A program made the position numbers and the translations under genes. From assembly GCA_003707065.3 (NCBI GenBank), contig PPXM03000010.1, positions 310,001 to 374,000 on the forward strand: a stretch of 64,000 nt of DNA, written 5' to 3'. Each line of letters begins with the position of its first letter. Within the stretch, counting starts at the first letter, position 1. Of this stretch, positions 1-64,000 are shown in pieces. Source of the DNA: Trigonopsis variabilis (Eukaryota; Ascomycota; Trigonopsidomycetes; Trigonopsidales; Trigonopsidaceae). The notes beneath the pieces are model-generated. The model was given only the letters and a program-made list of their open reading frames with translations. It ran no database searches and was not told the DNA's origin.

Positions 1-110
1 GAAACTGGTTTTACTGCATTCTTAAGTTTTCCCTTATGCGTAGAAGGTGTTGTCGATTAATTTACTGTATTAAAGAAATTTTTTGAGAAATTAAAAAAAA
101 TTAGAAGTTC

Positions 111-193
111 TTCCACACCAGGACTCGAACCTGGAATCTCCCGCTTTCGAACAAATCGTAGGCGGACGCCGTGACCAATTGGGCCATGAGGAA
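111..193 (-). tRNA. tRNA-Arg(ACG), intron-containing
   Basis: On the minus strand an 83-nt cloverleaf can be folded. It has a 7-bp acceptor stem, a D-arm with GCC/GGC pairing, an anticodon stem TCCGC/GCGGG with one T-G pair, anticodon ACG at 159-157, a 5-nt variable region and a perfect CCAGG/CCTGG T-stem with loop TTCGAGT. A 10-nt intron (146-155) sits one base 3' of the anticodon, the canonical nuclear tRNA intron site, leaving a 73-nt mature tRNA. The overall sequence resembles yeast tRNA-Arg(ACG). The acceptor stem has one T-T mismatch at the fifth pair. CCA is not encoded, as expected for a eukaryotic gene. Confidence 0.9.
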
Positions 194-1350
194 CTCTTAA
201 AGATGTGCAGACCTCTTCTGTCAAATTCAGTTGATTTGCGCTACAGTAGCCTAAAAGTGTTTTGTAAGGGTAACTTTACGATTGTTTTCCCTTGAAGAAC
301 TGTAAACAACATATAGAGGAGAAAAAGCACGAAAAGAGAGTACTTATGAGTTCGTTCGTGAAACTGAAGCCGCCATCTTTTCTGCTGGGTTTTAAGACCA
401 ATATAGTCCTCCCCTAACAAACTCCAATTAGAGGGTAATTTGAAAAAGATGAACTAATTTAGCAACGCACATTGGAAATGGCTTTCTATTCTGAATAATT
501 CCATAATAACTACGAGAAACTAGATTGCAAGGTATAATGGCTCCATTTGTAACTCCAAGACCATAAATACCTCCAGCAAACCTGTCATAAACATAAAACG
601 CTTTCTACAATTCAAAGATTCTACTCCGTCACGAGTATTTGAGGACTTTTTAAGTGACAATAAAATGAACAAAGCACTTACTTCCAGATTAAAATGGTTG
701 CAAAAGATCATCACAAGAATTGGAACGTAGCGTTATAATAGAAGTAATAGAATCTAGGATATTGCTTGGATATGGTAAGTATAAGAGTAAGGACAAACGA
801 GACAGTAATCAGGACTATAGCACTAGATCAGATATGTGCAACAGCAAGGCCATAATTATAATGACGTACTTGAAGTAATTTAAAATAATGAGATCGAAAG
901 ATTTTCCAATATAGTACTGCTGAAGTTATAAGGTAAAGACTATGCAATGAAAGGATGTCCCAAGAAAAGACGACTTCTCAAATAGTCATCTAAAATTTCA
1001 CATTCTCACAAGGCTGTTAAGGTGATTAGTATGTCTCCATTATGAGTCTAAGGTGATAATAGAAGCTTGAGACAGATTCATGATCTGACAAAAAGCATAC
1101 TCTCACGAGGGTAACTGTCTCTCTTGTTCAAAATACTTGTTTTTGTCGCTTCAAGTTTGAAGAGTTTGTCAGCCATGTGGTATTCGGGTGACGGCTCAGG
1201 CCGGGTTTTGTGGGGTTGGGAACAAATTCTTGACGGCGTAACTTGACAGCTTTTAGATAGGACGATAAAGAGGAGCAAGCCAAGTCAACAGGCAAACGAT
1301 TGAAGGCTGGTCTTCTCTATCTTCCTCAAAACTGATTGATAATTGGAGAG
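194..1350. other. intergenic, no gene seen
   Basis: AT-rich sequence between the tRNA and the GH3 gene, with only short uncorroborated reading frames. The last ~150 bp must hold the GH3 promoter. A GTGGGG hexamer occurs near 1209-1214, but isolated copies of this hexamer are expected by chance. Confidence 0.6.
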
Positions 1351-4040
1351 ATGGGTCGCAATCAATGTGATGGGGAGCTTACGATGGACCAGCGAATCGG
1401 TCAATTATTTTTGATTGGGTTTTCGGGCACAACAGTTCCAAATCATGTCAGAGAACTTATCGAAGAGTATCATGTGGGGACAGTGATGTTATCGGCCAAG
1501 AACTTGGAAAGTGCTGCTCAAGCGCGGGAGCTGTGTTTATCACTTCAACAGATTGCATACGAGGCTGGCCATGAGCACCCACTGGCCATTGTCGTTGATC
1601 AAGAAAACGGAATGATGAATAATCTCCATGATTCCGATTATATTACCCAGTTTCCCGGAGCGATGGCGTTAGCTGCAACTGGATCAGAAGAGTTGCTGTA
1701 TGAAGTTGGGCGAGCGTCAGCCGAAGAGATGAAATCGATTGGGTTTAACTGGACGTTAGGTCCAGTATTAGATGCTTTGTATAACTCGTCTAGTCGGCTG
1801 CTGGGTGTTCGGACTATGGGCGATGATCCAGACCAAGTTGCGAACTATGCGTTAGCGTACATGAAAGGAATGCAAAAGTCAAAAATGGCAACATGCGGGA
1901 AACATTTTCCTGGATATGGCACCGCGACTGTAGATTCAATGGTTATGGTACCCGTTGTATCTGAAACGTTGGAGCAGTTAGACCAAGGCTCTCTGATACC
2001 CTTCAAAAGGGCCATCGATGCCAATATTGACTCTATCATGGTAGGCGGTTGCGCTCTACCGAAAATATCATTAAAAGAAATGCATGCATGTTTATCGCAA
2101 ACCGTGGTCACTGATCTTTTGCGAAAGAAGCTAAAATTTGATGGTGTGATCGTTAGCGAATGTCTGGAAATGGAATCTCTCCATGAGAACATCGGCGTAC
2201 GACATGGCGCTGTGATGGCAATTTCAGTCGGCTGTGATCTGATTATGGTTTGCCATAGCTATAAGCTCCAGAAAGACTCCATCATAGGCATAAGAGAAGC
2301 GGTAGATGATGGGCTGTTGGTAGATGAAGTTATCAAAGCTTCACAGCGGATAGCGAAGCTGAAAGCGAAATACTTTTCCTGGTCAGAGGCTCTGAGCCCT
2401 TGTGATTTAAAGAACTCCTTCAAACTGCATGAGGCAAACCTTCGTTTATCCAAAAAGGCTTATGAGAGTTCTGTAACCTTGGTTCGTGATCACACCCGAG
2501 TGATTCCTCTGTCAAAATCTATGAAACCAACTGATGGCATTCTTCTGTTGTCACCCTTGGTTGTCCCCTTATTATCAAATCAACGGGAAGATCCTCACTT
2601 ATTTGCTGGGGAGGAGGTATTCCAACATTTTGGCCGAATGTTATCAAAACTGTATGAAGGTAAGGTTCTTCATTCAAGTTACACTGCGAACGGAATGAGC
2701 CCCTTAATTGAAAATTTAATCAACCGGGTCAAAACAGTCATTATCCTGACCACGGATGCTTCGCGTAACATGTATCAAATCGGCCTTACGAAGCATGTAT
2801 TTCTGTTATGTCAGTCGAGAAATAAGCATGTTATTGCTATCGCAACTTCGTCTCCTTACGATTTCATTCTTGATCGGTCGGTAAAAACTTATCTTTGTAC
2901 CTACGAATTCACCGATGAGGCTATGGAAACTGCGGCAAAAGTCTTATTTGGGTTATTGACTCCGACTGGCTCATTTCCAGGAACGTACCCAAAGGCTCTT
3001 TCTCGATCTCGAAGTAATTGGTGAGTGACACTGGTATCTCAAGAAATTCTAATATTTCTAGGTTGGTAGAGCGGTTCAGACTTGAGCGTGACTTTAAGGG
3101 AGTAATTAATCTCTGGACTGCTTGCTTTCCTTCCAGGCATATTTGTACAGAGGCCTTCCGGATATTATTTGATACCAGTCAGGAGCATTTTGTGATTCGG
3201 AATTCTTCAACAGAGTCCATTTATGGATTCTGTGGCACTTGGGTCAACACCAAAGAAACGTTAGGTTCAATCATGATGTTGTTTGTCGAACCTTCGAGAC
3301 GCGAGATCTCTATCGGATACAATCTTCATTCTCGGGCCATTAATTATCTCGTCAATACGCGCAACGTTGAAGTTATTCGACTGGGCTGTGATCTTCCGTG
3401 TTTCCTTCCGGGGATTCCCATGGAGAGTTTTGACGACGAAATGCCTTGGTTTGAGCGACAAGGGTGGGAATTCACTAGGTCCAAAGTAAGCATGATGATG
3501 AAAATGGATAATATTGGTGAATGGAAGGCTTCGCCGAAGCTTGTCAAGGAGTTACAAGTGGTCGGCGTGAAGTTTGACCGGTGTCGATCAACTGAGATGA
3601 TGGAAGAGGTTATATCACTAGTTTCAAAGAATCAAGGAAACTCTGATGACCTGACGGACCTGTATAGGCTGATCAAGTCCCCTGCTGATGGAATGGTAGT
3701 TGTGGCCTTAGAGTCGAAGAGACAGACCGTGGTTGGATGTACAGTTGCCTTCACCGCCAAGCACCAACTGGCGAAATACCAGCCTTGGATCTACGAGGGT
3801 CAGGGCGTTGGGGGGATCTGTGGCTCAGTGGTCGATTCGACCTACCAAGACCTCATTGGTGTGTTTGAACTGGGACTTATTTGCTCTGTCTTGACCCAGT
3901 ACCGAGAAGCGGGATTGGAAACTTGCATTCTTAGCGGGGTTGATGAGAAATTATCAAAGACGTTGGAAGAGACGGGCTTCAGGGTGACCCATTCATGCAC
4001 AACTGTCACAATGAATGCCAGTCGATGGAACCAAGACTAG
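1351..4040 (+). CDS. GH3 beta-N-acetylglucosaminidase fused to C-terminal GNAT region
   Basis: Two exons, 1351-3020 and 3062-4040, give 882 aa. The 41-nt intron (3021-3061) starts GTGAGT and ends TTTCTAG with a TTCTAAT branch point. It joins ...SRSNW to LVERFRLER in frame and removes the stop that would otherwise separate two genes. Residues ~1-360 are a GH3 barrel with KHFPGYG and VSECLEME motifs, followed by the second GH3 domain to ~555. The remaining ~325 aa resemble tandem GNAT acetyltransferase folds. GH3-GNAT proteins are known from filamentous fungal GlcNAc clusters. Likely role: releasing GlcNAc from chitin- or peptidoglycan-derived oligosaccharides. Compared with bacterial NagZ, the acid/base DSH reads DSM and the SDD around the nucleophile reads SEC. 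ATG 1351 is preferred over ATG 1384 because it is the first in frame. Confidence 0.85.
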
Positions 4041-4661
4041 GTAGAAACTGATACTTTCACGCACATGTACTATAAGAGCCTGGGGTCGGATAAACGGAGA
4101 CGAAAGATAAGGGACTTTTTTTTATCAATGCATAATGTTCTGTTAATGGAAAAATAATGCAGACAGTAGCCATGGCATGAGAGAATGTAACCTACAATAT
4201 ACGGGCTGTAACGTTAGACAGATACTTTACGTTCGGGGACTGCGCCAGTTGGTAAGAAGACGCGAAAAGAGGATTAAATAAGTGTCTCCAAGGTCATTAA
4301 CTGCCTGATAAGACCTCTTTGTGTCTGGGGCCCGCCGACAATGTAACATACTATCGGCGAGGTTACATCGACAGCCTGAACAACAGATAACAGAGACTAA
4401 GTAGTTCGGCACGCGACAAGATAAGCGCTGACCATGGGGAATCCGTAACGCCCATCGTTATCAAGTGACTGCTTGACGAGAGCGCGACACGAGATAACAG
4501 GATGTGACATCGCTCAAAGCGACGTTGTATGTCACGTGCACTAAGGATGTCGTCTGCTAGATGGTCATGTCGCATCCCAGCGAACAAGTGGAAATAACAA
4601 AGATATTGATAAGCGGCGGGTCACCTCCGGTCTATCCACTCTTTTCTCATTCTCTCACCTT
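4041..4661. other. promoter region of the hexokinase gene
   Basis: 620 bp between two same-strand genes of the GlcNAc cluster. No coding signal was found. It presumably contains the 3' end of the GH3-GNAT transcript and the promoter of the kinase gene. Confidence 0.5.
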
Positions 4662-6179
4662 ATGCCCTCGCCAGTGTCCATCTCCGAGTCGACTTATTCG
4701 CCCCTTTTGACTAGTGATGCCGACTCCTGTTCAAGTGAGACTACGGATGGATCTTCGACCGACATTTACTCAAGCTTAGATAGCTCGATAATGTCGTTGA
4801 ATCTGCGCCAGGCGACGTTTGAATCGAATTGGAATCTTTTGGTCCGGTCGACCACGTTAGAATGGATCAACGCCCTGACAGGCGAGTTTAAAAAGCAAAT
4901 GCTTGCAGCGCTCGACCATTCGCCTTCTACAATGTTACCTTCCTTCAGCCAGAACCTACCTACGGGCGAAGAAAAAGGGTTCTGGTTCACGATCGACTTA
5001 GGAGGGTCGACTCTTCGAGTAGCTCTTGTTTACCTTTCTGGAGCAGATACGAATCCCAAAATTATTTATCAAACTTCATACGATGTCAATGACACGGTGA
5101 AGAATCTGAGCGGCATCGAATTCTTTGGCTGGATTGCTTCCAAGTTCAACGATATATTTGTCTCTTCTTGCCAAAAGCACCCGGAACTCGGGTCACGACC
5201 ATGCCGGATTGGCGTCACGTGGTCATTTCCTCTTGATGCCGAAGGGAAGATACTGGGTATGGGCAAAGGATATGAAGTTGCTCAAAATATAATGGGCTGG
5301 AGCGTTCGACAGAGCTTAGAAAAAGCCTTGGCGGAATATAATATCTTGGGACAAGTCAAAGCTGTCATCAATGATGGCGTTGCTTGCTTGCTAGCTTTAA
5401 ATTATAATGTTCCATCGACCAGAATTGGACTTATCCTAGGGACTGGCTGTAATGCGTGCATGAGGATTCCTTCGAATGCTGTTGGATCCGGTAAACGGCC
5501 AAAAGGCGCTGTGGCACCTCTGTGCTTAGTCAACGTAGAACTTTCGATGTTTGGGAAGGATTATTTGCCTTGCACAAGATGGGATAAAGAGCTGGATGCT
5601 ACCATAGAACTACCTGGCTACCAACCGTTGGAACCGTTGACGTCTGGGCGATATCTTGGAGAGGTCTCAAGGCTGATAATAGTGGATTTTACCCAAGATG
5701 GCCTTTTATTCCGAGGTTCAACTCCCAGAGGGCTTGATAAACAATATGGACTTGCTACCAAAACAATGAATGTTATTGAGGGTTTGGACGATGTCAAGGG
5801 TCTGGAGTATTTCTCAAAGATTCACCCTGGAGATATCTCGGTCAACGATATCGTTCTCCTCCGTCTCATTTTTAGTGCGGTATCCACAAGGGCAGCGGCT
5901 CTGATTGCCAGCTCTATGGTTGCTCTATCAGACATTATAGAAGATAATGAAGGAGAAAAAGGGGAGTCAACAAGTTCGAAGGAAGTTTATATAGGCTATG
6001 TTGGCTCAGTCATAGCCCATTACTCGCAATTGAAGGAAAAGTGCACACGTTATCTGGATGCATTAACAGAAGATTTGGGCTACAAAATTATATTACGGGA
6101 GGCTGTAGATGGAAGCGTGTTAGGAGCGGCGATTGCCGCGGCGGCAAAAACAGGGGTGCAAGTTGATTATAGTGCATAG
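4662..6179 (+). CDS. HXK1: hexokinase-family kinase, probable N-acetylglucosamine kinase
   Basis: Intronless, 505 aa. Hexokinase landmarks appear in order: DLGGSTLRVA (phosphate-1 loop, ~107), SFPLDAEGKILGMGKGYE (~188), the catalytic-Asp segment VINDGVACLLA (~226), LGTGCNACM (~247), SGRYLGEV (~325) and DGSVLGAAIAAA near the end. These depart from glucose hexokinases (for example INDGVA instead of NDTVGT), as in the GlcNAc kinases of fungal GlcNAc clusters such as Candida albicans Hxk1/Nag5. The Ser/Thr-rich first 45 residues are outside the fold. Expected reaction: GlcNAc + ATP to GlcNAc-6-phosphate in the cytosol. It lies between the GH3 gene and a convergent glucosamine-6-phosphate deaminase, which supports this role over a glucose kinase. 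Confidence 0.85.
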   Translation: MPSPVSISESTYSPLLTSDADSCSSETTDGSSTDIYSSLDSSIMSLNLRQATFESNWNLLVRSTTLEWINALTGEFKKQMLAALDHSPSTMLPSFSQNLPTGEEKGFWFTIDLGGSTLRVALVYLSGADTNPKIIYQTSYDVNDTVKNLSGIEFFGWIASKFNDIFVSSCQKHPELGSRPCRIGVTWSFPLDAEGKILGMGKGYEVAQNIMGWSVRQSLEKALAEYNILGQVKAVINDGVACLLALNYNVPSTRIGLILGTGCNACMRIPSNAVGSGKRPKGAVAPLCLVNVELSMFGKDYLPCTRWDKELDATIELPGYQPLEPLTSGRYLGEVSRLIIVDFTQDGLLFRGSTPRGLDKQYGLATKTMNVIEGLDDVKGLEYFSKIHPGDISVNDIVLLRLIFSAVSTRAAALIASSMVALSDIIEDNEGEKGESTSSKEVYIGYVGSVIAHYSQLKEKCTRYLDALTEDLGYKIILREAVDGSVLGAAIAAAAKTGVQVDYSA

Positions 6180-6403
6180 AATTGGAAAAAAAGGTATTGG
6201 TTAGGCTTGATAACTTATTTTTAGAGGAAGTCTCATGGTCAAACTTTTAGGTGAATGATGTATTGTCAGGCGCAATCGTAGATGCATGGTAATAAGGCTC
6301 CCTAAAAAGAGAGCAGCAAGGAACGAAAGGTGTAACCATGTTATCGAAATTTCACTTCTTTAAAATACAGCAGAATATCCCAGCATCGATATTATAGTGT
6401 ACA

Positions 6404-7248
6404 TTAATATTCACCAACAGCATCGGCATCGCAGACAAATTGAGCACTTGAGTGAGTCTGAATATAGGATCCAGGATACTTAGGCCCAACTGGTCCTTGA
6501 GCACACTCGTGTAGTGCATGAGCCTTTGATTTGCCAAGGACCAAGATGATGACCCGTCGCGCGTCCAAGATCGTGGCTACACCGACCGAAAGAGCAGACC
6601 GAGGGACCTTTTCAGGGGAAGCAAAGAACCTCGAGTTGGCCTGAATAGTGGACTCGGCTAGAGCAATTTTTCGGGTGCGAGAATCTCGTGTGGATCCAGC
6701 TCTGAAGTGGGGTTAGTCGAGCTTCAAGACAGATATTAACTCACTCATTGAAAGCAATGTGACCTTCAGGTCCCAGACCACCCAAGAAAATATCTATACC
6801 TCCGAATTTTCTGATTTCAGATTCATAATTAGCGCACTCGGCCTCAATGTCTTGAGTAAGACCATCCAAGATATGGATCTGGTTCCTAGGGATATCTACA
6901 TGAGAAAAGAGATTCTTCTCCATAAAATAATGGTACGACTGAGGATCTTTTGGGCCTAATCCCACGTACTCATCCTTGACTGTTAGCTTAGGTTTTCCGA
7001 GATCCGATGATCACCCGTACCATATTAAAAGTAGCCACGTTTTTAAACGAAATCTTTCCTTGCTTGAAGTATTCGACAAGCAAAGCATAGACTCCTTCAG
7101 GAGTCGAGCCCGTGGGAAGACCTAAGACGAGAAAGGGCTTCTCGCTTGTGGGCTCGAACGAGCTGATAGCAGAGGCAATTTGGTCGGCGACAAATTTTGA
7201 AGCTTCCGACGAGGATTTGAAGACCTGAAGAATCGATGAAGAAGTCAT
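6404..7248 (-). CDS. NAG1: glucosamine-6-phosphate deaminase (NagB type)
   Basis: Three exons (7248-7021, 6974-6745, 6701-6404) encode 251 aa. Introns are 46 nt (6975-7020, GTACGG..GCTAAC..AAG) and 43 nt (6702-6744, GTGAGT..GACTAAC..CAG). Family motifs are continuous only after splicing: LGLPTGSTPEGVY (phosphate loop), VATFNMDEYVGL, the FMEKNLFSHVDIP segment, FLGGLGPEGHIAFNEAGS (catalytic Asp/His region), SVGVATILDARRVIILVLGKSKA, and HSSAQFVCDADAV near the C-terminus. It converts glucosamine-6-phosphate to fructose-6-phosphate and ammonium, the last step of GlcNAc use. It is convergent with the kinase gene (225 bp gap) and divergent from the transporter gene. No GlcNAc-6-phosphate deacetylase is in the window. 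Confidence 0.93.
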
Positions 7249-8054
7249 GACGGTAAGTTAGGAGGTCAGCAAGGTCGATCAAAACCTTCCGGTAATCGCT
7301 TAACCGACTGCTTGGGATAAGACACTGTGGCTTTCTGGCCATCCTTCTGTGGCTGAGGTGGCTGGTGAAGCAAGACTTCAACGCCGTACGTTACAGTGAG
7401 GGACCCAAGTCCGGAAGTGACGTTTTGACTTGAGTGCAGACAAGCTGATCTGGCACAATACGGGCACAAAGCGTGCTCGAATACGGTCAAAATCACAACT
7501 TGCTAATCTCTGAAGATAATGGAACAAATAGACCTCCCAGCCTGTTTATCGCGCTTATTCATGATGCATTGGGCGTGCCCAATAAAGACAGCGATGACAA
7601 GTGACACGATAGAAGACAAGGTTACCTTGAGCCAGCGAGACGTTACGTTGATTGTTATCCGCAAGGCCAATGTTACATTGGATGGTCCCACGTTACATTA
7701 CTATAAGGTACAGCCGCAGATAGGATAATCTCGGGGTGAAATAGTGTCCAGGAGCAAGAGAGATCACAAAGAGATCACAAAGAGATGAAGTGATAGGGGA
7801 GAAACAGTTAAATGGCGACCTGGAAACTATAGAAGAGAAAAGCTATTGAAGTCTCGGCTACAGTGCTCGATTTTCTGCCGAGATCCTGGTTGTCAAGGAT
7901 GTTGAGCAAAGTGCAACTGGTGATTCTAACCCGATCTTACATAAGCAGCCCACTAACACGGCGTGAAAAAAGTCGATGATAATCGACTTTAATCGCGGGG
8001 AGTGAATATATATCTGGATCAAGCCGCCGGAGTATATTCATCCCAGCTTGAAAG
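7249..8054. promoter_or_regulatory. divergent promoter region, deaminase and transporter
   Basis: 806 bp between two divergent GlcNAc-cluster genes, no coding signal. It contains an 11-bp tandem repeat (agatcacaaag, about 7761-7783), the inverted repeat AAGTCGAT-GATA-ATCGACTT at 7970-7989 and a TATATAT stretch near 8007, about 45 bp upstream of the transporter ATG. Confidence 0.5.
7970..7989. promoter_or_regulatory. perfect 8-bp inverted repeat upstream of transporter
   Basis: AAGTCGAT and ATCGACTT flank GATA, 66 bp before the transporter ATG and just upstream of its TATA-like stretch. The dyad symmetry fits a dimeric factor site. Which factor binds is unknown. Confidence 0.4.
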
Positions 8055-9620
8055 ATGTCCACGAACTCGGAGAAAGCAGTCTCAGTCGATGATTCTCTCT
8101 CGCCCACCCATTCAGTTGAACAAGGAACCACCACGGCTCCTCAGCCAAACTTTGATCGCTTCTGGTACAAGAAACCCAAGATCTTTGGCTGGGTTCTTCC
8201 CGCTTATGGGGACACTTTATCCCAGCTCTTGATGGTTTCCTTCATCTGCTTCCTGTGCCCTGGAATGTTCAACGCTTTATCTGGTTTAGGAGGTGCTGGT
8301 CAAGTCAGCACGACTACAAGTGCCAATGCTAATGTGGCCTTGTACTGTACTTTTGCTACTATCGGGTTTTTCTCGGGAACAATTTGCAACTTCATCGGCG
8401 TTCGCTATTCTCTCATGTTTGGCGGTACCGGTTACGGAATCTATGCTGCCTCTCTTTTGTCTTCCAACATCAATGGAAACCAGGGCTTTGTCATCTTTGC
8501 AGGCGCGTGGTTGGGTGTTTGTGCTTCATGTTTGTGGACGGCCCAGGGCACGATCATGATGTCGTATGCCACCGAGGAAACCAAAGGCCGATACATTTCT
8601 ATCTTTTGGTCTATTTTTAATTTGGGTGCTGTCATTGGTGCCTTGATCCCTCTTGGTCAAAACGTTAACCGCGAGACGGCTGCTGCCACTCCTAACAGCA
8701 CTTATGTCGCTTTCCTTGTCTTGATGTTCTTTGGTGCTGGTCTTGCTTTCTTCATGCTTCCCGCCTCAATGGTCAGGAAAGCCGATGGAAGCCCCGTCCA
8801 AGTCGCTCGAAGCCCTAGTGCCTGGCTCGAACTTAAGTCTCTCGGCTACTGCCTTATTAGCGACTGGTACATTATTGGTCTCTTCCCCATGTTTTTCGCC
8901 TCCAACTGGTTCTATACCTACCAATTTAATGACTTTAATGCTGCTCGCTTCAATATTAGGACTCGATCTCTTAACAACGTCCTCTACTGGTCTTGCCAGA
9001 TCGTCGGCGCTGGAATCGCTGGCTGCCTACTTGATATTAATGTCGTCTCGCGCAAAGTACGGGCCCGTGTTGGCTGGTGTGTTCTGTTTTGCCTCATGTG
9101 GGCTATCTGGGGGGGGGGCTACGCCTTTCAAGACTATACTCGAGCCGATGTTAAGAATGGTACTGTGGTTGAGTACGATTGGACTACATCTGGTTATGTT
9201 GGCCCAATGTTCCTCTACATGTTCTACGGTGGCTTTGATGCAGTCTGGCAGACTTACGTTTACTGGCTAATGGGCGCCCTTACTAATAATCCTCGCAAAT
9301 CTGCCATCTTTGCCGGTTTTTATAAAGGTATGCAATCTGCCGGTGCTGCCATTATGTGGCGGTTGGACGCTTTGAACGTTCCTTATATGAACCTTTTTGC
9401 CTCGTGCTGGGGTCTCCTTGCTGGTTCCCTTTTGATTGGCCTTCCAGTCGTCATTCTCAAGGTCGTTGAGCACACGGAGGAAGATGTGACTGCTGGCTTA
9501 CCTGACCGTATCCTAACGAATACCGATATTGATGTGACTGCTGGATTCCCAGGCGCTCCAGGACCTTTGGGTGAGATGGTTGAGGCCGGATTGAGGGAAC
9601 ATGGTGACGATAAGGTCTAA
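8055..9620 (+). CDS. NGT1: UNC93/DUF895-type MFS transporter, probable GlcNAc carrier
   Basis: Intronless, 521 aa. After a 45-residue hydrophilic N-terminus, 11-12 hydrophobic segments follow in the order typical of fungal UNC93-like MFS proteins: GWVLPAYGDTLSQLLMVSF, the loop GVRYSLMFGGTGYGIYAASLL, then GAWLGVCASCLWTAQGTIMMSYATEE with KGRYISIFWSIFNLGAVIG. The C-terminal ~60 residues are cytosolic and acidic. Placement beside deaminase, kinase and glycosidase genes suggests a plasma-membrane GlcNAc transporter like Ngt1. The symbol rests on fold plus context, not on a specific substrate motif. A G9 homopolymer near 9110-9118 encodes WGGGY and stays in frame. Confidence 0.7.
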   Translation: MSTNSEKAVSVDDSLSPTHSVEQGTTTAPQPNFDRFWYKKPKIFGWVLPAYGDTLSQLLMVSFICFLCPGMFNALSGLGGAGQVSTTTSANANVALYCTFATIGFFSGTICNFIGVRYSLMFGGTGYGIYAASLLSSNINGNQGFVIFAGAWLGVCASCLWTAQGTIMMSYATEETKGRYISIFWSIFNLGAVIGALIPLGQNVNRETAAATPNSTYVAFLVLMFFGAGLAFFMLPASMVRKADGSPVQVARSPSAWLELKSLGYCLISDWYIIGLFPMFFASNWFYTYQFNDFNAARFNIRTRSLNNVLYWSCQIVGAGIAGCLLDINVVSRKVRARVGWCVLFCLMWAIWGGGYAFQDYTRADVKNGTVVEYDWTTSGYVGPMFLYMFYGGFDAVWQTYVYWLMGALTNNPRKSAIFAGFYKGMQSAGAAIMWRLDALNVPYMNLFASCWGLLAGSLLIGLPVVILKVVEHTEEDVTAGLPDRILTNTDIDVTAGFPGAPGPLGEMVEAGLREHGDDKV

Positions 9621-9762
9621 GAGCTTGGGATATACTGGTTGTGAATAATTTGCTAGTTGTGGTTGTTTTGTCTAGAAATTTGATGGCTGTTTAATGTTAT
9701 CTGACCTGTAGAAAGTACAATTAGTTCCATGCATATTTATGCAAAACATCTATCTATATCTA

Positions 9763-11370
9763 TCACACTGATTCCCACTTTTTACCAACCCGAACACAAA
9801 TATACATGAAGACTGGGACAATTACATTGTCGTTCATTCCGCTTGTGGCTTCCAAGGTAGCCGTCGCAAGCGCCGTTACCAACATTCCTTTAAACGACAA
9901 GCTATCCTGCACATGTCCGAGCGTTTTAAGAAGCGCCAACCCAACACATGACCCTACAACGAATGCAAGAGAGCCTTCAACGGTTTTAGACGACGAGGGC
10001 CATCGATGTCTTCCCCATGTTCGGCCCACCAAGCTTGCAGCAGCGTCTCCAAGTCCTAAGCAAACGATACCAGACGAAGAGCCCGAGAAAAAGATGGGCA
10101 GAGCAATACCAAGTAGAAGAAACAGATGCGATACAATAATTGGACCACAGGTATCCCGAGGATCAGTATACTTTCGGAGTCGGGTATTGAGAAAGCGACT
10201 GAAGGGAGGAACACCGTAGCATCGAAGCAGCTCCGATGCCAGAAATAGATAGAGTGCTCCTGAAATGGCCAATTGAACAAACGGCGAGTCGACGTTGCAG
10301 CCCAGAACAGTAAACATGAGGACTACCAAACCATGCCACACTTTTCTACGGCGGTCTCGGGGCCAGGACCGCGCATATCTGTCGACTAGAGGGATCACAA
10401 TGCACAAAAGAGAGCCCCAGTAAGAGATCATACCGAGATGCTTAAGGGATAGAAGTTCGGCCGCTAGAAATTGAACTAGCGTTGTCTCCAGGAGATGGGG
10501 AAGAATGAACACGGTTACTAGCGCCATCACTAGTAAATAAGCAAGAGATGTTCTCATCGTCAAAGAGTAAATTTGTGGGGAACTATCCGTGGCCGAGGCT
10601 TTGATCTGGTCAAGCCAAGGGAATAAGGGCCATAATGTGAAAAATGACCCAAGAATAAGGAATCGTAGCACAACCAGAGGAGGTGATGATGTTGCAAGGA
10701 TAAGATTGACTATTAAGTTTGAGAAAAGCTCAATCTCAGCCGAAGTCAGACTTGATTTACAACACGACTGAATCAATAACTGAAGATTATCGATCAAATC
10801 AGGGAGACCGTCAAGCACAGGCATGAACCACCAAGATAGAACATATCTCACCTGCTTGGGAAGAGGCAAACAATTTAAAGAAAAGGCAATATTAAGCAAT
10901 AAATGATCTTGATCACTAGCTACTGAGATCGTAAGAGGTAATAAGTAGAGGTAAAGAACTTGCGGAAACGACCAATAAGAATATCGAAGAAACAAGGTAC
11001 ATATGACCACCATACTATATAACAACAGCACCGTCTTGTCAAAATTATCATATAGAGTTAAACATAGTATCGAAACCCCCGTTATTAAGAGACTTTCTAT
11101 AGATTTTTGTATCCAAGATTGATTCCCTCCGTCATAAGGTGCCCGTTTCGCCATAACATACCGTCTTACTTTGCCTTTCATTCTTGGTTTATTTTCCATC
11201 TCAATGTCCGTACATGAATCATACCCACTGTCGCCAGCATAAATGTAATTGCGGGACCCCCTCCGTGATCGCCTCACGGTCTCGGGTGACTTTCCCTGGG
11301 TTCTCGTCCCAAGTACCGGTCCCGGTCTCATATATGTCCTAGGTATTACCACTGACCCACTAGAAGACAT
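9763..11370 (-). CDS. SEC59: dolichol kinase
   Basis: Single reading frame of 535 aa with a ~80-residue basic N-terminus and about 13 hydrophobic segments. The CTP-binding signature of dolichol kinases is near the C-terminus: GLGDAAASLVGRTWGRHRWP followed by KTVEGSLAF, then the ATSGMNDNVIVPV segment. The enzyme phosphorylates dolichol with CTP in the ER membrane for N-glycan, O-mannose and GPI precursor synthesis. It is convergent with the transporter gene (142 bp apart). Start chosen at the first ATG (11370); the basic leader makes a slightly shorter protein also possible. Confidence 0.88.
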   Translation of the reverse strand: MSSSGSVVIPRTYMRPGPVLGTRTQGKSPETVRRSRRGSRNYIYAGDSGYDSCTDIEMENKPRMKGKVRRYVMAKRAPYDGGNQSWIQKSIESLLITGVSILCLTLYDNFDKTVLLLYSMVVICTLFLRYSYWSFPQVLYLYLLPLTISVASDQDHLLLNIAFSLNCLPLPKQVRYVLSWWFMPVLDGLPDLIDNLQLLIQSCCKSSLTSAEIELFSNLIVNLILATSSPPLVVLRFLILGSFFTLWPLFPWLDQIKASATDSSPQIYSLTMRTSLAYLLVMALVTVFILPHLLETTLVQFLAAELLSLKHLGMISYWGSLLCIVIPLVDRYARSWPRDRRRKVWHGLVVLMFTVLGCNVDSPFVQLAISGALYLFLASELLRCYGVPPFSRFLNTRLRKYTDPRDTCGPIIVSHLFLLLGIALPIFFSGSSSGIVCLGLGDAAASLVGRTWGRHRWPSSSKTVEGSLAFVVGSCVGLALLKTLGHVQDSLSFKGMLVTALATATLEATSGMNDNVIVPVFMYICVRVGKKWESV

Positions 11371-11807
11371 AGAATCAACAGAACCTCGTTCTCAAATCTC
11401 GAAGCGAACGTGCTTTGGAACGAGGGTGCGATGAGCGTAACGTGACGACGGAACCGAGGGCAAAACACCATTCCGCATTTCCAACATCTTTTGCTAAAAA
11501 TGGATCAGAACGAAAACTCGCTTGTAACTCGATCAAGCTATAATAATTTACGTGTCGACGTGGCCGAATAACAGAAATGATCAACAGCGGCTCCAATGCA
11601 CACAGTTCAGCAGACCTATTGAATTCACGACGATTGCGATGTCAGCATTAGATAAAATGAACGTTAGCGATCAGCCTACGCACATGTCACATTTTTAATC
11701 CGGGTGACTTTTCAATTCACTTATATTACAATTCGTAACCCGAAAATACAGATCCCATAGATGTGCTTGTCCCAATAATATGCAATGCTCTCAGCGTTCT
11801 CCAACAG
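11371..11807. other. intergenic between two minus-strand genes
   Basis: 437 bp holding the 3' end of the upstream membrane-protein gene and the SEC59 promoter. No supported gene. Confidence 0.5.
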
Positions 11808-14262
11808 TTATGTGACCACCTTCTTGGCCGCAAACTTTATACAAAAAGAAAGAAGTTGAGACGTAGTGTAGATTCCCCCCACTAGGCCCACGCTCTTGCA
11901 GCCAATGTCCATCTTGGCCTTCGCAGTCGTGGGTCCAAAATCCACAAACTTCTTTCCTTCTTTCAATGCAATCTCTATAACATATTGCATCATCACAAAA
12001 TAAGCCCGATAATCCTTCCCTTTATCATAATCTAATCCTTGAAGGTCTGATGTGATGGTATCCCCTAATCGGAATAAGACACAAGTAGCAATCAAATCTT
12101 CGCCCACTTTTAAGAACATAAGAGACCTGTACGGCTCGCGCTCTTCCGGTCCTGGTTTCATTTGCATTAGAAAAGACTCGTCAGGTGCAGCCATCGTGGC
12201 AGTAGACCCCTCCTGAGCCCTCTTTTCGGCAATCTCCCGCCAAAGCCTCATCACTTCATGACACTCTTCGGGGGTAAATTCAGAACTCTCGTAGTATGAA
12301 CCACCAGCCTTTTCAAATGGACCGCTTTGGTTTCGATATTTGATAGCTTTGAGATACTGTTGTAAGGTCTGTCCTTGGTATGGTCGGAGATCGATGATGT
12401 TAGTGGCAGGAAGGGGAGTTCTGTTCCATCCAGATGCTAGAATAGAACGTTCACTCGAGTCGTGTTCGTAAGTAGGGTCTAGTAGCACGGTGCAATGTTG
12501 ACCGCGAGGCAATGTCGAATTCCAATCGGCCACTGCACGATGAACGGCCACAGATCGAGCAACAGGACGCCTCGTTTGGGAACAGTAAAAGATGGCCTCT
12601 CTAAATGGCCAATGAAATGCTAGTAAACCCATTCGTATGCAAAGAGGCTTGAAAAAAGATTCTGCTCCCAAGGTTCTAGTGAGAATACGTCCGAAGCGGC
12701 CTTTGACAGCAGCAGTTAGATCATAGTCGTCAACAAAAGTTAAGAAAACAATAGCTTCGGTAGCCATGAGTTTCTCATAGAAATCCTGGCTCATACCTCC
12801 GTTTTCCCGGTTGAGATTCTGCATCACCTCATCTGGGGTTTGCCCTGTCTTTTTTGCTAACTTTTTTAATTGGTTTTTGGTTAGCTTGGGGGGAGGCATT
12901 AGAGGATCGATTGAGCGTGGTTGAGTGAGCTCTTCCAAGACCATCTTCTCTTCATCCAGATCACGCCAAGCTCCCACATTCTCGTAAGCACGAGTGTTGT
13001 CGCCATCAGATCTGCCTTCACCATTTCCATCTACCGGTCGATAAGGTTTTGGCTCTGCTTCAGGGCGATAAATTCGCAGAACTTGACCACTAAGGTTATC
13101 AACCTGGGCATCAGCGTACATTCTCATCAAAGAGATGGCGGCTTCACCGTTAGGAGCTCCGGGAACGTTATGTCCATGCTGGTCAATTAATTTGGCGAAT
13201 GCTTGGAGCTGTTGCGGCGAATAGGCGTTGAGATCAATTGGCTCGACCGCAAGGTGAGAAGGCGGGTTTGACTGTAACTTGGTTGCGGAATAAAGGATTT
13301 CAGAGAGGAGCAAAAGACAAATTCCCAAGCAGACTGGATTGGCCACAGTCGTGGTAAGGGAGATGGCTTTAAAGGAGGGAGAGAAGGCCATTCGGATCGA
13401 CCATATGAAAAGGGCCAAGCAGAAGCAAATCGACAAGATCGACAATGCGATATGGAAGAGGATAAATTTGGCAAAGATTTTTGAGATTCTGTTGCGATCT
13501 TTGATAGCCACTGCTATAGCGAGACCAATTGTCGATGTTGAGCAAGTCATTGTAGCACAATATTGACAAGCCAGAAATGCCCTCACGTTAATATGAGAGA
13601 AGTAATCGGTGGACGATTTGACGGCCACAGGAGTCCAGTTTGCAACCATAAGGAGACAACTAAAAGCCAGTAGCAAGAAAGAACAGCTGATGAGACGCGT
13701 GCGACTGGGCATTGATGAAGGAGCTAATTTAAACAGCGTAAATAGAACCACAAAGATTGTCTCGGCAAACACCGCTATTGAGGAAATAGTCACGGAGGCG
13801 ACTCCACGAGAATCATTGGCCTCGTACCTGCTTTCAACCACCAAAGTCACCATTTTCAAGACAATGACAGCAAAAAGCATAACAACGATAATCTGGCGAA
13901 CCATGTAGAGTAGCATACGATTTGGAAGATTAGCACTTGAGCTGACTAGAGCGAGTCGAAATTTGAATGATAGCTCCGCCACCGCCAGAGTCATGATGAT
14001 GATTCCACAGACTGCTGGAGGGTACACTCTAGGCACATGGGCAACTGGAAGTGTCACATGAACAATAAGGTTCGCGATGTTCAGCCCTAAACAGATCAAT
14101 CCGACCAATAAAACGGAGGCAAATCTTCGATTAAATTGCCTACTCTGACGAGGTCCAAGACAGATCGGAGTACGATCTTGGTGTTCTGATAAGTTAGAAA
14201 AGAAATTTTATCGTGTTTATATCGGCGATCAAAAGGTGGATCGATAATCCCGCACGAGCCAT
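11808..14262 (-). CDS. polytopic membrane protein with C-terminal GNAT/FemAB-like domain
   Basis: The main exon (14185-11808) is one long frame without a usable in-frame ATG near its 5' end. A 3' splice site with CTAAC branch point (TTCTAACTTATCAG, ending 14186) precedes it. The best first exon is the 7-nt ATGGCTC at 14262-14256, joined by a 70-nt intron with a weak GTGCGG donor; this gives 794 aa, but the start is tentative. Residues ~30-330 hold about eight hydrophobic segments, followed by a hydrophilic linker with LTKNQLKKLAKKTGQTPDEV. The last ~330 aa resemble FemAB/BioF2-like acyltransferase folds, ending in LIATCVLFRLGD, FVDFGPTTAKAKMDIGCK. The acyl donor and acceptor are unknown; the family is recognised only by fold-like patterns. 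Confidence 0.6.
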
Positions 14263-17200
14263 CAACAGGTGAAGGCGAAATTGACTATCAATCCTCTTCA
14301 CAAGGATAACTATCGGTGAAGACAGATGTTAAGAATATATAAATGTCAAAAAAAACCGCGGAATGACTCTCTTAGAAAAGTCTTTTGAATGCTTTCAACA
14401 AAAGGTCAGGGTATAAAACTCAAAATGAACGGCAGAAACTCCTCGAATAAACAGGAAATCTGCCAAAAAAAAAATGCATACTGCAAGATTCAAACTGCTT
14501 GGAAAAAATAGAGAGCCCGACAGTCCGAAACACGATGACCGGGATTACTAACCTTTGTCAGATACCATTTGATAAGAGGGCGATTTCCTTGGACAATCAA
14601 CTAATTTAACACGATGGGGATGAATTTTTAGAAACAAGTCGAAGAGAGGGCGGTTAAGCAATCAAATAGTTTAGAGCAAGGGGATACACGTTGCGCTTTA
14701 TTAAGTACTGTTGAACTACGCAACGGCTACTAGGGATGACTGTTACAGGGCTGGATGCACCTTGGCAAAGGGGGGGCTGAGTAGAGAAGAAATCATCGTA
14801 GAAAAAGATCAGTCCAACCAAATCGCCAGAAATTTAGCAAGGTATAATTTCGCAATGAAATAATTATTAATATCAATGATAAAAGGCTATCTAGTTATCT
14901 TTCATGCTAATATTAAGATCATCTCGTCTTTTCCCTCTCCTTGTGTTGTCACGCATTCTGGCCATTTTGGGACTTTTGGACTTTCGAGGTCAAAAGTGCA
15001 AAGTGATGGAATTGTTGGAAAAAAAGCTTGGCACAGAGGCGAAGATGTATGAGATCCGCTGAAGAGAGCTGATTTGATAATAAACCTTATGCTTCTGAAA
15101 ATCGTTCTATTAAGATAATGTATAAAACAGTTTCCTGGTTTTTTCTAATCTCTTTTCAAAAAACGAACTTCTGAAATTGTCACGTGTTTCATCCCTTGTA
15201 TAGCCGTTTCCCAAGCTCCGAATCGTAGGATATTTACAAAACAGCCCTCGAGATTCATATCTTTAGGAATTGGATTAGAGTCGTACGAGAATGCTTGACA
15301 AGGTTTTATCATTGTTTCGCCATGACATTGTTCTATGGAATCGTCATGCGTGGTGAGTTGCAGAGCAACACGAGAACAATCGTGTGGTTTAAAGATGGAT
15401 TCGGTTAAGGCGGGTCAAAATCCCAAACTCTTCGCCGCAGGCTCTGAGGGCACTAAACATGATTTTCTCTAGACGGAGGGGCTCTCCCCGGATTTCTCGG
15501 ATTGTCATGGAAGAATCCAGACGAGGTTGTAATCAATAGAGGCACTAAATTAACGCTTTGGAGCTCCGAGCAAATTAGCTGAATGTAATCCGGTGCAGGT
15601 ATTTCTCAGGGGAAACAACCACTTGCTCTTTTTTCTCGGCAGAAAGCTTGCCGTAATCCAAGGGGCTTACAGTCTTGATGCCAAGAATTCCGGAGGTGAG
15701 GTCATCTTCGGAGTAGATGTGGATCCCAGTGACACATTACCTTGCTCTCCCAGGACTCCCTGTCAAGAAAATTAGTAGTCTTGGTGATCGTTGCAGCCGG
15801 TGACCTTTTTGTCTTACTTCGCATTATTATTGTTCAAGTCTCTAGAAGCTTTGACCTCAATACCGAGTAGGGCCGTTGTTCTATGCCAACGTCACAGTAA
15901 CTACATACTACGCACGAGGCTTCAGTGAGGTCATCGCTAATCAGACGAAATAGGAAAACAGATTTCCAAATCTCACAGCACTCAGACATCTAATATTAGA
16001 AGTATGCTTCCTTCGGGGAGGAAAGAATAGATATTGATTCCTGATCACAACGTTGACGAGGCTGATTTCGCACCCTTGTCTTATATCGTCTGTCATAGAG
16101 TTCTTCACGGAATACTAGAAGCATCGAGGACATTAGCTGGAATCATCTGAGACGTGGAGACAAGCTATCCAAGACTTGCCAAAAGATCGCTTGTGAGGGT
16201 GAGAGTCTCCAGTGATATAGAGAACATTACCTTTGTGACACCAAGCCACAAATAATGTACTAGTTGGTTTGATGGCTGCTTAAAAGACACCGGCTCAAAA
16301 GCCGAAAAAAAAGGTAATCCATTTCGACTGATTGACGCCTGTTTTCTCTACAAAGCTAAGGCTAAGCGTAAGTCCATTTCTCTAAAGAAAAGCCATGTTG
16401 TATTCTCCCTCTTTTTTCGCCTCTGTTATTGTTTTGTGAATCTTCTGCGGCCTGCTTTTCAGCGTGATTGCACGCTGGTTAGTTATTTGCCAAATAACCC
16501 CAATTGCTTCAGGTTCGTGAAACGATAGTTCTTCTGGTGCGCGTTCTTCAAGCCAATCTCACCCTCGGTATAATATACAGTGAGCAGCCCAAACCTTGAG
16601 CGAAGTAGTCTTATATCTACGGCAACGCACGTATGGCGAACCACTCCCAAATGAGAAAGGTGCGGTGTTTATTCAAGACAATTTGATGAAAGCTCGCAAT
16701 GTTTGGATCTCGAGTCTCATCTTCAATCGCGTTTTGTTGTTTTCGCTTATTGGCATTTTCAACTGCCTGGATTACTCGCTTTCCTGCCAAGGTCGCGTGG
16801 TAAAGTTCTTCATATAAGACGTAAAAAGTAGCTATACATGTCTCGCTAATACGCTCAATTGTTCGTTCGATCGGTTTGCTCAGCTCAGCTACACAAGTAA
16901 CCTGGAAGCCCCAACGGTAGCAGTCTTTAAGGCTAATTGTAGTATAGGTAGGACATGTTGCATGGTGATCAAGACCTACATGATAGCTTGTAAAACCTCT
17001 GTAACTCTATATTTCATTTATCTTGTCAACATGGCTAATTCTTCTAACTCTGAAACAAAGCGTGCTGCAACGTATTGAGATATAGCAAACAGGACAGTAG
17101 TCTATGTACGGTATCAAGACATTTCCAAAGTGTCTACGCTGAGGATACTGACATAAGCAATCTATCCTGTATTTCATATGTTCGTGAATAAACAGGGAGT

Positions 17201-18392
17201 CTTGACACACACATGCCGAGTGCAGGGTCTCAAAGAAAAGAGCAAATAGAAAAAAAAGAGTAGTGTATGCTAAAAGACACTCTAATAAGCAAATAATCAA
17301 ATTCTATGCAAATAATAAGCAAATAATAAGCAAATGAATATTGCATTCAATCCTTTATAGGGCCAGTAATGGCTGCATCCATCCTAGATCTCAACACAAT
17401 GTCGGTCCTTTATGACTCTTCTACTTCAGTAACGTCAATATGGTAGAAATACGTCTCGTCGATTGATTCTTTCTATCAAATCTATTTCCTACCTGTTTCA
17501 CCTTACCGAAACTACCATCAATTAAACTATGGAAAGATGTTTCTGAAGATTAGTTCTAAAATGTCTCACGAAGGGGTCTCTTTCCATGTACTCTTTAAAA
17601 CTAGTCGAGCTATGCTCTACGTCAATACATGCATGATCGAGTGAAACAGCATCCTTTTCTATCAAGAAGGTAGTCGATAGCACTCGAGGGCGTTCAAGTT
17701 TCACCTTCTACAACCCCTTACGGTTTGCATAACTAGCGGTCTGGTAGCGCAAGAGGAAATTTTGTGTCCAATTCTGGTCTAACCGATTGCTAATATGAAC
17801 ATACATCCGGCCCCGTAAGGTATATGACAGGTGCAGATCTACTGACTTGAAGAGAAGAGTAATTACTACGGCATGGATAGTGCTCAAGGGAAAGTTGTGC
17901 CATACAAACACTTCATAAAAATGGTGAATGCTCTGTGTATGTTTTCAGTTGTAAGATTAGGGCGCAGGCTTCCAGAGCACAATGACATATCACGCTGAGG
18001 CCAAAAACTCTATGATGCGTCTTGAGGGCATCGTTCCGGCAATCCTCGGATTTCAAATCCTATCGATGATGTCAGAAAGCCTTTGACGAGAAAGGAATCT
18101 CATCAAGATGCGAAGAACAGCCTGGTTTAGCAATAAAAAATCGCTTTTCTTTAGTGTTTACTGTCAGCTACCATAGATTATCAATAGAGCTTTACTTTAG
18201 ATCATCATCGTCACATAGGCCACCGCTTTAGGTATCTTAAGACATGCTACACGTTTTGTCCTTCCCAATCGGTCGTGTTAAGGTGAGTCCTGGGTGGCTG
18301 CAAGGTTGGAAAATAATAGAAGAGCAGGAGAAAAGACTTAAAAAGGCTGAATAGCTCGTATAGAATACTGTTTAGCCTCTAGACACTAAGAT
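14263..18392. other. 4.1-kb gene-poor interval
   Basis: No convincing gene, RNA or complete mobile element was found. The interval has an 11-bp tandem repeat (caaataataag, ~17310-17332) and, on the minus strand at 17911-17522, two stacked frames separated by one stop (see findings). The last few hundred bases hold the dehydrogenase promoter. Confidence 0.5.
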
Positions 18393-19655
18393 ATGCTCAA
18401 AGCAGGTGTCCAAAGGAGGTCGCTAGCTAAGGTTATTGGCACCGGGTCAAATTTTCAGCGTTGGCAGCGGAAACAGTGGATACCAACTGTGGCAGAGCGG
18501 CGCGGTCTCGGTCATGCCACCGAAGGAAATAAAAGACAGCGAGAAGATCCACAATTGACAATGGAAGCTTTACGATATTATGGACGCCACGATATTCGGG
18601 TCGAACGAATACCGCGACCCAAGATAGAGAGGTCGACAGACGTGCTGATTGCACCTCAATGGTGCGGTATCTGTGGGTCTGATCTACATGAGTACCTTGA
18701 TGGACCTATTTTTGCTCCTCCAAAAGGCCATCCTCATCCAGTTACTCATGACACCGTTCCTATTACTCTTGGTCATGAGATGAGCGGCATTGTTATCGAA
18801 GTGGGTGCAGATGTTGTTACTCCCAAGGTGGGGGATAGAGTCTGCGTTGAAGCTACCGTCCGATGTAATAAATGTTGGCAATGCACTCATGGGTGCACTA
18901 ACCTCTGTCCTGAAGGAGGTTTCATTGGTCTATCCGGAGGCGGCGGCGGTCTGTCCGAAGCAGTCATTGTTCCAGCCAACCAGACATTGGTCATTCCCGA
19001 TGATATGCCATTCACAGTTGGTGCTCTATGTGAACCGCTTTCGGTTGCCTTTCACGCTGTGCGAAAATCCGGCTTCAAGAAAGGAGAAACTGCCTTGATT
19101 TGCGGGGGAGGCCCCATTGGTATTGCTACCATTTTTGCTCTTCGCGCTCATGATGCTTCGCATATCTTTGTCTCTGAACCGGCTGAGGCTAGACGCAACC
19201 AGTGCCGCGACTTTGGCGCAACCGTGATTGACCCGACCCACCAAGATGCAGTCAATACTTGTAAGACAGCTACTAATGAATTGGGTGTTGACCGTGCTTT
19301 TGATTGCTCAGGCATCCAAGTGACTTTTGACACCTGTCTCCAAGCAATCCGTCCCGAGGGCACGGCCATGAACGTTGCTATCTGGGGTCACGGATGCACA
19401 TTGTATCCCAATGATGTCTTGAAGGCTGAAAAGCATCTTACAGGTTGCATTGGTTATACCATTGAAGATTTTAAGGATGTCTTGGCTGCATACAAGGCCG
19501 GTAAACTTACTGGGGTTGAGAAGATGATTACTGCCAAGATCCCTGTCGAGGAGGTCGTCTCGGTTGGCTTTGAAGAGCTCACGAAACATAAGGAGAGACA
19601 TATCAAGATTTTGTGCACAGCTCAGAAGGACCTTAAGAGTCAATGCACTCTTTAA
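18393..19655 (+). CDS. zinc alcohol dehydrogenase, (R,R)-butanediol dehydrogenase type
   Basis: Intronless, 420 aa. Medium-chain dehydrogenase with catalytic-zinc motifs CGICGSDLHEY and GHEMSG, a four-Cys structural-zinc lobe (CNKCWQCTHGCTNLC), and the Rossmann motif GGGPIGIA. The sequence, including the EALRYYGRHDIRVE opening, matches yeast Bdh1-type enzymes, which interconvert acetoin and 2,3-butanediol with NAD(H). The fold starts at Met57 (ATG 18561). The 56 residues before it are rich in Arg/Lys with few acidic residues, so this could be a mitochondrial presequence or the real start may be 18561. Both ATGs have a purine at -3. Confidence 0.85.
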   Translation: MLKAGVQRRSLAKVIGTGSNFQRWQRKQWIPTVAERRGLGHATEGNKRQREDPQLTMEALRYYGRHDIRVERIPRPKIERSTDVLIAPQWCGICGSDLHEYLDGPIFAPPKGHPHPVTHDTVPITLGHEMSGIVIEVGADVVTPKVGDRVCVEATVRCNKCWQCTHGCTNLCPEGGFIGLSGGGGGLSEAVIVPANQTLVIPDDMPFTVGALCEPLSVAFHAVRKSGFKKGETALICGGGPIGIATIFALRAHDASHIFVSEPAEARRNQCRDFGATVIDPTHQDAVNTCKTATNELGVDRAFDCSGIQVTFDTCLQAIRPEGTAMNVAIWGHGCTLYPNDVLKAEKHLTGCIGYTIEDFKDVLAAYKAGKLTGVEKMITAKIPVEEVVSVGFEELTKHKERHIKILCTAQKDLKSQCTL

Positions 19656-19783
19656 AGTGATCGTCTTTTCGGAGACTCTAAGGGCTATATAGTATTGTGT
19701 AGATATCTGAATGAGTTTGATTACATCCGCCTGACCAGTAACATTAATTTGCTTAAGTAATTACATTGAAACATTAATTAGGT

Positions 19784-21634
19784 TCAGTTTTCGTTAGACT
19801 CGAGCGAAGGAGGAGTATCAGTACTGGTAGAACGTCGCCTACGTCTAAACCAATTGAGCGGGTAAAGAGGGTCGGACTCTCCTTCCTTTTGGAGACCAAC
19901 CTCTTCCAAGGATTGGGTAGACTCCATTCGGCGGTCACGAAGGAAAAAGGCAAAAAAGAGTAGAGGCACACAGAGACAAACGCCGACAATAGTGAGAAGT
20001 CGCTGGATGTAACGGTATGACGTGACGACAGCCATTCGTTCAGGGGTGCCCCAAGGATAGTCAATGATAAAGTAAAAGGGAGAACCATATGCATAAGCTG
20101 CGATCGAAGAATTGCTGGTGACGCTCGCTAGCTCAGTCTCCAAATGCTTAGGTAGGAGCTGAGTCCACATGGCGCCGGAAATAGTGGCTCCAAACGCAGA
20201 GCCCACGCTATATGCCGATAAATAAAGACCAGTGACGATAGCCATGTGCTCATGATTAGTGCAAGACTGGATCGAGGCCTGGACTGGATAAGTAAAGAAT
20301 CCAGCCCCAAAGCCTAAGAGACACTGAGATCCAATGATACCGCTATGGGAGTCACTACCACCTCTGAATCGAACCAGCATACCCATAGCTGTCATATAGA
20401 TGCAGATACCCCAGATGATAAAGCCTTTCAGTCGTCTCACTTTGATTACAACCAAGCCTAGAATAGATCCTGTGATGACTGAGACAAAAGAGTAAAGAGA
20501 GCTAATTCTGTTTGCCGACTTGATCGATTCATTGAAACCAACGACGAGAACCGTATATAGGTAGTCGCCTTGCATATACCATACGATGTCCAAAAAGATG
20601 GCGATGCACAGTGCAGCCCAAACACCCCGGTCCTTGCATAGATGAAGAGGGAGAAGAGGATACTTGGCATATCGCTCCCACACGATGAATGCAGGGATTA
20701 CGGCGAATCCGACGCAAAGAGGAGCAATGATGGCTCCTCGTTTCCATTCAGCATGAATACCACCGGCCAATGTCAACGGAACAAGAATCAGAGTGAGAAC
20801 GGCAATCAAAAGAATAATTCCAATGACATCCAACGTCCAAAACAAGTTAACAAGAAACTTCCATAGACCAAGTTGCTGGTAAATGGATTTTTCGGTCTTC
20901 ATAGTCTGCCATTCGACACTCTTTCTAGCTCTGTACCGCATATGCAATAGGGCAAGAAGCATGGGAATGCTAAAGAATGGGAGAATGATCGCCCACATAC
21001 CAATACCCCAAGACCATTGGAGGCCGATGTCTTGGGTGATGTTGCCCGAAATCCAGGTGTTGATGATAAAAGGCATGGCAGGAACAAAGGAGGCCAGGAG
21101 ACGCCAGTTCAAATAAGACATATCTCCTGAAATAACCTCTACCATTAGCTGTAAGCCAGTGTATCCGACTTGATAAAGAATAGCACCACCGGCGAACCTC
21201 TGGACGTCATAAGCCTGAGACTCAATGATGGTTCCCACCACATAAAACAGGATAGAGACAAACAACAACTCTGCGCGGCCGAATACATCCGAAAGACGCG
21301 CATATGTCGGCTGAGCAGCAGCAGCAATAATGGCTCTCAATACGTTGACCGTTGACAGTAGCGAATGCTCAGCATAGGAAGATGTCGCTGTGGCCTGGTA
21401 GACATATCTAACCATACCATCCAAGCCGTAAGAATAAGCAATCAAGAATATAAAGAAAAAGACAACACATTTTCCGATAAAAGCATATTGAGAAGCCTCA
21501 AGCTCGATTTTTCGGACTCCCAATGTCTTCTCATTTCCTTTTTCGTCAACGATTTCATCATTCAAGCTCAGCTGAGGTGAAACTTCCTTTCTCTCAGCAT
21601 CTCTTTCAGCGTCTCTTTCGGGCTCTTCGTTCAT
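19784..21634 (-). CDS. siderophore-iron transporter, ARN/SIT-type MFS
   Basis: Intronless, 616 aa with about 14 membrane segments. Signature stretches of the fungal siderophore transporter family are present: YSYGLDGMVRYVYQ in TM1, PTYARLSDVFGRAELL (MFS motif A), VGTIIESQAYDVQRFAGG and YQVGYTGLQLMVE. The N-terminus contains a short ERDAERDAER repeat. It should take up ferric hydroxamate siderophores, at the plasma membrane or from endosomes; the specific siderophore cannot be predicted. It is convergent with the dehydrogenase gene (128 bp apart). Confidence 0.88.
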   Translation of the reverse strand: MNEEPERDAERDAERKEVSPQLSLNDEIVDEKGNEKTLGVRKIELEASQYAFIGKCVVFFFIFLIAYSYGLDGMVRYVYQATATSSYAEHSLLSTVNVLRAIIAAAAQPTYARLSDVFGRAELLFVSILFYVVGTIIESQAYDVQRFAGGAILYQVGYTGLQLMVEVISGDMSYLNWRLLASFVPAMPFIINTWISGNITQDIGLQWSWGIGMWAIILPFFSIPMLLALLHMRYRARKSVEWQTMKTEKSIYQQLGLWKFLVNLFWTLDVIGIILLIAVLTLILVPLTLAGGIHAEWKRGAIIAPLCVGFAVIPAFIVWERYAKYPLLPLHLCKDRGVWAALCIAIFLDIVWYMQGDYLYTVLVVGFNESIKSANRISSLYSFVSVITGSILGLVVIKVRRLKGFIIWGICIYMTAMGMLVRFRGGSDSHSGIIGSQCLLGFGAGFFTYPVQASIQSCTNHEHMAIVTGLYLSAYSVGSAFGATISGAMWTQLLPKHLETELASVTSNSSIAAYAYGSPFYFIIDYPWGTPERMAVVTSYRYIQRLLTIVGVCLCVPLLFFAFFLRDRRMESTQSLEEVGLQKEGESDPLYPLNWFRRRRRSTSTDTPPSLESNEN

Positions 21635-23383
21635 CTTTTCGACTGCTGTTGAATCTTTCGTCTTCCACCATCGCCTTTATATATCTTCGCCTATCTTTTG
21701 TCCCCAGCTCCAAGTGCCTTTTCTTGGGCGCTGCAAGTCCGCCTTACCTTATGCATGGTAATCAAATAAGTTCAATTGTAAATATGTCTCTTCAATGAAA
21801 TCTTAATGATCAGACTCAGGTCAAACCTTGTCCGTTTGATATTCATTCATTTATCTACGTGTATTCAATAATCAGATAAAAGTTTTTTATCAGATTTTTT
21901 TGGCTTGCGGTTAACCCCCCGCAAAAATTAAGTTTGTCAGATGGTTTGGAAAAAAAGGTTTTCCGCCAATCATATGGCTTTACTGATTAGCCACTTACGT
22001 CCCAAGGCTAAGCCAGGTACCGCATTTTAAGCGCCTCGGTCTGGAAAGTGTCCTAAACTGCCGCTTCCCACACTAAATAAATGCAGAAAAAAATCCACTA
22101 GTCGGTGATATTCATTCCCGACACAATCATTTAAGGTGTTTATATTCCCTGTTCCCTGCATTGAGAACTTTTTCCGTGATGACGTCTTTATATCGTTTTC
22201 ATCATTGAACTTCGGTGACGACAAACATCAATCAGTAATAATCATATCCCGATTAGGATCTGGAAATTTTTCTTCGTTTCTCAAACAACTAACTACATTA
22301 CCGAATTTAGAAGAAGAAAAACTACGCGTCTCTCGTTATCACATCCTCTTTAGGAAGTCTATCCTATAATGTAACACCATTCTATCCGAAACTATCCTTA
22401 GCCAGGCTGCTAAGTGTCAGATCCCCTTATTAAGCTTACTTAACATCCGTGATGAGTTGAGTCATCATAATCATATTGGGAACTCGAAGAGTATAGTGTA
22501 CTCTTTATCTTTGTTTAGGCAGGAATTCTAAATTCAAAGGACGAGGAAATTCTATCCAGTTCATATTACCAAGAGTTTCCTTCAAGGTTGACTTAAGTCC
22601 GGGGCCAATATTAAAGCAAACACAGAAAAAAGGATTGGCACGGCTAAATCGTGGGACATGGAGTTGGAGCAGTTGAGCAGAACTACTGAGATTTGTACAT
22701 ACAACCTAAAAGAACTAGTATCATTTTCTTTTTCAATACTACAACCGAAGAACCATGTTCATTACTGTCATACTTTCACGTCCTCTTAAGGCTCCATCAG
22801 GTCTATATGCTAACGATTGTAAATGCCAAGACGATCTGATCATTTGACCAATGGACGGGAAACAGTAACCGGAATGCATGACCTCTCGTATTGGCAATTA
22901 GCCTGTTGGGTGGCTGCCCAGCATTGTACGCCATCATAGCAGAATTAAAGCTACTTTAGAGTGTTTGATTGCAGCTCTAAGAAACGATGGATAGGCTTCA
23001 CATTACAGGAATTATACTAAATACATGAAGGCAGTTTCGACTCATCCAGTTAGACTGCTCCACCGGGCGATGGGCCTCGTTCTCGGGACTGCCCACTAGA
23101 GGCTTTGAAAGGTTTGGATGACATGTTGGAATTATCCTTAAGCGCCTGGATCAAAGCCCCAAAGTATTGGTATCTGTCATGGTCATAATTGGAGCATATT
23201 GTTCAAAAAGTTTGACAGAAAAACAGACACTTTTGTCTGAAGAGCATATCTTTTTTTGAGCTTTTTTGTCATCCTGTCACAAAATGAACCAAAGATGTCC
23301 TTGCTGATCATGAGAGACCGAAGGCTAACCAGCCGCTCATTAGTGTGGCCAGTCGTCTTCCGTTCGGAATCCATACTCATGAG
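21635..23383. other. 1.7-kb intergenic region
   Basis: Promoter of the siderophore transporter on its left side; otherwise no supported feature. AT-rich, with short frames only. Confidence 0.5.
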
Positions 23384-24028
23384 TCAGATGCCTTGGCTGT
23401 CAAATTGGCCAATCAGCTGACTTACGAGCTCCAACTCCTCCAGTATTTCCTTGGCCTTGGTGGAGAAGAACTTGAACTGTTCGATCAAGGAGCCAGAATG
23501 GTTGTTCTGCCGGAGCCATTCTATCTTGTCTGAGTATTCTTGTAATTTTTCCACTTGGTCTTGTTGGAACTCTACCAGCCGCTCGAGACGAGCCTTCTTT
23601 CGATAGGTCGTTGCCAGCTGCTTCCTCCCTGCTACTAATTTCTCGTCCAGCTCTTTTCCGATATCAACAGCATTGACCAAGTCCAGGCCCTCGTGATGGG
23701 CGAGTCGTACTACCCCTCCGTGAACAAGCGTTTCCGGAATTGTAATAAGATTTCGAAGCACATACATTTCAAACAAATCAAAATTCTGGTCAACCGCCGA
23801 TTCTAATAACGACTCAGCTTGTGCTGTTCCCATTTCGATATCTTTGGTCTCCTTCTCCCGCTCCTCGACGTTAGTCTTCTGGGACACCCTGTTTAGAAGG
23901 TACTGCTCGATAGATTCGGTGCATTTGTATAAGTAAGCATTCACAGCATTTATGATATCATCTAACAGAGCAATAGGAGGATATCCTAGATGCTCAGTCA
24001 GTAAAGCCGTTGTCACAGGCTCGGACAT
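23384..24028 (-). CDS. MTW1: kinetochore protein Mis12/Mtw1
   Basis: A 214-aa frame from ATG 24028. The Mis12/Mtw1 head is clear: LLTEHLGYPPIALLDDIINAVNAYLYKCTESIEQYLL, here spanning residues ~9-45, followed by ESAVDQNFDLFEMYVLRNLITIP and two coiled-coil stretches (residues ~120-200). The protein nucleates the MIND/Mis12 complex linking CENP-C/CENP-T to KNL1 and Ndc80. Near the 3' end GAGCTC is followed by GTAAGT (23425), and a CTGAC branch point with AG at 23376 could define a 50-nt intron. That would replace the last 14 residues with an 11-residue tail ending at 23340. Unspliced is the default here; the two ends cannot be separated by sequence alone. Confidence 0.87.
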   Translation of the reverse strand: MSEPVTTALLTEHLGYPPIALLDDIINAVNAYLYKCTESIEQYLLNRVSQKTNVEEREKETKDIEMGTAQAESLLESAVDQNFDLFEMYVLRNLITIPETLVHGGVVRLAHHEGLDLVNAVDIGKELDEKLVAGRKQLATTYRKKARLERLVEFQQDQVEKLQEYSDKIEWLRQNNHSGSLIEQFKFFSTKAKEILEELELVSQLIGQFDSQGI

Positions 24029-25691
24029 GAAGATAAACAATCGGCGTAGCAACGCGCGCAGTAAAGGCGATGTTGCTGCTGTGTTTAACTCGCAAGCGGC
24101 TCATGGAAGCTCTGATGAAGTAGACGACTTTTAGTGCCTTTGTGCTGTTATTTATAGCATATTTCACGCTTGTGGTAGACATGATCTAATAAGATGCAGA
24201 CGTCATACAAATTGTTGGTCAAAGTGACGTTGCTTCGCCAATCATGTATTAAAGCTATGGTCGAAAAGTCTCTTTTACTATTAATGATCGTCCGAGCTGT
24301 ATAGCGTGTTCGCAAAGCCTGTCTTTAGTCGGCGGCCAACTTGATTTTCAGTCTACTGAGATTGCATGAAATAGGAGAATAGAAAAAATGACTGACTCGG
24401 GATCACATTAAGTGCCTACATCTTTTAGCTCGCGCATCGTGTTTGCGGAAATGACTCCCTTTCATTTAATTAATATTGAAATGTTGACACTGCTACGGAA
24501 AGATAATACGAACCTAGAAATGTATCTTGTTCGGCTGTGAACTGATCGCAAGATGTTTCCTTCCCGTTTCATTAAATTTCCACAGTTCTAACTTTGTCGG
24601 ATTCCGTCAAGCCTATATCATTGCTTCTGAGAGAGCACGACACTTTCTTAAGCAGTCTCCTTAACTGCTTCCGTACAATGGAGAAGTGATAGATGTTGCA
24701 AACCATTGCCAACTCCCTTTGGGAAGGCTCCCGCTGGTAGCTCTGAGCTAAGGCCCTCATCCCACTGCAGAGTGAGAACCCAGCTTGCGAGTCCTACTCA
24801 AGACTCGTCAAAACCAACAAATAGTAAAACCTAAGAAACTCTATCCTGATCGATGATCGATAGATGGCCTATATTCGCTAGATCTGCTGCAAAAACGACT
24901 TTTCTACTTCAGTCTTAGCAGGAAAGTTATTTGGAGGTTACGAGCAAGCAATCACGTTGAGTTTCTCTCATTATCCATTAATTGCGAAATTTTGTGAAAG
25001 AGCGTATTCTATGTTCTCTTTTATATATCGTGAAGGCACGCGCTTTCTGCAGTTATAGTTTCATAGGCCAGTACGATGGTAATAGGTTGCCCCAACAGAG
25101 AGAAAGATCCTCACAGAGACTTATGAGGCTTGGCGAATTAGGGAAGTTAGAGAATACTTATAACTGAAATGAACGGGCCATCTCAATACATATCGGGCAT
25201 GTCCTGATGCCAATTTCAGGCATTTTTTCCGATCATCTCTTTTCGGATTGTCTGTTTTTAGATAGTCCTTCTATTGTCTTTGTTACGCGGCTCGGCCAGT
25301 AGTGGTAACGGTCCGAAATAGTTTCTTGTCAAGTAACCCTGTGGAACCGCAGTCAACAGATATAGGTGCTTTTATTTGCCTTTATTATCAACTTTGTTTA
25401 TGTTCGTCTATCGTGGTATAATATTACCGGCCTTGGATGTAAGACGAATATACACGTGGTGAAGCGAGGTAGTTGGACAAAGGCGCTAGGTCGCGAGATC
25501 CGTGTATGGGGTACGGCATTGATAGATGAGATGTTTACCAAGACTGGTCATCCCCTTTATATCCAGTGTCGGTCCACGATCGCTTATGTAAAGCGTCCTG
25601 ATGTGATTCGGGGGTCAGGTATTGATACATATAGCCCGAATACAAGGCTTCAAGAGTCGTTCCCCTCTTTTTCTCAGTCTCTCGCTCCACC
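24029..25691. other. 1.7-kb divergent intergenic region
   Basis: Upstream region of MTW1 and of the first GPI-protein gene. The stretch 25261-25330 is visibly similar (about 75% by eye) to 41060-41130 upstream of the second GPI-protein gene, showing that promoter sequence was included in the ancestral duplication. No gene is supported. Confidence 0.5.
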
Positions 25692-27314
25692 ATGGTTGGT
25701 ACTCTTTCGTTAACTACGTTGGTCGCTTTGGCTGCACTTGCTCGAGCAGCTTTACCTTTCCCAGGAACTACAGCGTTCAACATAAGCGGTGTGTTCAATC
25801 GCCATTCAACTTCAGCCGGGAACATTGCTGTCTATCCATATTATGTTGCAGCAACCGATAACTTCCTGGTTCTATCTCCAAATCCGAATTTGGATAGCTC
25901 TACTGCTCCTGTTGCTGGCCATCTATACTCATTTTATTTTGAAGATGGCTTTCCTGGAGAAATGCAGACTTGCTCGGATGCGGCGTGTTCTTCAACTGAC
26001 GGTTATCTCAGCTGGGATACGGACGTTGGCTATCTTCGTGTGAACGCTGCTACCCCAGATGATGATACGACTGTCTTCCTACAGGTCGCTAGCACTCGTT
26101 ATATTTCATACACAGGAAATCCTGATATTACTGTTTGTTATGTTTCAGCATATGATATATACGTTCCTTTAGTCCCTGGAACTGATTGTTCAGGCTTCGG
26201 TGACGCAACTTCATTTTCCAACATCTATGCCGCTGTTTATCCTACTCCGGTTTCCTCGTCTATCCCTATCTCAAGCTCCACCATATCGCCTTCTGCTGCT
26301 CCCAGCTCTTCAGTCATTTCTTCGACCGTTTCTAGTGTTCTTCCCTCTTCTAGTGCGGCCGCATTTTCAAGCGTTGCTGTATCTTCGAGCGCTGCTGCAT
26401 CTTCCAGTGTTGCTGTGTCTTCCAGTGTTGCTGCATCTTCTAGTGCTGCTGCTGCTTCTTCTTCTAGTGTTGCTGCTGCTTCTAGTGCCGCTGTCACTTC
26501 CAGCGCTATCGTTTCTAGTGTCGTGCCTTCTTCTTCCGGTGCTTCTTCTTCCGGTACTGCTGCTTCCAGTGCTGCTGCTGTTTCATCTGGCGCTATCCCC
26601 TCTTCTAGCGCTGTCGCTACTTCAAGCGCCGGTCCCTCTAGCTCTCTCATCTCCAGTGCCGTCTCAGCAACTGCATCGTCTACCAGTCTCTCATCTGGAC
26701 CCGTTTCTTCTGCTACCTCATCCTTTTCCTCTGTGATTACACCAGCTTCTAGCTCTTTCTTCTACTCTTCTGCAAAATCCAACTCTACTGGAGCTGCAGG
26801 CGCTACCTCGACTTTGACCCTCGCCAGCACCTACACTCTTCCTTGCGAAGAATGCACAGAGACCGCTCTTCCCTCTGGCTATACTGTGACTGAGATCAAC
26901 GGAGTTACTGTCACCGTTCCTTGCGAGACTACAACACCGGCTGCTTTACCCTCTGGATACACTACTATCGTTATCAACGGAGTGACTGTCACTGTACCTT
27001 GCGAGACCAGCACCTCCACCGCGGTGCCTTCAGGATACACTGTGACCATTGTCAACGGTGTGACCGTGACTATTCCCTGTGAAACTACCGTCACAACAAC
27101 CCACACCACTGCTGCTGTTCCAGGTACTACTACAAAGGTCTCGGCCGGCACCACTGCTGAGGCTGCCTCCTCTTCGCCTTCTGAAAGTGCTGAAGCTGTT
27201 GCTACCGGGGAGGCTGCTCCTTCTGGTCTATTTGAATACAGCGGAGCGTCTCGCAGCGTCTCGTCCGGTCTTACCTTTACCTTTGCTTCTCTTCTTGCCC
27301 TTCTTTTTACTTAG
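25692..27314 (+). CDS. GPI-anchored Ser/Ala-rich cell-wall protein, paralogue A
   Basis: Intronless, 540 aa, ATG in a strong CCACCATGG context. A signal peptide (residues 1-19, ending ALARA) is followed by a ~165-residue Cys-containing N-domain of no recognised family. Then comes ~180 residues of Ser/Ala low complexity, and three ~25-residue repeats of the form LPSGYTVTxINGVTVTVPCET. The end is a hydrophobic tail after small residues (SGASRSVSSGLTFTFASLLALLF) typical of a GPI signal. Expected at the cell surface as an adhesin- or wall-type glycoprotein. From 26382 to 27383 the DNA matches paralogue B (41957-42958) with one difference, although the N-domains differ at roughly 40% of positions. 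Confidence 0.82.
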   Translation: MVGTLSLTTLVALAALARAALPFPGTTAFNISGVFNRHSTSAGNIAVYPYYVAATDNFLVLSPNPNLDSSTAPVAGHLYSFYFEDGFPGEMQTCSDAACSSTDGYLSWDTDVGYLRVNAATPDDDTTVFLQVASTRYISYTGNPDITVCYVSAYDIYVPLVPGTDCSGFGDATSFSNIYAAVYPTPVSSSIPISSSTISPSAAPSSSVISSTVSSVLPSSSAAAFSSVAVSSSAAASSSVAVSSSVAASSSAAAASSSSVAAASSAAVTSSAIVSSVVPSSSGASSSGTAASSAAAVSSGAIPSSSAVATSSAGPSSSLISSAVSATASSTSLSSGPVSSATSSFSSVITPASSSFFYSSAKSNSTGAAGATSTLTLASTYTLPCEECTETALPSGYTVTEINGVTVTVPCETTTPAALPSGYTTIVINGVTVTVPCETSTSTAVPSGYTVTIVNGVTVTIPCETTVTTTHTTAAVPGTTTKVSAGTTAEAASSSPSESAEAVATGEAAPSGLFEYSGASRSVSSGLTFTFASLLALLFT

Positions 27315-27383
27315 AAGTGGCATGACGTGTAGGACAGGCCAGTATGCCTGCGCTAAACTTGTTTTCTTTCTCGATTGGAAATA
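26382..27383 (+). repeat. copy 1 of 1.0-kb near-identical direct repeat
   Basis: Matches 41957-42958 at a constant offset of 15,575 with no indel. The only difference seen is C at 27310 versus T at 42885. It covers the Ser-rich stalk, the three repeats, the GPI signal, the stop and ~69 bp of 3' UTR. The boundaries are abrupt on both sides. Confidence 0.93.
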
Positions 27384-27984
27384 GTGGGTTGTACCTCGCT
27401 GGCTTTTTTTTGTCATTTTATCTTTTTAACTTTTTGATTATTAGTAGATTGTGAAGAATGTATTTTGAGCGTAGCGAGATAATAAGCTGTAGATCTCCCA
27501 GAGTCTAATCTATCTGTTAACCAGGGATGACGCCAAACATGCATTTACCGCTAAGTTTCGATACAGTCAAAGGAAAGCGGCATACAGTAAAGATTAGTTG
27601 TGCATCAATTCATCATCATAGATATCTGTGTCACTTAGGCGAAGATTTTTGAAAGGTATGTCCTCTCCGATCCGAAAGCCGATTCTGTTACGAACAAGTG
27701 TCCAAAGTGATAGAAGCACCTCTGATTCCGACATATCATACATAGCCTCAGGTTAATTTGGAAGTAACAACCTCGTGATGAGAATAACCAAAAGTAAAAG
27801 TGACCCGAGAAGGTACTACATAATCTATTAAAGAATTTGTTAGTGTCTCCAAACTAGTAAACCGTCTAGTTTTGATACATTGTAACATTTAACGACTAAA
27901 TTTGGATTAATCATTGCACTGATAAGGGTCCTTACTCCTAGGCCTCGGAAAAGAAATCCCTAGGCCACGAATTCCCTTATATTA
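27384..27984. other. intergenic, promoter of the Zn2Cys6 gene
   Basis: 600 bp after the GPI-protein gene with no coding signal. Confidence 0.4.
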
Positions 27985-29508
27985 ATGATGAAGCGACAGA
28001 GGATACCTCAGGCATGTGATTTTTGTCATAAGAGATCTATCCGATGTCGGCCAAATTTTCTGCCGGATGGTCCCTGTCTGACCTGTATCCAATATGGACA
28101 GGAGTGCACAAAACTTCGCGAAGTGAAAAAGCGAGACAAAAAAGTCACACTGTTCAACTTGCGGAGTTTCCGGCCTTGATATCTAATTTAATAGACATCT
28201 ATCTAGATACGATCTACCCAATGTGAGTCCATTCACTCCGCAGTCACTTATTCGCAGTTTCCCTTTTATAGATGAGACATTCCTTTTGGAGTCATGGAGA
28301 TCTAATAAATGGCCCCAATATGATAGCTCGTTTGCGGCTTTGATGGCTCTGTGCGCCCTGTCATGTCATCATATTAAATATGGAGCCCTCTTTAACAAAC
28401 GTTTAGTTGTTTATCCTCTTGAAGATTACAACGCAGATATATTCTTAGCAGCCATTAATGAGCTTATTGAAAATGACAGCCTCGACCGGAGATCTGTCTA
28501 CTGGCTTCAGACTTTAAGTTTACTATGTATGATTGGAATACAACAAGCCAATGCTTCCATGCTTCATAAATTTATGGGATTATATTTGACTACTTTGACG
28601 TCAGATAATCTTCATGATGAGTCGAGATGGCCTCGAGATCTTTCCAAGGAAGAGATTAATATCCGCAGACGCATAATCTGGGCAATGTATCGGATTGAGG
28701 TTCATAATGCCGTGGTAATGGGCCATATGATTCGTATCAAGGAATCGCAGACGTCCGTTCAGTACCCAGATCTAGACGTTCATAAGGAGAAATGGAACGT
28801 AAGCTGAAACATCATCACCGACATTTACAGGATCTTGGAACATTCTGCCAATTCTTTCCTCGATAAAAGGTGTCATAAAGCGATTGACTTTCTGGATAAA
28901 GCGAGACCAAGTCCATCCCCGCCATCAGTTATTTTAAATCTCGTGGCCAAGATGCTTGACAATCTGCCTGACTCCATCAAATCGGCTACCTTGCACTCGC
29001 CTGATATCTCTGAAATTCGCTGTGGTTTCCAAATAGCTAATATATCATGTACCATACGGCTTCTGAAGATGGTTTGCTTTGCATCAACCGATGATCTTAC
29101 AGTCGCTCAAGCATGTGGGCCGCCCATGAGCTCCTTCATGACTCAGTAGGTATCCCCTCTGAGTATTTCAGGGCTGTAGGTTCCCCGATGCTTCAAGAAC
29201 TCTCGGGAATTGTCTTTGTTTTGAGCATTATTGCCTCGAAACAGTTATCTTGGACTGAGTATTCTCAGTTACGGACGGTGCTCTTCGAAATGTCTGCTCT
29301 TGTTGTTAGGCTATCATCCCAGGTTTCTCTTCAGAGCTCGGTGTGTTCAAAGTTTCGGCAACATATAGAGCAGGTCGACAGTCGAATCATTAAGCATTTT
29401 CTCCTGCGCGACTCGGCAGACTATCATCCTCAAATGCAGGCGCCGTTTCCTGCTCCGGATGAAGAACTTACGGATGAAGCGGCGATACCATTCGCTTTCC
29501 TTGAATGA
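27985..29508 (+). CDS. Zn2Cys6 transcription factor, reading frame disturbed
   Basis: The N-terminal binuclear cluster is intact: C-x2-C-x6-C-x9-C-x2-C-x6-C at residues ~11-42. A 44-nt intron (28123-28166) can join it to FPALISNLIDIYLDTIYP, and a 35-nt GTGAGT..CAG intron (28223-28257) gives the typical YPIFPFIDETFL start of the fungal_trans domain. Around 28762-28830 a 69-nt intron keeps frame, whereas the better-looking GTAAGC donor at 28799 does not. Near 29113 the frame must change by one base inside TGTGGGCC, and no GT-AG intron explains it. The gene is therefore either damaged or mis-sequenced. The linker after the zinc cluster is unusually short. It lies beside a permease and an oxygenase that it may have controlled. 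Confidence 0.65.
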
Positions 29509-29584
29509 TTGGCTTGGTGGAAATGATTATTACTAATTAGGCTCATCTTTACTCATGAAACTTCTTTAAAAACTGTACCACAAA

Positions 29585-31264
29585 TTAAACCTTTGTACTG
29601 CTCGCATCGGGGACAGATTGGACAATGGCCAAGAGAGGCTCTTTCGAATTTGACGGATCCTCCGAATCAATTACCGGGATAGGATCAAACGTTCCAAAAT
29701 AGTCATACTCATCGATTTCATCAACGGGAAAAATTGGAAAAAGTCGATGAAGAATATAATAAACCAGCGCGGAAATGGAACATCCTAGTAACCACGATAA
29801 ATAATAAACGTGTGACCATCCCTTGAGCTCAATTGTGGAATTCCTGACGTACTGGGCAAACCCAGGAAGGAGTGGCCAGACGCCTAAAACCGAAGCCACA
29901 ATCGCCCTCCCGTTTATCCCGTGGTCGTACCAGTATATGCTCTTGTCTGAGAACTCGTACAAAGAGGTCAGTTTATATTTACGGTGGCGAACGAGGTAAT
30001 AATCAGCAAACACGACTCCGGTAAAAGGACCAAGAAAGACTCCATAATCTCCAATGACGGTCAAGAACTTGGTAGCTCCGTTCAAGAGTTGCCAAGGCTG
30101 CATAAGGAATGCCATTGCGGCAGTCACATAGGCGCCTCGATGGAGATTAAAGTATCTGTGTAGGAGCCCTGAAAGATCAATACCGTTGGACAGGGCGTTT
30201 TCGGCCACAGCAATACCGAATTGCGCAAAGATAAATGATAAAGAAGCAAAAGCGACACCAGCACGGGATCTCGATGAGTTATTATTATATTTTTGAATGG
30301 CTGCGAGCAGTTGAAAGGGTGCCCATAATAAAGATTTCTCTTCAGGATACAACTGCGCAGCACATGAGGTGCAAATGATACCAATCAAGGCTACAACGAT
30401 GGTGCTCAGTGGCACAAAGAGTAGCTGGGCCAGAAACTGGTCTTGAGGTCTTCTAGCGAACCTGGTGAAATCTGACTGAGAGGAAATATGGCTGGAAATA
30501 CTTCCGATATTGGAAACGACTTCCAGGACGAACATCCATCCAAGATGTGACCCTTTTGCCTGGACAACACCGACTGAGCTGACGTCATGAAGAAGGCTGC
30601 CACCTCCACGAGCAGTGATCGTGCACCAAATTAATAAGACAAACACAGTTGGGATGACCGAGATGGCAACAGCAAACGGACGTTGATATTTTTCTGGGGG
30701 AATCCAGATAATAGGCAAACGCAGTACTGAAAAGATGATGAATGCCGTAAAGTCACCAGTAGTCATTGTGCCGCCAGCCAAGGGTTTATCCAGATTGTTG
30801 AAGGACGGCCATAGGGCCGTTAAGAAAGTCTTCACACAGCCGGCTCCCCAGAAAACTTGGGTTGAGTACCAGATAAAGGAGAGAACGATGCGATTGATTA
30901 CAGGAAAGTATCCTCCAATCATACCCCAGGATGCCTTTTGAATAATAGGGAACCCAATGTGCCAGGTGGCTCCTGGTGCTCCGCCAGTACGCAGATTATA
31001 CCCACGATGGTATTTCCAATAATCACAGTCAACATCGCTTGCCAGACATTCAATCCTAGAGCAATCAAAAGATGATCCAGTCGTCCATCCTCCTATATTG
31101 AACGAGCCGGTCACCACCCAGAGACCAATAAACGACCAAGGGCCAAATGTTCGTCTTTCCGGGGTAATCGGTTGGGTGTCTCTATTAACATAGAGGCTTG
31201 TTTCGATGCCTTCAGGCCGAGGAAGCTCAATCCCGGATAGAATTGCACCAAATACCTTCGCCAT
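29585..31264 (-). CDS. NCS1-family nucleobase/allantoin-type permease
   Basis: Open frame of 559 aa with about 12 hydrophobic segments. NCS1 features: the RRTFGPWSFIGLWVVTGSFNIGGW opening region (residues ~38-61), GFPIIQKASWG, SQSDFTRFARRPQDQ and GDYGVFLGPFTGVVFADYYLVRHRKY. Relatives carry uracil, allantoin, uridine or thiamine across the plasma membrane; the substrate is not predictable. Residues ~64-93 do not look like a membrane segment. Read one frame over, the same DNA (about 30982-31068) gives the expected helix LIALGLNVWQAMLTVIIG. So an extra T in TTTT (31067-31070) and a missing G near 30982-30985 appear to compensate each other. See findings. Confidence 0.82.
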   Translation of the reverse strand: MAKVFGAILSGIELPRPEGIETSLYVNRDTQPITPERRTFGPWSFIGLWVVTGSFNIGGWTTGSSFDCSRIECLASDVDCDYWKYHRGYNLRTGGAPGATWHIGFPIIQKASWGMIGGYFPVINRIVLSFIWYSTQVFWGAGCVKTFLTALWPSFNNLDKPLAGGTMTTGDFTAFIIFSVLRLPIIWIPPEKYQRPFAVAISVIPTVFVLLIWCTITARGGGSLLHDVSSVGVVQAKGSHLGWMFVLEVVSNIGSISSHISSQSDFTRFARRPQDQFLAQLLFVPLSTIVVALIGIICTSCAAQLYPEEKSLLWAPFQLLAAIQKYNNNSSRSRAGVAFASLSFIFAQFGIAVAENALSNGIDLSGLLHRYFNLHRGAYVTAAMAFLMQPWQLLNGATKFLTVIGDYGVFLGPFTGVVFADYYLVRHRKYKLTSLYEFSDKSIYWYDHGINGRAIVASVLGVWPLLPGFAQYVRNSTIELKGWSHVYYLSWLLGCSISALVYYILHRLFPIFPVDEIDEYDYFGTFDPIPVIDSEDPSNSKEPLLAIVQSVPDASSTKV

Positions 31265-31522
31265 TCCGGTAAACGAATATATCCAGTCAAGCTTGCCTTC
31301 TTGTCTTAATGCCGATGATAAAAACGGGCACCGTAATGCTTTTTTAACTCAAGTCCGTTTATCTGGTCGACATTTGTGTCTAGTTGGTATTTAGCAGTTT
31401 AACCGTTGATAGTAACGTTGAAGAGTTATCTGCGTATGTGCGATAAACGATTTAGCTGGCGAGATGGACCTGCCAATCCGAGATATAAACTTACTTGATT
31501 GCACACATTTTTAGGTACATTG

Positions 31523-32642
31523 ATGATGGCTGCTTTACCTATCATTGACTTGAGAAAGAGCTCAGATGTAGAGTCTCTGGCGCGGGAATTGAACACCGTG
31601 GGTCGAAACCCGGGATTCTTCTATCTCATTGGACACGAATTGTCGAAAGACAAGATAGACGAGATGTTTTCTCTATCTCGAGGATTCTTCAGTTGTTCGA
31701 GTGATGAGAAAATGGCCTTTTGCAATGGCAGCGGAGACACTGTGAGCATTCGTTGATAGGATACTCACTGATAAAAGGGATATACCAACATTCGTGCGGA
31801 AAAGTGAGTATATTTAAATGGCTTTACTTAACGCGAATCAAGACTGTCTTCAAAAGGGAATGGAGACTTGAAAGAGTCCATTTATGTTGGCTCATTATCT
31901 CAAACTCCTCAACAGCTCCCAGCATCGCTCGAAGGTCAAAGAAAAACAATTGATCATTTCTTCCAGTCCTGCCAGCAAATCGGAGAGGTCTTACTTCGAG
32001 GACTTGCTGTTGGTCTAGGAGTAAGTAGTGTCTAGAAAAGTCTTCCTAAGTGCAAGCTTCCAGAAGATTATATTTCAAGCAAGCATACTGGACAGCGCGA
32101 TCGATTAAGATTGATTCACTATCCGAGGGTCGAGGGATTCTTTCAGTCTTTAGATGACATCCGAGCCGGAGAACATAGCGATTATGGGTCTGTTACCTTA
32201 CTCTTTCAGGAGCCTTCAGATAAAGGAGGATTCCAAGTGCTAGAAAAAGGCAAATGGAAAGATATTCCTGCAATTGAAGGGGGCAATCGTTGTGAATATT
32301 TGGGACGCCTTGGAGTTCTGGACTGCAGGGAGGCTTCGGTCGACGATCCACCGCGTCGTCGTCCAGAGAGTTTCAACTGAGAACCAAAGCAGATACAATA
32401 TGCCTTTTTCTATCCAATCAGATGATTCAACCTTGCTGGCCCCCTTGCAGTGTCAATCATCGTACCTTCCCGCCTGGTCCGTTCACGACGACTACGATTA
32501 TTTCCAGAAACTGATCAGAAGTAAATACGGCAATGAGGCCCCCGTCACATCTGGCGCATATTCGAAGACGAGTCCTTGCTACGTATTCTTCTGCTTAGGT
32601 CTGTCCAGCGTAAGCAGAAGAATAGCGCATACTTCGGCATAA
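31523..32642 (+). CDS. 2-oxoglutarate/Fe(II) oxygenase (IPNS-like), one frame break
   Basis: Four exons: 31523-31741, 31778-31803, 31843-32020, 32057-32642, with introns of 36, 39 and 36 nt (GTGAGC, GTGAGT and GTAAGT donors). Spliced protein begins MMAALPIIDLRKSS and includes NPGFFYLIGH, GDTGYTNIRAEK, GDLKESIYVGS, the iron-binding GEHSDYGSVTLL (HxD), the distal His in STIHRVV and RYNMPFS (2-oxoglutarate end). At G5 (32279-32283) the frame shifts. With four Gs the protein would continue IEGAIVVNIWDALEFW, the normal family sequence, so the gene is one base out of frame as given. It is divergent from the NCS1 permease gene (258 bp). The substrate is unknown. Confidence 0.72.
32585..32624. repeat. 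14-bp inverted repeat at 3' end of the oxygenase gene
   Basis: The 14-bp arm TATTCTTCTGCTTA (32584-32597) and its perfect complement TAAGCAGAAGAATA (32611-32624) are separated by 13 nt. They sit inside the last codons of the oxygenase, whose C-terminal residues there do not look family-like. It could be a hairpin or the trace of a small insertion. Confidence 0.55.
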
Positions 32643-32777
32643 GCATTCAAGTTATCTATACTGACCGGTAACTGTCAATTGGGAGCAGAGCTTCATGCAG
32701 TTTACGTAACAGGTCAGGAATAACACGTCACTCGTAGCAAATCTCCATCAAAATAACTCAGGCCGGAATTCCATTCC

Positions 32778-33938
32778 TTATTCTTTACCATCAGCGAGTC
32801 GGAAAACCAACTTCTGTCCACTCAGCAACCCATCATAGAGAGCAGAAAATGCCTCATTCGCCGAAGCGAGACCATCATGGAGAATACGAAGGTTGATATG
32901 ATTGATCTTGCCACTGGTAACTAGAGGAACAGCCTTGTGCCAATATTCATTGAAATTGTTCAGCAACCCCGGAGGAGTGGGGACTTTGACACCGTTACCA
33001 AAGTCCATGCCGTCACCCAAAGCGAAATACGCCAAGGTATTGGTGAATTTAACATTCTTCTTGGTGACGTTTTTGATATCGGTGGGCTTGAGAGCAAGAA
33101 GATTATCAATGAGTGCATCGTCCTTTGTAGTCAAAGCATCGTAGGTCTGTTGGAATGTCGCAGGGGTACTAACAGTGTCAAGTGCTCGCACGACAAAGTC
33201 ATCAGTGTAGGCCTTAATTTGATCTACCACATTAGGGTCATGGTAATCAAACACCTGCTCAGCTCCCGCAGCTTCCAGCAGGGAAGCATGTTTCTTTGCA
33301 GCAGTGACAATAGTTCTCCAGCCAAACAACTTAGAAGCAATCTGAGTAGCAACATATCCTGTGGCCGTGGCTCCCCCCCAAATTAAAATAAATTCATCTT
33401 TGGGTGCTTTGGATGGATCCAGGCTTAGTCCCAGTTCATGGTGCAAAGATAATCCAACCGTTACAAGCGCAAGGGTAATCGAGGCCGCATCTTCAAATGT
33501 CTCGACCGGCCCGGCCGCCTCGCTCGGAATACTCTTGTCAAGGATTTGTAATGCCTTGGTGTACTTGATCGTGCAATTGGGATTGGCAGCCACGTATTCC
33601 TGAAAGGCTCCTTTGGTGGGAGTTGGCGCGTAGCCGCCGTGGACAAACGCACTAACGTTATCACCAATTGTAAATCCTTTGACATTAGCACCAACCGCAA
33701 CGACAACTCCGGAGGCATCTGTTCCCATAACGCATCCTGCTTTGCCCCATGTTCCCGTGGCATGCTTCCAGTCCGTGGGATTAGCAGCGTAAGCAACAGC
33801 TTTAATCAAAATCTCATCCGGAGAGTTCAACTCAACGGGGATATGCTCCACCGTTGCCAGTGCAGCAATATCCTTGGTACCATTATTGATGACAGCCTTT
33901 TGTAATTTGGGGACTCCGGAAGCTCTTGAACCGGACAT
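32778..33938 (-). CDS. zinc-independent MDR oxidoreductase (ToxD/enoyl-reductase-like)
   Basis: Intronless, 386 aa. The GroES-like N-domain has VAYAANPTDWKHATG and GTDASGVVVAVGANV; the Rossmann part has LIWGGATATGYVATQIAS. The catalytic and structural zinc Cys residues of classical ADH are absent. It resembles the yeast YNL134C/YCR102C group and fungal trans-acting enoyl reductases, NADPH-dependent reductases of enals or quinones. It is convergent with the oxygenase gene (135 bp). Confidence 0.85.
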   Translation of the reverse strand: MSGSRASGVPKLQKAVINNGTKDIAALATVEHIPVELNSPDEILIKAVAYAANPTDWKHATGTWGKAGCVMGTDASGVVVAVGANVKGFTIGDNVSAFVHGGYAPTPTKGAFQEYVAANPNCTIKYTKALQILDKSIPSEAAGPVETFEDAASITLALVTVGLSLHHELGLSLDPSKAPKDEFILIWGGATATGYVATQIASKLFGWRTIVTAAKKHASLLEAAGAEQVFDYHDPNVVDQIKAYTDDFVVRALDTVSTPATFQQTYDALTTKDDALIDNLLALKPTDIKNVTKKNVKFTNTLAYFALGDGMDFGNGVKVPTPPGLLNNFNEYWHKAVPLVTSGKINHINLRILHDGLASANEAFSALYDGLLSGQKLVFRLADGKE

Positions 33939-34355
33939 GACGTTAATTCAACAAAAATTACACTGAATAGCGATCCGAGCCTTCTTTATATAACCTTGTG
34001 AAACCACTTTAGTAAGGAGGCCACAAATATTCACTTGTGTGACTACTTGAATGAAATCATAGCAACGTTCTCATGGCCAAAGAGATCAATTGCATCAAAG
34101 AGAGTAGAATGTTAAGGAAAACGAGCTTGCACATCTGCTGGTGAAGGCATGCAACTGAAGTAAGGAACAGAGACCTTCTTTTCCTGTGATTTACCGAGCT
34201 CGCCCTCTTACCGATGACTCGCAAAACGTCATTGACAATAATCACCGGTATAACCGGTGGATTCAATCACTGTCTGGAAGATTTCCTACGGCTATAGATC
34301 CAATTAGACACTAGTTGATGCTACAGTGATCATAAAAGAAAAGAAAATCAATCTG
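33939..34355. other. intergenic, promoter of MDR gene
   Basis: 416 bp between two minus-strand genes. No gene supported. Confidence 0.4.
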
Positions 34356-35494
34356 CTACTTTCGAGTTAGGCTTCCTTGGGAAGAATATTCGGAATTGGA
34401 CCCTTTGGCGTTATTCGAGTAGGGTTTATCATAACATGGCTCTAAAAAGGTTAGATCTTTTTCGCTAGCAGTTCTCACCTTTGTGTAATGCTTCTTGATA
34501 TGCTCGAAATTAGTAGTTTCAGCAAACCCAGGGATATCATAGTAAATGTGACGAAGCCATTTGTGGAGATGAGGATAGTTGAAGCGGATCATACCGATGT
34601 TGCACTTAAAATGTTGGACATAGACAGGATCGAACCGTACGATTGTCGTATAAAGACGGATATCAGCCTCGGTTAATCGATCTTCTACCAGGTAAGTCCC
34701 GCCTTTGGACAAGCGCAATTCAATCATGTCCAAAGCATTGAACAAGTTCGTCACGTGCTTGTCATATACTTCCTGTTTGCTAGAAAAGCCTGTCTTGTAG
34801 ACGCCATTGTTGATATTATCATACACGTAAGCGTTGAGGTCGTCGATCTCACTAGCCAGCTTTTCGGGATAGAAATCTAAGGTTTTGAAAGCACCATCAA
34901 GGAGATCATTGAATCCTGTATTGAAGATACGAATGATCTCGCTACTCTCGTTGTTCACAATTGTTTTGTTCTTGGTGTCCCATAGCACAGGCACGGTGAA
35001 TCGAGCATTGTACTGAGGATCCGCCTTATAATATAACTCACTGATGTATTTATGTCCATCTGGATCAGGAATACACCCCGGCGTCTCTGCAGCGGTGGAG
35101 AATTTCCAACCCTTCTCTCCCATGAGCCAATCCACAACACTCACTGGGATGAAGTCTTGAAGGCCTTTCAGTTCTCGTACAATCAGTGTCCGGTGCGCCC
35201 TAGACTTGTCAGTTCCATCATCCACCTGCTACAAACCAAGGACAGGCATAAGAAACATATAATCGATAGCGCCCCTTCTCAGGAGGGAACTTTGCACCGG
35301 GAGCATTAGAAATCACATCGCGAAATGAGGACTGTTTGTCAGTAAATCCATCCATCTTCTCAGTCCTACCGTTTGCCTAACAAACTCTCCTTCCTTATTA
35401 GCATAACTTTTGCCGGTCACAGTCTGTACAATTGGCGTTAGCCGTTCCACTGAGTTCTTCAACATGAGCAGCAATTACTCACTTGTTGAGCCAT
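34356..35494 (-). CDS. ECM4: Xi-class glutathione transferase (Ecm4/Gto-like)
   Basis: Four exons: 35494-35483, 35423-35370, 35331-35237, 35199-34356, 334 aa. Introns are 59 nt (GTGAGT..GGCTAAC..ACAG), 38 nt (GTAGGA..ACTGAC..CAG) and 37 nt (GTTTGT..ACTGAC..TAG). Splicing yields MAQQTVTGKSYANKEGEF, VRQTSSFRDVIS, then GRYRLYVSYACPWAHRTL with the catalytic Cys of the CPWAH motif that defines S-glutathionyl-(chloro)hydroquinone reductases. The C-domain has TEADIRLYTTIVRFDPVY and NYPHLHKWLRHIYY. Cytosolic thiol-dependent reduction of glutathionylated hydroquinones is expected. It is divergent from the lactonase-like gene. Confidence 0.93.
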
Positions 35495-36426
35495 TACAAG
35501 ATACAGTATGACTTTTAGAGCCGCCTGAGTTCTTATAAACGCACGTTTCAGCCTTTGACTTCGTATTCCTGAGCTAAAATGATCGTTCTTAGTTCAGATT
35601 ACGTAAAGTGAGGTCATGTGTGAGGTCATGTATCAGTCTCAGTAACGCCAACTCCAGCGAGAGAAATCAAGGTACTTGTTGATTCATTGGGCTACTTTTA
35701 CAAGCTTTAGCTTGTGAAGCTTCTTTTATTATGTTAACATTAGGTTTTTGATATACATCCAGTGTGTCCTGGCCCGTAGAGGGCAGGAATACCACGCTCA
35801 TAGCCTCTTGCTCTCCTTAGGTAGAATATTTGTCACGGGATAGAGATGCAGTCGCTCATGAACATTTCTCTTCTTTAAGAATCTTTTCTCCGCGGGCGAA
35901 ATTTTAGTAAAATAGCTACCATTTCCCAACATGTCATGCCAGCGTCCATATTAGGCCCATTGTTTCAACGTCGACAATTCTATCTCCAGGATTTCAGTAC
36001 CTGAAGGTTACATCAAATTAACTGATAACAAAGATATGACAGTGACAGATTCCAATACTTCTGTTTTAGACACGCCAGTAAACTGGCTAGTTCAGACAAC
36101 TGGATGCCCAAGTCCGAAGGTATTCCGAAGTTCAACGTCCACTTATAACACCAATCAGATGGCCATTCCTAAAATGAGGAGAAATTTGACCATTATGGTT
36201 TGGAAGGAAGGCTGATACTATCTAATAATGTTCAATTTAGAGGTGATCAGTCTTCTTTTCTCGTAACTAGAGCCAAACTACTTCCTTACTTGCTTTCATG
36301 TCGATAAATACTCAGGTTTTGTTTGGACGGAAATGATTAGATAATCCATAGCCCCTTTACATATATAATAATCTCTTCTCGAACGGTTTTAGACTTTGAT
36401 TCTTTTCTATCAGTGAAAGCTAAGTC
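35495..36426. promoter_or_regulatory. 932-bp divergent promoter region, GST and lactonase-like gene
   Basis: No coding signal. It contains a perfect 12-bp tandem duplication, GTGAGGTCATGT twice (35608-35619 and 35620-35631), each with an AGGTCA half-site. Confidence 0.5.
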
Positions 36427-37368
36427 ATGGATCTGAATACTCTTCTCCCTTTTAAGGCTATTGACAGTACGGCAGACTGTCATGTTATCCATGGAGGTAT
36501 ATTGACGCTTCCGGAATTAATCTTCGTGGAACCAGCTGAACAAGAACAACTAAAAACAATACCATCATTAGCTTACTTAGTTCAGATTCAAACTAGCGAA
36601 GAAAATGTGTTTAGAGTACTTTTTGACCTCGGGATTAGAAAGCCCCTAGATGCTTACCCGGAGGTTATGATGGCCTTTTGGAAGAGGTGGAAGCCTTTGA
36701 ACTCGACTCCGGATGTTATTGATGGTTTGAGCCAGCTTGGATTGACCCCAAAAGATATCGATGTAGTTATGTTGAGCCATCTCCATTGGGATCATATCGG
36801 AAACACGAACGCCTTTCGAGATGCTGGATGCAAATTCATCGTTGGCCATGGTGCTGTTCATCTTGCATCGACAGGGCCGGCAGATTTGGTAGAACACGAT
36901 TTACTTCCAGAGAAAAACACCCTAGAACTCCCTGCCGTCGGTGACTCCAAAACAGTGACCTTGGGCAAACCCATCAAATGGGAATGGACTATTCTAGGAG
37001 AAGGGCTTGATATCCCTGTATTGGATCTCCTTGGAGACGGCAACTTGTACGCTGTCGATCTTCCAGGCCATCTCCCTGGTCATTCGGGACTTCTGCTCCG
37101 CGATAACTCCGGTAAAGGATTCCTCTTCTCGGGTGATGCTTTGCACGATATCCGTCTCTTGCAAGGGACTAAGAAAATTGGTCACTGGCGCGATCCGACT
37201 AGCGGGTGTCTGATGTGTCTCCATCTAGATGACAAAAAAGCTGCAGAAACAATTCGGAAATTGAAAAACCTTGAGGCTGTTACAAATGATAGAGTCAAGG
37301 TTACCATGGCTCATTCACTTGTCCTTGGCCCAAAATGTGAAAAGCATCCCTATGAGCTGAAATTCTGA
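36427..37368 (+). CDS. metallo-beta-lactamase-fold hydrolase, lactonase-like
   Basis: Intronless, 313 aa. Metal ligands: SHLHWDHIGN (HxHxDH, residues ~118-127), GHLPGHSGLL (~218), FSGDALHD (~235) and a late His (MAHS). This arrangement and the long N-terminal strand region fit the AttM/AiiA-type N-acyl-homoserine lactonase branch, which in fungi includes many enzymes of unknown substrate. No signal peptide, so probably cytosolic. Hydrolysis of a lactone or ester is expected; the substrate is unknown. Confidence 0.8.
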   Translation: MDLNTLLPFKAIDSTADCHVIHGGILTLPELIFVEPAEQEQLKTIPSLAYLVQIQTSEENVFRVLFDLGIRKPLDAYPEVMMAFWKRWKPLNSTPDVIDGLSQLGLTPKDIDVVMLSHLHWDHIGNTNAFRDAGCKFIVGHGAVHLASTGPADLVEHDLLPEKNTLELPAVGDSKTVTLGKPIKWEWTILGEGLDIPVLDLLGDGNLYAVDLPGHLPGHSGLLLRDNSGKGFLFSGDALHDIRLLQGTKKIGHWRDPTSGCLMCLHLDDKKAAETIRKLKNLEAVTNDRVKVTMAHSLVLGPKCEKHPYELKF

Positions 37369-40300
37369 GTAAGTCCTGTTTGATCGGAGAAGATTCCAGG
37401 TGGAGGAATACATTAGTTAGAGATAATAATGCAGGCAAAGAAGTTAGGTAGATTACTCCGAAGTTCGTTTTTTTAGCTATCGAAGGATAATCTAGCGTAA
37501 CAGCCCACCAGAGTGATGTTTTTTTTATCGTAAGAGCTTTTGAAACGATATACGCCAGGAGGCCCAGAGTGTCCAATTTATGTCGGATGATTTTACGATG
37601 ATGTTTGCTCTTCACGGAGCGAGCCATATTGGATATCCCTCGATTCGTCAGTAACATCAGAGAAATTGGAAAAGAGCCAGAGTAACATTAAATTGACACT
37701 TAACAGTAAGACGTCTCTCCCTTAAATATCTGTGCGGAAAAATAAAGATACGCGTTGGGTCGACGTTCTATCTAAAAGATCTTATAGGACTTCACAAACT
37801 AGAGCGTATACGCTTCCTAGGCGGCTATTCCATAAGGTAAGGTTCACCGCTATAAGGATAATCTGCAAATTAGACAAAGCCAGAAACCCCAGAGTACATG
37901 CAATAGTACAAAGTTTGTCTGGGTGCTACACTTGGTGAGTTTCTCAGATCTTTCATAGAACATTAAGCCCAAGACTAACCAGATGCTAACAGTATCAATA
38001 TTTCTATATGTTGAACGGCTTAATGGTGATTTCATTAGAAAGCTGTTGTGTAGTTATTATCAGTGATACACCATTCCACGCAGAGAAAGCGACTGACCAA
38101 AGACTTGCGCAGTAAATCATTCTTGTTGAAGGTCAGGAAAGAAAGAAGATCTGTGAGGACCGAGCAAGGGTGTAAATATAGTCATTGACAAGCTGTTATT
38201 GCCTATGAGAGCTGATCATTATCATTCATTCAGAAGTGTACCTGTGAATTGCAGACTTTCTCTCGGCGTGGATATCGCTTCTAACACAAGAATGCGTGAA
38301 ATGAAAAAAAAAGAGAGATAAGGTAAGAAAGCCAGATATCATTAGCATTTTGTGCGAGTGTGGGTTTTGGTGTGAGCTAAGTTATCGAATATTCTCTCTG
38401 CGCGGGAGATATACCATCGCTCCAATAATGGTCTTACGCATTTGTGACTCTATGTCGCACGCCACGGTCGGAGGGTAGAATGGCGAAGTTTATCTTTGGA
38501 GACTAAAGACAAGTGTCTCTTGCTTTTCCATCATAATATAATACATCACCGTGCTTATAAGCATGAGTACGTCAAGTGCAGTCAATCGCAGAAGATAAAG
38601 TTAAAACATATGGCTGTCGATGGAGTACTATCCTGCACAATCTCTACGCTTCCACTGACCGTGGACTACGATTCTAGCGTTTTTCTTGAGGGAAAAGAAG
38701 AATGAAGCATAGGAGAAGCAGGAATGCCTGCTTACGGTTCGTGAACATAGACTACTTCCACCAGCAGGACGTAAGCATAACTAACACCCAGCCTTTCTTG
38801 CTCTTGGCTAGATACAAGTCTGCGGCTGATTCGCAAAAGACCCGTTATAATTTCTGTGTCTTTCTTCCCAGGTGCATCCGCCTTCTGTGTTATGTCTGGA
38901 CGACCAATTTAGAGTCGGTTTAAGTCTCAAGATTGCTTTTAGTGACCAATTCGGATCACAGTAGCCGCATCGGTCTAGCAGACACTGGGAGTCAAGTAAA
39001 CATCGCTATCGCTATTTATGTAACCACCGAGGGACGCAAAAAATGATGAGAATACTAAATACGAACACTCTGTACTATTCGCATTCTTCGCACAAGAGTG
39101 GCCTTCTTTTTCTTCGTAGGGTTCAGTCCAAACAATTACTAGAAAGGGACAAAGTTATGCGGATAAACAATTTGAGATTTTTGGCTCCTCAATCACGATA
39201 ATCCAAGAATTTCATGATCAGTGTGACTTGGAAAGTGCCCGAAAAAATCATGCAGCTTTGTGTTGGAGTCCGTCAATCTTAAAAACAAACAGAATCGAGA
39301 CTGATTCGGGGAGAAGACAGATCAACCGCTGCCGCAGTCTGGCACTTTCTATATGATACACGTCGCAACCTAAGTTTGCCCCGTCGTATGATTTCTACGA
39401 ATAACTATGAAGGTTAATCATTCATAATCCTGAAATCTTCCTTTATTTTATCCTATAATATCTCAATTTATGAGGGGAGGATCTGGCTGCAAGAAGGGGG
39501 GCGTCACTGTTTATGTACCGGTTTTCCATCATAGGAAACAGGGGGTTGCCTTATATGTAGAGTTACAAAATAGCGGTCGCAAAGCCAGGAGTACGTACTA
39601 CATAGATCCAGGTTCAATTGATATAAGAATCCGATGTTCTACACCTTATCATACCACTTCCAGATGGACATTATAAAAGTCTATCGAAAAGAGTTGTATG
39701 AATATCAATATGTTCGAACCTGTCTTTAATTTCAAATTCGTTAACTTTCCGAGCTAGGCAAGATCGTTGACTTGTAGCTTTTCGTTTTACTCTTTGAAAT
39801 TTCCCAATTAGGATAGTATGTCAGACCTAAATGGTCTCGTTTCTTGCTTGACCTTACCCGATTGGAATGTTCCGCATCATACCCGCAACCCGGGCCGTCT
39901 CGAAACAGACACGCGACGGACTAAAACAACGATTGTAGCTGCCAAGAGAACTCCGTGTCCATGAGCAGGAGTTTGTGTTTTATATTTGGCACTAAGCCGG
40001 TCTGTTCTAATAGTGTGTTCCAAGAAAGAACACACTCAGTACTACCTAGAGAAGATAATTGTTCAACTCTACCAGTAAGTCCTCTAGGGTGAAGACCCGA
40101 ATTAGTTTTTCTGCTCATATTCTTTATTATTGTCTAACGACAGGAAGCCATATATAGCTGACTTGAAAGGGCTTCTCTCTGTCGTCAACATAAGCCTTCG
40201 TGAGTCAATTCATTTATAGTAAGATAACCAGACTGGCTCAGTTATATCTACCCGAGGATTTTCGGAGGTGTTGCACATTGGGCTATCCCTCAATGACACT

Positions 40301-41356
40301 CGAGTGAGTACAAAGATTCCCTGACCCTTGATGAACCCACACAATTACTATTGTAGTCTAGCCTTGGTAAACTTGAATGTAGTCACTTTTCGCTAACCCT
40401 CCATTTCCTATTGCATATTAGTTTTGGGATAAGCCACTTGCTAAACTTACCTGATGACCCGCGTACTCTAAAGTGGACAGAGGGTAGCTTTTATCTTTTT
40501 ATTGTGCTTGATCGTCCTAAAGCCTTACTTGCTTCATATCCATACAAAAAATCCCTACTACTTCCAGATCCAGAATCACAGATCAGGCAAAACTACCTCT
40601 AATATCATTTTCAAAACTTGCTGATGGATGGCAGAGTAAAGTAGTAGAGCTGAGGTCATTGATTGCCAATTGAATTAGAATAAAGTTGAAAATATTCATA
40701 TTACAGATTTCAAGGTAATCGGGTGAGCCAGAACCGTGAATTCAATTCCAGTCTTCTTTCTTAAGGGAACAACTGCAACCCCAAATTTCTTCGGCATAAT
40801 GTACAAATGGGAAGTGAAGGCATGAGAAACTCACTCATCACTGCTAAGGCTATCGATGCCTGATATTAAAGGAATGCACGCTCAGTCGTGGAACCAAGTT
40901 TTCTTGCGTGACTCAACTCTACCTTACTAATCATTCTGCGTTCCTGAAAGCAGCCGTGAGCAAGACCTATTTGGGTTGATTCTTCTATCAAGGGATATCA
41001 GGTAATTTCTACATCAGGCTACTGACTAAAAACGGACATGTTCTTGAATCCCTTTTTAGACTTCTCTGCCACTGTCTTTGCTATGCGGCGCGGCCGGTTA
41101 ATGGTAACGTTCCAAAATAGTTCCGTTGTCCAGTCTACCCGACAGTCAATTCGGTAGCACTGTCAATGTCGCGAAATCTACACGGCGTCGAGGAGATGTT
41201 TATCCAAGAGTAGTCATTCCTTAATACCCGCTGTCGCTCAAAGAAGCTTATGTAAATGTTGTTGATGTCACTGTGGCACTAGCTATCGATATATATACCC
41301 TCGATTACCAAGACACACTAGAACTTATTCCTGTCGTTTTCACTCCTTCGCTTGAT
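37369..41356. other. 4.0-kb gene-poor interval
   Basis: No convincing gene. It contains a 9-bp perfect inverted repeat, AGTGTGTTC / GAACACACT with a 7-nt loop (40012-40036), and near 41060-41130 a block similar to the promoter of GPI paralogue A. A TATA-like stretch (~41287) lies upstream of paralogue B. Confidence 0.5.
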
Positions 41357-42889
41357 ATGATTACTTCACTTTCGTTTGCTGCCTTAATCTCTCTGTGTGG
41401 GTTAGCTCAAGCAGCTTTACCTTTTGCAGGAACCACTGCATTCAACATCACGGAGATTGGAAATCGCCATACCAGTCTTGATAATCTTATCGTCTATCCA
41501 TATTCATTTACAGCAACAGCTACGCTCTCATATATGGTTCTATCTCCAGACCCCAATCTGGCTGGTGCTACTCCATTGCATTCATTCTATTTTGACGATG
41601 CCTCTCCTGGAGCGATTCAAACCTGCTCCGACGCGGCATGTTCTTCAACTGAGGGTTACTTGAGCTGGTCAACGCTCTACCAATTTCTTTCCGTGAACTC
41701 TGCCACCCCAGATAACGACGTGACCGTTTTTCAAAGGGTGGCCACCACATATTATATCACATATGGAGGGGCTCCTGATATTGTCTTGTGCTATGACTCA
41801 ACAGAGGACTTATACATTCCCCAAGTTCCTGGTAGTTCCTGCGTTGTTGGTACAAGTACCTCTTACATTAATATCCATGCTGCTGTTTATCCTTCTCCTG
41901 TCTCTTCCAGTGCTGCACCCTCATCAAGTACTGTTGCTTCCTCCAGTACTATCGTTTCTTCGAGCGCTGCTGCATCTTCCAGTGTTGCTGTGTCTTCCAG
42001 TGTTGCTGCATCTTCTAGTGCTGCTGCTGCTTCTTCTTCTAGTGTTGCTGCTGCTTCTAGTGCCGCTGTCACTTCCAGCGCTATCGTTTCTAGTGTCGTG
42101 CCTTCTTCTTCCGGTGCTTCTTCTTCCGGTACTGCTGCTTCCAGTGCTGCTGCTGTTTCATCTGGCGCTATCCCCTCTTCTAGCGCTGTCGCTACTTCAA
42201 GCGCCGGTCCCTCTAGCTCTCTCATCTCCAGTGCCGTCTCAGCAACTGCATCGTCTACCAGTCTCTCATCTGGACCCGTTTCTTCTGCTACCTCATCCTT
42301 TTCCTCTGTGATTACACCAGCTTCTAGCTCTTTCTTCTACTCTTCTGCAAAATCCAACTCTACTGGAGCTGCAGGCGCTACCTCGACTTTGACCCTCGCC
42401 AGCACCTACACTCTTCCTTGCGAAGAATGCACAGAGACCGCTCTTCCCTCTGGCTATACTGTGACTGAGATCAACGGAGTTACTGTCACCGTTCCTTGCG
42501 AGACTACAACACCGGCTGCTTTACCCTCTGGATACACTACTATCGTTATCAACGGAGTGACTGTCACTGTACCTTGCGAGACCAGCACCTCCACCGCGGT
42601 GCCTTCAGGATACACTGTGACCATTGTCAACGGTGTGACCGTGACTATTCCCTGTGAAACTACCGTCACAACAACCCACACCACTGCTGCTGTTCCAGGT
42701 ACTACTACAAAGGTCTCGGCCGGCACCACTGCTGAGGCTGCCTCCTCTTCGCCTTCTGAAAGTGCTGAAGCTGTTGCTACCGGGGAGGCTGCTCCTTCTG
42801 GTCTATTTGAATACAGCGGAGCGTCTCGCAGCGTCTCGTCCGGTCTTACCTTTACCTTTGCTTCTCTTCTTGCCCTTCTTTTTATTTAG
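41357..42889 (+). CDS. GPI-anchored Ser/Ala-rich cell-wall protein, paralogue B
   Basis: Intronless, 510 aa from ATG 41357, which starts a clear signal peptide (MITSLSFAALISLCGLAQA); upstream in-frame codons have no ATG. Same architecture as paralogue A: a Cys-containing N-domain sharing ALPFxGTTAFNI, QTCSDAACSSTxGYLSW and AAVYPxPVSSS, then Ser/Ala stalk, three CET repeats and GPI signal. The N-domain is clearly diverged from A, while everything 3' of 41957 is identical except the last residue (Ile versus Thr). Cell-surface location expected; ligand unknown. Confidence 0.82.
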   Translation: MITSLSFAALISLCGLAQAALPFAGTTAFNITEIGNRHTSLDNLIVYPYSFTATATLSYMVLSPDPNLAGATPLHSFYFDDASPGAIQTCSDAACSSTEGYLSWSTLYQFLSVNSATPDNDVTVFQRVATTYYITYGGAPDIVLCYDSTEDLYIPQVPGSSCVVGTSTSYINIHAAVYPSPVSSSAAPSSSTVASSSTIVSSSAAASSSVAVSSSVAASSSAAAASSSSVAAASSAAVTSSAIVSSVVPSSSGASSSGTAASSAAAVSSGAIPSSSAVATSSAGPSSSLISSAVSATASSTSLSSGPVSSATSSFSSVITPASSSFFYSSAKSNSTGAAGATSTLTLASTYTLPCEECTETALPSGYTVTEINGVTVTVPCETTTPAALPSGYTTIVINGVTVTVPCETSTSTAVPSGYTVTIVNGVTVTIPCETTVTTTHTTAAVPGTTTKVSAGTTAEAASSSPSESAEAVATGEAAPSGLFEYSGASRSVSSGLTFTFASLLALLFI

Positions 42890-42958
42890 AAGTGGCATGA
42901 CGTGTAGGACAGGCCAGTATGCCTGCGCTAAACTTGTTTTCTTTCTCGATTGGAAATA
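41957..42958 (+). repeat. copy 2 of 1.0-kb near-identical direct repeat
   Basis: Partner of 26382-27383 in the same orientation, 15.6 kb apart; one base difference (42885). Confidence 0.93.
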
Positions 42959-43572
42959 ATGGATTATTTACCCTTGCTGATTATTCGCCTTTATACTCAT
43001 TAGTGAATTGTAAAGACTACATTTTCAGTATAGCAAGAGCTACTCATTTCAAGATCGACCATACTCTGTCATGGAGTTTTGGACCTAAAATGGCTTTCTG
43101 TAGTATGCTAAGTGGATTTTACTAGCCTCGCGATTCTGTTCGAAACTTCCTATCGTAAAATCCTACACAGGCATGATGCATGATTACACCCGCGTCCATA
43201 TTTCTCCAGCTTCTATCCATTGCAGCGAATAACTCACAACAGCCATCTAACGATCCAATTGTCTATCAAACATTCACGTACAAGACTCCATATTCATGAC
43301 GGGAGAAAATAAACGACCCGGCCTTCCCCTCGAACGACCGCAGGGCCTCCATGGGAACCTCTAACTGCCAAGAATTTTGCTCCCAAGGCCATGGCCAACG
43401 CAATCGGTCTACATTCGCACCTTCAAATATGCAAATAAAACCATTATACGCAATAAACTATAAAACTTCTTCATAATTAATCACGCCAAACCAATGCAAC
43501 TATCATATATTAGGCGCATTTACAGAGCCTCCGTCCCATCCTTAACTTAAATGATATATAAAAGTTATATCG
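42959..43572. other. convergent intergenic region
   Basis: About 610 bp between GPI paralogue B and the DHA2 gene; 3' ends of both, no gene seen. Confidence 0.4.
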
Positions 43573-45174
43573 CTAAACTTTCGGATTTACAGGAGTATAT
43601 GCTTTCTCTCGCTTGATTCCAACGCGAAGAATGGCAAATGCCAGAGCGACACATATGCCGAGTCCAGCAAGACCCATGCCGGTGTAAAGAGCGGATCTAA
43701 TGCCTTCAAGCTCTGACCCACCATGCTTGACCACATAATACTCGACTGTTCCCGCAATTCCTAGCCCAATCGATATTGAATAGTTGACCACTGTCGCCAT
43801 AAGTGAAGCAGCAAGTCCTTGCTGGTGTCGAGGGAGAGCAATGGACAGGGTTATTATACCAGCTGGGAAACTGGTATCCATGCCCCAACATGTGATGATC
43901 GTTGAAGGAAACAACTGCGCCCAATAAGTCTGAGAAACAGGATGGAGAGCAAGAAGCAGTACTCCTCCTTCAAATGCGCACATGGAAAGTAGAAGGATCA
44001 GACTAGGATGAAAGCGCTTTACAGCCCAGAGGGTGACCATCGAAGCGCAAAATCCGGAAATCATGGACGGTGTGAATTGGACAACAGTTGTGATACCACT
44101 TTGATTTTGCATGACATATTGGAACCTGAAAAAATAAAAGACCCAAATCCCAAAGCTGCTCCAACCTGCAAAAATACAAAGCAGGCTAAGCAGAATGTTG
44201 AGATTTAATTTGGGTAGAAGTGGGTGTTGCACTCGTTTTTCAACAAATGAGAACAGAAACAGCAGAACAATGCCGACAATGAGAAGAACATAGACATATG
44301 GAATATTCCAGCCAACGACCGGTCCCTGATTGAAGGCGAAATTGACCAAGACTAGGCCAGAAACCCCAAGCATGCAACCCCAGACATCGAATAATTCGAG
44401 TGCCAGGTTTTTATATCGAGTGCCGATATTTTTAGGAATAACCCAAAAGGAAATCAAAGATACCCCAGCTGAGACCATGGCTGCAACATAAAATAGCCAC
44501 GGCCAAGAGACAACTTCCGCAAAGAGAGATGAAAAGAGTCCGCCAATATAAAATCCACCAGGAGCAATACCGCCAAAGAGGGCCATTGCAAAGTGCCTTT
44601 TATGTCCTTCAGGGTAGTAATAACCAAGTAGCCCCAGAGCATTAGGCATGGTGGCAGCCAAACAAAGACCTTGCATGCCTCGACATACATCAAAGAAGAT
44701 TACGCTCTTAGTATAATGACTCAGACCAGCTAGCAAATACCACAGAGAAAGAAACAGATATGCCCCGACAAATATCTTCTTGTATCCCAACACGTCTCCC
44801 AATCGACCAGATATCAAAATAAATGTTCCCACTGACAAGGAAAAGGCAGCGCTAAACCAACTGATCTGGCCTGGACTACCGCTGATACCAAAGGTATTCG
44901 ATACCTCTCTCATGGGTACAATGCCCTGTGATAGTGAGGCTTGGGTGATCAGCTGAGTGAACGTCGTCAAAAAGATAAAACAAACTTCACGAGTAAATGA
45001 AATCTCATCGTGAGATGGAGATGCCTTCAGAATAACCACATTATCATCCTTTGCCAACTCATCTACCCCTTGGTGCTTTTCCGAAAGATCACTGTCATAG
45101 ACTTCTCCAGTCGAAAATTGATGTGAGGGATCGGCTTCAATATACCGGTCTTCACTTTCGATACTATTAAGCAT
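43573..45174 (-). CDS. MFS drug:H+ antiporter-type transporter (DHA2-like)
   Basis: Intronless, 533 aa with a ~60-residue acidic N-terminus and about 14 membrane segments. Motif A appears as SGRLGDVLGYKKIFVGAY; GMQGLCLAATMPNALGL and the late GLAASLMATVVNYSISIGLG match DHA2 exporters such as the aminotriazole-resistance group. It borders the hxn-like cluster and might serve it, but its upstream 555 bp show no GTGGGG box, so membership is unsupported. Confidence 0.8.
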   Translation of the reverse strand: MLNSIESEDRYIEADPSHQFSTGEVYDSDLSEKHQGVDELAKDDNVVILKASPSHDEISFTREVCFIFLTTFTQLITQASLSQGIVPMREVSNTFGISGSPGQISWFSAAFSLSVGTFILISGRLGDVLGYKKIFVGAYLFLSLWYLLAGLSHYTKSVIFFDVCRGMQGLCLAATMPNALGLLGYYYPEGHKRHFAMALFGGIAPGGFYIGGLFSSLFAEVVSWPWLFYVAAMVSAGVSLISFWVIPKNIGTRYKNLALELFDVWGCMLGVSGLVLVNFAFNQGPVVGWNIPYVYVLLIVGIVLLFLFSFVEKRVQHPLLPKLNLNILLSLLCIFAGWSSFGIWVFYFFRFQYVMQNQSGITTVVQFTPSMISGFCASMVTLWAVKRFHPSLILLLSMCAFEGGVLLLALHPVSQTYWAQLFPSTIITCWGMDTSFPAGIITLSIALPRHQQGLAASLMATVVNYSISIGLGIAGTVEYYVVKHGGSELEGIRSALYTGMGLAGLGICVALAFAILRVGIKREKAYTPVNPKV

Positions 45175-45729
45175 AAGCGTACAGAGCCCGGAATTGGACT
45201 TTAGAGTAAAGACAGCCTGAGGCTAGGGCTTGAATTAAAGGGCAGGTTGTGACGAAAAAAGATTGGCATCGGTAAAGGATGTAGCGGAGTTAAGTATTAC
45301 CGTAAGATGATTTAATATGGCGTATACTAAAGACCTCAGGATTGGTCATTTCAGGGTGAGGGTAAGAATGCGGTGAAATATATTGATGATGGGGTCGAGA
45401 TTTATAGACATAGAACCAAGCTTAAGCACACTGAAGATATATATCAATAATAAATCTGATTGGACTGATGATTCTTTACGGGGAAATCAGGTCTATAAAC
45501 TATGGCGGGTTGAAGCTGATCTTTTCGGATTATATTCTTATCAGTCGATTCTCGGCTGGCTGATGCCCCCCGTTGTTCTGGACAACTTCTTCGCTTTGTC
45601 GTTAGCCCGTGATTTATGTTTGAATTAAAGATTTTAGTCTGGGCTACTGATGTCAAGATGATGCACCAGTTAGCGTGTCACTTAGGCTAGGATCACCAAC
45701 TTAAAGCAAACTTAAAGACATATAAAATG
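45175..45729. other. intergenic, promoter of DHA2 gene
   Basis: 555 bp between two minus-strand transporter genes. No gene and no GTGGGG/CCCCAC hexamer seen. Confidence 0.5.
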
Positions 45730-47265
45730 TTATATGTAATAACGGAACCGCAGATCATTGGAATCAGTAATGTCACTGGAGGAGCCAGGCTTGATTACTT
45801 CGCCAAGAGCTCGGTCACGCCGTTTATTCTCAATTCGGAAATGGATTCCCAACGTCAGCGCACAGATAATCGCCATCCCTTGAAAAGCTCCGGTCAAGGC
45901 CAAGGCTTGAGTATACTGAGGAGCCCAAGCGTCTCGAAACATCTGGGCTGCGACAATGGATCCGATCGATGAGCATGCAACCATGCAACCAGTTACCATC
46001 GAGCGAGCACTGGGATCGGTCTTGATATTGTTATGCCACGTGTGTACTAGGGCGGACGGGATATACGTTCCCATGGAGAGCAAGAAACACCCAGCGTATG
46101 ATGCATGCTTCTGAGTGGTAGTGTCTAGAGCAGCCGTCATGATATAGCCCACCATAGTAAACATTAGGCCGCCAAACACGAGATGGAAGCAGCGCTCCTT
46201 GAAGAAATCCGAAGACTTTGTCACAAGGAGTAACCATGCACAGCCTGTCAGGTTGGGCGCCACAGTATGAAGGTTAGTCTGAACAGTGCTGTAGCCTAAA
46301 CGAGCAATAATTTGAGCAAGAAATGTACCAGTGGCCTTGGTGGCTGCTCCATATCCGATGCACATAAAGGCAAAGACGCCAATTTTCCAATCAACGAGAG
46401 CTTCAAGAGCGTGTTTGAAATCAAAGGAAGCATCGCTGCAACTATCGTTTTGCATACGAAGAGCAGCAACTTCTTTTTCCTTGGCCGAAAGCCATCGGCA
46501 CGTTTGCGGGCCACTTGGGAGGATAAAGATCGAAGCAAGACCTGTTCCGATACTTATGAGCCCTTCAATTATGAACAATATCTGCCAATTGTATTGGAAG
46601 ACACTATGCTTTATCTGGAATACCCCATAGGAAATCAGTCCGGTGAATGCCCCGGCAATACAGGCTGATCCGTAAAAGAACGCGGTTCTAAAGCCGCACT
46701 CATTTCGCTTATAGAACAAAGTCAGATAAAAGATGCAGCCTGAAAAAAAGCCCGCTTGGAATACAGCAATGATCATACGGCAAACAAATAGACCAGCATA
46801 ATTCTTAACAGCAACCTGACAAGTAGAGGCTAGGCCCCAGCCCATAATCAAAACGGGCAAGACGCGATTACCACCAAAATGGTGGACAGAATAAGTCACG
46901 ACCGGCTCCAAGAGCACAAAGGGAACGTCAAAAACTGTAATCATAGTGGAATATTGATTTCCGTGAAGCCCAAGATTCACATCGATCTTGTCTGTCTTTG
47001 CATTAGAGATATTGCCCCTTGTCATGAAGCAACAAAAATACATGAACGACAAAAGAGGTAAAATGGTGAAGTCTAGAAGAATGTTAGCTTTTAATTCTTT
47101 GCAATTCTTGCCGAGTTTGCGAACATAGCACTTCTCGATCTCTTTATCGATCACAGGAACATATTCAATCTCGCCGATAGATACTTGAAATTCCTTTGGG
47201 TCATCCATACTCTCGGATTTCTTGCTTTTAGGGATGCAGATGGTCGTCATCGTTCCTGGCAACAT
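45730..47265 (-). CDS. hxnP: MFS anion:cation symporter (Dal5/Tna1 type), HxnP-like
   Basis: Intronless, 511 aa, about 12 membrane segments. ACS-family features: the TRGNISNAKTDKIDVNLGL loop after TM1, QYSTMITVFDVPFVLLEP, the RMIIAVFQAGFFSGCIFYLTLFY stretch (~165-187) and the RNECGFRTAFFYG loop. Yeast Tna1 (nicotinate) and Dal5 (allantoate) belong here, and the Aspergillus nidulans hxn cluster contains such a carrier. Role inferred: uptake of nicotinate or a hydroxylated derivative. Its promoter, shared with the hxnY-like gene, has three CCCCAC boxes. Confidence 0.8.
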   Translation of the reverse strand: MLPGTMTTICIPKSKKSESMDDPKEFQVSIGEIEYVPVIDKEIEKCYVRKLGKNCKELKANILLDFTILPLLSFMYFCCFMTRGNISNAKTDKIDVNLGLHGNQYSTMITVFDVPFVLLEPVVTYSVHHFGGNRVLPVLIMGWGLASTCQVAVKNYAGLFVCRMIIAVFQAGFFSGCIFYLTLFYKRNECGFRTAFFYGSACIAGAFTGLISYGVFQIKHSVFQYNWQILFIIEGLISIGTGLASIFILPSGPQTCRWLSAKEKEVAALRMQNDSCSDASFDFKHALEALVDWKIGVFAFMCIGYGAATKATGTFLAQIIARLGYSTVQTNLHTVAPNLTGCAWLLLVTKSSDFFKERCFHLVFGGLMFTMVGYIMTAALDTTTQKHASYAGCFLLSMGTYIPSALVHTWHNNIKTDPSARSMVTGCMVACSSIGSIVAAQMFRDAWAPQYTQALALTGAFQGMAIICALTLGIHFRIENKRRDRALGEVIKPGSSSDITDSNDLRFRYYI

Positions 47266-47709
47266 TGGGCGTCTGCTTTCTCTATAAGTACTGCTGGTCT
47301 GAGAGATAATCTTATCGAGTGATGGCAGATTTGTATTGACAAGCTAATCGGAAGGTCATTTCTCGATGTTGATTTTGGATTATTCCCCACTGTTGGTTCT
47401 TTTGAGATAGCGTCAAACCGGCCTCAGTCGTCCCAAGTAACATGATAAACTGGGGATGCTTTCCCCCACCTTATCGCGATAAAGCATTATCCACCGTTAC
47501 ATACTCCACCCACTTTCGCGATGGGATACATTTTTTGGACACTGATAGCTCAAACGAGAAATGTCTTATCGCGTTAGCGCTTTCCCCCACTCATTGCCGC
47601 CAAATTATGCCTATTTGATATAATTCATCCCATAATAAGAAGAAGCAGTGTCCGTAAAGGAGCGATAGTTTATCCAACCAATTCGAAAACGCTGTTTAAT
47701 TGATCGAAA
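47266..47709. promoter_or_regulatory. divergent hxnP/hxnY-like promoter with CCCCAC and CGATAA boxes
   Basis: CCCCAC occurs at 47385-47390, 47464-47469 and 47585-47590. A perfect palindrome TTATCGCGATAA lies at 47471-47482 directly after the second box, and TTATCGCG at 47566-47573 precedes the third. The spacing of a CCCCAC box and a GATA-type (CGATAA) box recurs in other promoters of the cluster. Confidence 0.65.
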
Positions 47710-48780
47710 ATGTCTACAATGACCACGAATCAGCAAATTGACCTAGGTACCATGGGCGTTCGTAAATTCCAAGAACCTGCCGGTCCAATCTCTTTCCCTA
47801 GTGTCCCGATTATTGATTTTTCTGACGCGAGCAGCATCGATCTTGAGAAGAGAAGAAAGGTAGCTGAGAAACTGTTTGACGCCTGTACGAAAGTTGGCTT
47901 TTTCTACCTTAAAAATCATGGAGTGCCAAAAGAGCTTATTGCAAGAATCAAACAACAGACGAAGCGTTTTTTTCATGACCTTAACCCGGACCAAAAAATG
48001 GCTCTTGATATGGCCAAGAACCCGGAATATTTTGGTTATGCTCCTATAGCGACTCAGCTAGAAAATGGGAGTAAGAAGACTCGATTATTTGAGAGCGTGA
48101 ACTTCGGCTACGAAAGACGATTCGATGCAAACTACAAAGACGTTCCTCTTGAAAAAGAACTTGAAGCTCTGAATTTCTGGCCCGAGCAGTCAGAACTGCC
48201 TGGATTCGAAGATGATGTTGGAGAATACTTATCACAGATGCTGTCATTGAGTCGTCGGCTTTTGAATTCTTTTGCTTTGTCTCTCAACTTGAACGAGGAT
48301 TTTTTTAGCTCGGAATGTGACCATCCTGGAGTTATTCTGAAATTGAATCATTACCCACCGGCCTTGCCTGAAGACCCAAATTCCAACTCGGGGATCCACG
48401 CTCATACTGACCATGAGCTCTTTACTATATTGCTCCAGGACGATGTGAAATCCCTTGAGGTTGTTTCCGCTGATGGAACATGGATATCAGCAGATCCCAT
48501 AGATGACACGTTTGTCGTCAATATTGGAGATGCCATGTCTATGTGGACAAACGATATGTTTTTATCCACTCTTCATCGAGCTTATAACAAGGAAGGCAAG
48601 ACACGCTATTCCATCCCGTTTTTCTTTGGTGCTAACTATGAGGCCGTCATGGATACCCTTCCTTCTTGCGTTAACCAACTACGTCCCAAGAAATATCAAC
48701 CTGTTTCTGCTGGTGATCATGTTAGGTACAAAATGAAGTGGGCTTACGGCAAAGAGCTTGACTCCAAGACAGCTCTATAG
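47710..48780 (+). CDS. hxnY: 2-oxoglutarate/Fe(II) oxygenase, HxnY-like
   Basis: Intronless, 356 aa. IPNS-like dioxygenase: N-domain VPIIDFSDASS and GFFYLKNHGVPKEL; the iron triad HAHTDHELFTILLQ (HxD) and STLHRAYN (distal His); the 2-oxoglutarate clamp RYSIPFFFGAN (RxS). All catalytic residues present and length normal. The A. nidulans nicotinate cluster encodes an alpha-ketoglutarate dioxygenase (HxnY), and the gene neighbours here match that cluster. The precise substrate within nicotinate breakdown is not inferred. Confidence 0.85.
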   Translation: MSTMTTNQQIDLGTMGVRKFQEPAGPISFPSVPIIDFSDASSIDLEKRRKVAEKLFDACTKVGFFYLKNHGVPKELIARIKQQTKRFFHDLNPDQKMALDMAKNPEYFGYAPIATQLENGSKKTRLFESVNFGYERRFDANYKDVPLEKELEALNFWPEQSELPGFEDDVGEYLSQMLSLSRRLLNSFALSLNLNEDFFSSECDHPGVILKLNHYPPALPEDPNSNSGIHAHTDHELFTILLQDDVKSLEVVSADGTWISADPIDDTFVVNIGDAMSMWTNDMFLSTLHRAYNKEGKTRYSIPFFFGANYEAVMDTLPSCVNQLRPKKYQPVSAGDHVRYKMKWAYGKELDSKTAL

Positions 48781-49079
48781 CTGAAAGAGCAACGTCTTAC
48801 TAGATTATAATTTAACGACTTTACTCTTATTTAATGTAGATTTTTTACTGACTGCTGTGAATGCAGCCTAAATTAGAACCAAAACGGTCCCGCTGATCTC
48901 AAAGTTCTCTTAAGTAACATATTTCCTGAGTGAAATTAGAACAAAACAAATGATCAAGAGAAGCATTAAAACATCTTCAGTTGAATAATTCATGGACTCT
49001 AATTAATCTGAGAAAATGATTGTATTATGATAATATAAGACGCTTGTACTATTCAAATTCATGCGAAAATATACACCTC
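48781..49079. other. convergent intergenic region
   Basis: 299 bp of AT-rich sequence between hxnY- and hxnX-like genes, 3' ends only. Confidence 0.4.
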
Positions 49080-50372
49080 TTACTTTAAGCAGGTTTTGTA
49101 CCCATACAACCAATCGCCAAAAACTGGGTCCCTCCAGCTATTCGGATCCCCGTGAAAGAGGTCCTGCCTTGCCATAGATCTATCCCGAGCTAGCTGATCT
49201 AGCCCATCCTGCATATGAAAGATATGTCGATTTCTACTTGACAGATGCACGACTTTGGTAGTGCGAGGTTTTCGAAGACGTTCATATTCCATCAACTTCT
49301 CCGCTATGTCTTCTGTGCTCTTGATATCTCTGAAAAGGTCACCGAGAACGGCTCCATCTTCGACAGCCATACTAGCACCCTGTGAAAGATAGGGTAGTGT
49401 GGCATGAACAGCATCGCCCAATAGAGTGAAGATTCCTTTCGACCACGTCTGGCTCTCATCTCTAATGCAAAGCTTCCACTTGAGAACGCTAGGTATTAGG
49501 TCGAGAATCTTTCGCAGAATGGGGTCCCATTCTTTATATACGAGTCTCATCTCTTGAGCTTCTGCTGTAGCTCTGCGGGCCTCTGCAGGCATATCGTCTG
49601 GACATAATAAGACAACGTTATAAACGCCTTCGGTTCCTTCTTTTCGTTTGAGGTAGTATCCTACACAATGGCCCCCGGGACCAAGCCAGAAAGTAAGTGC
49701 CGGCGTTTTGATAAATCTTCATAGATCCGGGTCAGCTAACATTAAAGATTCGGGAATCAAGGCACGATAAGCAATATCACCAGTTGGATATGGCGGGGTG
49801 TCTTTTTCTCCAAGTACGAATTGGCGGCATTTTGAGTATAGACCATCAGCACCTACTAGGACTTGAGCGCTGTATTCTTCATCATTTTCGCATTTCACTA
49901 TGCCTTTAAGGATGTCGATATCATTTACCCGAGCACCTAGGATAATATCAACTCCCATCGACTTCGCTTTGTTTACTAGGATCTCATGATAATCTGCTCG
50001 ATGAATCTGAAGGTACGGACCTCCGTAGCGTTCACGAAAGTAAGGGTTTAGATTAATAGTAGACAGCAACTTTCCGTCTCTCCATCGAACCATTCGCTGT
50101 AAAACGGGCCTCGAGCTGACTGCCTCGACTTGTTCCAATAGACCCCATTTACGCAAAATATTTGTAGAATTAGGAGGGACTTGGATTCCTGCTCCCACCT
50201 GACAAGTTAGACAAGCAATGCATCATCGTACTTCTCCAAGCTCCTTGGAAGCTTCTAAAATTACAATTTTATGCCCATGGGAAGCTAGGGCAATAGCTGC
50301 TGCTAGACCCCCCAGCCCACAGCCTATTATGATGAACCTCAATTGTAAATTCGTTGTACTCTCAGCAGTCAT
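49080..50372 (-). pseudogene. hxnX: FAD monooxygenase, HxnX-like, with one in-frame TGA
   Basis: Exon 1 (50372-50232) gives the FAD motif IIGCGLGGLAAAIALASHG and ends ASKELGE. A 33-nt intron (GTACGA..TCTAAC..TCAG, 50199-50231) leads to exon 2 (50198-49080) with VGAGIQVPPNSTNILRKWGL, VGADGLYSKCRQF and the second FAD motif LLGDAVHATLPYLSQGASMA. Exon 2 stays in a single frame throughout, but codon ~207 is TGA (49721-49719), between SLMLADPDL and RFIKTPALTFWLGPGG. Family sequence continues normally past it. No GT-AG intron can remove it. Total 420 codons, the usual size of salicylate-hydroxylase-type enzymes. In A. nidulans HxnX converts 6-hydroxynicotinate to 2,5-dihydroxypyridine. Here the gene is broken, read through or mis-sequenced. 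Confidence 0.8.
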
Positions 50373-50923
50373 TGTAAACCCCTCCCATGACATCCTACCC
50401 CTTCATTATTAAACAGATTTGAGTGGGGATCAGAGTTGGGTACCGCTGATAACGATTCTGTGGTGGGGGAGAGGAGCATGGAGTATTGCCGATAGGGGAT
50501 TGCCTAGAGGCCATAATTACCTGACGATAGGGTTTGTTGCTGGTGCCAGTTAAAAACCTCGGAAAGTAAAGGTAAGTTTATGAATCAAGGCTCACTCATA
50601 ATCGTGCATAATATTCTGAATTCTGTTAAGAAATTCTTATCAAATCGAATATTACCTCTGTTGGTCCGCCTTGCTGATGCCTTAACCTGACAGTTAGGGT
50701 CAATTGCCATAAAGCTCCATCTCATGACGTTTCAAATAGCACAAGAAACTTTGTCAAATCCGAAAGCACGTCATATTTCTTGTCTATTTAGTTTGACAAG
50801 TGAGAGTGGGGAGGGTGAGGCTAATCAGATCCCTCATGAGCCCCCCACTTTAGACACCATGGGCCTATAAATTGTGAATCCAAGATCTGAACGGGGCACA
50901 CTCGTTGGATTTAGAGGACAGCT
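50373..50923. promoter_or_regulatory. divergent hxnX/hxnT-like promoter with four GTGGGG boxes
   Basis: GTGGGG (either strand) at 50423-50428, 50463-50468, 50806-50811 and 50843-50848, two near each gene start. CCGATAG near 50493 and TGATAA near 50448 are GATA-like. Confidence 0.65.
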
Positions 50924-52117
50924 ATGGTAAATGTGGATCCGACGTCGTCCATTTTGTTTACACCCATTAACTTCGGAGCCTTACATCTCAAGCACCGGAT
51001 TGTGATGGCTCCTCTGACTCGAATGCGGGCTTCAGAACTAATCCCAGCGTCAGGAGTTTATGTTCCAAATGACTTGAATGTAAAGTATTATGATCAAAGA
51101 GCGAGTCCTGGTGGATTATTGATTTCTGAGGCGTGTCCTATTTCTCGTACAGCTTGTGGATACGCTGGGGTTCCTGGGATCTTCACTAAAGAACAGATAT
51201 TAGGGTGGAAACGGGTTGCTGATGCCGTGCATGCCAAAGGCGGGATGATTGTGTGTCAACTTTGGCATGTCGGAAGAGCTACCGTGAATCCTTTAATTGA
51301 AGGAAAGGCTCCTTTATCAAGTACGGAAGTTCCTATCAAAGGACTTTGTCTTGATTGTTCGCCTTACGAGAAGTACCCTCCACGAGTAATGACTAAAGAA
51401 GATATTGAAGATATAACCCAAGACTTTGTCGACGCTGCCAGGGCTGCGATCAACGAAGCGAGATTCGACGCTGTCGAGGTCCACGGTGGAAATGGTTATT
51501 TGTTGGATCAGTTTCTTCATGACAACGTCAATACTCGAACTGATGAATACGGTGGAAAATCTTTCGCGAATCGTGCCCGCTTTCCTCTGCAAGTCCTCAA
51601 AGCAGTAATAGACGCTGTGGGTGCCGAAAGAGTGGGCATTCGCCTGTCGCCATTCAATTATTTTCAAGACACTCGAGATTCAAGTCCGGGTGATATGTGG
51701 CGTTTTCTGTGCGAGGAAATCACAAAGCTCGATAAAGCCATTGCCTACGTTCACATGATCGAGCCTCGCTTCGATGAGGTTTTATCTGAGGAACAGAAAC
51801 TCCGGGAAATAGAATCTTATACGTATCAGAAAAAGCCTTCTCTCGATCCGTTCCGTGAGTTCTTGCAAAATGCCAACATAAAATTTATCTCAGCAGGGGA
51901 CTTCAATTACGACTCAACAATTGAGAAGTTAAATAGCGGTAGGGCAGATGCCATTGCCTTTGGTAGACTGTTCATTTCGAACCCTGACCTGGTTGAAAGA
52001 TTTAGGCAAAACGTCCCTCTCTCTAAGTATGATCGGTCTACATTTTACGACGCGAAGCCTCCCGAAAATGGCTACACTACCTACCTAACGTACGAAGAGG
52101 TTACTAATACCAGCTAA
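50924..52117 (+). CDS. hxnT: old yellow enzyme-type flavin oxidoreductase, HxnT-like
   Basis: Intronless, 397 aa. OYE barrel with TPINFGALHLKHRIVMAPLT, VCQLWHVGRAT, the active-site segment VHGGNGYLLDQFLHDNVN (His/Asn substrate pair and Tyr proton donor) and TRTDEYGGKSFANRARF; FMN phosphate contacts SAGDFN and AIAFGRLFISNPDL. A full-length enzyme that reduces activated C=C bonds with NAD(P)H. The hxn cluster of A. nidulans includes such a flavin oxidoreductase (HxnT), consistent with reduction of a hydroxypyridine intermediate. Confidence 0.87.
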   Translation: MVNVDPTSSILFTPINFGALHLKHRIVMAPLTRMRASELIPASGVYVPNDLNVKYYDQRASPGGLLISEACPISRTACGYAGVPGIFTKEQILGWKRVADAVHAKGGMIVCQLWHVGRATVNPLIEGKAPLSSTEVPIKGLCLDCSPYEKYPPRVMTKEDIEDITQDFVDAARAAINEARFDAVEVHGGNGYLLDQFLHDNVNTRTDEYGGKSFANRARFPLQVLKAVIDAVGAERVGIRLSPFNYFQDTRDSSPGDMWRFLCEEITKLDKAIAYVHMIEPRFDEVLSEEQKLREIESYTYQKKPSLDPFREFLQNANIKFISAGDFNYDSTIEKLNSGRADAIAFGRLFISNPDLVERFRQNVPLSKYDRSTFYDAKPPENGYTTYLTYEEVTNTS

Positions 52118-52409
52118 TTATGAAAGTGTATTTCACTAAATAATGATAGCTGTATAGTTTTACCCGTAAACACCCGCAATGGAAAGTTCTATTAGTTCCT
52201 AAATTTAAAAAAAAGATATTGATATTTGTCAGACGCTCGCAGTAGCGATTCTCGTAAAACCAGCTTCTAAACGAAACCACTCGAGCATGCTTATTTGGAG
52301 AGCCACCACAAGCCGCATACAAAATGCCTTATGCGAAGGGTAATGTTCCTAGATTATGATCGCTTTCAAGTAGTAAAAACGAAAATGCCTTCCTTAATCA
52401 CTACAGATT
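52118..52409. other. convergent intergenic region
   Basis: 292 bp between the OYE gene and the regulator gene, no feature seen. Confidence 0.4.
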
Positions 52410-55023
52410 TCAAGTCCCTCTATACCCCGCCGGTGTGATCAATGTTCTCAGAACTTTCTGTCCTTCGAACACGAGCGCCCAGCGAATAGTACTGAGATGG
52501 TCAGAGATAGCAGAAATAAGTCGCTCGGTACGATATTTGGCCGAGATATTTCGACAATGATCCGGAGGCGCGTTTGTAATCATGAGCAAAAGCTCACCCA
52601 TAGCCGCAGAGAGATCAGAGACGGGACCACAATAGCTCTCACCTGGATTTCTCGATAATCTTTCACCGGTCTGCCCATCCTGATCAATAGAATAGGAAGA
52701 ACTGTTTTCGCCCAGAATATTATAGAAGCTCCAGCATGTAAGTGTGGCCAGGTACAGGCACCAAGGATAATGGAACGAGCCATCAGCCTCCCAGTCATCC
52801 AAGTTCGTCAGTCCCTCACGCAACAAATAAGCCGCATGCCAGACAGATTTCTCAGAGCTTCCCAACTTACGAGCCCACTCGGCAAGCGCATGGCACGACC
52901 TCTCATAGTCAACCTTTGTGACTTGTCGGCCAAGAATATGTTTCGCTCCAGCATATATCTGGACATCTATCAGGTTTGTCCATAAAATAATGTTTGCAGA
53001 GTGATATATGGCAGTCACTGAAGTCATATACTTGATAAATGTCCTTCGTGAGCGCATGTCGGAGAGTTCGGCCATCAAGGAATGGGAAAACTGATCAAAC
53101 TCATCTTTCCATCTTTCTAACGCCCGCACGAGCTTGGTCTTCCAAACTGAACTGTCATGCATTCCCAGAGACGTCTCGTCCCTGCGATTCATATCCCAAT
53201 GAATGGCCATGATGCCGTGGAGCATAAGGTGTAAACCCAGGCTGTTTAGCTGGGGGATTTCAGAGCAGTCATTCAGATAGCGCTTTAATGCAGGTAGGAA
53301 TAGAACCTCAGTCGGAAGCGTTTCGCGGAGTTTAAGCCACTCTTGAGCGGTAAAAGCGTTCCAAAGATTATCATAGCAAGGTAAAGGCAATCGCAGCTCG
53401 AATGCTGACATACATAAGGACTGAGAGAATAAGGTAGCATGCTGGACATCCCATATAAAGGCTAAAAATGCAAGCCGTTTCTTCGATTCAGCTAATACCC
53501 AGGCTCTCCATTCTTCTTCGAGATCTATTATCTCCTTAATGCGTCGAAACTTTGGAAAGGACGTTTGACAACCGCTGCGGCGGATCAAGTTAATCAAAAG
53601 TCCATGAAAAAGATGTGCAATATCATGCTGTTTCATTCCTGCGCGGCACTTGCCAAAAACCTCGATCAGTAAAACAGTTTGAAGGACCCAAAGCTCAGGT
53701 GCGGCGTGAAAATAAGAAGAACTAAATAAGATACCCCGTAAGACATCATGAATTCGAACAGCCATTTGGTGGGCATCCTTACTGGCATAACTTGCCCCAA
53801 GCAAAAGCATAGAGAGCAAGAGCAATCGAGGAGGTTCAGACAAGTTGAACGTTGGACGGTGAATCAACGGGTAGGTTTCATTGAATCGAGTGAAAAACAA
53901 TTCCAGATAGTTCTGGAGATTCTCTAGTGAAAGAAGTTGGCTCTCAGGCGAGATCGCTACTCCTTTCTCATCATCCGATGTCGCTTCCACAATAAGCTCA
54001 ATTATCTCGTGACGAGTAATTTCATCAATCTTGGGCCCTGCCACTTGTCTCTGGGGCTTTGTGCGATATATCCAAGACTTGAGTATCGACGTCCCCGGGG
54101 AGGCCAAAGCGTCTTTATTCTGTTGGGGCAGGGATTTCGGTCTCGTCTGCTCATCGGGTTCCCGTCTGCTGGAGATAGAGTCGTTCGTACTGCCCGATGT
54201 CGAATGATTATGTCCTTGCGAGGATGTAGAGTAGCTCGAAACGGGAGACACAGTCCTAGAAGGCATGGAGTAGTGTCTAGAATCTGTCATGGCCTGATGT
54301 TCTCCATTGGCCTTGCCAAACTCGTCAAATATCCAATTGTAATTCTGAAGTGTAGAGTAGGGCATATTAAAAGAATGTGCGAAGTCAGGAGCAAACTCGT
54401 CTTCAAATAATAACCTAGTATCTTGGAAATCTAAGGCTGGCAAGTCACTACCTAGAAGAAGATCGTCTTGAATGAGGAAAAATTCGGAAAATTCCAAGTT
54501 GTTGCCTTCATCTGAGGTCCTTGATCTTTTTGTTGAGCCATTGAGTGGAAGGTTTTCGGCAGGGACTCGTTTTCGGACGGTGGACTGCTCAGAGGATGAA
54601 TCAGAGCCGGCTATGACACTATGTGGGGGTGATAGAGGCTCTATGTGAGCATCATTCGATTTCCTAGAAGGCCGATCACCATTTGAAGTCACAGAATCGA
54701 CTTTATCTCCTTGGAGAGTAAGGACGATCTTCCCTTCTGGCAGGCCTTGTTTACGAGTACCTAGCACACCAAGTCCCTCACCCCCAGCTTCTAGGTCCTT
54801 TTGCGCATGTCTTTTAAGATGTCGTTCTAACAGCCGTCAGTATTTGTCGTGTTCAACCAATTCTCTTACCAAGTAGATCTTCCCGGCTGAAGCATGCCTT
54901 GCAACGCTGGCATACGAAAACGGTATTTCCGTGGTTCTTTTTATGACGTTCTAAATGCTCTTTCCTGGTGAATTGCCGACCACAGCCGGGTGCCACACAA
55001 ACAAATTGGCGCCTTTTTGGCAT
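52410..55023 (-). CDS. hxnR: C2H2 plus fungal_trans regulator, HxnR-like
   Basis: Exon 1 (55023-54870) and exon 2 (54826-52410) give 856 aa; the 43-nt intron (GTAAGA..ACTGAC..TTAG) splits finger 2. Finger 1, C-x4-C-x12-H-x3-H, has helix RKEHLER. Finger 2, C-x2-C-x12-H-x3-H, has helix REDLLER. The pair resembles Adr1 fingers. Residues ~280-700 are the fungal-specific middle homology region, including FFTRFNETYPLIHRPTF and LLLSMLLLGASYASKD. A Ser-rich linker lies between. In A. nidulans HxnR is the pathway-specific activator of all hxn genes. The finger residues predict a GNG-GGG site, the hexamer enriched in neighbouring promoters; two copies lie upstream of this gene, suggesting autoregulation. 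Confidence 0.85.
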
Positions 55024-55257
55024 GCTCGACGATGTCTGTCTAATGCTCACTTCACGATGTCTTTAGGAAATCGTACTATCAGCTTTATCTAGAGTGGGGC
55101 ATTTATCTGATGCGACCAAAAGTGATGGGCCAGCGTGGGGAGGATGGTCTTGCCGACCAATAGATAAGCAGCCGCCAATGAGCAAAGCACGATGATTGTA
55201 ACGGGACTACAAAAATAGGAATTATACCGATATAGGCAGTCAGATTGAAGTGTTCGT
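55024..55257. promoter_or_regulatory. hxnR-like promoter with two GTGGGG boxes
   Basis: GTGGGG at 55094-55099 (as AGAGTGGGGC, followed by TTTATC) and 55135-55140, 70-120 bp upstream of the regulator ATG. Confidence 0.6.
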
Positions 55258-57243
55258 CTAAATACAGGCAACTTCCTGTCTTGGAATCTCGGCTGGGGAG
55301 GCCAAAATAGGAGAAAAGTACTCAGCGACATGAACCGCTGCTCTCTCCCCAGCCTCAGCTGATAAGTCATAGCCCTCAACGGTACCCACATATCCGTCGG
55401 GACGCACAATCATAATCATCGCCTGATCGTTCAGGTCTCCATTAGCCCATTTTTTGTATGCAGCGTCTTGTGAATTTTTATGGCTGTCGACATAGACGGT
55501 CCATCGGTGCGCGCGGTAAAGCTCCGGGAGATCTGCAAGCTCGAATTCATCCCTGGTTGATGAACAAACAAGTGCTTGAGTCAGAACTCTGTTCCTAGAG
55601 ATATATCTATTTGGAAGAATGTAAGCATCGGCAGGATCAAATTTTCCATCAGAAGGCGCAATGATATCCAATCGCTCAGTCAAAGAGTACGGCCCCGTCA
55701 ACTTCTTGCTGAAGGCTTGCAAGAACACCATGGATTCATGGATTTCTCGCACCACGACATAGAGTCTGAAATTGTTCACCATAGGAATGTCAATTTGTAG
55801 ATCAACAAGAGAGTCATCAGAAAATCTAATTGCTTTTGCCGGGAGGAGAAGCTGTCCAGGGACTTGTCTAAAAGATGGCTTTGTTCTGCTCACGTTCAAC
55901 GTGTTAAGAGAATATTCAGCTCCAAGACCAGAGATGAAGCGTATATTTTTATTCGCATTAGCAGCTAATGCTTTATGGTCACCGCTGGTGAACGCTTTTG
56001 CGTGCTCATGGTCAAAATTAATCAAGTCCTGGGCAATTTTTCTTCGTTCCTGTTCATATGTGGAGAGTATAGAACTCCGAGTGTATCCGTGAACCACCAT
56101 GGCGATTTTCCACGCAAGGTTCCAACTGTCATGTATCGAGGTATTCATCCCCTGGGCGGCCTTAGGAGAATGAGTGTGGCTCGCATCACCGACGATAAAG
56201 ACACGCAAATGGTCACTAAACTTATTGGCGACTCGCTGTCCAATTCGATAGACTCCAAACCACTCGACGCTTTTCCAACGAAGCTTGTATGGCGCCATGA
56301 TAACCCTGGCTCTCGACATCACAAAGTTCCGGGCTTCATCAGATGGTTGAGTAAATGAGTCGTCCGGTAATTGAATGTAAAACCTCGTCATATCACGCTC
56401 GCGAGGGATAACCATGATCGTCCCCTCATTTTTAGTATGAATAGCACTAGTATTAGACCAGGTAGACCATCAAGGAACCTACCATTTGCTCCACAGATCT
56501 GGAAACTCAGTATCTAAGACTCCATCCAACACGCCCCAGTACTCATCTGTCGTTTCTCCTTCAAGTGACGTTCCGGGCATCGATTTTCGAACATTAGAGT
56601 GTGCACCATCAGCTCCAACAAGGTACTTGGAGACAATGTTGAAAGTCCTTCCAGTATTTCGATCAACTAATTGCGAAAGAACGGGATACCGCTCATTAGG
56701 TCGCCACTTGTACGAATTGAATGAAGCGTTCCGCACCACTGATAGACCCCGCTGCTCCATGTCTTCCAGTAGTATGCTTTCTATCATCCCCTGGTGTACG
56801 AGAAGAATATAAGGCTCGAGAAGATCAAGATCATCCGGGAAATGATCCTGTCGCTGAGTTCGGACGAGAGTTTCAGACTCTGGAGACCGCTCCCAGAAGG
56901 CGAAATCGTTAATTTTGGCTCCTTTCCATAGTAATTCATAGCCCAAGCGAAGTTGTTTTAATGTTTCAATTGTCTTGGGCTGGATGCCATCGGCGCGACC
57001 GGTTGATGTTCTATCAGGTCGGTCATCGACAATTAGCGTTTGAACGCCATAGCGCTGCAAAACGGTGCTAATGTAAGATAAGATAAGATTATTATAGACA
57101 GATGCAAACACTCACGCAAGCATCAGTCCCGCTGGTCCAGCGCCTGATATTAACACATCGGTGTGAACGCATTCCAAGTTGGATGCGCCATCAGTTGAAG
57201 ACGTGCTGGAAGTAGACGACAGCTCTCTTAAAGCTCTTTTCAT
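55258..57243 (-). CDS. hxnV: phenol 2-monooxygenase-type FAD hydroxylase, HxnV-like
   Basis: Three exons (57243-57116, 57067-56483, 56446-55258), 633 aa; introns 48 nt (GTGAGT..ATTAG) and 36 nt (GTAGGT..TCTAAT..TAG). Spliced motifs: LISGAGPAGLMLATVLQRYG (FAD GxGxxG), GRADGIQPKTIETL, LVGADGAHSNVRK, SKCAIHTKNEGTIMVIPRERD, and FIVGDASHTHSPKAAQGMN (ribityl contact). A thioredoxin-like C-terminal domain ends with VRPDGYVGTVEGY. The first ATG gives a 30-residue Ser/Thr leader. In A. nidulans HxnV acts on a dihydroxypyridine-derived intermediate; that assignment here is by cluster content. Confidence 0.88.
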
Positions 57244-57645
57244 GAATGACTCAAGCCTAAAGTTTGCACTTTATTAGATCTTATATTCGACATTTCAGAA
57301 TGAGCAAGAGTGCTTTCTGGGTTGTTCCCCACTCTCGATAAGAGAATGGGGAAAAACTGTCTGGGGCGGCTATGCAGAATGGAGACGATGCAGTTGAAGC
57401 CTTGCTCATACTTTTTGGCATATCCTCGATGAAAAATAGCACCGAAAGAAAGAGAAAGCCCTAGTTGCTTCAAATGCGTGCTTACCGGTCGTATAGAGAC
57501 ATTAATGGCCTGATATCATTTATATCTCAATGGAAAGTGCCCAAAAGCGTCCAGCATGATGGCCAGATCAGTTTTCATACTCTACGATGGCTTAAATGTT
57601 CAGACAAATAGATTTATTTCGCAGCCAGTATTTCTAGATGGCCTT
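57244..57645. promoter_or_regulatory. hxnV-like promoter with palindromic CCCCAC element
   Basis: CCCCAC at 57327-57332 lies in an imperfect 12-bp inverted repeat (57325-57336 and 57342-57353, one mismatch) whose centre is CGATAA. A GTGGGG-like and a GATA-like site are thus combined in one dyad, ~85 bp upstream of the ATG. Confidence 0.6.
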
Positions 57646-58494
57646 TTACCATACAGTCACCCCACCGTCAACACGTATATCCTGTCCGGTAATGTAAGAA
57701 CTAGCATCTGATGCAAGAAAAACGCAAGTACCAGCCATATCGATTGGCTGAGCTACACGACCATTCATAGCTTCGGCATTCCATTCTTCAACCAGCTCAG
57801 GAAAAGGTGCAGTCATCTCCGTCAGGACGTATCCGGGGCTCACAGAATTGACTCGTATACCCTTTATGTCAACTCAGTAGGTACCTCTACTATATACTCA
57901 CGTACTTGCTCATCTCAGCAGCAATAGGTGGAACCATTGAGCGAATAGAGCCTTTAGTTGCGCAGTATGCACTAGACTTCTGTGACCTGATGGCTATGAA
58001 CGATCCCATGCTTGCGACAAATATTAGGCTTCCCTTAGTAGTCTTATTCATTATCATTTGCTTCGCGCATTTCTGAGCAAAAAAGTAAGCTCCTTTCACA
58101 TTGATTCCGAAAAGCGATTCAAAGTCCCGGTAGGTGGTATCTAAGAACCCGATGTTCTTATTGATACCGGCACATGGAACACAAATATCTAGTCGTCCAT
58201 TGAAATCTCTGACAAACTTTTTAAAGCATTCTTCCATGGCTAGCATATCGCTCACGTCGACCCTATTTAATCAGATAAAGTGCCCTCCTTCGATTCTTGC
58301 ACTCACTGGTAAAACCCAATTCTCACATTAGCTGTATTTTCGAACGCTCCAAACTCGTCCGACTTATCGATAATATCAAACACTGCAACATCGGCTCCTG
58401 CCTTGGCCAGGCCTTGCACAAATCCGAATCCGATACCTCGGCCTCCTCCTGTAACAGCAGCAGTCCTTCCCGACAGATTAAATAACTTCATCAT
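57646..58494 (-). CDS. hxnW: short-chain dehydrogenase/reductase, HxnW-like
   Basis: Three exons (58494-58307, 58262-57902, 57861-57646), 254 aa; introns 44 nt (GTGAGT..CTGATTAAATAG) and 40 nt (GTGAGT..TTGACATAAAG). Classical [15 protein letters not shown] cofactor loop, CVPCAGI, catalytic Ser in FVASMGSF and YCATKGS (YxxxK), [14 protein letters not shown] and [11 protein letters not shown]. Asp after the second strand (VAVFDII) favours NAD(H). The fungal nicotinate pathway uses a ketoreductase/dehydrogenase (HxnW) on a piperidinone intermediate. Confidence 0.88.
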
Positions 58495-58742
58495 GTTGTC
58501 AGTAAAGAAACAATCAGAGGCTCGACTGCGACCATAATTTCACTTACCAGCTCTTCCATTAGTGAGGCTTCAAAATAGTGAGTCAAGGTGGGTGCTGGGT
58601 CCTTTTTACCCTTTCCCCCACTCTGCGATAGTCCTTATCAATTATCAGTCCCTGTCGCACTAGGGCAGTCCAACGCATTTAAAGCTCGGCTAGAATGCAT
58701 GCACGTAATGCACAAGTCTTCTAACAGTCAACTAAGTCCAAA
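58495..58742. promoter_or_regulatory. divergent hxnW/hxnM-like promoter
   Basis: 248 bp. CCCCAC at 58616-58621, followed by TCTGCGATAG and CTTATC, repeats the box pairing of the other cluster promoters. Confidence 0.6.
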
Positions 58743-59855
58743 ATGGTTAAAAAACGTGGGTAGAAAGTCCTGGTTTGGGTCTCACATCAAGGTGTCCTTT
58801 GCTGCTATGGGGTTGATATTGATGCTGTAGCTGGTTGGCTAGGTTCTTATGGAGGTGCTGACTCTACAAATGACATTTCGAGGGGTAATAGTTGTTCGGT
58901 GTCGCAATTCTGACATCCAGGTCTTTGGGCGGGACATTATGGTGTTCGCCGTATGCTAAGAATGTTTGATAAGTATGGAATTAAGGCCACTTGGTTTATT
59001 CCAGGGCACTCATTGGAAACTTTTCCTGAAGAGTGCGCTATGATTCGCGATCAGGGACACGAAATGTGAGTGGTAGAGTTTGGGATAATTCTTACTTTGA
59101 GTGGCTTGCATGGATATTCCCATGAAAATCCTTCGGAAATGACTATCAAGCAGCAAAAAGCTGTGCTGGACAAAACGTACCAGTTGCTAACTGAGTTCTG
59201 CGGTAAGCCGCCTAGGGGTTCAGTTGCTCCTTGGTGGGAGACTTCTGAAGAAGGTGCTCAACTCCTTTTAAGTTATGGCATTAAATATGATCATTCCATG
59301 AGTCATCATGACTGTCAACCGTACTGGCTCCGCATTGGCGATACGTGGACAAAGATAGATTACACAAAGAAGGCCGAAGAATGGATGAAGCCACTAATTA
59401 GAGGAAGGCCAACGGGTCTTGTGGAGATTCCTGGGTCCTGGTATATCGATGATCTACCTCCTATGGTAACTTCAAGCGCGAATATCCTGTGATCTAACTG
59501 GCTAGATGTTTATTAAGAATAACCCAAACTCCCATGGTTGGGTAAATCCACGCGATATTGAAGATATCTGGAAAGACCACTTTGACTATTATTATAGGGA
59601 ATTTGATGAGTTTATCTTCCCAATCACTTGTCATCCAGACGTTTCTGGTCGGCCGCACGTTCTTTTGATGCAAGAGCGGTAGGTAAACATAATAAAGACT
59701 CAAAGCTTACTGTGAGGATTATTGAATATATCAACTCTCACGAAGGTGTATCGTGGATGACTATGGAAGAAATCGCTAATGATTTCAAAAACCGCTCCAG
59801 CCCTGAACCGGGAGCATTGATGCCTGCTTCGCCTGGTGCGGTTCTCAACCAGTAG
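58743..59855 (+). CDS. hxnM: polysaccharide-deacetylase-fold cyclic imide hydrolase, HxnM-like
   Basis: Six exons: 58743-58755, 58792-58884, 58921-59065, 59102-59465, 59506-59678, 59717-59855, 308 aa. The five introns are 36, 36, 36, 40 and 38 nt, all GT-AG; all were needed to restore [54 protein letters not shown] (metal His pair), [11 protein letters not shown] and [14 protein letters not shown]. The family includes HpPgdA and bacterial cyclic imide hydrolases. In A. nidulans HxnM opens the ring of 3-hydroxypiperidine-2,6-dione. No signal peptide, which argues against chitin deacetylation and for a cytosolic imide substrate. Confidence 0.88.
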
Positions 59856-60277
59856 ATTCCTGTGCTCGCAAAAACAATGGTTACAAAGCTTCAACAACCT
59901 GAGTTACAAATTCATCATCCTTCTTTGTACGTGAGCTTCTGTTAAGTTTGTGATTAGCAATGAAGGAGTTACTTCTGAATATGTTATTTGCTGCTGCTTT
60001 AATATCCAACCATTTTTTGAGACTATGACTCTTTTATTGTTCATTCTATAAGTATATACAGTGTAGCGTGAAAATAGTAAAGTCTTGCCTATTAGAACCG
60101 GGGCAAGACAAACTTGACTTCAGAATTCGGACAGTGACTCATTGTAGAGCGTCACGAGAAGAACAGAGATGAAAGCACAGCCTGGCAGGCCAAAGATCAC
60201 CTTCGTCCCGCAACAAGCTATTCCATTATGATGAATCCTACTAAAATTCAACATAAACATTCAGTTTTTAAGGTGAA
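59856..60277. other. convergent intergenic region
   Basis: 422 bp between the imidase-like and oxidase genes; 3' ends, no gene seen. Confidence 0.4.
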
Positions 60278-62299
60278 TCAAATAACTTCCGCTCCTGGTA
60301 ATGGTCTTATCAAGAATGGAGCTCTGTCGTTCTCGATTTTGCACTTTAAGTAGTTAGCATTGGGATTCGAATAGGCTGTAGCTTCTTACACTTACCTGCT
60401 CCAAAAGTTTTGATGGGTATTTCATATCAGAATTCTCCAAACCAACGGCGAACTGCATCATCATTCCTGCATTCATATGCCACAATATATGGCAATGAAA
60501 CGCCCAAACTCCGGGGTTATCCGCAACGAAACGCAATACGGCACTTCCATACCTGGAGATACTATAAGTATCACGATACACTGGATTGTCTGTCTTATAA
60601 TGTTGGACACGGTCGGGAGTCCAATCTCCCACGCCTAAGATGACGCCTCTCCTGAGATCTGTAATTTTATGATCCAGAACCCAGAACTTATGGCCATGCT
60701 GAAATCAGATACTTAGAAAGAAAGAAAAAAACTTACAAGATGAAATGGATGGGTAGAGTCATCTTGATTGTTCACGATCAGCTCCACGACCGCTCCACAA
60801 GGAATGTCCACAATCACTTGGTGTCCTCCCCAAACTGGGGTGTTCGGTAGGCCATTGACCGTCGGCCGCTTTATACATGCCGATCCATTGATGAGACCAA
60901 GAGCGACTGGAAGGTTGGCCCCTCCAAGAGCTGGCAGCCACGATGTTCCATTTACAAAAGAAAATGGAGCTTCATCGGCATGCTGCAGCTCTTGAGTCTT
61001 CATCATCACAACCACTCTTATATCTGGTTCAGGAACTTGATGACTTTTGACTGGGACCACGAGAGAATCGTCGAGATTCAGGCACATGTTAGGAGACAGT
61101 GTATCAGTCCAAGCTATGGAAGAAGGAAGCAAATTATTCTCCCCTCGCGAGGAGGAGGTTGTTATAAGTCTTATAAAGTTCCTTAATCTCTCTTGTGTTG
61201 AGTCTTGATATTTTACAATAGCTTTCACTTCCGGATCTAATTCTGAATTTGAGTGAGTGAAACATGCTGTGTTCATTGAAGCACGCATATAGTAAAGTTT
61301 CTGATCTTGGTCTGCTTCAACTAGGACAGAGTACCTCTGGCCGGGTGCAATTGGTAGATAATGCACGTCAGTACGCTGTATCTCGGTTGAATCAGCCTCA
61401 ATCACTGATAGCAGATGCGAATCGATAGAAAAGGAATAGTCAGCGAACGAAGATACGTTTATTATTCGAAGGCGGTACCTTCTACCTTTTCTAAACATGA
61501 ACTTAGCATACTCAGAAGTGTTGGACATGCATTTGACCTTGATTTTGGGATCAATCACTCGGTCACAATCAAATACATTCTGGCCGTTGATGAGACCGTT
61601 ATCCGGAGTGGGCTTGGAAGTTAGCCTGAAGAAAAGCCTTCATACCTCGAATCCACCGCTTGCTCGTGACAAATACCAATCTATGATAGAAAGACCCGAA
61701 CTATGATAATGGTCTGATAGTAACACAGTAATCTCTTCGTCGTATGAATTTTTTCTCAGGCTATAAACTTCCTCTTGACCTCCTGTTACAATTAAGGCAC
61801 CATATACGCCGTCTGCGCGCTGAGTTCCTACATGAGAATGCCACCAAAATGTTCCAGAGTCGGTCAGGTTAAAGGTATAAGTGAATGAGTGCCCAGGCGG
61901 AATCCCACATTGAGTCACTGATGCGGCACCATCCATGTAGTTCGCATTCAGCTGTCTTATTCCATGCCAGTGAATTGTGGTAGATTCATTATTTTTCAAC
62001 CTGTTTTCCACTGTAATCTCTAAAAGATCACCGACGTTGGCCCGAATTGTAGGTCCGGGAAATTGTCCGTTGACCAGAACCATATCTTTAGACACCCCAT
62101 CAGGAGCGAAAGAGTGATGATCAATCACCCAATGTTGGCGGTGAACTTGAAATGAGTGATTTGCTGTCAGGATACTTGATTTGGCGAAATTGAAGTCTGA
62201 AATGCCAAAGAATGTTACCAAAGTGGTAATTGTAAAAATGACAATCGCAATAAACTGCACTTTGACTTTCCTCGGAAGGACTGACCACTGTGGAGGCAT
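60278..62299 (-). CDS. multicopper oxidase, laccase/ferroxidase type, signal-anchored
   Basis: Four exons (62299-61646, 61612-60737, 60698-60396, 60343-60278), 632 aa; introns 33, 38 and 52 nt, all phase 0 with GTATGA, GTAAGT and GTAAGT donors. All four copper motifs are present: HWHGIRQ, WWHSHVG, HPFHLHGHKFW (restored by the second splice) and WAFHCHILWHMNAGM. Met in the last motif fits the axial ligand position. The last intron gives the tail CKIENDRAPFLIRPLPG instead of an unrelated one. A single hydrophobic helix (residues ~15-36) without small-residue cleavage pattern suggests a type II membrane anchor or uncleaved signal. Oxidises phenols or Fe(II) outside the cytosol. No GTGGGG box was noticed upstream, so it is probably not part of the hxn-like regulon. 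Confidence 0.88.
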
Positions 62300-64000
62300 T
62301 TTATATAGAAGAAAAATTGCACGTGCGCTAAAGGAAAGAGTACTAATCTACTCAAATATTCCAGCAGTAGTAGTAGATATATATCACCTGCAGCAATGAA
62401 TGAGAGCAATAGAAAGCTAATTGGTAGATAACTTTGCTCGATGGTGAGGCAAAAGACTTATTCCGTAAGTAATAATATCTATTACTTCAGTAGCCCCTGG
62501 AAGCTTCAGCTAAAAATATTATATATAATGGTAAGCCGCATTGTTCAATGCTAACCTTTACAGACAAAATCTGTAAGATCTTGATATCCAAATTGGCATA
62601 GCTGGTGGTAATATATGTCTTGTGGACGTGAAACTCCACATTGGAAACTAGGAACACGGATCACGACGGTAATTCAACGATATCTGGTCATTCGATATTT
62701 TTGTGATCTCCAAGACATATTTGGGTTGAGATAAGACTTCTGTACCAAGAATAAAATTTATAGCACATTTCTACTTCTCATTTTCTGCCATGCGAGCGAC
62801 ATCCCTGTAACACCCACGTTCCATGAATTTATATCGTCGGTTCCCGACCCTATTAGGAACAACACTCTCTCTAAACTGAATCTAAGGACTCCTTATTCAA
62901 GTCAAATGCGATGGCCGTCTTGATGGGCCTTAGACGTATCTATTAGGAACAGCAATCCTTCTGCCTGCCCTCTGCCTGCGTTAATGGCTGTCATTTTATC
63001 TTTTTTATCATTATGTCCTGCGTAATACTGTTCTTATTTAGCCATCATCTATACATCGTACATATTCTCAACTGAGACGATTTCTATGTACTGTTTAGAA
63101 TTCCTAATCTAGCGAGCTTCTAATCGTTACACGTTAGTCTGCACTGAGGTTGTTCTTCACTCATTTCATGAGCAATAGATGGACACGAAGGAAGTTTTCT
63201 TCCTTTCTCGATCTTACCTTGGAAAATCACAGCTTAATTTGAGAATACCATAGTGTCCTTCTGGAAGATAATTTCCAGTTCGGCATAGCCTGCTTACTCC
63301 CAGAACTCTAGGGAGCAGTAAAGTTACTGCCTTCTCCCAGCGAACAAGCTAGGGGAGAAAGAAACTAGCAGCGTACTAATAGCATTATTAGGGGAATATA
63401 GGGAAAATGAGCCCCATGTTGCTGGCACCAGAGACCCTTTCCTCATATCCTATAGCTATCGTCATCTTGTGCTCAGGTCATCGTATAAATAAATGCAGTA
63501 CTTGGGATCCGTTGGTTGCACGTAGGAACTCCCAAAAAAAACACTATCTTACTTTTATCCCACATTTGAGAGTGGTTCAACTTTTTAAGTAGGTTGAACA
63601 TCAACTCGAAATGAATCAGTGAAAAGGAAGCTTTCGTCAGTTCCACCGTAACTAGGACAAAGATATTTCCTAGAATATCTTCTATTGGAGAAAATCACAC
63701 GGTATGTCACCCCTACAACGAGAATAAAAGCTCACTTGTATCGTTCGTCTCGTCGATACTGCGAAAAGGAAATTATTCCTTAATAGGAAGTAAGGCACTG
63801 AGTTCTTCCCAACAATACATCTTCATAAAAATGGGCTTCACCTGGTATGCTTTTGAAGGAGCTATCACGAGATCAGAATCCCGTGATTTTGCTGTCTTTA
63901 CTAAAAAAAAAAGTTTAGAAAAAAGTGAAGCTTCTATTAAGAGCTCCTGATACATGGTTTATCTAAGATGTAACTAATAAGAAATATGATATTGAGGTGC
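62300..64000. other. 1.7-kb terminal region without genes
   Basis: Upstream side of the oxidase gene, with a TATATAT stretch near 62380. A short CTATTAGGAACA direct repeat occurs near 62848 and 62940. No supported gene to the window end. Confidence 0.5.

What the first reader, a model, noticed from the sequence alone, without database searches (positions are those of the whole stretch)
47385..58621. GTGGGG boxes in the hxn-like promoters match the contact residues of the cluster's own regulator
GTGGGG/CCCCAC occurs at 47385, 47464, 47585, 50423, 50463, 50806, 50843, 55094, 55135, 57327 and 58616: eleven copies in about 1.9 kb of promoter, where well under one would be expected by chance at this base composition. 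The regulator's finger 1 helix (R-K-E-H-L-E-R) has Arg/His/Arg at -1/3/6, which reads GGG. Finger 2 (R-E-D-L-L-E-R) has Arg/Leu/Arg, which reads GNG. Fingers bind antiparallel, so the predicted site is GNG-GGG, exactly the observed hexamer. This gives a cis-trans pairing readable from sequence alone.
Basis: partly seen in the sequence, partly recalled or inferred. Interest (0 to 1): 0.85.

Follow-up and report, generated by a model that had tools for sequence, protein, structure and literature searches.

The report
Repeated regulator-binding boxes in nicotinate genes
A short DNA word repeats before every gene start that could be fixed in a fungal vitamin-breakdown gene cluster and fits the DNA-reading parts of the cluster's own regulator; such a site was already predicted in a related fungus, so this is solid support for a known idea rather than a new kind of thing.

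Summary
All eleven GTGGGG boxes are where stated, in five promoters (about 1.9 kb) of an hxn (nicotinate catabolism) cluster in an unnamed 11.35-Mb fungal genome. About 0.4 are expected (P about 1e-12), and GTGGGG ranks first of 2,080 hexamers. Two further copies in the span are coding and look like background. Ten of eleven boxes lie 51-122 bp upstream of an ATG; each of seven genes with a fixed start has one. Flanks are partly shared (AGA-GTGGGG-RANA), and GATA sites are about twofold enriched. The regulator's fingers carry Arg-His-Arg and Arg-Leu-Arg, as do 87 of 88 relatives with a readable finger pair. Best reading: HxnR activation sites, autoregulation included. Limits: Bokor et al. 2021 already predicted an HxnR site 5'GHGGGG by the same kind of reasoning and mapped it on A. 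nidulans hxn promoters, without binding data. Nor is the pairing unique: a second protein of this genome has the same contact residues, a CreA/Mig1-like one nearly so, and a sugar-transporter promoter elsewhere has four GTGGGG words without these flanks. In the hxn promoters other CreA/Mig1 variants are not enriched. Binding is untested. New member of a known kind.

The parts
47385..47390 (-). GTGGGG box, 120 bp upstream of the hxnP-like ATG taken (47265)
47464..47469 (-). GTGGGG box inside the hxnP/hxnY divergent promoter (199 and 241 bp from the ATGs), next to GATAAG
47585..47590 (-). GTGGGG box, 120 bp upstream of the hxnY-like ATG
50423..50428 (+). GTGGGG box, 51 bp upstream of the hxnX-like ATG
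50463..50468 (+). GTGGGG box, 91 bp upstream of the hxnX-like ATG
50806..50811 (+). GTGGGG box, 113 bp upstream of the hxnT-like ATG
50843..50848 (-). GTGGGG box, 76 bp upstream of the hxnT-like ATG
55094..55099 (+). GTGGGG box, 71 bp upstream of the hxnR ATG (possible autoregulation); TATC 5' of it
55135..55140 (+). GTGGGG box, 112 bp upstream of the hxnR ATG
57327..57332 (-). GTGGGG box, 84 bp upstream of the hxnV-like ATG; TATC 5' of it
58616..58621 (-). GTGGGG box, 122 bp upstream of the hxnW-like ATG; TATC 5' of it
54623..54628 (+). GTGGGG inside the hxnR coding frame, without the shared flanks; taken as background
57660..57665 (-). GTGGGG inside the last codons of the hxnW-like gene, without the shared flanks; taken as background
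45730..47265 (-). MFS transporter, hxnP-like (start ATG 47265 or 47250)
   Evidence: PF07690; divergent from the 2OG oxygenase as hxnP/hxnY
47710..48780 (+). 2OG-Fe(II) oxygenase, hxnY-like
   Evidence: PF14226 + PF03171
49080..50372 (-). FAD monooxygenase, hxnX-like (with intron, not modelled in full)
   Evidence: PF01494, weak in both pieces; matches 6-hydroxynicotinate 3-monooxygenase chains 8uiq and 5eow below other monooxygenases
50924..52117 (+). old yellow enzyme, hxnT-like
   Evidence: PF00724
52410..55023 (-). HxnR-like regulator, 856 aa; exon 1 54870-55023 with finger 1 and most of finger 2, intron 54827-54869
55258..57243 (-). phenol hydroxylase-like FAD monooxygenase, hxnV-like (with introns, not modelled in full)
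   Evidence: PF01494 + PF07976
57646..58494 (-). short-chain dehydrogenase, hxnW-like (with introns; start ATG 58494 or 58491)
   Evidence: PF13561/PF00106; end
58743..59855 (+). polysaccharide deacetylase-family gene, hxnM-like (with introns; start uncertain)
   Evidence: PF01522 on 59070-59492; sequence

Best explanation
The boxes are upstream activating sites of the nicotinate-catabolism regulon, read by the cluster's own two-finger factor HxnR. Finger 1 (Arg/His/Arg) sits on the 3' GGG and finger 2 (Arg/Leu/Arg) on the 5' GTG. One or two boxes 51-122 bp upstream of each ATG recruit HxnR when the pathway's inducer is present. The two boxes in front of hxnR give positive autoregulation, and neighbouring GATA sites admit an AreA-type nitrogen regulator. 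Shown here: the boxes, their excess, position and flanks, and the finger residues. Inferred: binding, activation, induction and GATA co-control, by analogy with A. nidulans.
For: GTGGGG: 11 in 1.9 kb of promoter against about 0.4 expected, first of 2,080 hexamers. Ten of 11 boxes lie 51-122 bp upstream of one of seven ATGs, a band covering 27% of these promoters, binomial P = 1.8e-5 (the band was chosen after seeing the data). Flanks outside the hexamer are shared and separate the boxes, each promoter held out in turn, from 25 background copies (Mann-Whitney P = 1.2e-4; the background was scored with the matrix of all eleven), while the promoters share no long similarity (best exact match 13 bp). 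Finger contacts RHR/RLR are kept in 87 of 88 relatives with a readable finger pair (120 examined of 249 found). HGATAR sites 21 against 9.3. A. nidulans hxn genes depend on HxnR and AreA, and an HxnR site GHGGGG was predicted there.
Against: No binding or expression data. A second protein of the genome has the same contact residues. The relaxed consensus GNGGDG proposed for A. nidulans is not enriched once GTGGGG is set aside (8 against 6.2). The word is not confined to the cluster: AGAGTGGGG occurs 41 times in the genome, four of them here, with 48 for the reversed control; GAGTGGGGRRA 14 times, two here, control 10. Close pairs of boxes exceed the reversed control genome-wide (direct 23 against 8; divergent 12 places against 4; convergent 4 against 2), so other clustered sites exist, partly in a repeat, one of them four boxes before a sugar transporter. 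Control segments reach the held-out score of three of the five promoters. The relatives were not sorted into HxnR and Klf1-type by a tree.
Confidence: 0.78

Rival explanations
1. The boxes are carbon-catabolite repression sites for a CreA/Mig1-type repressor, whose consensus SYGGGG (CreA: SYGGRG, recalled) includes GTGGGG.
For: Mig1 consensus SYGGGG is listed in PMC3897899 (passages). The genome encodes a protein with RHR/RER fingers of CreA/Mig1 look (the family name is recalled). A sugar transporter promoter elsewhere has four GTGGGG and two CTGGGG in 291 bp, as such a repressor might want.
Against: In the hxn promoters only the GTGGGG variant is enriched: SYGGGG without it 2 against 1.14 expected, SYGGRG without it 3 against 4.1; GCGGGG 0, CCGGGG 0, CTGGGG 2 against 0.6. 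The four boxes of the sugar transporter lack the hxn flanks. The word 'CreA' does not occur in the main texts of the two A. nidulans hxn papers searched for it.
Confidence: 0.08
2. The boxes are bound by another C2H2 factor with the same contact residues, such as the Fungal_trans protein at C5:854874, with or without HxnR.
For: That protein has RLEHLSR and REDLLNR, contacts RHR/RLR, identical to HxnR, and the same domain plan (PF04082 E 4.3e-49). Close pairs of GTGGGG exceed the reversed control genome-wide.
Against: The boxes are concentrated at the genes of the HxnR pathway, including hxnR itself. The hxn cluster holds two of the 23 direct pairs and one of the four convergent pairs of the genome.
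Confidence: 0.12
3. The excess is a chance or compositional effect, or the result of promoter duplication, without regulatory meaning.
For: Window-wide the word is at chance level (20 against 17.0); the finding was picked out after looking.
Against: P about 1e-12 with a margin for 2,080 hexamers, noncoding control at the genomic rate, no long similarity between the promoters, regular distance to the ATGs.
Confidence: 0.02

Closest known systems
HxnR regulon of Aspergillus nidulans with predicted site 5'GHGGGG (Bokor et al. 2021, PMC8478523; passages seen)
   Same: Two C2H2 fingers plus Fungal_trans domain; predicted GNGGGG-type site; sites in the promoters of pathway genes and of hxnR; HGATAR sites alongside; hxnP/hxnY divergent pair.
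   Different: Here the genome is small (11.35 Mb) and the recognised genes sit in one cluster; its one xanthine-dehydrogenase-type gene (the class of hxnS) lies on another contig; only the T variant is enriched, and the excess is tested statistically.
Adr1/Mxr1-type two-finger C2H2 activators (Adr1 TTGGRG, Mxr1 CYCCNY in PMC3897899, passages seen; ADR1 structure 2adr)
   Same: The two-finger domain matches ADR1 chain 2adr (E 1e-8), though many other C2H2 chains score higher; recalled ADR1 finger residues RHR/RLR agree.
   Different: The published Adr1 site TTGGRG is absent from these promoters (0 against 2.2 expected); different pathway.
Klf1 of Schizosaccharomyces pombe
   Same: Named in PMC5746545 (passage) as the closest characterised factor to HxnR in architecture and sequence.
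   Different: Klf1 serves long-term quiescence; no binding-site comparison was made here.
CreA/Mig1 repressors
   Same: Consensus SYGGGG includes GTGGGG; finger 1 contacts alike.
   Different: Other variants of the consensus are not enriched here; finger 2 of the CreA/Mig1-like protein is RER, not RLR.

Membership tests
HxnR-type regulator | Two N-terminal C2H2 fingers | tested here: met
   Finger 1 over the PF00096 cut-off; finger 2 complete after splicing.
HxnR-type regulator | Fungal_trans domain PF04082 | tested here: met
   E 2.2e-45.
HxnR-type regulator | Orthology to named HxnR rather than to Klf1-type paralogues | tested here: inconclusive
   249 relatives, best 120 listed, 7,991 candidates scored; P0101, P0109 and P0119 are named nicotinate catabolism cluster-specific factor (34-36% identity), P0027 and P0040 are named klf1. 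No tree was built.
HxnR-type regulator | Linked to hxn enzyme genes | tested here: met
   P, Y, X, T, V, W and M-like genes by domain. HxnR and HxnV relatives have near-consecutive locus tags in Stylonectria, Zasmidium, Capronia and Neodothiora. Orthology of the enzymes not tested by trees.
HxnR-type regulator | Required for induction by a nicotinate derivative | not testable with these tools
   Stated for A. nidulans in the abstracts; no data for this organism.
HxnR binding site (5'GHGGGG) | Hexamer enriched in the promoters of the regulon | tested here: met
   GHGGGG 12 against 1.11, all but one being GTGGGG.
HxnR binding site (5'GHGGGG) | Physical binding by HxnR | not testable with these tools
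   Not determined in A. nidulans either, by the words of the 2021 paper.
CreA/Mig1 site | The SYGGGG variants serve as sites | tested here: not met
   SYGGGG without GTGGGG 2 against 1.14.
Adr1 site | TTGGRG | tested here: not met
   0 against 2.19 expected.

The most novel reading that the evidence does not exclude
The boxes are part of a longer composite element, roughly TATC-(4-5 bases)-GTGGGG with purines after it, often in pairs about 40 bp apart, in which HxnR and a GATA factor bind side by side. If so, the extended sequence and spacing, not the hexamer, would make this cluster's promoters specific against other proteins with the same finger contacts.
Probability: 0.2. Interest if true: 0.5.

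Novelty: new member of a known kind. Interest (0 to 1): 0.4.

Why it matters
Pathway-specific fungal regulators of the C2H2 type are said to be few (PMC5746545, passage), and in the papers seen no HxnR site has been shown by experiment. Eleven sharply defined boxes at fixed distances give clean probes for that test, narrow the published GHGGGG to GTGGGG with shared flanks, and pose the question how HxnR is told apart from a second protein with the same contact residues.

Tried and rejected
CreA/Mig1 and Adr1 sites as the explanation: variants not enriched. STRE (AGGGG): 3 against 1.6. Relaxed GNGGDG: not enriched without GTGGGG. Paired boxes about 40 bp apart: three of six spacings within promoters fall in 37-41 bp, P = 0.015 for any such 5-bp band, kept only as a hint. 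GATA within 10 bp 5' of the box: 4 of 11, P = 0.026 against random positions in the same promoters, a hint; TATCN{2,6}AGTGGGG occurs 15 times in the genome, three here, with 14 for the reversed control. GTGGGGNNNNGTGGGG: two in the genome, none in the cluster, control three. Other dense places: at C3:930539-930633 three boxes lie between the 3' ends of two long open frames that face each other, so not an evident promoter; at C1:1430008 four boxes lie 92-234 bp upstream of the first ATG of a sugar-transporter frame without the hxn flanks; not pursued further. Boxes 5.8 kb beyond the window end (L069:5837 and 5870) largely lack the shared flanks. Orthologous hxn promoters of other fungi could not be fetched: viral, genome (bacterial and archaeal), phage, plasmid and E. 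coli collections are not fungal and were not searched, and metagenome contigs had no scans. The Adr1/GTGGGG literature search gave one paper, unrelated by title. Dropped rows: 32 of 120 relatives had no finger pair found by the pattern in the first 250 residues and are left out of 87 of 88; the exception is P0038, RRR/RLR. No structure prediction or fold search was run.
Full report
What was checked. The window is bases 310001-374000 of contig C10 of an unnamed 11.35-Mb genome in 15 contigs. All eleven GTGGGG/CCCCAC places exist. The window has 20 copies in all against 17.0 in dinucleotide shuffles, so the excess is local: 13 of 20 lie in 47385-58621.

The genes. By Pfam domain the promoters belong to an MFS transporter, a 2OG-Fe(II) oxygenase, an FAD monooxygenase, an old yellow enzyme, a Fungal_trans regulator, a phenol-hydroxylase-like monooxygenase, a short-chain dehydrogenase and a polysaccharide-deacetylase-family protein. 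I read these as hxnP, Y, X, T, R, V, W and M. For P, Y, R, T, X, V and W the domains were matched to passages of PMC8478523 and PMC9304392. For M the match of the deacetylase family to the cyclic imide hydrolase is recalled. PMC8478523 says that Saccharomycotina hxn clusters always include hxnR and never hxnS, hxnZ or hxnN (passage). A genome search for the molybdenum-cofactor domain PF02738 of xanthine-dehydrogenase-type enzymes gave one match, on contig C2, so no hxnS is in the window; whether that single enzyme is HxA or HxnS was not tested. hxnZ and hxnN were not searched for. The hxnX piece matches 6-hydroxynicotinate 3-monooxygenase chains, though other monooxygenases score higher. HxnR and HxnV relatives have near-consecutive locus tags in several fungi: G7046_g400/g399, PRZ48_007421/007424, M409DRAFT_63963/63966, A1O3_08403/08400, AAFC00_007104/007099. 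Orthology was not tested by trees, and the organism was not identified.

Is it more than chance? The five promoters total about 1.9 kb. The genome has 2,375 copies, giving 0.39 expected and P(>=11) = 6e-13. GTGGGG is the top hexamer of 2,080 by excess over 103 kb of control DNA, so a correction for 2,080 words leaves about 1e-9. In 37.3 kb of control DNA without long open frames there are 8 copies, about the same rate as in frames (17 in 74.7 kb). In the 30 loci cut around C2H2 fingers, some of which overlap, there are 21 copies in 92 kb.

Which word exactly? GTGGGG 11 against 0.42; the other GNGGGG words 2 against 0.96; SYGGGG without GTGGGG 2 against 1.14; SYGGRG without GTGGGG 3 against 4.1; GNGGDG without GTGGGG 8 against 6.2; TTGGRG 0 against 2.2; all 18 single-base variants together 12 against 8.9. 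So the site is GTGGGG, narrower than the published GHGGGG, and not the wider CreA/Mig1 or Adr1 family of words.

Position and flanks. Distances from box to ATG: hxnP 120; hxnY 120; hxnX 51 and 91; hxnT 113 and 76; hxnR 71 and 112; hxnV 84; hxnW 122; the eleventh box (47464) lies 199 and 241 bp from hxnP and hxnY. For hxnP and hxnW a second ATG 15 or 3 bp downstream is possible. The start of the hxnM-like gene could not be fixed. Ten of 11 in the 51-122 band, which covers 27% of the promoter positions, has a binomial P of 1.8e-5, with the band chosen after the fact. Flanks favour A at -3 (8 of 11), G at -2 (7), A at -1 (8), R at +1 (10), A at +2 (7) and A at +4 (8). The flank information exceeds all 5,000 random draws from the same promoters, and held-out boxes score above 25 background copies, P = 1.2e-4. 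With the full matrix, trained on the other four promoters, P4 and P5 beat every control segment (0 of 272 and 0 of 438), while P1, P2 and P3 are reached by 2 of 248, 3 of 202 and 5 of 473 segments. The promoters are not copies of each other: the best shared exact stretch is 13 bp and includes a box.

GATA sites. HGATAR: 21 against 9.3 expected from control noncoding DNA, P = 6e-4, present in all five promoters. Three boxes have TATC 4-5 bp upstream of GTGGGG (TATCTAGAGTGGGG, TATCGAGAGTGGGG, TATCGCAGAGTGGGG), three of 15 such arrangements in the genome, where the reversed control has 14. The test for GATA near the boxes is weak (P = 0.026).

The regulator. Splicing a 43-nt intron gives an 856-aa protein with fingers RKEHLER and REDLLER. 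Of 249 relatives the best 120 are listed; 88 of these have a finger pair readable by my pattern and 87 of the 88 have RHR/RLR; 32 do not show the pair in the first 250 residues. It leaves the second base open, so T is an addition from the promoters, not a prediction of the code.

What else could bind? A search for C2H2 fingers in the genome gave 71 matches, 30 of which were cut as loci; contact residues were read from those. One further protein, at C5:854874, has RLEHLSR and REDLLNR, the same contacts as HxnR, and a Fungal_trans domain. One at C1:1060251 has RHR/RER and looks like CreA/Mig1 (name recalled). Other intron-split finger pairs may have been missed. So contact residues alone do not single out HxnR; the location of the boxes does.

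Where else are such boxes? Close pairs (gap 20-50) exceed the reversed control in the whole genome: direct 23 against 8, divergent 12 places against 4, convergent 4 against 2. Two direct and one convergent pair are in the hxn cluster; four of the divergent places are copies of one 35-bp repeat. One place outside, before a sugar transporter, has four boxes within 143 bp, with other flanks.

What is known. Bokor et al. 2021 (PMC8478523; passages) predicted 5'GHGGGG for HxnR with a zinc-finger predictor, proposed GNGGDG as relaxed form, mapped both with HGATAR on the hxn promoters of A. nidulans including that of hxnR, and wrote that the sites have not been determined by experiment. A. nidulans hxn genes are co-regulated by HxnR and AreA (PMC5746545, abstract and passages). 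Searches for HxnR and for GHGGGG in the held library showed no later binding study among the titles listed; 10 of the 22 papers holding the letters GHGGGG were listed, and apart from PMC8478523 their titles concern other subjects. The finding is therefore a second instance of a published prediction, in another fungus, with a statistical test and a narrower word.

Verdict. Observation confirmed. Interpretation partly supported: very likely HxnR sites, but known in kind, not unique by residues, and not shown by binding.

Noticed in passing
G000:C5:854874-855072 (locus L018): A second two-finger C2H2 plus Fungal_trans protein with the same contact residues (RHR/RLR) as HxnR; its fingers are split by an intron.
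   Followed up: partly
47266-58742: HGATAR sites are about twofold enriched in the five promoters, 9 of 21 of them in the hxnP/hxnY promoter.
   Followed up: partly
50423-50468, 50806-50848, 55094-55140: Three pairs of boxes 37-41 bp apart, two direct and one inverted.
   Followed up: partly
G000:C1:1430008-1430150 (locus L055, 1501-1643): Four GTGGGG boxes within 143 bp upstream of a sugar-transporter frame (PF00083), without the hxn flanks; a possible target of another C2H2 factor.
   Followed up: partly
G000:C1:17595, C1:496973, C3:152283, C3:799658: A nearly identical 35-bp stretch with two inverted GTGGGG words occurs at four places of the genome, probably a repeat family.
   Followed up: no
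G000:C2:1465207-1465908: The only PF02738 (xanthine-dehydrogenase type) match of the genome, in a frame of 1,400 codons, not linked to the hxn cluster.
   Followed up: no
61640-62347: Multicopper oxidase (Cu-oxidase_3) frame next to the hxn cluster.
   Followed up: no
29585-31348: Cytosine/purine/allantoin-type permease (PF02133) about 14 kb from the cluster.
   Followed up: no
58743-58790: The start of the hxnM-like gene is unclear: an in-frame stop follows the likely ATG after six codons, so a short first exon and intron are probable (sequence).
   Followed up: partly
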